Source of the DNA: a virus
DNA: 30,711 bases
Direction: 5' to 3' (one strand)
IMG/VR virus record: IMGVR_UViG_3300032214_000625
Span: 1-30,711 of that record
The notes beneath the pieces were generated by a model. It was not told where the DNA came from. It did not search any database and saw only the letters and a list, made by a program, of their open reading frames with translations. Positions 1 through 30,711 of this stretch are shown in pieces; the stretch's first letter is position 1; every line of letters begins with the position of its first letter. The position numbers were made by a program, and so were the translations under genes.

Positions 1-1
1 G

Positions 2-214
2 CCCTACGAGGGCGCCGACCTGGGCGAGGGCTTCGAGGACGAGGAAGGCTACGTGCTGGAGACCGGCGCCGAAGGCTTCGAGAGCGAGGGCGCCCCGGCC
101 CCGCAGGCTGCTGCCCCCGCCCCCGCCCCGCAGACCCTGGCCGAACGGCTCAAGGCCCGAGCCCAAGAGGTGCAGGCCGAGAGCCACATCAGCGACTCCG
201 AAGTTCCCTTCTGA
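2..214 (+). CDS. Single-stranded DNA-binding protein, C-terminal part (T7 gp2.5-like), partial
   Basis: This is an open frame that enters from the left edge and stops at 214. The 70 visible residues hold an acidic stretch rich in Glu, Gly and Asp, an Ala/Pro linker (APAPQAAAPAPAPQ), a short basic helix (LAERLKARAQEV), and end in SDSEVPF. An acidic tip with a final Phe is the hallmark of phage and bacterial SSB tails, which contact DNA polymerase and helicase. The next gene is an endonuclease, the same order as gp2.5-gp3 in T7, which supports the call. The DNA-binding OB fold would lie outside the window, so the identity rests on the tail and the context only. The stop overlaps the next ATG by one base. 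Confidence 0.6.
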   Translation, partial: PYEGADLGEGFEDEEGYVLETGAEGFESEGAPAPQAAAPAPAPQTLAERLKARAQEVQAESHISDSEVPF

Positions 215-558
215 TGGCTAACCCCCAGAAACGAAAGGGGGATGCAGCTGAGCGAGAGGGGGCCGAGCTCCTGACCCGGCTGCTTGGCCGCCCTGTCCGC
301 CGCCAGCTGGGCGCCGGCCGTCAGGACGACACCGGCGACCTAGACGGCATCCCCGAGACCGCCGTGCAGGTGGCTCACTGGGCCGACGTGAACCGGGCCA
401 TCCGGGTGAAGCCCGAGGACGCCGAGCTGCAGGCCATCGCCCGCGGCTGCCGCTTCTCGGCTGCGTTGATCCGCCTGCCCCGGCGCACCTGGCGGGTGGT
501 GCTCACGCCCAGGGCATGGGCTGAGCTGGTGCTGGCTGCCACCGGGGGGAGGCCATGA
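214..558 (+). CDS. PD-(D/E)XK-like endonuclease / Holliday junction resolvase family
   Basis: A 114-residue protein with the pattern of small phage resolvase-type nucleases: a first helix with Glu13 (KGDAAEREGAELL), then a Gly/Arg loop and GDLDG with Asp42 and Asp44, followed by the strand VQV (51-53). In the classic fold the strand ends in a Lys (E/Q-x-K); here the residue is Ala54, so the full catalytic triad is not visible. It sits directly after the SSB tail, the place of T7 gp3 endonuclease I, which cuts branched DNA and degrades host DNA; it may replace that enzyme. The ATG at 214 overlaps the upstream stop, and its own stop overlaps the next gene by four bases. Confidence 0.6.
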   Translation: MANPQKRKGDAAEREGAELLTRLLGRPVRRQLGAGRQDDTGDLDGIPETAVQVAHWADVNRAIRVKPEDAELQAIARGCRFSAALIRLPRRTWRVVLTPRAWAELVLAATGGRP

Positions 559-1094
559 CCCAATCCCCAGGGATCCGCTGCCCCCAGTGCGGCGACGGCA
601 ACAGCAGGGTGATCGACACCAAGCACCGGGCCCACTCGATCGACCGCTACCGGGTGTGCGAGGGCTGCGGCCACAGGTTCGCCACCATGGAAACCTGCAA
701 GGGTGCGCCGGTGAAGGCGGGGGAGGCCAAGGCCTACCGGCCGATCTCCCAGGCCGAGGTGGCCCCGATGCTGGGCGACCTGCCCCAGCCGGTCATTGAT
801 GACCTGCTGGCCTGGTGGAACACCGCCCGATGGAACAAGTGGAAAGGCAAAGCGGTCTGGACCGCCCGAGCTTTCCAGACATCGGTGCAGCGGGTGCTCG
901 ATCTGCACCAGTCCCACCCCCAGCTGGCGGCCGAGCTGGTGCGCGAGGCGGCCGACACCGGCGGCTGGCAGGCGCTCAAGGCTGAGTATCTCGGCAAACG
1001 GGTTGAGGTGGAGCGGCTACGTGCCGTGTCTGCCCCAGGCCCACGCGACCCCGCCCTGCAGCGGGCTGCGGAGAGATGGCGCAACGCCAGCTGA
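555..1094 (+). CDS. NrdR-type zinc-ribbon protein without ATP cone
   Basis: A 179-residue protein. The N-terminus (7-46) reads like the zinc ribbon of the ribonucleotide-reductase repressor NrdR: CPQC (Cys9, Cys12), then VIDTKHR, a basic RYRVC-x2-C (Cys35, Cys38) and the HRFATMET turn. NrdR normally continues into an ATP-cone domain of about 90 residues that senses dATP/ATP. Here no such domain is recognisable; the rest is a helical region with Trp-rich segments (WWNTARWNKWKGKAVW) and a basic C-terminus. It may bind DNA or single-stranded DNA through the ribbon. A role in nucleotide-pool control is possible but not shown. It overlaps both neighbours (4 bases before, 19 bases after). Confidence 0.6.
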   Translation: MTQSPGIRCPQCGDGNSRVIDTKHRAHSIDRYRVCEGCGHRFATMETCKGAPVKAGEAKAYRPISQAEVAPMLGDLPQPVIDDLLAWWNTARWNKWKGKAVWTARAFQTSVQRVLDLHQSHPQLAAELVREAADTGGWQALKAEYLGKRVEVERLRAVSAPGPRDPALQRAAERWRNAS

Positions 1095-1621
1095 CGATCG
1101 ATGACTTCTGCATCGTGGTGGAGATGCTGTTCTCCCACCTGCGGATGAAGGAGGCGGATCGGTGGGGCGAGGACGTGGCCCTGCTCAAGTTCCAGAGCTT
1201 GGCAGGGGGCTGGCCTGAGCTCTCCAGCCAGCAGCTGATGTGGTCCGCCGAGATGTGGATCCAATCCACCGCCGGTAAGGACTTCCTCAAGTTCCCGCCC
1301 TGGGCTGAGCTGCTGGCCCCGCTCTACCGCTGCGACCACCAGGGCCTGGCTGTGCGAGCTGCAGGGTTCCGCCCTGACCTGCCCGCTGGCCTGGCCCCGA
1401 CGCACCAGCAGCTGGCCCTGCTGGCGGGGGCGCCCGACCCCCGGCGGCTGCCACCACCAGGCGCCGACCCAGCGGCCTACGAGGTGTTCCAAGCACCACG
1501 GCCAGCGTTGCCCCCAGCTGCAGCTCCAGCTGCTCCCACGGGGCTGACGCCTGAGCTGTGGGCCGAGCACCTGCAGCGGTGCAAGCAACAGCAGCAGGCC
1601 TACATGCAGGGGGTCCGATGA
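1076..1621 (+). CDS. Hypothetical protein, possibly helicase-loader-like N-terminal fold
   Basis: A 181-residue protein of unknown function. Residues 1-85 look globular and helical (TIDDFCIVVEMLFSHLRMKE, then an SSQQLMWSAEMWIQS helix and KFPPWAELLAPLYR). The ordering of helices ending in a 'FPP-x-x-E' turn recalls small phage proteins that bind replicative helicase (G39P-type loaders/inhibitors); this is a weak resemblance by eye. Residues 95-160 are Pro/Ala-rich and probably disordered, and the C-terminus is a Gln-rich helix. It starts 19 bases inside the upstream gene, so the two are probably translationally coupled. Its place between nuclease genes suggests a DNA-metabolism role. Confidence 0.55.
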   Translation: MAQRQLTIDDFCIVVEMLFSHLRMKEADRWGEDVALLKFQSLAGGWPELSSQQLMWSAEMWIQSTAGKDFLKFPPWAELLAPLYRCDHQGLAVRAAGFRPDLPAGLAPTHQQLALLAGAPDPRRLPPPGADPAAYEVFQAPRPALPPAAAPAAPTGLTPELWAEHLQRCKQQQQAYMQGVR

Positions 1622-1869
1622 CAGAGGCAGTCTTCCTGGCCGCCGCCCGTCTATCCGCCCAGCGGATCCTGCAGCGTGGCCTGCTGACTGGGAAGTGGTC
1701 GGTCGCCAGCTTCAACGGCAGGCGAGCACGCACCGATCTGGTGCTACCCACTTGGGATTTTCTACAGGCAAATCCTCAATTCGAGGATCCGAATTACAGG
1801 GACGAAGCAGCATACCGAGCTGCGCACTGGCCCTATGTCGAAGGCAAACCCGCAATGGATTCATTCTGA
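1618..1869 (+). CDS. Small hypothetical protein (83 aa)
   Basis: The start is taken at the ATG that overlaps the upstream stop as ATGA; an earlier in-frame ATG at 1558 lies deep inside the previous gene and is less likely. No family is recognised. The product is a mixed protein with an Ala-rich first helix (MTEAVFLAAARLSAQRILQR), a basic middle and an aromatic C-terminal half (FLQANPQFEDPNYRDEAAYRAAHWPYV). From about 1740 the DNA turns clearly poorer in GC than its surroundings (28 G/C in the 60 bases 1741-1800), which may mark recent acquisition. Confidence 0.55.
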   Translation: MTEAVFLAAARLSAQRILQRGLLTGKWSVASFNGRRARTDLVLPTWDFLQANPQFEDPNYRDEAAYRAAHWPYVEGKPAMDSF

Positions 1870-2048
1870 TGTACGAAGAAGTCTTGAACCTGCTCCAGAA
1901 CACTGACACCAGCAAGAGGCAAGTGTTGGCAAAGGCGATCATCGAGCGGACCTGGCACTTAACCGTCCCCCAGGCCGCCGATCTCATCGTGGCCGAGGGT
2001 CTTCACCCGGCTATCAAGATCGACTGGGCCCAGGTGGAGGTGCAGTGA
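1869..2048 (+). CDS. Small hypothetical helical protein (59 aa)
   Basis: The ATG shares one base with the upstream TGA (TGATG). The sequence is short and mostly helical (MYEEVLNLLQ, KRQVLAKAIIERTW) followed by LTVPQAADLIVAEGLHPAI, which looks like a helix-turn-helix-length pair of helices. No family is recognised. Its first part continues the GC-poor patch of the previous gene. The packed junctions on both sides argue that it is a real gene in the early operon. Confidence 0.5.
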   Translation: MYEEVLNLLQNTDTSKRQVLAKAIIERTWHLTVPQAADLIVAEGLHPAIKIDWAQVEVQ

Positions 2049-2344
2049 TGGTTGTCACCACCAACCCCGAGGGCTGGGCCTATCGCCGGCACCTGCAGAA
2101 AAACCCGCACTGCATCACGCCCGAGGAGCTGCGCCGCCGCCTGGCGGTGATCGAGGTGATGGTCGAGCAGCTGGCCGTCGAAACGCTGTGGGTGCCGGGG
2201 CTGAATGTCCCCTGCCAGTCGATCCGCAGCGCCCTCATTCACCTGCAGGCTGCCGCTGACCAGTCGCATCGTGTGGGGCCCACGATTGTGCCGGTGCTGC
2301 CCCGGCTCCCTGAGAACACCAGCAACACTGAGGAGCAGCCATGA
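2048..2344 (+). CDS. Hypothetical protein (98 aa)
   Basis: Two in-frame starts lie side by side, GTG at 2045 and ATG at 2048; the ATG is preferred because it overlaps the upstream TGA by one base, like its neighbours. The product has a basic N-terminus (EGWAYRRHLQKNPHCITPEELRRRL), a hydrophobic helical core (AVIEVMVEQLAVETLWV) and a Pro-rich tail. No family is recognised. It overlaps the next gene by four bases (ATGA). Confidence 0.5.
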   Translation: MVVTTNPEGWAYRRHLQKNPHCITPEELRRRLAVIEVMVEQLAVETLWVPGLNVPCQSIRSALIHLQAAADQSHRVGPTIVPVLPRLPENTSNTEEQP

Positions 2345-2556
2345 GCACACCCGGAAAAGCCGTCGCCCGCCTTATGCACTGGAACGGCAAAGGGGGCCGG
2401 CTCGGTGTTGTCACCCCCATAGCTCGCACATACACGGAGATGCCGCAGGGAGAGGCGCCGTACTGGGACGAAGGGGAGCCTTTGTACATGCCAGCACAGG
2501 CCATATCTGCGGCGATCCCGCCACCGCCAGGCCCCAGCATCGAGGCACAGCCATGA
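2341..2556 (+). CDS. Small hypothetical protein (71 aa)
   Basis: It has ATGA overlaps with both neighbours. The N-terminus is basic and Gly-rich (GKAVARLMHWNGKGGRLG) and the C-terminus is Pro-rich and probably disordered (AAIPPPPGPSIEAQP). No family is recognised. The overlaps and the continuous direction support a real gene; the sequence alone gives no function. Confidence 0.45.
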   Translation: MSTPGKAVARLMHWNGKGGRLGVVTPIARTYTEMPQGEAPYWDEGEPLYMPAQAISAAIPPPPGPSIEAQP

Positions 2557-3302
2557 GTGAAGCACTCGCACTGATCGACGCTGAACTGTTCCTCTACCGG
2601 GCGGCAGCTGCTGCCCAGTACGAGGAGGAGTGGGCCCCCGACGAATGGACCTACGTGTGCCGCCACGGCGAGGCGCGTGCCACCTTCCAGGACCATCTCG
2701 CCATGGTCCGCGACGAGCTCCCCGACCACCAGATTTGTCTCTGTTTCGGCGATCGGGTCAGCTTCCGCTATTCCCTGTGGCCCTCCTACAAGGCGAACCG
2801 GAAGACCAACCGCAAGCCGGCCGGCTATGGGGCGCTGGTGGAGTGGGCCAAGGATGCAGCGAGTGGGCGCGGCTGGCAGGTTGAGACCTTCCCCGAGGTG
2901 GAGGGCGATGACGTTCTGGGCCTGCTCTACGGGCCAGGCGATGTGATCGTGTCCGATGACAAGGACATGCTTACCCTGCCCGGCCGCCACCTACGGGCAG
3001 GCCTGCTGGTGGACGTGTCACCCGTGGAGGCAGATCAAGCCTTCTTCACCCAGGTGCTCACCGGCGACAGCAGCGACAACTACCCCGGCTGCCAAGGCGT
3101 GGGCCCTGTCGGCGCCGCCAAGCTGCTGAAAGGAGTCACCGACCCTGCAGAGATGTGGGCCAGGGTGCTGGCCGCCTTCCACAAGGCTGGTCATTCCACC
3201 CAGTTCGCTATCACTCAGGCCCGCTGCGCCCGCATCCTCAGGGCTGGCGAATACGCAGGGAACGGGCCAATTCTCTGGACGCCACCAGGCGGGGAGACCT
3301 AG
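2553..3302 (+). CDS. 5'-3' exonuclease, FEN/PIN family (T7 gp6-like)
   Basis: A 249-residue nuclease of the flap-endonuclease superfamily. Visible metal-site motifs in order are LIDAE (Asp9), the basic helical arch region PSYKANRKTNRKPAGY, EVEGDD (Glu117, Asp119, Asp120), SDDKD (Asp135, Asp136, Asp138) and TGDSSDN (Asp172, Asp175), followed by a helix-hairpin-helix (GCQGVGPVGAAKLL). These acids hold the two metal ions that cut 5' ends. In T7, gp6 removes RNA primers, degrades host DNA and supplies nucleotides. The frame is open upstream to 2205, but the ATG at 2553 is the natural start because it overlaps the upstream stop as ATGA and directly precedes the first catalytic Asp. Confidence 0.93.
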   Translation: MSEALALIDAELFLYRAAAAAQYEEEWAPDEWTYVCRHGEARATFQDHLAMVRDELPDHQICLCFGDRVSFRYSLWPSYKANRKTNRKPAGYGALVEWAKDAASGRGWQVETFPEVEGDDVLGLLYGPGDVIVSDDKDMLTLPGRHLRAGLLVDVSPVEADQAFFTQVLTGDSSDNYPGCQGVGPVGAAKLLKGVTDPAEMWARVLAAFHKAGHSTQFAITQARCARILRAGEYAGNGPILWTPPGGET

Positions 3303-3333
3303 CACTTCCACCCCCGCCTATCCTGCGGTTGTT

Positions 3334-3347
3334 CTGCACAGCTGCAG
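3334..3347 (+). promoter_or_regulatory. Palindromic promoter-like motif, copy 1
   Basis: CTGCA-CAGC-TGCAG, perfect 5-bp arms with a 4-base spacer, in the only non-coding gap of the left half (3303-3346). The final G is the first base of the proposed GTG start. The place matches T7 phi6.5. A single copy could be chance; its weight comes from the family. Confidence 0.45.
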
Positions 3348-3538
3348 TGGAAGAAGATCCGATCATCACTCAGCGGCTAGTTGAATGGCTGGAGGGGATC
3401 TTCCCCGACCGTGTGCCCGATGCCACCGCCACCGACCAGCAGGTTCGAGTGGCGATGGGTCGGGCTGAGGTCGTGCGGTTCATCCGCCAGAAGCACGAAC
3501 AGCAGCAGGAAGAAGGCAAGACATTCGAGGAGCTCTGA
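3347..3538 (+). CDS. Small hypothetical protein (63 aa)
   Basis: The frame is open far upstream into the exonuclease gene, but there is no ATG; GTG at 3347 gives MEEDPIITQRLVEWLEGIFPDRVPDA and is chosen because it begins just after the exonuclease stop and at the edge of the palindromic motif. TTG at 3329 is the alternative. The product is a short helical protein, with a first helix (ITQRLVEWLEGIF) and a charged C-terminal helix ending in EEGKTFEEL. No Shine-Dalgarno sequence is visible. The stop overlaps the next ATG by one base. No family is recognised; its position resembles the small genes just before gp6.7 in T7. Confidence 0.55.
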   Translation: MEEDPIITQRLVEWLEGIFPDRVPDATATDQQVRVAMGRAEVVRFIRQKHEQQQEEGKTFEEL

Positions 3539-3933
3539 TGTGCACCGGCGGCGGTGGAGGCGGTGGCGTTATCACCACACCCGACACCAGGGCTTACGAC
3601 CGACTGGCTGACGCCCAGATCCGCGCCATGGAATCGGCGCGAGACGGTGCGCTGTCGCTCAAGCAGCAGGAGCTGCAGGCCACGCTCGCCACCCAGCAGC
3701 AGACCCTGGAGAAGCTGAACACCGCCAGGACTGCCCGGGCCAACGAGACCGCCGCCAACGCTGCCCGCATGGCGGCGCTGATCGGCCCACCCTTGCCTGA
3801 GAAATCAGCCAAGCCGCCGGTGATCGGCAGCGATCGGGCATCGGCGCCGAAGGCCCGCAGCCGCAGCACGCTGCGGATTGACCGGCAGACCGCCACCAGC
3901 ACCGGCCAGGGCTCTGGCCTCAACATCTCCTAA
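3538..3933 (+). CDS. Small virion-type protein, gp6.7/7.3-like, copy A
   Basis: A 131-residue protein that begins MCTGGGGGGGV, has a long charged/Gln-rich helix (residues 20-85, predicted coiled coil), and ends with a short pattern RSRSTLRIDRQ...GSGLNIS. T7 gp6.7 and gp7.3 are small proteins of this locus, carried in the virion and ejected early; gp6.7 also starts with Met-Cys and such proteins share a Leu-Arg-Ile/Leu C-terminal box. The next gene has the same start and end, so the pair looks like paralogues. A Cys directly after Met is not a standard lipobox, since there is no signal peptide. The function is inferred from place and shape. Confidence 0.65.
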   Translation: MCTGGGGGGGVITTPDTRAYDRLADAQIRAMESARDGALSLKQQELQATLATQQQTLEKLNTARTARANETAANAARMAALIGPPLPEKSAKPPVIGSDRASAPKARSRSTLRIDRQTATSTGQGSGLNIS

Positions 3934-3935
3934 CC

Positions 3936-4355
3936 ATGTGCACCGCACCCCCACGCCCCCCGAAGATCGTCACGAAGGGGCCAAGCAAGTCAGAGGTCCG
4001 AGCCCAGGAGCGGCAGCTGGCCAGCTACCAGGAGCAGATCCGGGTGCAGCAGGAGAGTGCGGCCGCACAGCTGCAGGCCCAGATCGAGGCGGCGGCTGCC
4101 GAGACCAGGCGGCGCGAGGAGGAGATGGCTGCCCTCCAGCAGCAGCAGCAGCAGCAGCAACAGGCGATGGCGCAGCAGCAGACCGCCCAGCAGGCGGCGG
4201 CCTTCACGGTCACGACCGCCGCGGCGCCGGCCGACATGACCGGCACCGAGACCACCGTGGCGACGACACCGAAGCGCAAGCGGACCGACTCGCTCAAGGT
4301 GGGGGCGCCAGCGGTTGCCACCGATGCAGGCACCGGCCTGAACGTCGGAGTGTGA
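3936..4355 (+). CDS. Small virion-type protein, gp6.7/7.3-like, copy B
   Basis: A 139-residue protein, starting MCTAPPRPPK and ending KRKRTDSLKVGAPAVATDAGTGLNVGV. The ends match copy A (Met-Cys-Thr start, basic-Ser-Leu-Lys/Arg-Val/Ile box, GxGLN tail), while the middle is a long Gln/Ala/Glu helix with nine consecutive Gln residues. This suggests a duplicated gene with a conserved tail that may dock to the portal or tail. It lies two bases after copy A and one base before the portal gene, whose Shine-Dalgarno sequence (GGAG) falls inside its last codons. Confidence 0.6.
   Translation: MCTAPPRPPKIVTKGPSKSEVRAQERQLASYQEQIRVQQESAAAQLQAQIEAAAAETRRREEEMAALQQQQQQQQQAMAQQQTAQQAAAFTVTTAAAPADMTGTETTVATTPKRKRTDSLKVGAPAVATDAGTGLNVGV
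4137..4163 (+). repeat. CAG trinucleotide tract
   Basis: A run of CAG codons with one CAA inside copy B codes for the poly-Gln stretch. Such tracts can slip during replication and change length between isolates. Confidence 0.85.
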
Positions 4356-4356
4356 G

Positions 4357-6024
4357 ATGACAGCCGAGCACATCTACAACCAGCTCAGCAGCATCCGCGA
4401 GCAGTACATCACCCGGGCGAGGGAGTCGGCGAGCTACACCATCCCCTACGTGGTGCCGCTGGCCGACTACGTGAACGGCCCGACGAACGAGGCCTACGAC
4501 CAACCGTGGTCTGGCATCGGCGCCAGGGGAGTCAACAACCTGTCAAGCCGGCTGATGCTGGCGGTTCTGCCCGCGACCGAAGCGTTCTACCGGTTCACCA
4601 TCGACGAGGCAGAGCGGGCAGCGCAGCGCAGGATCGTGGAGCAGCAGCTGACGGACGAGGGGCTCAGCCCTGAGGAGGTGGCAGCGGAGGTGGCGCGGCA
4701 GGAGACCGAGTACGACCTGGCCCTGTCGAACCTGGAGCAGGCGGTGCTGCGCGAGATCGAGGCGACGAACGACCGGGTGGCGGTGTTCCAGTCGCTGATC
4801 CAGCTGCTGATCGTCGGCAACGTGATCATGCACCTGGGCGAGGAGGGCCTGCGCTACCACCCCCTCCAGCGGTACGTGCTGCGCCGGCACCCGCATGGCC
4901 CGCCGGCCGAGGCAGTGATCTGCGAGATGGTCAGCGAGGCATCGCTACCGGAGGAGGCCCGGGCCCTGCTGACGCGGGAGATCAGCCCCGGCGACGAGGC
5001 CGCGCCCAGCCTGGACAACCGGCACAAGGTCTTCACCCACGTGAAGTGGGGCGAGGACCGGGTGGAGTGGCACCAGGAGATCAACGGCAAGGAGATCGAG
5101 GGCACCAGCGACAGTGCCCGGCGGGATGAATCGCCGTGGATCCCGCTCCGCATGTATGCGATCGACGGGCAGGACTACTCCCCCGGCTACGTGGAGAGCA
5201 AGTGTCTGGCGGATCTGCACACTGCCAACGCCCTGACCCAGGCCCTGATGGAGGGGGCGCTGGTGGCGGCTCGCACCGTGTTCGGGCGGAAGCCCGGGGC
5301 GCTGGTGCGCAACAAGCAGTTTGCGGAGGCGAAAAACGGCGACGTGCTGACCATGAACGAGGGAGATGTGTTCCCCGTTCAGGCCAACAAGCAGAACGAT
5401 CTGGCCACCGCCCAGCAGGCCCTGGCTCAGGTGACGGCCTCGCTGTCCGCCAGCTTCATGCTGAGCTCCGTCCGCGATTCAGAGCGCACCACCGCGGAGG
5501 AGGTGCGGCTACAGGCGCTGGAGATCGAGAACAGCCTGGGCGCCGTCTACGCCATCCTCACCAGCGAGATGCAGGCGCCGTTCATCAGCTGCAAGCTGGC
5601 CCAGCTCACGAAGAAGAAGCGCATCCCCTCGATGCCGGAAGGACTGGTCAGGCCGGTGGTGAGCGTGGGCCTGGCGGCTGTCGGCCGCAACAACGATCTG
5701 GAGAAGGTGGCTCGCTTCATGCAGCTGGGCCAGCAGTTCGGTGGGCCTGAGTTCATGGCCCGGGTGAATCAGGAGGTGCTCTACAAGGAGCTGGCCTCGA
5801 AGATCGGCATGACGGCCGCCGGCCTCATCAAGAGCGAGGGCCAGGTGCAGCAGGAGATGGCCGCAGCACAGCAGGCAGCGCAGCAGGCCGAGATGGCCAA
5901 GCAGGCCATGACCGCACCGGCGGCAGATCCGCAGCGCCTGGCCAGCGCCGCTCAGACCCTGCAGGAGATGGGCGGCCAGCCGCCGCCTGATGCGACCACC
6001 CAACCAATGGAGACCCCAGCGTGA
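4357..6024 (+). CDS. Portal protein / head-tail connector (T7 gp8-like)
   Basis: A 555-residue protein, close to T7 gp8 (536). It opens with the usual helix ending in the REQYITRARESASYTIPYVVP segment and the PWSGIGARGVNNLSSRLMLAVLP motif found at the start of T7-group connectors. The middle holds DYSPGYVESKCLADLHTANALTQALMEGA and, further on, SFMLSSVRDSERTTAEEVRLQA, typical of the family's stem and crown. The C-terminus is a long Gln/Ala-rich helix and a disordered tail. Twelve copies form the vertex ring through which DNA is packed and ejected. The ATG has a GGAG six bases upstream. The stop overlaps the scaffold start (GTGA). Confidence 0.95.
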   Translation: MTAEHIYNQLSSIREQYITRARESASYTIPYVVPLADYVNGPTNEAYDQPWSGIGARGVNNLSSRLMLAVLPATEAFYRFTIDEAERAAQRRIVEQQLTDEGLSPEEVAAEVARQETEYDLALSNLEQAVLREIEATNDRVAVFQSLIQLLIVGNVIMHLGEEGLRYHPLQRYVLRRHPHGPPAEAVICEMVSEASLPEEARALLTREISPGDEAAPSLDNRHKVFTHVKWGEDRVEWHQEINGKEIEGTSDSARRDESPWIPLRMYAIDGQDYSPGYVESKCLADLHTANALTQALMEGALVAARTVFGRKPGALVRNKQFAEAKNGDVLTMNEGDVFPVQANKQNDLATAQQALAQVTASLSASFMLSSVRDSERTTAEEVRLQALEIENSLGAVYAILTSEMQAPFISCKLAQLTKKKRIPSMPEGLVRPVVSVGLAAVGRNNDLEKVARFMQLGQQFGGPEFMARVNQEVLYKELASKIGMTAAGLIKSEGQVQQEMAAAQQAAQQAEMAKQAMTAPAADPQRLASAAQTLQEMGGQPPPDATTQPMETPA

Positions 6025-6914
6025 GCGCCAACACCGTAGACATCAGCCAGATGGTGGGCCCCGGGCAGGAGGAAGTCCTGGCCGAGTTCCTCGCTGGCGA
6101 CACCACCCCCGGCGGTGCACCTGCCCCCGCCACCGAGGGCGACGCCCTCGACCAGTTCCTCGCCGCCCAGGAGCAGAACGAGCAGAGCCAGCAGCCGCCA
6201 GAGGATGACGGACTGCCCGAGAAATACCGGGGCAAGTCGCCGGCCGAGGTCTACCGGCTCACCCTGCAGGAGGCCGAGTACCGGGCGAAGCAGGGCCAGC
6301 AGCCACCCGAGCCGGCCCCCGAGACCTACACCCCCGAGCTGGGGAAACAGCTCTATGGCGAGACGGTGGCCGGCGCCATCGCCGCTGCCGAGATCAACCC
6401 GCTGGAGATGGCGGCCAAGCTCAAGGCCGGCGAGGACGTGAGCGACTACACCAAGGCGCTGGTGGAGAAGGGCGGCATCCCCGAGGCGGTGCTGACTGCC
6501 TACCTCGCTGGCCTGGCCCCGGCCCCGGCCACGCAGCAGAGCGGCGGCCTGAGCGAGGCGGACCAGGCCGAGATCAAGGCGGTGGTGGGCGGCGATGCCG
6601 AGTTCGCCCAGCTGGCCCAGTGGATGCAGGGCAACCTCAGCGCCGAGGAGCTCGCCGACTACAACGCTGTGGTCGATGCCGGCGACAAGCGGGCCATCCG
6701 CCTGACGCTGCGCTCCCTGAGCGCCAGGGCCAAGGGCGCCACTGCTCCCCCGCCCACGCCGAGGCTGATCGGTGGCACCGACCCCGGCCCCGCTGGCCTG
6801 GACTTCCCCACCAGAGGCGACTGGGAGAAGGCCAGATTCAGCCGTCGGTATGAGGGAGACGCCAAATACAGGGCGCAAGTTGACGCTGGACTCGTCAGAT
6901 CGAGCTGGGCCTGA
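6021..6914 (+). CDS. Capsid assembly scaffold protein (T7 gp9-like)
   Basis: A 297-residue protein starting with GTG at 6021, overlapping the portal stop by four bases. It is highly acidic in its first 120 residues, with many Glu/Gln/Pro, then LPEKYRGKSPAEVYRLTLQEAEYRAKQG, a motif of phage scaffold proteins (a small globular PEKY/F segment before a helix). The C-terminus is a helical basic part (FPTRGDWEKARFSRRYEGDAKYRAQVDAGL) suited to bind the capsid protein. T7 gp9 (307 residues) directs procapsid assembly and leaves before DNA fills the head. The order portal-scaffold-capsid supports the call. Confidence 0.9.
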   Translation: MSANTVDISQMVGPGQEEVLAEFLAGDTTPGGAPAPATEGDALDQFLAAQEQNEQSQQPPEDDGLPEKYRGKSPAEVYRLTLQEAEYRAKQGQQPPEPAPETYTPELGKQLYGETVAGAIAAAEINPLEMAAKLKAGEDVSDYTKALVEKGGIPEAVLTAYLAGLAPAPATQQSGGLSEADQAEIKAVVGGDAEFAQLAQWMQGNLSAEELADYNAVVDAGDKRAIRLTLRSLSARAKGATAPPPTPRLIGGTDPGPAGLDFPTRGDWEKARFSRRYEGDAKYRAQVDAGLVRSSWA

Positions 6915-6936
6915 TAGCTTCGGGGCATGAGTTGTG

Positions 6937-6950
6937 CTGCACACCTGTAG
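6937..6950 (+). promoter_or_regulatory. Palindromic promoter-like motif, copy 2 (before capsid)
   Basis: CTGCA-CACC-TGTAG in the 108-bp gap between scaffold and capsid (6915-7022). It has one mismatch in the second arm. The position equals T7 phi10, the strongest late promoter. The rest of the gap shows no gene and no clear Shine-Dalgarno sequence. Confidence 0.55.
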
Positions 6951-7022
6951 AGATCGAGCCCGCTGAGGCGGATAACTCGCTGATCGAACGGCTGAGACAG
7001 GCGCTCGCAAACCTTAGCCCCC

Positions 7023-8027
7023 GTGGCAGACGCCTTTCTTTCCCGTCAGGGTCAGATCGCCGGAACTGGTGATCCGACCGCTCTTTTTCTCAAGCTCGGT
7101 TTCAACGAAGTCATCGCCGCCTTTGAGCGGGATTGCATCTTCAAGAACTGGGTCCGTACACGCAACATCACCAAAGGGAAGTCCGCAGCCTTCCCTGTCA
7201 CCGGCCGGCGCACGGCTCGCTACCACGTCCCTGGCACCCCGATCCTGGGGGAGACCAACGCCCCCAGCGCGAACAACGAGGAGGTTGTCAACCTTGACGC
7301 CCTCATCATCGCCGATGAGGTCGTCTACGACCTTGACGAAGCGATGTCGTACTACGAGGTTCGCCAGGACATCACCAGGGAGCTGGGCTCTGCCCTAGCC
7401 CGCGACTGGGACGCCCGGGCTGCCCGGGTGATCCATGCCTGCGCCAAAAGGGTCACGCCCCAGCTGGCCAAAGCGATCAACGCTGACCGGATCGGCCAAA
7501 CTCAAGTGCTCACGGCCGGCTATGCCGCTGCCAACAAGCAGGCGAAGGGCGACGAGCTGGTTTCGGCGATCGGCAACCTGAAGGTGGCGATGAAGAAGAA
7601 GGATGTCCCCACGGACAACCTTGTTCTTGTGGTTCCCCCCGATGAATACGACTTCCTGAACGAGTCGTCCAAGGCGACCAACCGCGATTTCACCAGCGGA
7701 AACAATGGTGGTCTCGATGACGGTCGCGTTCTTCGGGTCAAAGGGATCCCGGTCTACGAGTCGAACCACGTCACGCAACCCGCGTACACCAACGTGGCCA
7801 ACTCGGACCGGAACATCGACTACCAGCAGAACCTGACTCGCTGCCGGGGCCTGCTGTTCCACCGCGATGCGATCGGCGTGCTCACGCTGAAAGCGCCGCA
7901 GATGGAGATGACCGCTCCCAATGGCGACTTCTTCAAGATGTATCAGGCGACCCTGATGCTGGCGAAGATGGCCATTGGCATGAAGTCGCTCCGTCCTGAG
8001 TGCGCTGCTGTCATCGAAGTGCCCTAA
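7023..8027 (+). CDS. Major capsid protein (T7 gp10-like)
   Basis: A 334-residue protein, close to T7 gp10A (345). It begins ADAFLSRQGQIAGTGDPTALFLKLGFNEVIAAFERDCIF, the N-arm pattern of T7-group capsids, then KGKSAAFPVTGRRTARYHVPG (E-loop region), LDALIIADEVVYDLDEAMSYYEVR (spine helix), and LVVPPDEYDFLNES with a C-terminal VLTLKAPQMEMT. It has the HK97 fold by family. The start is GTG at 7023; an in-frame stop at 6993 prevents a longer version. Unlike most of its neighbours it stands alone, between a motif copy upstream and a strong terminator downstream, as expected for a gene needing high expression. No readthrough (10B-like) extension is evident. Confidence 0.96.
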   Translation: MADAFLSRQGQIAGTGDPTALFLKLGFNEVIAAFERDCIFKNWVRTRNITKGKSAAFPVTGRRTARYHVPGTPILGETNAPSANNEEVVNLDALIIADEVVYDLDEAMSYYEVRQDITRELGSALARDWDARAARVIHACAKRVTPQLAKAINADRIGQTQVLTAGYAAANKQAKGDELVSAIGNLKVAMKKKDVPTDNLVLVVPPDEYDFLNESSKATNRDFTSGNNGGLDDGRVLRVKGIPVYESNHVTQPAYTNVANSDRNIDYQQNLTRCRGLLFHRDAIGVLTLKAPQMEMTAPNGDFFKMYQATLMLAKMAIGMKSLRPECAAVIEVP

Positions 8028-8053
8028 GCTCCACCTGGAACGAGTGGAGGCCT

Positions 8054-8085
8054 GAGGCTCCCGGCTCACGCTGGGGGCCTTTTTT
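8054..8085 (+). terminator. Strong intrinsic terminator after capsid gene (T-phi position)
   Basis: The 12-base arms GAGGCTCCCGGC (8054-8065) and GCTGGGGGCCTT (8070-8081) pair around a TCAC loop, with three G-T wobbles, followed directly by a T run through 8085. T7 carries its T-phi terminator at the same place, just behind gene 10. Confidence 0.9.
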
Positions 8086-8106
8086 GTGCCCGCCGATAGG
8101 ATTGGC

Positions 8107-8120
8107 CTGCACCCCTGCAG
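8107..8120 (+). promoter_or_regulatory. Palindromic promoter-like motif, copy 3 (before gp11)
   Basis: CTGCA-CCCC-TGCAG, perfect arms (extended to CCTGCA/TGCAGG), between the capsid terminator and the gp11 start seven bases further on. It restarts transcription logically after the terminator. The upstream flank ATTGGC adds to its likeness to the Syn5-type promoter ATTGGGCACCCGTAA, as I recall it. Confidence 0.6.
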
Positions 8121-8127
8121 GCGTCCA

Positions 8128-8790
8128 ATGGGCCTGGCCAATGAAGCGGTCACACCCGGCAGGACCAGCCTGCTGGAGGCGGTGAACATCTGCCTGTCCA
8201 ACATCGGCGAGGCGCCGATGGCCACGCTGGAGGACACCCAGAACCTGGAGGCCGCCACAGCCGAGCGCACCATCCTGGAGTTCCACAAGGAGGGGCAGAG
8301 CAGGGGCTGGAGCTGGAACAACGAAACCGCCTATCGCTTCGAGCGCGACTCGGGCACGCTGGAGATCGTGCTGCCCTCGAACGTGGTGCGGTTCGTGCCC
8401 GACCGCTACCAATGGGCCGGCCGCTTCCAGCTGCGCGGGCAACGGGTCTACGACCTGCACGCCCGTAGCTTCCGCATCGAGGACGTGGAGTTCATCGAGG
8501 CGGACATCACCAGCCTGCTGCCGTGGAACGAGTGCCCTGAGGCCTTCAACCGCTGGACGCTGATCCGAGCGGCGCGGGTGTTCTCTGGCCGGGTGCTCAC
8601 CAGTGACTCCGTGTTCCAGTACACCCTGCAGGACGAGCAGGCGGCACTGGTGGAGCTGGAGCGGATCGAGAGCGATCAGGCCCAGGCCAACGTGCTGACC
8701 GACGGCTACGGCTCCCGGCCGTTCGGCACCTTCAACCCCGCCACCGGCCTGATGGGGCGCCGGTCCACCAGCGTGCTTCCCCGTGGCTGA
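8128..8790 (+). CDS. Tail tubular protein A (T7 gp11-like)
   Basis: A 220-residue protein with the family's opening SLLEAVNICLSNIGEAPMATLED (N-terminal helix and IGE-P turn), RGWSWNNETAYRFERD, and the C-terminal RAARVFSGRVLTSD. These are standard features of the adaptor ring between connector and nozzle. The ATG at 8128 lies only seven bases after the palindromic motif, leaving no room for a Shine-Dalgarno sequence if transcription begins in the motif; initiation would be nearly leaderless. An earlier in-frame ATG at 8086 would read through the motif and is less likely. The 3' end overlaps gp12 by eight bases. Confidence 0.93.
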   Translation: MGLANEAVTPGRTSLLEAVNICLSNIGEAPMATLEDTQNLEAATAERTILEFHKEGQSRGWSWNNETAYRFERDSGTLEIVLPSNVVRFVPDRYQWAGRFQLRGQRVYDLHARSFRIEDVEFIEADITSLLPWNECPEAFNRWTLIRAARVFSGRVLTSDSVFQYTLQDEQAALVELERIESDQAQANVLTDGYGSRPFGTFNPATGLMGRRSTSVLPRG

Positions 8791-11227
8791 TCTCCGCTCT
8801 TACCTGATCCCCAACCTTGTCCAAGGGGTAAGCCAGCAGCCAGACGGACAGAAGGATCCGAGCCAGGCAGAGATCCAGATCAACGCCGTCAGCTCAATCA
8901 CCGATGGCGTGCGGAAGCGAGCCGGCACCAGGGCCCTGGCCCGGGTCAGCACGACCCCGTTCGGCGATGCCTTCACCCACTCGATCCTGCGCGACGACAC
9001 CGAGAAGTACATCGCCGTCATCACCAACAGCACCATCAAGGTGTTCGATCTGGAGGGCGCCGAGATCCCGGTGAACGCCCCAGGCGGCTACGGCTATCTG
9101 GCCAGCGTGGTGGAGGCGAAGGCGGACATCAGGGCGGCCACGATTGCCGATTTCACCTTCATCAGCAACACCCGGACCTCCACCGCGATGCTCAGCACGC
9201 TGGCGCCGGCGGTGCCACGACCCACGACCCACGAAGCACTGGTCTGGATCAGGGCGGCCAACTACGGGCAGACCTACCGGGTGCGGGTGAACGCCCTCAC
9301 GGCCACGGTCCAGACGGCAGTGGCGCCGGTCATCATCACCGGCGGCGTCACCACCGAGTACCGGATCAGCAGCGCCGACATCGCCCAGTCCGTGGCCACG
9401 GCGGTGGCGGCGGCCGGCATCACCATCACCCGGCAGGGATCGGTGCTGCACATCACCAGCAACTCGCCCATCACGGTGGATGCCACCGATGCCCGGGCGA
9501 ACGCCGACGTGGTGGCGATCACCAACAACGTGCAGACCTTCAGCGATCTGCCCACCATCGCCCCGCAGGGGTATCAGGTGGAGGTGGTCGGCGACCCAAA
9601 CAACCAGTTCGACGGCTACTACGTGGAGTTCGTGCCAGCCGTGGGGCAGGGCACCTTCGGCGAGGGCACCTGGCAGGAGTGCGCCGCGCCTGGCGTGCAG
9701 TTCAGGATCAACCCGGCGACGATGCCCCACGCCCTGATCCGCCGGCCGGATGGTCAGTTCCACTTCGGCCCGCTGAATGGTGCGACCGCCGCAGCGGTTG
9801 GCGTCGATGTGCCGCTGTGGGGCGAGCGGGTGGCGGGCGATCTCGACACCGCCCCAGACCCTGGCTTCATCGGCGTGCCCATCAATGACCTGTTCATCCA
9901 CAAGAACAGGCTGGGGATCCTGGCCGACGAGCGGGTGATCCTGAGCCGATCGGCCGACCTGTTCGCGTTCTTCCCCGAGACCGTCACAGCGGTGCTGGAC
10001 ACCGACCCGATCGAGATCACCGCCAGCAGCAACAGGGTGAGCGTGCTGCGCTACGCCATCTCCTACCAGGACGAGCTGATCCTGTTCAGCGACCAGCTGC
10101 AGTTCCGGTTCAGCAGCGGCAGCGACGTGGGCCTCACGCCGCAGAGCGCCCAGCTGTCGGTGCTGACCCAGTACGAAATGGACCGCCGGGCCAAGCCCCT
10201 GCAGGTGGGGCCGGCCATCGTGTTCGGCCAGAAAAACGGCGAATGGATGCAGTTCCGTGAGTTCTCTATTCGCGGCGCCGGCACTGCGCTGATCGCTGAT
10301 GCTCAGAGCCTGACGGAGTATGTCTCCACTTATGTCCCCGGCGGCGTCTTCCGCCTGGCATCTAACGACACCGGCAACACTTGGTTTGCCATCAGCGATA
10401 AAACAGGCTTCGCCGATCGTGTCTACGTCTACAAATACTTCTTCCGCAACAGTGGCAGCGGCACGGAGAAGGCGCAGTCCAGCTGGTCGTATTGGCAGCT
10501 GAACGGCGCCACAAAGGTGCTGCAGATTCTGGTGCAGGAGGAGGTGCTGTTCCTGCTGGTGGAGTATCCAGACGGCTCGGTGTGGCTGGAGAGCATGAAC
10601 GTGGGCGACAAGCAGGAGGATGAGGCCTCCCCCACGCCGGTCCTGCTCGATCGCCGGGTGGGCACCACCACCGCCACGCCTGCCCCCCTGCGGATGGCGC
10701 GAGGTGTCTTCAACCCGCTACTGCAGCAGACCACCTGGACGCTGCCCTACACCGTGGCGGCCCTGAGCGAGGTCTGGACGACATGGGGCGGGGCCTGGCC
10801 GGGCGGCGTGAAGCTCGGCAGCAGCAACACCAACACGGTGGTCGGCCTGGGCGACTGGTCTGGCGTGGACGTGTGGGCCGGCGAGCGGTTCGAGTTCCGC
10901 TACCGCTTCAGCCGGTTCAAGTACATGAGGGACGTGGGCGGCGGCCGGGTGGCCGCCAACGTGCTGCGGACGCAGGTGCGCCGGGCGAAGCTCCGTTACC
11001 ACGGCACCGGCTGGTTCCGCGCTGTCGTGGCCCCCACCTACCGGCCCGAGGCGGTCTACAGGTTCGACGGTGTGGCGGACGGCCAGGGCCTGAAAGATGG
11101 CGTGTTCACCATCCCGATCATGGGCAAGGGCGAGGAGACGGTGGTGGAGATCCTGAACGACACCCCCCACCCCTGCCAGTTCCTGACGCTGGAGTGGGAG
11201 GGCCTGATCACGGGCAAGAGCCGATGA
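8783..11227 (+). CDS. Tail tubular protein B / nozzle (T7 gp12-like)
   Basis: An 814-residue protein (T7 gp12 has 794). The N-terminus SYLIPNLVQGVSQQPDGQKDPSQAEIQINAVSSITDGVRKRAGT is the signature start of this family. The body is beta-rich, with FIHKNRLGILADERVILSRSADLFAFFPETV and SYQDELILFSDQLQFRF, typical of the propeller-like platform. Six copies form the tail nozzle to which fibres attach. The start is GTG at 8783, inside the end of gp11. A stretch around 10260-10440 is somewhat poorer in GC than the rest. The stop overlaps the gp13-like start by four bases. Confidence 0.95.
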   Translation: MADLRSYLIPNLVQGVSQQPDGQKDPSQAEIQINAVSSITDGVRKRAGTRALARVSTTPFGDAFTHSILRDDTEKYIAVITNSTIKVFDLEGAEIPVNAPGGYGYLASVVEAKADIRAATIADFTFISNTRTSTAMLSTLAPAVPRPTTHEALVWIRAANYGQTYRVRVNALTATVQTAVAPVIITGGVTTEYRISSADIAQSVATAVAAAGITITRQGSVLHITSNSPITVDATDARANADVVAITNNVQTFSDLPTIAPQGYQVEVVGDPNNQFDGYYVEFVPAVGQGTFGEGTWQECAAPGVQFRINPATMPHALIRRPDGQFHFGPLNGATAAAVGVDVPLWGERVAGDLDTAPDPGFIGVPINDLFIHKNRLGILADERVILSRSADLFAFFPETVTAVLDTDPIEITASSNRVSVLRYAISYQDELILFSDQLQFRFSSGSDVGLTPQSAQLSVLTQYEMDRRAKPLQVGPAIVFGQKNGEWMQFREFSIRGAGTALIADAQSLTEYVSTYVPGGVFRLASNDTGNTWFAISDKTGFADRVYVYKYFFRNSGSGTEKAQSSWSYWQLNGATKVLQILVQEEVLFLLVEYPDGSVWLESMNVGDKQEDEASPTPVLLDRRVGTTTATPAPLRMARGVFNPLLQQTTWTLPYTVAALSEVWTTWGGAWPGGVKLGSSNTNTVVGLGDWSGVDVWAGERFEFRYRFSRFKYMRDVGGGRVAANVLRTQVRRAKLRYHGTGWFRAVVAPTYRPEAVYRFDGVADGQGLKDGVFTIPIMGKGEETVVEILNDTPHPCQFLTLEWEGLITGKSR

Positions 11228-11670
11228 GGTGGGCCCACCCAACCCCCGGCCGGCTGGAGCGGCTGGCGGCGAACCTCAGGGAGCAGGACCGGATCGAGGT
11301 GATGGCCAGCGATGGGCTCACCCCCGCCGAGGCCGTCTACAGCAGCTGGCGGGGCTCACACATCTGCCGCTGCATCCTTGGCGATGACGGCCAGGAGGTG
11401 GGGATCTGCGGCGTCAATGGCGAGGTCATCTGGCTGCTGGGAACTGCAGAGCTGACGAGCACTCGAAGCCACCGGCTGCAGTTGGCCCGACGTGGGCGTG
11501 AATGGGTGGACGAGTTGATGGAAACCCACAAGCGTCTGCACAATCTGGTCTTTGCAGCGAACGTAGAATCGGTGCGCTGGTTGCAATCGCTGGGCTTCAC
11601 CGTGTACCCGCCCGTCCCCCACGGCCCCAGCGCACAGCTGTTCAGCTACTTCGAGAGGGTGGCGCCGTGA
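11224..11670 (+). CDS. GNAT-fold internal virion / assembly protein (T7 gp13-like)
   Basis: A 148-residue protein. The order of elements matches T7 gp13: an acidic N-terminal helix (GLTPAEAVYSSW), CRCILGDDGQEVGICGVNGEVIWLLGT, then a basic helix (HRLQLARRGREWVDELMETH), HNLVFAANVESVRWLQSLGFTVYPP and an aromatic C-terminal strand. This is the degenerate GNAT acetyltransferase fold that appears in such phage proteins; the NVESVRWLQSLGF segment corresponds to the N-x-x-S-x-R-F-L-K-x-x-G motif. It acts in virion assembly in T7 and is not known to acetylate there. The gene overlaps gp12 (ATGA) and gp14 (GTGA). Confidence 0.88.
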   Translation: MRWAHPTPGRLERLAANLREQDRIEVMASDGLTPAEAVYSSWRGSHICRCILGDDGQEVGICGVNGEVIWLLGTAELTSTRSHRLQLARRGREWVDELMETHKRLHNLVFAANVESVRWLQSLGFTVYPPVPHGPSAQLFSYFERVAP

Positions 11671-12497
11671 TTGTGATTTCGCCCCTTGTTGGGGGCCTCG
11701 CTGTCGGCGGGCTGAACGCAATCCTGGGCGGCTTCGGCGCGAGTGCGAACGCTGCTGCAGCTCAGCAGGACTACCTGGACCAGCGGGCATTTCAGGGCGC
11801 CAATGCCAGGTTCGCCAAGTGGCAGGCCGGGTTCAACAAGCGGCTCACCGATGCCAACCAGCAGCAGAACTACTGGCAGGAGACGGTCAACTACAACCAG
11901 AACCTGGCCTACACCAAGAGCCTGCGGAATTACGAGCTGATCCGCTCAATCAACCAGGCCAAGGTGGTGGAGGACACCCGCACGGCGGCGGGCGCCAACT
12001 TCATCCGTGGCAGCGAGGCGATCACTCAGGCGATGGCCGAGCGGTCGATGCAGGACGCTGTGGCCTTGCAGCAGTACACCGTTGCAGCGGTGAAAGCGAG
12101 GGCATCGGTGCGTGCGCGGGGGCAGGAGGGCGCCACCATCGACCGGCTGGTGAATGACTTTGCCCGCCAGGTGGGCGACTACGAGACCATCACCCAGATC
12201 AACCGCCGCTTCCAGGAGCGGCAGTTCACCCGCGAGCAGGCCGGCATGGTGGCCCAGTTCCTGAGCCAGTACAACAGCCAGCCGTTCTACGAGGCGCAGC
12301 CGTACATGGACCCCATCGCACCGTTCGCGCCGCTGCCCAGCCTGCTGGAGGCCCCAGCCCCGACCTTCACCGGCGCCGCTCCATCTGGTGCCGCCGCCGG
12401 GCTGAACGTGGCCACCGGGCTGCTGGGCGCTGCTCAGACCGGCCTGAATGTCTACAGCGGCCTCAACAGCTGGGCCAATTCCGGCAGGAGGGACTGA
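11667..12497 (+). CDS. Internal virion protein (T7 gp14-like)
   Basis: A 276-residue protein starting with GTG at 11667. It opens with a hydrophobic, Gly-rich segment (VIVISPLVGGLAVGGLNAILGGFGASANAAAAQ) suited to insertion in the outer membrane, followed by a long Gln/Asn-rich helix (AFQGANARFAKWQAGFNKRLTDANQQQNYW) and a Pro/Ala C-terminus. gp14 in T7 is ejected first and forms the outer-membrane channel. Its order between gp13 and the large proteins supports the call. The stop overlaps the next ATG by one base. Confidence 0.88.
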   Translation: MIVISPLVGGLAVGGLNAILGGFGASANAAAAQQDYLDQRAFQGANARFAKWQAGFNKRLTDANQQQNYWQETVNYNQNLAYTKSLRNYELIRSINQAKVVEDTRTAAGANFIRGSEAITQAMAERSMQDAVALQQYTVAAVKARASVRARGQEGATIDRLVNDFARQVGDYETITQINRRFQERQFTREQAGMVAQFLSQYNSQPFYEAQPYMDPIAPFAPLPSLLEAPAPTFTGAAPSGAAAGLNVATGLLGAAQTGLNVYSGLNSWANSGRRD

Positions 12498-15400
12498 TGG
12501 CTGAGCTCCCCAACAACCAGATCCAGCCGGTTGCTCGCCCGGTTGACAGCTTCATCCAGCCCGAGCGGATCCAGACCGCAGCGCCGGCCCCCGTGGTGCT
12601 GATGCCCAACCCGGGCGGCATCCGCACGATCGGGCAGGGGAGTGGCGGGAGCGTTGATGGGGCCAACCAGTTCCAGCAGCTGGCCCAGGCGCTCGCCCCG
12701 TTCAACCAGCGGCTCTCTGAGTTCGCTGGCGCCGGCCTGCAGCTCTACGCCAGCAGCGAGTACCAGAAGGGCCAGCAGGAGGCGGCGCTGGCCCAGGCCA
12801 GGGCAGAGCAGCAGATCAGGGCATCGGGCGAGCAGTTCGCCGCCGAGACCCGCCGGCTGGAGAACGCCGACCCGGAAGCGGCCCGGATGCTCGATCGGGT
12901 GAACCCCTACCGGGAAGCCGGCCGGGTGAACCAGCTCAGCCGGATGGCGGGCGCCGAGATTGAAACGGCGCTGATGAACGAGTACCGCAACACCCCGGAC
13001 GTGGTGCTGTGGAAGGACGGCGACCCGCGGCTGACGGAGCTGCGAGCCACGGCGGTGAATCGCGTTCTCGATAAGTACCGGCTGAACCCCAACACGCCGG
13101 GCTTCCTCGATTACGTGCTGCCCCAGATCGGGCAGGGCATGGACAAGGTGGTGAGCCGCCAGCAGCAGGACCGCAGCCAGTACCTCAAGGCCACGCTGGG
13201 GCCTGCAGCGGCTGCAGAGGCCGTCAATGAGTTTGCAGCGGCCAGGGAGGCTGGCCGGGTTGAGTGGGTGGAGTTCGACCTGGCGACTGGGACGCAGACC
13301 CGGCGCAGCGCCGAGCTGGCCACCGACCCGGAGGGCTTCCGCGAGGGCATGCGCGTGCGCTTCACGGTGATTGCCGACCGGATTGCGCGGGAGTCGGGCC
13401 TGCAGGGGGAGTCCACCCAGATCATCGGCGAGATGTTCCAGCGGCTCGCTGGCCTGGCAGCTGCGAACGGTGGCGACCCGCTGCTGCTGCAGATCGCCGC
13501 CAGGACGGGCGTGGGGCCGATCCTCAGCGACCGCACCCGAATGATGGCCGGCGAGCTCTATGGCCTGGAGATGCTGGAGTCCGCCGACAAGTTCGGCGCC
13601 ATGGCGGCCCGCCAGCAGGAGCGCAAGCTGGAGCAGGGCCTGGCCGCCTTCGAGGAGGAGCTGCTGCAGATCACGGCCGCCACGCCTGAGGACGGGCCAG
13701 AGCGCGGGCAGGCGATCGCTGCAGCCATCAGCAAGGCGCAGGAGCAGGGCCTGCCGATCGGGAAGCTGAACGAGCGGGCCGAGGCGGCGCTGGCTGTGAC
13801 CGACAAGCTCTACGCCCGGGGCTTCAGCTCCGAGCCGGCCGCCGAGTTCCTCGACCGGGTGCAGGGCATGCCGATCGGCCAGTGGAACCCGCAGGAGTTC
13901 GATCGCGCTGTGATCGCCGCACTCAAGAGCGTGGCGCCAGAGGACCGCGACAAGCTCCGCGCCAGGGCCAACGCGATCAGGGCTGAGAAGGAGGGCAAGC
14001 GGGGCAAGCTCGATCCCCTCGCCCAGCCGGTCATCACCGGCGCCGTCAAGGACACGCTGGCCCGCTTTTACCCCAAGGGCGTGACAGCGGCGGCCCTGCG
14101 CGGTGCCGACGTGACGGGCCTGCTGTCGTGGGGCGACGCCAATGTGGCGGCAGCGTCTGGCCGGCTGCTACCTGCCTTCCAGGCCGTGGCGTCCGATGCG
14201 CTCGATGCTGCTGCTGTGAAGAAAGGCGGCGCCCTGACCCCGGCCGAAACCACCACGGTGGTGCGGCAGGCCCTGCAGAAGGCCATGCAGGACGAAGGCT
14301 TCATGCGGTCGCTGCTCCCTGGCAGCAGCACCGGCGAGCCTTCCGTGGGCGGGGCCCCGGCTCAGCCGCCAGCGCCTGGCACGACCCGCCGGCTGCCGCC
14401 GCCCCCCGGCAAGAAGGAGAGCGCCCTGCCCACTGTCACCAGGGCCAACCTGGACAACATCAACACCGATCGACTGAGGCGGCCTGAGCCGGTGCTGGGC
14501 TTCAACGATGCCGCCGAGGAAGCGGCCAGGATCGCCAACGGTGGGCGGCCGTCTGCCTCAGTGATCCGAGCAGCGAGGCGGGCAGGCATGAGCCCCGGCC
14601 AGTTCATCCTGCGCCAGCTCGATGCCTACCCGCAGGCGCCAACCCCTCCCGATCTGCGGAAGCGGTTGCTGATGAGCTCCGCAGGGCCCCAGGCCGTGGC
14701 CAACAACCTGAGCGGCTGGGCGGCGGCCTCCGCGCCGGTGCAGGCGGCCGGCAACTGGTTCCTGAACGCACTGATGCCACCAGCGACCGCCGCCACCATC
14801 GCCCCAGGGATGCGTTTCTACGGAGGTGGGCGAGACGCCGAAGGCCCTTTTACGGGTGACGGCTACAGCCCCCTGCAGGGTGTGCAGATCACCAGCGCCG
14901 TGGATGCCAGCGGCGAACCGGGCTTCGACATGGTGATCGAGGGCGGCCGGCGTGGCGCACGCCTGGCCTGGCCCACCAGCTTCGAGGTGCTGCGCGTGGT
15001 GCGTGGCAGCCGGGCAGAGTTCCGCCGCGACAAGGGCGACCCCAGGCGGGGCTACGGGAATCTGGTGGAGATCCGCTTCACCGACCCGACCACCGGCCGG
15101 AAGGTGGACGTGCTCAGCGCCCACCATGACGAGATCAACCCGGCGCTGCAGCCGGGCCGGCGCTTTGGCCCCGGCACCTGGCTGGGCACTCAGGGGCGCA
15201 CTGGCAGCACCACCGGCGCCCATGTGTCGCTGGACTTCTTCGACCCCGGCGCCAAGACCGCCAGCGGCGCCACCTTGCAGATCCGCAACAGGTTCCGCGA
15301 TGGCTTCGCCCGTGGTGATCGCTTCGGGGCGCCACAGGCCCAGCAGCGGGGCACCGGCTTCATGTCCCGGGATCGGCGTGGGCAGGCGGTGATTGCAAGC

Positions 15401-15805
15401 GCCAGGCGGATGGGCGTGAACCCCCTCGACCTGGCGGCCATCTTCAGCTTCGAGACCGGCGGCACGCTCAACCCCAACGAGCCAGGGCGCGGCGCTGCTG
15501 CTGGTCGGGTGGGGCTGATCCAGGCGGGGCCGAACGAGATGCGGGCCTACGGCATCCGGCCGGGCCAGACCTTCGAGCAACAGATGAAGGGGGTGGAGAG
15601 GTACTTCATTTCGCGTGGCGTCCGCCCTGGCATGGGGCTGGAGGATCTCTACGCGATCGTCAACGGCGGGAATCCACGGGCAGGTTTCACGCCTGACGGA
15701 AACGGTGTGGTGGCCCGCTCGCCAGAAACCCTGCAACGGCTCAGAATCCATAGAGAACAGGCGCGTCGGCGTCTTGGCCTGATGCCGTCCCGAGGTGGTT
15801 CCTGA
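12497..15805 (+). CDS. Large internal virion protein (gp15-like) with M23-like and lytic transglycosylase domains
   Basis: A 1102-residue protein, longer than T7 gp15 (747). The ATG follows a good AGGAGG (12486-12491). Residues 1-600 are mostly helical with a Gln/Ala-rich N-terminal part, as in gp15. From about 785 to 915 there is a LytM/M23-like beta region: GEPGFDM (Glu807 where the family has His, Asp811), GYGN (852-855), SAHHDE (His876/His877), GSTTGAHVS (His909, Ser911). Two of the usual zinc ligands (first His, second His of H-x-H) are replaced, so this domain is probably non-catalytic. From about 955 to 1095 is a lysozyme-like fold with FSFETGG (Glu986, catalytic position) and GLIQ. 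In T7 the transglycosylase sits on the N-terminus of gp16; here it is on the gp15-like C-terminus. It likely opens the cell wall during DNA entry. Confidence 0.85.
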   Translation: MAELPNNQIQPVARPVDSFIQPERIQTAAPAPVVLMPNPGGIRTIGQGSGGSVDGANQFQQLAQALAPFNQRLSEFAGAGLQLYASSEYQKGQQEAALAQARAEQQIRASGEQFAAETRRLENADPEAARMLDRVNPYREAGRVNQLSRMAGAEIETALMNEYRNTPDVVLWKDGDPRLTELRATAVNRVLDKYRLNPNTPGFLDYVLPQIGQGMDKVVSRQQQDRSQYLKATLGPAAAAEAVNEFAAAREAGRVEWVEFDLATGTQTRRSAELATDPEGFREGMRVRFTVIADRIARESGLQGESTQIIGEMFQRLAGLAAANGGDPLLLQIAARTGVGPILSDRTRMMAGELYGLEMLESADKFGAMAARQQERKLEQGLAAFEEELLQITAATPEDGPERGQAIAAAISKAQEQGLPIGKLNERAEAALAVTDKLYARGFSSEPAAEFLDRVQGMPIGQWNPQEFDRAVIAALKSVAPEDRDKLRARANAIRAEKEGKRGKLDPLAQPVITGAVKDTLARFYPKGVTAAALRGADVTGLLSWGDANVAAASGRLLPAFQAVASDALDAAAVKKGGALTPAETTTVVRQALQKAMQDEGFMRSLLPGSSTGEPSVGGAPAQPPAPGTTRRLPPPPGKKESALPTVTRANLDNINTDRLRRPEPVLGFNDAAEEAARIANGGRPSASVIRAARRAGMSPGQFILRQLDAYPQAPTPPDLRKRLLMSSAGPQAVANNLSGWAAASAPVQAAGNWFLNALMPPATAATIAPGMRFYGGGRDAEGPFTGDGYSPLQGVQITSAVDASGEPGFDMVIEGGRRGARLAWPTSFEVLRVVRGSRAEFRRDKGDPRRGYGNLVEIRFTDPTTGRKVDVLSAHHDEINPALQPGRRFGPGTWLGTQGRTGSTTGAHVSLDFFDPGAKTASGATLQIRNRFRDGFARGDRFGAPQAQQRGTGFMSRDRRGQAVIASARRMGVNPLDLAAIFSFETGGTLNPNEPGRGAAAGRVGLIQAGPNEMRAYGIRPGQTFEQQMKGVERYFISRGVRPGMGLEDLYAIVNGGNPRAGFTPDGNGVVARSPETLQRLRIHREQARRRLGLMPSRGGS

Positions 15806-18800
15806 TGCCCCAAGAATGGAAACAAGTCAACGGCCGCTGGCAGTTGACCGGGGGGCAGTCTTCCGACGACCTGATCCCTTACATCCCTGCAGGCCAGCCG
15901 CAGCAGGCGGCGGCCAAGCCCAAGCCGAAACCCAAGCCGAAGCCACGCCCGAAGCCGCAGGGCTTCATGCAGCAGCTGTGGAACCAGACCGGCGGGAAGC
16001 TGGTCAACGATGCCACCTACGAGCTGCGCCAGCTCCGCACCGATCCGCTGCGATCGGCGCAGCGCCTGGCCGGCAATGCCGTCCCCCTGCTGGTGCGTGC
16101 CGCCACCGGCCAGGCCTGGGCCAACCCGAACCTGCTCGCCCCCCTGGGCGCGGGCGCGGGCGACAACGTGCTGCGGATGAGCTACTCGCTGTTCCAGCGG
16201 CACGTCCAGAAGCGTGACAAGGCCGACCCATCGGCAGGGCCCATCGGCCAGTTCCTCGACGCGAACGTGGACAGGACGTACCGGCTGCTGGGGGCGAAGC
16301 CGCCGTCAGAGATGAGCCAGCCAGAGCGTGACTTCGACTCCGCTGTGCGCTCGGTGGGCCTGAACATCGCCCTGGGCTTCATCCCCGGCGCGGGCCTGGG
16401 CGCTGCTGGCGCTCGCACGGCGGCCGGTGCCGTCACCCGCGGCGCGGGGGCCGTGGGGCTGAACGAGTTTCTGAGCACCTTCCTCGACGACAACACCGGC
16501 GGGAACATCGTCAACCTCGTCAACGACCTGGGCGGCCTCAAGCTGCCCGGCGGCGTGAATGTGGGCCATGACGACATGGTGACGGCGGCCACGAAGTCGC
16601 TGGTGCCCAACGCCGTCCCCGGCGTCCTGCTGGGATCCGTGGCTGGCTTCGCCAATCTGGTGCGCCGCCAGCGGGCAGGCCGGCTGGTGGAGGAGGTGCG
16701 GACCTCCCGCAACCGGCTGGAGCGTGCCGGCGTGCAGGAGCCAGCCGAGGACGGCACCGCCAGGTTCACCCCAGAGGCGACCGACCCCGGCAATGCGGCG
16801 ACGTTTGCCGAGGCGAACGCGATGCGCGAGCAGCAGCTGGGCGGCCAGCCGGCCCCGGCCCCCTCGCCGGCTGCGGTGGGCCCCGAGGAGCAGATCGCCC
16901 GCAACAACGAGGAGATCGAGCGGCTCAGGGCTGAGCTGGGCGAGGAGGAGGTGCCGCCCCCGAACCCCGATGCCCCCGAGGCGGACGGGCTGCTGCGGAT
17001 GACCGACGAGCTGGACGACCAGGAGCTGCAGGCGGTGGCTGCCACGCCTGGCCCCGTGGTGGACACCGTGAACCAGACGCTGCAGGCCCGGCCTGGCTTC
17101 GAGCCCAACCCGGCGATCCGGCCTGATCTGGTGGCGGCGCCCACCGACCGGCTCAGCCAGCTGTATCTGGACGGTTCCGGGGCGATGGAGCCGTGGGAGA
17201 AGCAGATCGAGGCCATCCCCGTGGATCAGCTGCGCTCGCTGGTGTTCCCCGGCAACAACCCGCAGATGGCGGCGCGGATCCTGGCCCGCACCGGCAAGCA
17301 GTTCAACGAGCTCACCCGCGACGACATTCTGGGGCTGGTGCGCGAGATGGGCCTGGACGGGCAGACCGTCCTGCCCAACCGGATGCAGTCGGGCCAGTCG
17401 GTCGTTCGCACGGAGGACATTGACGCAGAGCCCGCCGCCTTCCAGTTCAAGGAGGGTGTGAACGCCCAAGGCGAACAGGCGGGCAACTCGCTGGGTGGCG
17501 TGAACCTCTGGGATCCCACCGCCGAGGGGATCATTCAGGTGTGGCGGGCCCCAGACGGCCGGCTCAAGGTGGTGAACGGCCACAACCGGCTGGCCCTGGC
17601 CAAGCGGCTGGGCATCCCCAGCCTCCGGGTGGAGGAGCTGGTGGCCACCACCCCGCAGGCGGCCCGGTCGCAGGGCGCGGTGGCGAACATCAGCGCCGGC
17701 AACGGCACCCCCTTCGACGCCGCGAAGTTCCTCAGGGAGACCGGCATCACGGACGAGGCGCAGCTGCGAGCCGCTGGCATCCCGATGGATTCCGGCTGGG
17801 GGCAGCAGGGCCTGGCCCTGTCGAAGCTGCCGGATGACCTGTTCCAGCAAGCGATCAACGAGCAGCTGCCGCTGCGGCGTGCCGTGCTGATCGGACAGAG
17901 CGGCCTTGATCCCGAGTCGATGCGCTCGGCCTGGCGGATGGCCCTGGACAAGCCGGGGATGACCGAGGGCGTGCTGCGCGAGGTGATGGCCTACAACCGG
18001 GCCAACCCTGCAGGCGCCGCAGCTGCTGCCGCCGACCAGGGCGACCTGCTGGCCGGCACCGCCTGGGACATGAGCGAGAACCCGGCGATGGCCGCCAGGG
18101 CTGAGCTGGCCGCTGCTGTGCGGCAGATGCTCTCCAGCGACCGCAAGCTGTTCGGCACCGTGGGACGCCAAGCCGGCCGGCTGGAGGGGGCCGGCAACAC
18201 GGTCGACCGCACCGGCGCCAAGGCGATCAGCGCCGAGGCCACGCAGGCGCTGGCCATGTTCGACCAGCTCAAGTACGTCACCGGCCCCGTGGCCGATCTG
18301 CTGAACCGTGGCGTGGACGAGGTGCTGGCCGGCGGCAAGCCTGGCGCCGTGGCCCAGATCATCAAGGCCGATCTGGCGACCGCCATCGAAAACACGATGA
18401 CCCGGCAGGCGGATGAGGCCGCCGAGGCCCCCATCGCCGCAGCACCGGCGGAAGCCCCCGGGCAAACGGGCCTGTTCGGCGATGCCGCAGCGCCCGAGAT
18501 GGCCCCGGCCCGCCCGCTCACCGCTGACGAACGCGAGGCGCTCAAGATCCAGGTGGTGAAACGGGCGGCCGCACAGGGCGAGATCCGGCCCAGCGCCACC
18601 CCTGAGCCTGAGCTGCCCGCCCCCGGCCGGGTGGGGCTAGAGGAGGCGATCGCCGACATCGAGGCCCGTGGCGGGATCGAGCCGGGGAGCCCCGGCGCCC
18701 AGGCGCTGGCTGATGAGGTTCGGCTGGCCCAGGAGTTCCAGGTGCAGGACGCCGCCATGCGGCAGGACCAGGAGGATGCGCTGCGCGATGCGTTCGGCTA

Positions 18801-19167
18801 CGAGGCCAAGACCTTCGAGGAGAAGAAGGAGCTGGGGATGATCGACGGCTGGGATCCGGCCGATTCGATCGAAGACATGCCGAAGGTGGCCGACATGCTG
18901 GACGCTGCCAACGACCTGGCCGCCGGGATCGACAGCAGGGCCGCCACCAGAAACGCTGCCAGGGTGCAGAGGGCCAAAGAGTTGGCCGATGAACTGGCCC
19001 CTCGCCCGACCCTCCCCGAACCGCTGCGGATCAGCGACACTTCACCAGAGGCGGCCCCTCCCAGGCCCTTGGCGCGGCGGATCGACAACGAGAACCGCGC
19101 CAAGATCCTGGCCAACAACCAGGAGATGGACGATCTCCGACAACAGGCCATGAAGGAGGGCTGCTGA
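15805..19167 (+). CDS. Large internal virion protein with DdrB/ParB-like domain
   Basis: A 1120-residue protein in the middle of the ejection block. Residues 38-52 are a Lys-Pro repeat (KPKPKPKPKPRPKP). Residues 170-215 are Gly/Ala-rich and hydrophobic. From about 533 to 735 there is a ParB/sulfiredoxin-like domain of the DdrB type: VRTEDIDAEPAAFQFK, GIIQVWRAPDGRLKVVNGHNRLALAKRLGIPSLRVEEL (core N591-G-H-N-R595), then a helical region with NGTPFDAAKFLRE and SKLPDDLFQQAINEQLPLRRAVLIG. This domain is known from phage and plasmid 'polyvalent' proteins delivered with DNA. Near the C-terminus QTGLF (887-891) fits the sliding-clamp-binding pentapeptide Q-x-x-L-F. The C-terminus is helical and charged. 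It starts one base into the previous stop. The role is inferred: ejected with the genome, possibly acting on DNA in the host. Confidence 0.8.
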   Translation: MPQEWKQVNGRWQLTGGQSSDDLIPYIPAGQPQQAAAKPKPKPKPKPRPKPQGFMQQLWNQTGGKLVNDATYELRQLRTDPLRSAQRLAGNAVPLLVRAATGQAWANPNLLAPLGAGAGDNVLRMSYSLFQRHVQKRDKADPSAGPIGQFLDANVDRTYRLLGAKPPSEMSQPERDFDSAVRSVGLNIALGFIPGAGLGAAGARTAAGAVTRGAGAVGLNEFLSTFLDDNTGGNIVNLVNDLGGLKLPGGVNVGHDDMVTAATKSLVPNAVPGVLLGSVAGFANLVRRQRAGRLVEEVRTSRNRLERAGVQEPAEDGTARFTPEATDPGNAATFAEANAMREQQLGGQPAPAPSPAAVGPEEQIARNNEEIERLRAELGEEEVPPPNPDAPEADGLLRMTDELDDQELQAVAATPGPVVDTVNQTLQARPGFEPNPAIRPDLVAAPTDRLSQLYLDGSGAMEPWEKQIEAIPVDQLRSLVFPGNNPQMAARILARTGKQFNELTRDDILGLVREMGLDGQTVLPNRMQSGQSVVRTEDIDAEPAAFQFKEGVNAQGEQAGNSLGGVNLWDPTAEGIIQVWRAPDGRLKVVNGHNRLALAKRLGIPSLRVEELVATTPQAARSQGAVANISAGNGTPFDAAKFLRETGITDEAQLRAAGIPMDSGWGQQGLALSKLPDDLFQQAINEQLPLRRAVLIGQSGLDPESMRSAWRMALDKPGMTEGVLREVMAYNRANPAGAAAAAADQGDLLAGTAWDMSENPAMAARAELAAAVRQMLSSDRKLFGTVGRQAGRLEGAGNTVDRTGAKAISAEATQALAMFDQLKYVTGPVADLLNRGVDEVLAGGKPGAVAQIIKADLATAIENTMTRQADEAAEAPIAAAPAEAPGQTGLFGDAAAPEMAPARPLTADEREALKIQVVKRAAAQGEIRPSATPEPELPAPGRVGLEEAIADIEARGGIEPGSPGAQALADEVRLAQEFQVQDAAMRQDQEDALRDAFGYEAKTFEEKKELGMIDGWDPADSIEDMPKVADMLDAANDLAAGIDSRAATRNAARVQRAKELADELAPRPTLPEPLRISDTSPEAAPPRPLARRIDNENRAKILANNQEMDDLRQQAMKEGC

Positions 19168-19168
19168 A

Positions 19169-22100
19169 ATGTTCAGTTGCGATGACACCCAGCGCCGGAT
19201 TCTGGAGCTGCAGGAGGAGAACCGCCGCCTGGCGGCCGAGAGCGAAGCCAACGCACGGCTGCGGCGGGCAGGGGAGGCCTTCGCCAAGGCCGAGGTGGGG
19301 GAGCAGATCCTGCTGCCAGGGCCTGGCGGGCGAGTGCGGACGATCGACACCGCCGACGTGAATCGAGGCCTGCAGCAGGTTGCCACCCTGATGGGCAGCG
19401 AGGACGTGCAGCGGTTCGTGGACCGGGGCCTGGGCGAGAGTGCCCGCCCGGTCGGCGCCGATGCCGAGTGGCAGAACTTCGACCGGATCCTGAGGGAGAC
19501 CGACGTTCAGGACGCCCGCGACTATGCCCTGCTGGCCAGGGCGCTGGGCATCCAGTGGGGCGACATGAACCCCCGGGATCATGCGTTCGTCACGGAGGTG
19601 TACGACAAGACCCGGATGGCTGAGGTGGTGGCCAGGGCCTACAGCGATCTGGGCGTCACCATGAACGATGTGATGGCCCGCATGGCGAACGATGCCGCAG
19701 GCTTCACCGGGCTGGTGGAGCGGATGGCGCGAATCCGGCTGCTGGCCGATCGCTCGAAGAAGGGCTATCTGGATGCGGTCGGGCAGATCGACGCCTTTAT
19801 GGACAAGCTGCCCGGTGCCGTGGTGCCGGATTCGCTGAAACAGGAGGCCTTCCGGTCCTACAAGCTGGCGCTGCTCTCAGAGCGGCACTACGCCTTTGCC
19901 CGCCGCCGCACCGGCCAGACGCTGCGAAGCCTGCAGGACGGACTGGACGAGCTGGGCGCCAATGATCTGCGGCTCGACTTCACGGACACCGACGAGGTGG
20001 AGGGCACCCTGGCGCTCACCCCCAAGGACGTGAGCAACAACAGCCATATCGGCAAGGTGATCGAGGCGGTGGACAACGGCGCCGCGGGCCAGCTGGAGCT
20101 CAAGGGGCTCATCACCGCCGCGAAGGTCGATGCACTGGACCCCAGAAGCCGGCTCGATACGGACTGGTTCAACACGCAGATGCGAAAGGCCAATGCCTGG
20201 GCGAAGGACTCGCAGCTGACGAACCTCAACACCCAGCTGAAGGTCAACATCGCCAGCAACTTGGCCATGGCCGTGTTCGGCCCCCTGCAGGTGATGCTCG
20301 AAAACGGGCTGACCAGCTACCGGGTCGGCACCAAGACCACCCGGCTGGGCCTGATCGAGAGCGCCAAGATCCACAGCATGGCGGCCCAGCAGGCGCTGGC
20401 GATGACCAGGGCCACGCTCAAGCAGGACATGCTCGACGTGTTCTACGAGGGCAAGGCCAAGTACACCACCAACGTGGACCTCTGGGGCGCCAAGCTCCCC
20501 AGCAACGAGCAGGAGATGGCCGAGGCCGACGCCATCCTGTCGATGAAGTACGAGCAGAAGGGCGGCCCGCTCAACCCCATCAACGTGGCGATCTGGGGCA
20601 AGAAATTGCAGGTGGCGACCCGGCAGGTGCTGGGCAAGGCGGTCCCCGGCGTGCGGCTGCCCTGGCGCCCGGGCCTGCGCGGCCTGGCGGCGACTGACGA
20701 GCCCTTCGCCAAGTACCACTTCCTGTTCCACCTGCGGGCCAACCTCGAAGTGAAGGCGCGGATGGAAGGCGCCCAGCTGGGCCTGCTGGACGAGACCAGC
20801 CGCAGCAAGTGGGTAGAGACGCGGATGCAGGAGGCGATCTACCAGACCACCCCCACCGAGGCGAACGTCAAGGCGCTGCGGCGGCAGCTGGGCATCAAGG
20901 GGTCGGACATGACCGACGACCAGATCGTGGACATGATCTCCGAGCGGGATCTGATTGGCTCGCCCACCCTCTCCACGCCCGAGTCGCGGGCGGCGATGGA
21001 ATACAGCCAGTGGGCCAGGTTCCAGAACAAGCCCAAGAGCAGCGAAATCACCTGGGGCGGCGGCATCGTCCAGAAGGTGGACGAGGGCGTGCAGTCGGTC
21101 CGCTCCAGCTGGGTGATGGACACCCTGATCCCCTACTGGCGCTCCCCCATCAATGCCCTACTACTCGACCACCGGCTGAGCAGCTTCGCGCTGCTCGACA
21201 CCGTAAAGGTGCTGACGGCCAAGGATCGGAGCCCGCAGATGGTGGCCAAGGTCAGGAGCAGCTGGATCATATCGTCCGCGCTGCTGAGCCTGTTCGCCGT
21301 GCTCGATGCCACCGGCAACATCGACGGGGGCACCGCCAGCGACCCGACCAAGCGAAACCGGGTCTTTGGCATCCCCTACCTGGGCGGCATCCCGATCCTG
21401 AACACCCTCTTTCTCTGGAAGGACATCAAGGACGCCGCCGGCGCGGCGCGGGCCAGCAAGTTCGACGGAGACGAAATGATGGCCGGCGTCATGCAGGTGC
21501 TCACCAGCCAGATCATGCGCCAGACCGGCATCGGCACCCTGCAGGGCCTGATCCAGGCGCTGACCGATGCGAACAAAGGCGGGTGGGAGAAGTTCCAGCG
21601 GACGGTGGCCTTTGTCGGCAGCGGCCAGATCCCGCTGATCGGCCCGGTGCGGCAGGTGCAGCGGATGACCGGCACCGAGGACCGCGACCACTTCACCGAT
21701 GGCGCCGACACCCCGAACCAGCGGTACATGGCGGACGAGGACGACCCGATCCAGGGCGTGCTCGATGGCCTGCGGAAGCTCGCCTATCAGACCCTGCCGA
21801 TCATCGCCCAGCCCACTGGGGCCCCCCGGAAGATGACCGACTGGCTGGGCAGCCCAGTGGGCCACATCGCTGGCGTGGACCTGGCCAGGGCCATCCCCTT
21901 CTACCCGTGGGGCGCCTGGCCGAACGACAAGGTGTACGACGAGCTGGACGCCCAGGACATGCTCGATCCGCCCCGCCCGCTGCTGCAGAAGGTGCTCCGT
22001 GGCGTCGGCATGAGCGACCAGCTGCAGGCTGAGTTCAATGACATCTATGGCACGGTCAAGGGGGAGAGCATCGTGGGCCGGTTCGCCATGGCCGGCAAGA

Positions 22101-22564
22101 AGGTCAATGTCCGCTTCCCCATGCCGGTGGAGGTGGTGGCCTCGAACGGCGTGCGGATCCGCAAGGACGGGGGCGTCACGATCCCGCTGGATCCGTTCCT
22201 TGAGAAGCACGTCAAGGGCAAGACCTTGATCGAGGCGCTGCGATCGCTGTTCAACGACCCGATCTACCAGGCGATGGAGGCCGACCCGCTCCAGTCGGCA
22301 GACCTGAGCGTGCAGGATCAGCCACGGGTGAAGCGGCGCCAGCGGCCGGCGCAGCAGATAATCCAGGCCATGAAGGACTACTACCAGCTGCTCACCGAGG
22401 ACGAGCTGGAGCGGCGCGCCGCCAGCGGCAGGAGCCCCGAGGCGAAGCTGTGGAGCGACACGCTCACCAAGCAGGCGGACGACACCCGCCGCCGGTCGCA
22501 AGAGGAGCTCGACCCTGGCCGCCGGCAGAGCTGGCTGAGGCAGCTGATCGACGCTGTGAACTGA
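19169..22564 (+). CDS. Largest internal virion protein (T7 gp16-like)
   Basis: A 1131-residue protein (T7 gp16 has 1318). A strong AAGGAGG (19153-19159) precedes the ATG; the first 40 residues are a charged helix (CDDTQRRILELQEENRRLAAES). The body is helical throughout. PYWRSPINALLLDHRLSSFALLD and the following hydrophobic segment (about 699-715, WIISSALLSLFAVLDA) resemble the membrane-associated late part of gp16-type proteins, and GIPYLGGIPILNTLFLWKDIKDA continues it. No transglycosylase is present here; that domain is on the gp15-like protein. In T7, gp15 and gp16 build the periplasmic tunnel and motor that pulls DNA in. The C-terminus is basic and ends RRQSWLRQLIDAVN. Confidence 0.83.
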   Translation: MFSCDDTQRRILELQEENRRLAAESEANARLRRAGEAFAKAEVGEQILLPGPGGRVRTIDTADVNRGLQQVATLMGSEDVQRFVDRGLGESARPVGADAEWQNFDRILRETDVQDARDYALLARALGIQWGDMNPRDHAFVTEVYDKTRMAEVVARAYSDLGVTMNDVMARMANDAAGFTGLVERMARIRLLADRSKKGYLDAVGQIDAFMDKLPGAVVPDSLKQEAFRSYKLALLSERHYAFARRRTGQTLRSLQDGLDELGANDLRLDFTDTDEVEGTLALTPKDVSNNSHIGKVIEAVDNGAAGQLELKGLITAAKVDALDPRSRLDTDWFNTQMRKANAWAKDSQLTNLNTQLKVNIASNLAMAVFGPLQVMLENGLTSYRVGTKTTRLGLIESAKIHSMAAQQALAMTRATLKQDMLDVFYEGKAKYTTNVDLWGAKLPSNEQEMAEADAILSMKYEQKGGPLNPINVAIWGKKLQVATRQVLGKAVPGVRLPWRPGLRGLAATDEPFAKYHFLFHLRANLEVKARMEGAQLGLLDETSRSKWVETRMQEAIYQTTPTEANVKALRRQLGIKGSDMTDDQIVDMISERDLIGSPTLSTPESRAAMEYSQWARFQNKPKSSEITWGGGIVQKVDEGVQSVRSSWVMDTLIPYWRSPINALLLDHRLSSFALLDTVKVLTAKDRSPQMVAKVRSSWIISSALLSLFAVLDATGNIDGGTASDPTKRNRVFGIPYLGGIPILNTLFLWKDIKDAAGAARASKFDGDEMMAGVMQVLTSQIMRQTGIGTLQGLIQALTDANKGGWEKFQRTVAFVGSGQIPLIGPVRQVQRMTGTEDRDHFTDGADTPNQRYMADEDDPIQGVLDGLRKLAYQTLPIIAQPTGAPRKMTDWLGSPVGHIAGVDLARAIPFYPWGAWPNDKVYDELDAQDMLDPPRPLLQKVLRGVGMSDQLQAEFNDIYGTVKGESIVGRFAMAGKKVNVRFPMPVEVVASNGVRIRKDGGVTIPLDPFLEKHVKGKTLIEALRSLFNDPIYQAMEADPLQSADLSVQDQPRVKRRQRPAQQIIQAMKDYYQLLTEDELERRAASGRSPEAKLWSDTLTKQADDTRRRSQEELDPGRRQSWLRQLIDAVN

Positions 22565-22591
22565 GCAGTGGCGCCGGGGGCCAGAATAGGC

Positions 22592-22605
22592 CTGCACTGA
22601 TGCAG
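22592..22605 (+). promoter_or_regulatory. Palindromic promoter-like motif, copy 4 (before tail fibre)
   Basis: CTGCA-CTGA-TGCAG, perfect arms, in the 48-bp gap before the tail-fibre GTG at 22613 (seven bases lie between). T7 phi17 is at the same place. Confidence 0.58.
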
Positions 22606-22612
22606 AGCTGCG

Positions 22613-24352
22613 GTGAGCCCGACGCCATTCGCCTATCGCGCCTATGCGGGCGACGGGACCAACCGCGATTTCAGCGTGCCCTTCCCCTACATCGTGCAGG
22701 CGCACGTTGTGGTCGGACTGGGCTACGACCAGATCACGGGCGAGTTCAGCACCGTGCTGGCGCCGGGTGTTGGCTTCACCTGGCTGAGCAGCAACCTCAT
22801 CAGAACGACCGTGGCGCCGGCCGTGGGCCAGACGCTCTCGATCCTGCGCGTTACCCCGATCGCCAGCCAACTGGTCGATTGGCAGGAAGGATCGCCGCCG
22901 ACCCCGTTCGAGCTCGACACCGCCGACCGGCAGGTGCTCTATGTGGTGCAGGAGGAGCTGGACCGCTCCGAAGCGAACACAACCGAGCTGCTCAGGATCG
23001 CCACGGAGGCCGAGACCTCCGCAGACTCCGCCCTGGCGGCAGTGGCCGGGGTGCTGGATTACACCCCAGTGGCGAACCTGGCCGCCCTGGCGCTGGTGAC
23101 GCCGGCCAACCTGCAATTTTTCGAGCTGAGGAACAGTACCGGCGCACAGACAAGCCCGCTGATCCAGAACGTCCCGGGCGGCTTCATCGGCTCCAATGCC
23201 CTGGCCATGAGGCTGCAGTATCTGAGTGGTCCGGCTCGATATAACTACCTCTCCTATTCTGCGCTGGACCCAGAGAACCAGTACGCACCCAGGGCGGCAA
23301 CTACCACCGCTATCAACAACGCGCAGACCACGGCGAATGACGCGAATACTGCCATCGGCGTCACCAACAGCACCGTTTCCAGCCTGTCGGCCGCTGTTGC
23401 CAACCAGGATGCGAGTTTCGTCAACCGCATTATCAATGGCGAGATGAATGTCAGCCAGCGGTTCGGGGTTGCCGTCGACACCCCGAGCCTGAGCGGCACC
23501 TATGGGCTGGATCGGTGGAGGTTCGACTGCTCGATTGTGAGCCGGGTGAGCCTGCAGCAATCTCAGGCCGCCCCACCGCCTGGCTTCACCCACTTCCAAC
23601 GGGCCACAGTGGTGACGGGCACAGCGGTGGCGGCCGGTGATTTCTTTTGCCTCGCCCAACCGATTGAGGCCAGTAACTGTGACGATCTGCAGTTCGGGCT
23701 GGCCACGGCTCAGTCGGTGAACCTTCGGATGCAGGTTCGTTCCTCCATCGTTGGCACGTTCGGCGGCTCGATTCGCAACAGGGCGACGGACAGATCCTAT
23801 CCGTTCAGCTATTCCATCCCTACGGCCAACGCCTGGACCCAGATCACGGTCCCGGTCCCCGGCGACACCACCGGAACCTGGGCAGGCATCGACGTGATCC
23901 TGTGCCTTGATGCCGGCGCCAACTTCCTGGCGACTGGCAGCATCTGGACAGGCTCTAACCGACTGGCGGCCACAGGTATCACCAACTGGATGGCGACGAC
24001 AGGGCGAACCTTCGACTTCACCGGCGTGCAGCTGACCAGGGGCGCGACCGTTAAAGGCTTCCAGAAACGCTCGCTGGGTGACGAGACTGCGCTATGTGAG
24101 CGTTACTTTGAGAGCGGGATTGCAAGAAAGGCCGCATTTGCTTCGGCAGGCGCAAACGCGTTCTACTATGTACCGTTCCGCACAAAGAAGCGGGCTACAC
24201 CTGTAATGAGTTGGCTCACAATCACCGCCGCAAACACATCATCTGCAGACGCCAGGGATCCCTCTCCTGACGGGTTCCTCTCATTCGCCACCGTCGGCTC
24301 AGCGGCGATGTACGAGTGGAGTCACTCCTGGGGCGCCAACGCCGAGATTTGA
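22613..24352 (+). CDS. Tail fibre protein (T7 gp17-like)
   Basis: A 579-residue protein. Residues 3-120 are the T7 tail-fibre N-terminal domain that binds the tail: FAYRAYAGDGTNRDFSVPFPYI, SSNLIRTTVAPAVGQTLSILRVTPI and STPFELDTADRQVLYVVQEELDRS-like ending. A coiled-coil part follows (ANDANTAIGVTNSTVSSLSAAV, 240-265). The C-terminal half starts FVNRIINGEMNVSQRFG, a widespread phage fibre jelly-roll motif with YGLDRWRFD, RSSIVGTF and FTGVQLTRGATVKGF, probably the receptor-binding head. The last part (24081-24352) is less GC-rich than the rest, as in exchanged receptor-binding tips. The start is GTG at 22613. Confidence 0.93.
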   Translation: MSPTPFAYRAYAGDGTNRDFSVPFPYIVQAHVVVGLGYDQITGEFSTVLAPGVGFTWLSSNLIRTTVAPAVGQTLSILRVTPIASQLVDWQEGSPPTPFELDTADRQVLYVVQEELDRSEANTTELLRIATEAETSADSALAAVAGVLDYTPVANLAALALVTPANLQFFELRNSTGAQTSPLIQNVPGGFIGSNALAMRLQYLSGPARYNYLSYSALDPENQYAPRAATTTAINNAQTTANDANTAIGVTNSTVSSLSAAVANQDASFVNRIINGEMNVSQRFGVAVDTPSLSGTYGLDRWRFDCSIVSRVSLQQSQAAPPPGFTHFQRATVVTGTAVAAGDFFCLAQPIEASNCDDLQFGLATAQSVNLRMQVRSSIVGTFGGSIRNRATDRSYPFSYSIPTANAWTQITVPVPGDTTGTWAGIDVILCLDAGANFLATGSIWTGSNRLAATGITNWMATTGRTFDFTGVQLTRGATVKGFQKRSLGDETALCERYFESGIARKAAFASAGANAFYYVPFRTKKRATPVMSWLTITAANTSSADARDPSPDGFLSFATVGSAAMYEWSHSWGANAEI

Positions 24353-24364
24353 TAGCGGTTTCCT

Positions 24365-24378
24365 CTGCACCCCTGTAG
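24365..24378 (+). promoter_or_regulatory. Palindromic promoter-like motif, copy 5
   Basis: CTGCA-CCCC-TGTAG in the 50-bp gap between tail fibre and the next gene; one arm mismatch. The spacer equals that of the gp11 copy. The GTG start of the next gene is 24 bases further on. Confidence 0.57.
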
Positions 24379-24402
24379 GCTTCCTTAAGATTCCTGCCCG
24401 CT

Positions 24403-24702
24403 GTGCCCCCTGACATCGTTGGTGTTGTTGTCGGGGGCATCCTGGGCCTGGTCCTCAGTGCCGCACGCGACACGTTCGTGAGCGGCCGGGTGCAGGCCAA
24501 CGGCTTCCAGCGGGCCGTGACGGAGCTCAGCAGCACGGTCAAGCACCTGGACAAGACCGTGACCCGGATCGAGAAGGTCAACGAGGTGCATCTGCACCGG
24601 ATCGAGGACCACGAAACCCGGCTGGTGGTGCTGGAGACCATCAGCGGGGAGCAGCTGCCGCCGAGACCGAGCCTACCCAAGGTGCGCCATGACCCCTCCT
24701 GA
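24403..24702 (+). CDS. Small membrane protein, holin- or spanin-like
   Basis: A 99-residue protein starting with GTG. Residues 4-22 are a hydrophobic helix (DIVGVVVGGILGLVLSAAR), and residues 30-80 a charged helix with heptad-like spacing (AVTELSSTVKHLDKTVTRIEKVNEVHLHRIEDHETRLVVLE), predicted to form a coiled coil, then a Pro-rich tail. One N-terminal membrane segment plus a coiled coil fits an inner-membrane spanin (T7 gp18.5/Rz) or a type II holin (T7 gp17.5). It follows the tail fibre, the T7 holin position. Sequence alone does not decide between them. It overlaps the next gene by 14 bases. Confidence 0.6.
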   Translation: MPPDIVGVVVGGILGLVLSAARDTFVSGRVQANGFQRAVTELSSTVKHLDKTVTRIEKVNEVHLHRIEDHETRLVVLETISGEQLPPRPSLPKVRHDPS

Positions 24703-24931
24703 CAACATCGAGGCCTGGATCGGCTTCACTTTTTTCTTCCTGTCCGAGCTGATTGCCTACAGCAAGCTCAAGGACAACAGCGTATTGCAGCTGCTGCTGC
24801 ATATGGGAAGCGAGCTATTCCCCTACGAAGTGAAACGCAGAGAACCGGCTACCCGTAGCAACCGCCCTCGCCGGAAGCGTGCCGAAAACGGCCGCTACAT
24901 TCCCGAGGCCGGCAACACCAAGCGACGGTAG
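24689..24931 (+). CDS. Small hydrophobic/basic protein (80 aa)
   Basis: The first half carries a hydrophobic stretch (WIGFTFFFLSELIAYSKL, 10-27) and SVLQLLLHMGSELF, enough for one membrane or membrane-surface helix; the second half is very basic (RREPATRSNRPRRKRAENGR). The pattern SELIAYSKLKDNSVLQLLL resembles small uncharacterised cyanophage proteins, from memory. It could take part in lysis with the upstream gene or be a virion component. It starts inside the end of the previous gene. Confidence 0.55.
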   Translation: MTPPDNIEAWIGFTFFFLSELIAYSKLKDNSVLQLLLHMGSELFPYEVKRREPATRSNRPRRKRAENGRYIPEAGNTKRR

Positions 24932-24957
24932 AATCAGCCCTACAGACTTAACCTCCC
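24932..24957 (+). promoter_or_regulatory. Short gap with possible weak promoter
   Basis: The gap before the beta-rich virion gene is 26 bp and contains TAGAATCAGCCCTACAG (24928-24944, beginning in the previous stop codon). TAGAAT could be a -10 box; CAGCCCTACAG shares about half its bases with the palindromic motif. Neither reading is firm. Confidence 0.2.
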
Positions 24958-25854
24958 ATGCCATCTCTCGCCAACGAAGGTTTCCCTTACCCCACTCCCG
25001 TCTGTAATCCTGACGGGACCGACATCTACCGAGGCGTCTTCCAAGGTGGCGCTGGGCCGATCACGCCCACCACTCAGCGGGTCAATATCGCCACGGACCA
25101 GCAGCCGGTCCCCACGACCCTGCCACCCACCAGCGTCACCGGAACGCTGGGCGCTCTCAACGCCGTCATCAACCTGGCTATCGGCGGGAATAGCACGGTC
25201 GTGCTCGATCTTTTTGGAACCTCCGTCAGCACGGTTTCGTTCCTGGCCAGTATTGACGGAGTTAACTTCTTCCCCGTCGCCGCCCACGCTTACACACTGA
25301 GCGGGCTCCAGTTGGCTGGCCTTGTCACATTCGCCAACACCTTCCCGAACCGTCTTGTAATCCCCTGCCCCGGGGCGGTGACATTCCGGGCCATCACCAC
25401 GGCCTATACCTCCGGGTCTGTGGCCGCCACCGCCAGGGCCGTGAGTGCGGCATCGCTGCTGAGTGCGGTCTTGGCTGGCCAGAACGATCTGCGCGCCAGC
25501 CTGAACGCCAGCGCTTCTGGTGGCGCCCTCGCCCCTCGTCACATCGTTTCGGCAGCCACCACCAACGCGCAGAACGTGAAGGCCGCCTCCGGCCGGGTCT
25601 ACGGCTGGTCATTCGCCAACACCAACGCCGCTTGGCGATACGTGAAGCTGCACAACGTGACTGGGGTGCCAACTGCTGGCGCGGGTGTCGTCATGACCAT
25701 TGCGATCCCGCCCAACGGGTTGGCACAAGTGCAATCGGTAGCCGGGATTTTCTTCAATACGGGCATCGGCCTTACGACCGTGACCGGCGCAGCGGACGCT
25801 GACGCCACCGCCGTGGGCCTGAACGACATCGTGGGCGATCTGTTCTTTGCCTAA
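24958..25854 (+). CDS. Beta-rich virion structural protein
   Basis: A 298-residue protein rich in Thr, Ser, Val, Ala and Gly with short hydrophobic strands. The C-terminal 100 residues (RVYGWSFANTNAAWRYVKLHNV...GVPTAGAGVVMTIAIPPNG...GIFFNTGIGLTTVTGAAD) match a jelly-roll-like segment seen in many phage structural proteins. The middle (SFLASIDGVNFFPVAAH) also looks like a domain used in tail or decoration proteins. It could be a second receptor-binding protein or a capsid fibre. It ends where the endolysin gene on the other strand ends: the stops abut with no spacer (TAATCA), and no terminator hairpin is seen between them. Confidence 0.65.
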   Translation: MPSLANEGFPYPTPVCNPDGTDIYRGVFQGGAGPITPTTQRVNIATDQQPVPTTLPPTSVTGTLGALNAVINLAIGGNSTVVLDLFGTSVSTVSFLASIDGVNFFPVAAHAYTLSGLQLAGLVTFANTFPNRLVIPCPGAVTFRAITTAYTSGSVAATARAVSAASLLSAVLAGQNDLRASLNASASGGALAPRHIVSAATTNAQNVKAASGRVYGWSFANTNAAWRYVKLHNVTGVPTAGAGVVMTIAIPPNGLAQVQSVAGIFFNTGIGLTTVTGAADADATAVGLNDIVGDLFFA

Positions 25855-26964
25855 TCAGCCGGGCTTCGGGCAGGTGCCGAGGCCCCAGTCCACGTAGATC
25901 TCCCGCACTCCTTCGGCATACCACCGGAGGAGTGCTTCCATATCGCGCCGGGTGTTGACGCCAATGCAGCCGGCGGTGCCCGGTGACACGGGGGCGTTGA
26001 AATCCAGGTGCGCCTCGATCAGTGTTCGCTTGGTGCCGCCAGGACGCAGATAGGTCATGGGGATGGACACCGGCCCCAGGCCGGGCCCCCAGCTGGCGGT
26101 CCAGTTGCCCACGCCACCGGCCCAGGCGGGGGGCTCCATGCGCCACAGGCCCTCTGGCAGTGGTTCGAGGCTGCTTGCCTGCGATGCGGCGGCCGTGCGG
26201 AACTGCTGCCGGCCGGGGGCCCCGCTCACCACGATGAAGCCCTCAGGCCCACCGGCGGGACGGACCCGCTCCAAGGCGAGCTCCACCAGGCCCTTGTTGT
26301 TCGTCTTGGGCGTGCGGGTGAGCCGCAGGTAGCCGGCGACCGGCCGCTGCTGCGCGGGGGTGGTGAGCTTGGGCGACTGCGGACGGCCTGCAAGGATCCG
26401 CAGCAGCTTGTCCGGATATTGGCTGTCCGTGGCGTAGCCCTCCTCCTTCAGCAACCTGGCTGCTTCCTCGACCGTGGCCGCCCGGTTGACACCCTTGTGC
26501 TCCTCGAAATCCCGATACCACCGGCTCACCAGATACTCGACCCCGGCGCGAATCGTCGGGAAGTCGATGAACTCAGCGACCTCTGGCCGCATCTGGCCGC
26601 CGACTTCCTCCAGCGTCTGCTTCTTGGTGCCCTTGCCCTTGAGGCCCCAGAAATTGTTGGCCCCTGAGGGTTTCTTGCCCCAGCCGGATTCGAGCGCCCA
26701 CTGAGCAGCGACCAGCTGGGGGAACTTGGCGCCGGCAATGCGGGCCGCCATCTCGATCCCTTCCCAGGTGTTGGGCACATCGGCCTGATCGCTCTTGCGG
26801 GTCTCCTCGATCCACTCGGCGCCCTCCACCAGCAGGCCAGGGTCCGCCTCGATGATGTGCTTCCGCAGCATCAACAGGCCCCGCTTCTGCGCCGGCAGGC
26901 CCTTGTAGTGCTCGAAGAAATCCAGCCAGCGTTTTTCGCTCAGCTGCACATCAGAGATCGGCAT
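25855..26964 (-). CDS. Endolysin: GH73-type glucosaminidase plus YkuD-like domain
   Basis: A 369-residue protein when started at the ATG at 26964; an ATG at 27012 would add 16 residues but would run into the divergent gene and over the motif. Residues 65-160 match FlgJ/GH73 glucosaminidases: AAQWALESGWG (Glu92, catalytic position) and SGANNFWGLKGKG. Residues 240-365 resemble an L,D-transpeptidase (YkuD) core: AHLDFNAPVSPGTAGCIGV, with His319, Asp321 and Cys333 in the H-x-D...G-C-I order. No signal peptide is present, so it needs a holin to reach the wall. It cuts peptidoglycan at lysis by the first domain; the second may cleave or bind cross-links. The gene runs opposite to its neighbours, unusual for a T7-like late gene. 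Confidence 0.85.
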   Translation of the reverse strand: MPISDVQLSEKRWLDFFEHYKGLPAQKRGLLMLRKHIIEADPGLLVEGAEWIEETRKSDQADVPNTWEGIEMAARIAGAKFPQLVAAQWALESGWGKKPSGANNFWGLKGKGTKKQTLEEVGGQMRPEVAEFIDFPTIRAGVEYLVSRWYRDFEEHKGVNRAATVEEAARLLKEEGYATDSQYPDKLLRILAGRPQSPKLTTPAQQRPVAGYLRLTRTPKTNNKGLVELALERVRPAGGPEGFIVVSGAPGRQQFRTAAASQASSLEPLPEGLWRMEPPAWAGGVGNWTASWGPGLGPVSIPMTYLRPGGTKRTLIEAHLDFNAPVSPGTAGCIGVNTRRDMEALLRWYAEGVREIYVDWGLGTCPKPG

Positions 26965-26976
26965 GATGGTGGTGGT

Positions 26977-26990
26977 CTGCACTCCTGCAA
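26977..26990 (+). promoter_or_regulatory. Palindromic promoter-like motif, copy 6 (divergent gap)
   Basis: CTGCA-CTCC-TGCAA in the 28-bp gap between the endolysin start (26964, -) and the next + start (26993). The + ATG lies two bases after the motif. On the other strand it contains AGGAG, about 19 bases before the endolysin ATG. Confidence 0.5.
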
Positions 26991-26992
26991 TT

Positions 26993-27325
26993 ATGGCGGA
27001 CGCCAAGCCCACCGACTACGCCGCCCTGCTGGAGGAGATCCACGGCCTGGAGCTGGGCATCCTGCGCGACCAGCTGCAGGCGATCCGCGACATGCAAGAA
27101 GCTGGCAGGCCGTTGGAGACCAGCGCCGGCATCCCGATCGACCCGCTGGCGATCGTGCGGGCGGTGGAGATGGCCCTGAAGCGCAACAGCATCAGCGCAC
27201 CGCTGGAAGACCGCAGCAACAAGCAGCAGGACATGGCGACCCTGGCCCGAAAGCTGGACTTCAAGGGCATCAGCAACAAGCGGAAGGTGATCCCGTTCCC
27301 CCCTCAGCAGCAGGAGGGAGCGTGA
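26993..27325 (+). CDS. Hypothetical protein, possible small terminase
   Basis: A 110-residue protein started at the ATG at 26993, just behind the palindromic motif; an upstream ATG at 26963 would read through the motif. It is helical: a Leu/Glu-rich first helix (YAALLEEIHGLELGILRDQLQAI), IDPLAIVRAVEMALKRNSISAPLED, and a basic end (ARKLDFKGISNKRKVIPF). Small terminases of T7 type (gp18, 89 residues) have a comparable size and a pattern of a helix followed by a 'LxxxNxI' turn, and T7 has gp18 in this zone, but the large terminase here is on the other strand. The match is weak. The stop overlaps the next GTG (GTGA). Confidence 0.5.
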   Translation: MADAKPTDYAALLEEIHGLELGILRDQLQAIRDMQEAGRPLETSAGIPIDPLAIVRAVEMALKRNSISAPLEDRSNKQQDMATLARKLDFKGISNKRKVIPFPPQQQEGA

Positions 27326-27471
27326 ACTGGACCGCGATCCTGGCTGACGCCGGCATCCCCGAATCGCCCGGCTACCGGGAGACCGTGGCGCTCATGCAGG
27401 GCCGGCCGGTGGTGGTGGCCGCCAAGGTGCAGCTGCACGCCAAAAAGGCCCCTCCGAAGAAGGGCCTTTAA
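27322..27471 (+). CDS. Small hypothetical protein (49 aa) ending in a terminator hairpin
   Basis: GTG at 27322 follows a good Shine-Dalgarno sequence (AGGAGG, 27311-27316) and overlaps the upstream stop. The product is MNWTAILADAGIPESPGYRETVALMQ... with a Val/Ala-rich middle and a very basic end HAKKAPPKKGL. That end is encoded by the AAAGGCCC/GGGCCTTT inverted repeat, so coding and terminator overlap. No family is recognised. Confidence 0.5.
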   Translation: MNWTAILADAGIPESPGYRETVALMQGRPVVVAAKVQLHAKKAPPKKGL

Positions 27472-27474
27472 GGG
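27433..27474 (+). repeat. 42-bp direct repeat, copy 1
   Basis: It is identical to 27602-27643 except for one base (C/A at the 22nd position), with an offset of 169 bp. It holds the inverted repeat described as a terminator and the sequence coding for LHAKKAP(P/T)KKGL-stop. Confidence 0.95.
27442..27469 (-). terminator. Intrinsic terminator, mainly for leftward transcription
   Basis: AAAGGCCC (27444-27451) pairs with GGGCCTTT (27462-27469) around a 10-base loop. On the minus strand the hairpin is followed by a run of five T (complement of 27442-27446). On the plus strand the tail is only TTTAAG, so it is weaker there. Confidence 0.75.
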
Positions 27475-27481
27475 GTAGATC

Positions 27482-27643
27482 GTGTCCCTCTCGGATGGTT
27501 CCCTGCCGCACGGTCGGAGGGGCCGAACAGTTGGCCTGCCCGAAGGTCGAAGCCAGTGCCCCCAAACTCTAATGCGCCTTGCCGCTTTGGCCTCGATGAA
27601 ACTGCACGCCAAAAAGGCCCCTACGAAGAAGGGCCTTTAAGGG
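27482..27643 (+). CDS. Possible small ORF (53 aa) ending in the repeated tail
   Basis: An open frame from GTG 27482, with internal ATGs at 27572 and 27596, ends in MKLHAKKAPTKKGL, the same C-terminus as the previous gene because the second repeat copy keeps the frame. A weak AAGGGG precedes the GTG. The product is basic and no family is recognised. It may be a real minigene or an accident of the duplicated terminator. Confidence 0.25.
27602..27643 (+). repeat. 42-bp direct repeat, copy 2
   Basis: The second copy of 27433-27474, one mismatch. It keeps both the hairpin and the reading frame of the KKGL-stop tail. Confidence 0.95.
27611..27638 (-). terminator. Intrinsic terminator, second copy
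   Basis: AAAGGCCC (27613-27620) pairs with GGGCCTTT (27631-27638), with a T5 tract on the minus strand. With the first copy it forms a tandem stop for transcripts coming leftward from the terminase group, before they would reach the endolysin region. Confidence 0.75.
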
Positions 27644-27789
27644 TTGCTGCCTAGCTCTCTTTGGAGTTTGCGAGCGACAGCGATCTCGCTTCCTGGCGCT
27701 ATTACGACACTGGCTACTGCTCGACAGCTCCAGTACCGGTGCTTGCTAGGCCCCAAAAAACGTCGAGCGCCGTGAGGGGATTAGAGCTT

Positions 27790-27803
27790 GTGCACCTGTG
27801 CAG
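27790..27803. promoter_or_regulatory. Palindromic promoter-like motif, copy 7 (beside terminase end)
   Basis: GTGCA-CCTG-TGCAG on the + strand, CTGCA-CAGG-TGCAC on the - strand. It lies six bases beyond the terminase stop and has no gene directly downstream on either strand. Orientation cannot be fixed. Confidence 0.4.
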
Positions 27804-27809
27804 AATAGC

Positions 27810-29660
27810 TCACCTCAGCCTCTGCGGCTCCATTCGCCGGCCAGCGCCAGCAGTGCCCAGCACCAGGGCGTCGGCGCTGGTGCGGCTCTCATCGAACCAG
27901 TCCTCCAGCTCCTGCTCCATGATCTCGTTGGCCCGCTCCTTCTGAGCGACCTCCTGATCCTGCGCGGCGGCAGCCACGAACCAGTTACAGGCCAGGGACA
28001 ACGCATCCGCCCGGTCGTTGAACTCCAGGCAGTTGCGCTCAGTCGTCACCCGGCTCAGCTGGTACATCAGTGACCGCTGGTGCCCAGAATCCGGGTCGCG
28101 CTCTGCACCCTCGTAGTCCTTGCGGATCACATCGGCTGACACGACCATCCGGTGCTGCTGCACCAGCGGGCCGATGCCGTCACAGATGCGGAGCTCCTTC
28201 TGCTTGGAGACCCACTGCTCCTCGATCACCACCGGATAGATCCGGTTCATGACGGCCTGCAGCAGGCTGGCGAACATGCCGCCGCCCATGTTCTCCTCCA
28301 CCAGCACGTTCGTGACCTGCCAGTGCAGCGCCCGGTGGGCCAGCATCACCAGCACCTCCTCCTCGTAGCCCTGGGTGGTGCCGCCGCACTCCAGCAGGAA
28401 GAAGTTGCCGCTCAGTTCAGCGAGCACGACCCACGCCAGCTCGTCCTTGCCACGGCCTGATGGGTCGATCGCCAGGACGCAGTTCCAGTGCTCACGGCGC
28501 GAGATCCAGCCCGACACCAGCGCCGGCTTGTGATACCAGCGGTCGGCGCCCAGGCCGACGCACACCAGATCACCGATCCGCAGATCACTGGCCCCGCCCC
28601 AGCTGACCACTTCCGGCAGGGCCTTGCCGTCCAGCTCCATGACGATGAGCTCGCCCAGGCGGATGGGGAACCGCTCCATGGTCGAAAGCCGGCAGTTCAG
28701 CTGGAACTGCAGCTGTGCCCTGGCCCGCGTCATGCGGCTTTCGCGGCTCAGCAGCTCCTCATGCCCGAACCGCTCTGGGTCGGTCGGCTCACCCACCAGC
28801 GACTTGTCGGCCAGCACTTCCGCAGCCATCACCGGATCGAGGCACCCCTCGTAGCAATCCCACTGCTCCGGGTCGTTCGGGTCCGGGTAGCGGGCCGGGA
28901 TGAAGCGCATCGCGTATTCACGCTGCCGCTTCAGCTGCAGGTACAGGCTGGTCTCGATGTGTGGCGTGCCGAGGAACAGGATCTCCCTTGGCAGGAACTG
29001 CCCCTCGTCAGGTTTCAGCACCGCCTCCAGCTCGGTGATGGCCATCGATAGCCGCTCCTGTTTCAGCGGCGTGATCGAGTTGCTGAGGGTCTCGATGTCA
29101 TCCGGCATGGCGAATGTGCATCGCTTGCCGGTGAGTGAGGGCGACAGGATCCCCACCGCCCGCACCGATGGCGACTGATCCACCAGGGCCGGGCCCACAT
29201 CGAAGCCACGGGCTGAGCTGCGGCCGTCCTTCAACGGCGCCAGGCAGCGCAAGATGTCGATGTCACGGATGCACCGCAGCATGAAGGTGGTCACTTCCAC
29301 CGCCTTGTCTGCTGTGGCGCCAGGGATCAGGATCTTCTCCCTGAACGGGTCAATCCTCAGGCGGTGCAGACAACGAAAGGCGCCCAGTGTGCTCTTGGCC
29401 GCACCACGGAACGCCGCGAGAATCTTGCGGGTCGCTGGATCCTGCATCCATTCCGCGATCGCCAGCTGCTGCTTGGTCGGTTCATCCGCCAGGCCCAGCT
29501 CCCGCAGCAGGTAGGTCGTCCAGTTCTCGAACAGCATCAGCTCCGCAGGGAGCGGGCTCCACTCCTCGAAGCCGCTGAACAGATCGGCGAACTCAGGATC
29601 GTCTGCAAGCGGGACGACATACTCGCCGTCCGCAATTTCGTCAGGCGTCCAGATCGTCAC
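27810..29660 (-). CDS. Large terminase subunit (T7 gp19-like DNA maturase B)
   Basis: A 616-residue packaging motor (T7 gp19 has 586). Visible ATPase motifs are a Walker A variant FRGAAKST (Arg85-Thr91), Walker B TFAMPDDIE (Asp187, Asp188, Glu190) and the coupling motif LFLGTPHIETSLY (229-240). The RNase H-like nuclease domain shows VLAIDPSGRGKDE (Asp399), VLVEENMGGG (Glu455/456) and NDRADAL (Asp549/552). It packs DNA through the portal and cuts concatemers. The start is GTG at 29660, with GGGGAG nine bases upstream, inside a long hairpin. It runs leftward, opposite to head and tail genes; in T7 all run the same way. Confidence 0.96.
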   Translation of the reverse strand: MTIWTPDEIADGEYVVPLADDPEFADLFSGFEEWSPLPAELMLFENWTTYLLRELGLADEPTKQQLAIAEWMQDPATRKILAAFRGAAKSTLGAFRCLHRLRIDPFREKILIPGATADKAVEVTTFMLRCIRDIDILRCLAPLKDGRSSARGFDVGPALVDQSPSVRAVGILSPSLTGKRCTFAMPDDIETLSNSITPLKQERLSMAITELEAVLKPDEGQFLPREILFLGTPHIETSLYLQLKRQREYAMRFIPARYPDPNDPEQWDCYEGCLDPVMAAEVLADKSLVGEPTDPERFGHEELLSRESRMTRARAQLQFQLNCRLSTMERFPIRLGELIVMELDGKALPEVVSWGGASDLRIGDLVCVGLGADRWYHKPALVSGWISRREHWNCVLAIDPSGRGKDELAWVVLAELSGNFFLLECGGTTQGYEEEVLVMLAHRALHWQVTNVLVEENMGGGMFASLLQAVMNRIYPVVIEEQWVSKQKELRICDGIGPLVQQHRMVVSADVIRKDYEGAERDPDSGHQRSLMYQLSRVTTERNCLEFNDRADALSLACNWFVAAAAQDQEVAQKERANEIMEQELEDWFDESRTSADALVLGTAGAGRRMEPQRLR

Positions 29661-29663
29661 AGC

Positions 29664-29701
29664 GGAAGTCTCCCCCCGCGAGCCAGGGCGGGGAGGCTTC
29701 C
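29664..29701 (-). promoter_or_regulatory. Hairpin covering the terminase ribosome binding site
   Basis: On the minus strand GGAAG-C-CTCCCCGC pairs with GCGGGG-G-GAG-A-CTTCC across an 8-base loop, with single bulges. The second arm includes the GGGGAG Shine-Dalgarno sequence of the terminase gene. No T run follows, so it is not a typical terminator. Translational control or a processing site is inferred. Confidence 0.55.
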
Positions 29702-29723
29702 AACTCGACCACCACGGAGGAGA

Positions 29724-29772
29724 TCACCCAACACCGGCCCGGTGCAATGGCTCAGCGGCGGCAACTGGGTGA
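29724..29772 (-). other. Nested inverted repeats in the terminase leader
   Basis: TCACCCA (29724-29730) and TGGGTGA (29766-29772) form an outer pair, and CACCGG-C-CCGGTG (29732-29744) a perfect inner one. Together with the hairpin next to the start, most of the 123-bp leader (29661-29783) can fold. Confidence 0.45.
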
Positions 29773-29783
29773 CACCCGGGATC

Positions 29784-30251
29784 TTACTGGCCTTCGATGG
29801 TTTCACCAGCTGGGGGCTCCTCGGCCACCGGCTCCTCGACAGGGGGCTCAACGGGGGCCGGCTCCTCGATCACGGGCTCCTCGGTCACCACCTCCTCAGC
29901 TGGAGGTTCCTCGGTCACGACTGGCTCCTCAGCCACCGGCTCAGCGGGCGCCGCCTGTTCGGCCACCGGCTCTTTAGGCTCGAAGGCCTCGTCCACGTCA
30001 GGCGTGGCCGGATCGTCAGGGATGAACTTGCCGGCGGGAGTGCGGGCCCGGCGCCGCTTGCTGATCTGCTGCAGCACCGCCTCACCACTGGCAGCTGCGG
30101 CATCTTCGGCCGCTCGCTGCTCCAGCTGGTTGTTCAGTTCGTCCAGCAGCTGCTGAGCCTTCAGGCGTGCTTCGGCCACCACCTCATCAGGGACGAAGCT
30201 GCCGTACTCGATCAGGCCCAACAGCTGGCGCTCGATGTTGGAGAGATACAC
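29784..30251 (-). CDS. Acidic Pro/Glu-repeat protein (155 aa)
   Basis: The chosen start is GTG at 30251 (MYLSNIERQLLGLIEYGSF); ATGs at 30320 and 30329 are possible but would overlap the neighbouring gene region with an odd Trp/Cys-rich leader. Residues 1-60 are helical and charged (VVAEARLKAQQLLDELNNQLEQRAAEDAAA). A basic turn (KRRRARTPAGKFIPDDPATP) follows, and the last 70 residues are a low-complexity repeat of EEPV/EEPPAEE units. No family is recognised. Placed directly before the large terminase in the same direction, it could be the small terminase or a packaging partner, but nothing in the sequence proves this. Confidence 0.6.
   Translation of the reverse strand: MYLSNIERQLLGLIEYGSFVPDEVVAEARLKAQQLLDELNNQLEQRAAEDAAAASGEAVLQQISKRRRARTPAGKFIPDDPATPDVDEAFEPKEPVAEQAAPAEPVAEEPVVTEEPPAEEVVTEEPVIEEPAPVEPPVEEPVAEEPPAGETIEGQ
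29790..29965 (-). repeat. Low-complexity EEP(V/A/P) coding repeat
   Basis: Degenerate 12- to 30-base units such as CTCCTCGGCCACCGGCTCCT on the + strand encode Glu-Glu-Pro blocks of the acidic protein. They are prone to unequal recombination. Confidence 0.75.
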
Positions 30252-30303
30252 GGCTGCAGAGCTGATCCACGAAACATAGCGCCAGCAGCCCCAGGAAGGC
30301 CCT

Positions 30304-30711
30304 TCAAGGCTGCAGACCATCCATCTCACCCACCGGCCGCCTCAAGGCCTGCTCCGCGGGCAGCGGGGCCTGAATGGCGGTGTCCTGCCCGTCGATCGCA
30401 TCTCGGAACAGCTGGATCAGGTAGCCGCGCCGTTGTGCGCCGCCGATCGTTACCAGTTCCGGGTTGACCAGGAAGTATCGATGGCCAGATCGCTCATCGC
30501 TCCAGATCGCCACCAGCTTGAGCTTCTTGAGCTTCGAGAGGCTGCGCCGCACTGCGGTCGGATCGTGCCCGTACCGCTCAGCCAACACCGTGGCGGTGAT
30601 GTCGGCTTTGCAGGTGTTGGGGTCCAGTTCCGCCATCAGGTTCCACAGCACACGGAGATCGGCGCCGTTCATCAGGCCGCCAGCCATCAGGCGCGAGACC
30701 TTGGCCAGTCC
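30304..30711 (-). CDS. Winged-helix DNA-binding protein, RepL/replication-initiator-like, partial
   Basis: The frame is open to the right edge, and the residues before the first visible Met (GLAKVSRL) read like a continuing protein, so the true start is probably outside the window. The visible 136 residues hold a winged helix: MNGADLRVLWNLMAEL (helix 1), ITATVLAERYGHDPTAVRRSLSKLKKLKLVAIW (helix-turn-helix), and SGHRYFLVNPELVTIGGAQRRGYLIQLFRDA (wing and the 'NP...GG' turn). The latter pattern is common in plasmid and phage RepL-type initiators and related regulators. It may regulate transcription or start replication. The C-terminus is Pro-rich and the stop is at 30304. The 52-bp gap to the next gene shows no clear signal. 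Confidence 0.65.
   Translation of the reverse strand, partial: GLAKVSRLMAGGLMNGADLRVLWNLMAELDPNTCKADITATVLAERYGHDPTAVRRSLSKLKKLKLVAIWSDERSGHRYFLVNPELVTIGGAQRRGYLIQLFRDAIDGQDTAIQAPLPAEQALRRPVGEMDGLQP

Follow-up and report, generated by a model that had tools for sequence, protein, structure and literature searches.

We found that the leader of the large terminase gene (TerL) in the window, a GC-rich IMG/VR virus record analysed over its whole length of 30.7 kb, resembles a conserved three-hairpin RNA placed in cis in the terminase operon. In our preferred reading, which we consider to have slightly better than even chances, the leader is a divergent copy of this RNA whose last hairpin (H3) masks the TerL Shine-Dalgarno (SD) sequence and is opened by translation of a short overlapping reading frame, ORF X. 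The RNA belongs to a clade of T7-like (autographivirus) phages related to cyanophage S-SRP02, a freshwater cyanopodovirus that the available part of its report places in a new lineage (PMC8790148).

The terminase leader of the window

TerL (27810–29660, minus strand; GTG start at 29660) is of T7 type, matching both PHROG 38, terminase large subunit (E = 1.1e-70), and the Pfam T7-type terminase RNaseH-like domain PF22530 (E = 2e-32), and its closest relatives are DNA maturase B of Synechococcus phage S-SRP02 (62.9% identical) and uncultured MedDCM phages. Its N-terminus (29564–29660, minus) is ~31 residues longer than in close relatives, and the extra residues come after the GTG that H3 abuts and before the conserved W of ‘EWSPLP’. 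The small gene upstream (29784–30251, minus) has a start better placed at GTG 30251 than at 30329, and its product matched no Pfam or PHROG family; we refer to it as TerS-like, a putative name that draws on its position and on its similarity to the gene at the same place in relatives (51% identity to the S-SRP02 counterpart across the aligned part). In the window it carries a long Glu/Pro/Val-rich tail (EEPVAEEPVVTEEPP...) that is absent from the relatives in L002, L176, L177 and L004 (L176 being part of the L159 record and L177 part of the L166 record). The TerL, TerS-like and wHTH-like genes are grouped on the strand opposite the structural genes (window 25855–30687; S-SRP02 6443–10024), and the same strand beyond TerL encodes, in the window, a glucosaminidase endolysin and, in S-SRP02, a C39 peptidase. 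Elsewhere in the window, three consecutive genes of ~1100 aa each (12497–22564, plus) had no Pfam match. Because TerL is on the minus strand, the leader between it and the small upstream gene must be read on that strand, and a plus-strand fold of the leader (z = –1.45) was set aside as lying on the wrong strand for the genes.

On the minus strand, H3 (29664–29701) is 38 nt long and consists of a 5' arm at 29688–29701 (GGAAGCCTCCCCGC), a loop at 29680–29687 (CCTGGCTC) and a 3' arm at 29664–29679 (GCGGGGGGAGACTTCC), followed by GCT and then GTG (29660–29658), so that the hairpin ends 3 nt before the TerL start codon. It is present in both the MFE and the centroid folds of the leader. The TerL SD, GGGGGG(AG) (29670–29677, minus), lies inside the 3' arm with a predicted probability of being unpaired of 0.01, and its GGGGGG would form an anti-SD duplex of –8.9 kcal/mol. 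An earlier note on this DNA had placed a stem exactly here and had it pair the TerL SD, and both statements hold. Upstream of H3 come a GU-rich linker (GTGGTGGTCGAGTT; 29702–29715, minus) and a degenerate part at the place of H1 and H2 (29716–29791, minus; this includes the stop codon of the upstream gene, 29784–29786), which in the window is mainly one long-range stem, 29765–29773 with 29723–29731. The further inverted repeats that had been claimed are present, but a nested series filling the rest of the leader is not supported as such: this part holds two separate hairpins, H1 and H2, in relatives, and H1 is largely broken in the window.

The whole 123-nt leader is about as stable as its dinucleotide shuffles (z = –0.52; equalled by 60 of 200), as are its last 50 nt (z = –0.89; 93 of 500 shuffles as stable). 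By folding energy alone, the window hairpin is not beyond chance in this GC-rich window; the energy calculation that had been proposed as a check returned the stem, but not a leader stability above that of shuffles. Among 21 gene starts tested in the window, that of TerL had the lowest folding energy (–24.8 kcal/mol; next –23.0).

The three-hairpin RNA in related phages

Relatives were collected by alignment-based scanning, twice over viral contigs and once over genome contigs (loci L010–L168), single-protein scans having given none, and 161 sequences, window included, had a usable TerL start. Of the 105 loci whose TerL is at least 50% identical and that have 100 nt or more upstream, 71 carry both H1 and H3 directly before TerL; because members of a clade share ancestry, such locus and segment counts are not independent. 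The element begins with the stop codon of the upstream gene and continues through H1 (7 or 8 consensus pairs; loop GUGGUN, G-C closed), H2, a GU-rich GGUGGUUGUUGG linker and H3, and in the adjacent type, as in the window, H3 carries the SD in its 3' arm and ends 0–5 nt before the TerL start. The S-SRP02 hairpin counts 16 pairs, with 3 nt between it and TerL, whose start is more structured than that of any other among the 46 CDS tested (–30.0 kcal/mol; next –22.4; median –13.95), with an SD probability unpaired of 0.00; the last 50 nt before TerL gave z-scores of –2.75 to –6.32 in the 7 relatives tested. H2 has no sequence alignment and takes any sequence, and the interval that it occupies has a median z of –3.22 in 42 sequences (z < –2 in 29 of 42). 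A closing helix of 5' CUAAGG with 3' CCUU, visible by eye in some sequences and absent from others, was dropped.

Covariation was assessed in two alignments, A3 (35 sequences, window included) and A5 (42 sequences, window excluded). The hairpin filter was passed by 51 non-redundant loci, of which L149, L138, L027, L032 and L028 were removed by eye for absence of the shared hairpin sequence, as were, for the same reason, 11 loci below 50% identity (L043, L079, L071, L062, L048, L077, L087, L006, L053, L083, L047). A displaced copy in L149 and L138 was found afterwards by covariance search with model R1, and L149 and L133 (same match as L138) entered A5; L098, which lacks H1, was kept out together with the window, and L150, L159, L161 and L163 are not separate rows. 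Two-sided changes were found at 17 of 22 pairs in A3 and 20 of 22 in A5. Paired cells in A5 amounted to 91.5% (vs. 78.7% in shuffles, and at most 68.9% in slid-partner controls) and two-sided cells to 137 (vs. 44.7 in shuffles), and none of 500 shuffles reached any of the five covariation measures; A5 was chosen partly by the presence of H3, and its displaced members by R1, a model containing GGUGGU, so the pairing percentage and the loop conservation are somewhat inflated, the two-sided changes less so. A lack of base-pair conservation in relatives had been named beforehand as a refuting outcome, and the opposite was found: these compensatory changes, which extend to the counterparts of H3, support the stem. 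The commonest pair at columns 129/154 is U-G (27 of 42), which points to RNA, and a DNA cruciform is disfavoured on the same ground.

The H1 loop, GGUGGU, is invariant across the 42 A5 sequences except for one base in one of them, while the H1 stem covaries. This near-invariance holds in both genomic positions of the RNA (adjacent and displaced, see below) and suggests a candidate bound partner. Rfam release 15 returned no family for the window at gathering scores and, for 11 relatives (52.6 kb), no match at E up to 1.

When model R2, built from A5 and hence without the window, was run against the window (30.7 kb, both strands), it returned a single match up to E = 10, a weak one at 29658–29791 on the minus strand (13.7 bits, E = 0.0065). 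The match ends on the TerL GTG, keeps H3 and the linker, which the model aligned to the conserved GGUGGUUGUUGG linker, and contains a mostly broken H1 and several non-standard pairs; at the place of the H1 consensus there is no GGTGGTNC. Judged from this alignment, the window leader is a divergent, partly degenerate member of the three-hairpin RNA, as is L098. It is the relatives, through their z-scores, their strong covariation and the R2 match, that supply the evidence for the window hairpin being more than chance. In the TerL tree, the window protein sits on a long branch (0.89) inside a group having the RNA before TerL (support 88/81).

The same RNA is displaced in L018, L013, L132–L134, L138, L017, L151, L149, L150 and L020, plus L159, L161, L166 and L163; in all of these but L150 it lies further upstream, with one clade having it before the TerS-like gene, mostly without X or a masked start. 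In the 6 loci with a located TerS motif, the nearest TerS ATG follows the end of the RNA by 31–74 nt; L151, one of these 6, has a further ATG, in frame, directly at H3. No frame is conserved in this clade over the length of the RNA. SD-like strength at the H3 3' arm has a median of –8.4 kcal/mol in displaced copies (n = 10) vs. –11.0 kcal/mol in adjacent ones (n = 35). In L150, a 47-aa Cys-rich gene (2855–2998; zinc-ribbon-like by eye) stands between H3 and TerL; it begins right at H3 and overlaps TerL, and X overlaps it in turn, an arrangement that fits coupling of whichever gene comes next. The displaced rows of the TerL tree except L150 form one clade with S38-C3 (100/100), and every RNA-bearing row falls on one side of a 100/100 branch. 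Taken together, the displaced copies and the tree imply that the RNA predates its use at the TerL start or does not depend on it, and its presence before a TerS-like gene mostly without a masked start implies that masking is not its only role. The masking of the TerL SD that had been suggested from the window is supported for window-type relatives, but an SD lid is not the whole function of the RNA.

A terminase-blind pattern scan of IMG/VR yielded 58 stretches, 38 of which share the strand of this TerL and lie 84–1115 nt upstream of it; the other 20 were not upstream of TerL, and R2 matched none of these 20 at E up to 0.01 (L213 weakly, 12.9 bits, E = 0.093). R1 found a strong copy (E below 1e-8) in 21 of 31 phage records, one each and near TerL. 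The order to which the Cyanobium MAG L091 belongs was represented by 299 genomes, of which 4 had a match at E up to 0.001, namely the known MAG L091 and three terminator-like hairpins (L237–L239) without TerL nearby, and a host-borne RNA was rejected on this count. Weak second matches (17.3 bits or less) were also seen on the TerL strand ~4–5 kb upstream, in S-SRP02 (13903–14047, minus), G009, G010, G011, G015 and G017; they contain a GGTGGTGGTTGTTG stretch and in S-SRP02 are antisense to MarR/integrase genes, and we do not take them for a second copy of the RNA. Two further matches, L009 1387–1455 (11.8 bits, E = 0.46; in S38-C3, a hairpin then a T run, terminator-like) and L037 1134–1230 (17.6 bits, E = 0.006; just before the TerS-like gene), are possible decayed copies of the RNA.

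An overlapping reading frame and the proposed opening of H3

The +1 frame relative to TerL runs through the hairpins. In the window, this frame (ORF X; 29657–29869, minus) is open for 70 codons, and its TGA (29657–29659) overlaps the TerL GTG as GTGA. The X stop overlaps the TerL start likewise in 71 of 71 loci (56 NTGA, 15 TGATG); stop-start overlap is also common in TerL relatives without the RNA and is therefore not specific to it. Stops occur inside X in none of 46 distinct segments, vs. 24 and 26 of 46 for the other two frames. Measured from H1 to the TerL start, the spacing has 9 different lengths, each divisible by 3, in 55 loci; in 13 loci it has 5 lengths that leave a remainder of 1, and in 3 loci 2 lengths that leave a remainder of 2. 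Within each group, then, indels keep the X frame, and between groups H1 occupies three frames. Differences at the three codon positions of X, counted over 71 pairs, are nearly equal (237/304/279), with no third-position bias, so it would be the reading of X that matters and not its peptide; together with the three frames of H1 relative to X, this rules out X as a conserved peptide gene. In many relatives the upstream stop codon comes with an SD-like TAAGG or GAGG, followed by a start codon in frame X (e.g. TAAGG-n5-ATG). The window has no obvious SD and start for X resembling this arrangement, and an in-frame TTG at 29764 is one possible start.

We propose that H3, by holding the TerL SD and abutting the start codon, would let free ribosomes start TerL only rarely. 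Ribosomes finishing the TerS-like gene would instead restart near its stop codon on the short ORF X, read through H1–H3, melt H3 and stop at the overlapping GTGA, ATGA or TGATG where TerL starts, and TerL output would in this way depend on how much the upstream gene is translated and stay low. We see X as a putative bridge that would keep TerL coupled where the RNA separates the genes, because TerL relatives without the RNA often overlap the upstream gene in the same manner. The computed support for this proposal comprises the structure, its covariation, the burial of the SD, the conservation of the frame and the stop-start overlap. X is probably translated, its translation probably opens H3, and this opening probably sets the TerL level. 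For the opener, which the earlier note had sought in a protein or in timing, the model predicts a specific candidate, a translated overlapping ORF that ends on the TerL start codon. The near-invariant H1 loop calls for something beyond coupling, perhaps a bound protein or ribosome standby.

Alternative readings and known systems

That loop also speaks for a different emphasis, in which the RNA is primarily a protein- or ribosome-binding element, its GGUGGU loop and GGUGGUUGUUGG linker being bound by a phage or host factor or serving as a standby site for the 16S 3' end, with SD masking secondary. The loop stays near-invariant in both genomic positions across 42 sequences while its stem covaries, and its duplex with the 16S tail comes to –7.5 kcal/mol; the partner, however, is a candidate only, A5 was in part assembled using a model that includes GGUGGU, and the window is without the H1 consensus. 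We regard this reading as unlikely, though deserving of weight. A broader version, which we hold about as tentatively, is that the RNA is functional in its own right, with a packaging or regulatory factor binding the H1 loop and linker, or with the host sensing it as it does the staphylococcal cabRNAs, and that the lid on TerL would be a later co-option in part of the tree. Compatible with this version are the single strong copy near TerL in 21 of 31 records, the position of the RNA-bearing rows in the TerL tree, the 38 of 58 pattern-scan stretches upstream of TerL and the unpaired nucleotides conserved at either genomic position.

A GC-rich stem soon after a stop codon could also act on the upstream gene as an intrinsic terminator or an attenuator, with translation of X in control, much as in leader attenuation. 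H3 does resemble host terminators: the three host-genome matches L237–L239 have no TerL nearby, and the one in L238 lies beside a gene that, by eye, is tRNA-like. At least 5 T are found in the 8 nt after the GC core in 12 of the 33 adjacent and 4 of the 9 displaced copies. The U tract, however, is not conserved, the longest T run is 1–3 in 33 of 33 adjacent copies, A-U is replaced by G-C at columns 122/161 in 17 of 42 sequences, and no terminator was called in the window; we consider a terminator possible but unlikely. The mRNAs of T7 are cut by RNase III, and an intercistronic stem of 12–19 pairs in a T7-like phage might be such a processing site, here dividing the TerS and TerL messages; typical RNase III sites, though, are longer than the H3 stem, and neither a conserved H1 loop nor an open X frame would be needed for cleavage, and we consider this explanation very improbable. 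Finally, the relatives might have the working element and the window merely a chance or decayed GC-rich stem without function: its energies are not beyond those of shuffles, its H1 is broken, several of its pairs are non-standard and its TerL branch is long. Against this stand a location, strand and SD burial common to the relatives, the single match at E = 0.0065 and the lowest folding energy of 21 starts, and we find such a loss of function in the window rather unlikely. Opening of H3 by translation of X is the reading we favour.

The three-hairpin terminase-operon RNA apparently has not been described before: within the accessible parts of the open-licence PMC literature, of the S-SRP02 paper and of Rfam, we found no earlier description of it. 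With it, the phage lineage around S-SRP02 would gain a structured RNA family, and it would be a clear natural case in which RNA structure and reading frame are both kept and the peptide is not.

Translational coupling by RNA unfolding is known, from the available text of one report, for MS2 coat-lysis and E. coli rpmI-rplT (PMC12548453). As far as that text describes them, these systems share with ours a downstream ribosome-binding site masked by a structure that would be melted by a ribosome translating the ORF upstream, and two of the features that mark such an element were found here, namely predicted SD sequestration (probability unpaired 0.01 in the window and 0.00 in S-SRP02) and an upstream ORF running through the structure to the start (71 of 71 loci and the window). 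The difference, on the same partial account, is that the proposed opener here is a short ORF with a peptide that gives no sign of selection, that the structure is a conserved three-hairpin RNA, and that this RNA persists in a clade where no start is masked. The ATGA/TGATG termination-reinitiation pairs, in the accessible portions of their reports (PMC6728339, PMC10666635), likewise have a stop-start overlap of 4 nt or 1 nt, found here before TerL, but consist of overlapping protein genes, whereas the upstream ORF here carries a structured RNA. Conserved structured RNAs are also present in cyanophage genomes as the motifs manA, wcaG and PhotoRC-II, which, according to the part of PMC2864571 at hand, sit at metabolic and photosynthesis genes; the three-hairpin RNA sits at the terminase and is without an Rfam match.

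The nearest idea in print, among the sources in the form available to us, is the cabRNA, a structured RNA that likewise comes from the terS-terL region, in staphylococcal phages (PMC10686824). The cabRNAs, in the available part of that paper, have no mutual sequence homology and are known as activators of CBASS, whereas the RNA described here is a covarying family in other phages. For the cabRNAs, the same part of PMC10686824 gives no settled role in the phage itself; a conserved, covarying RNA in a like place of unrelated phages makes the reason for structured RNA at terminase genes testable.
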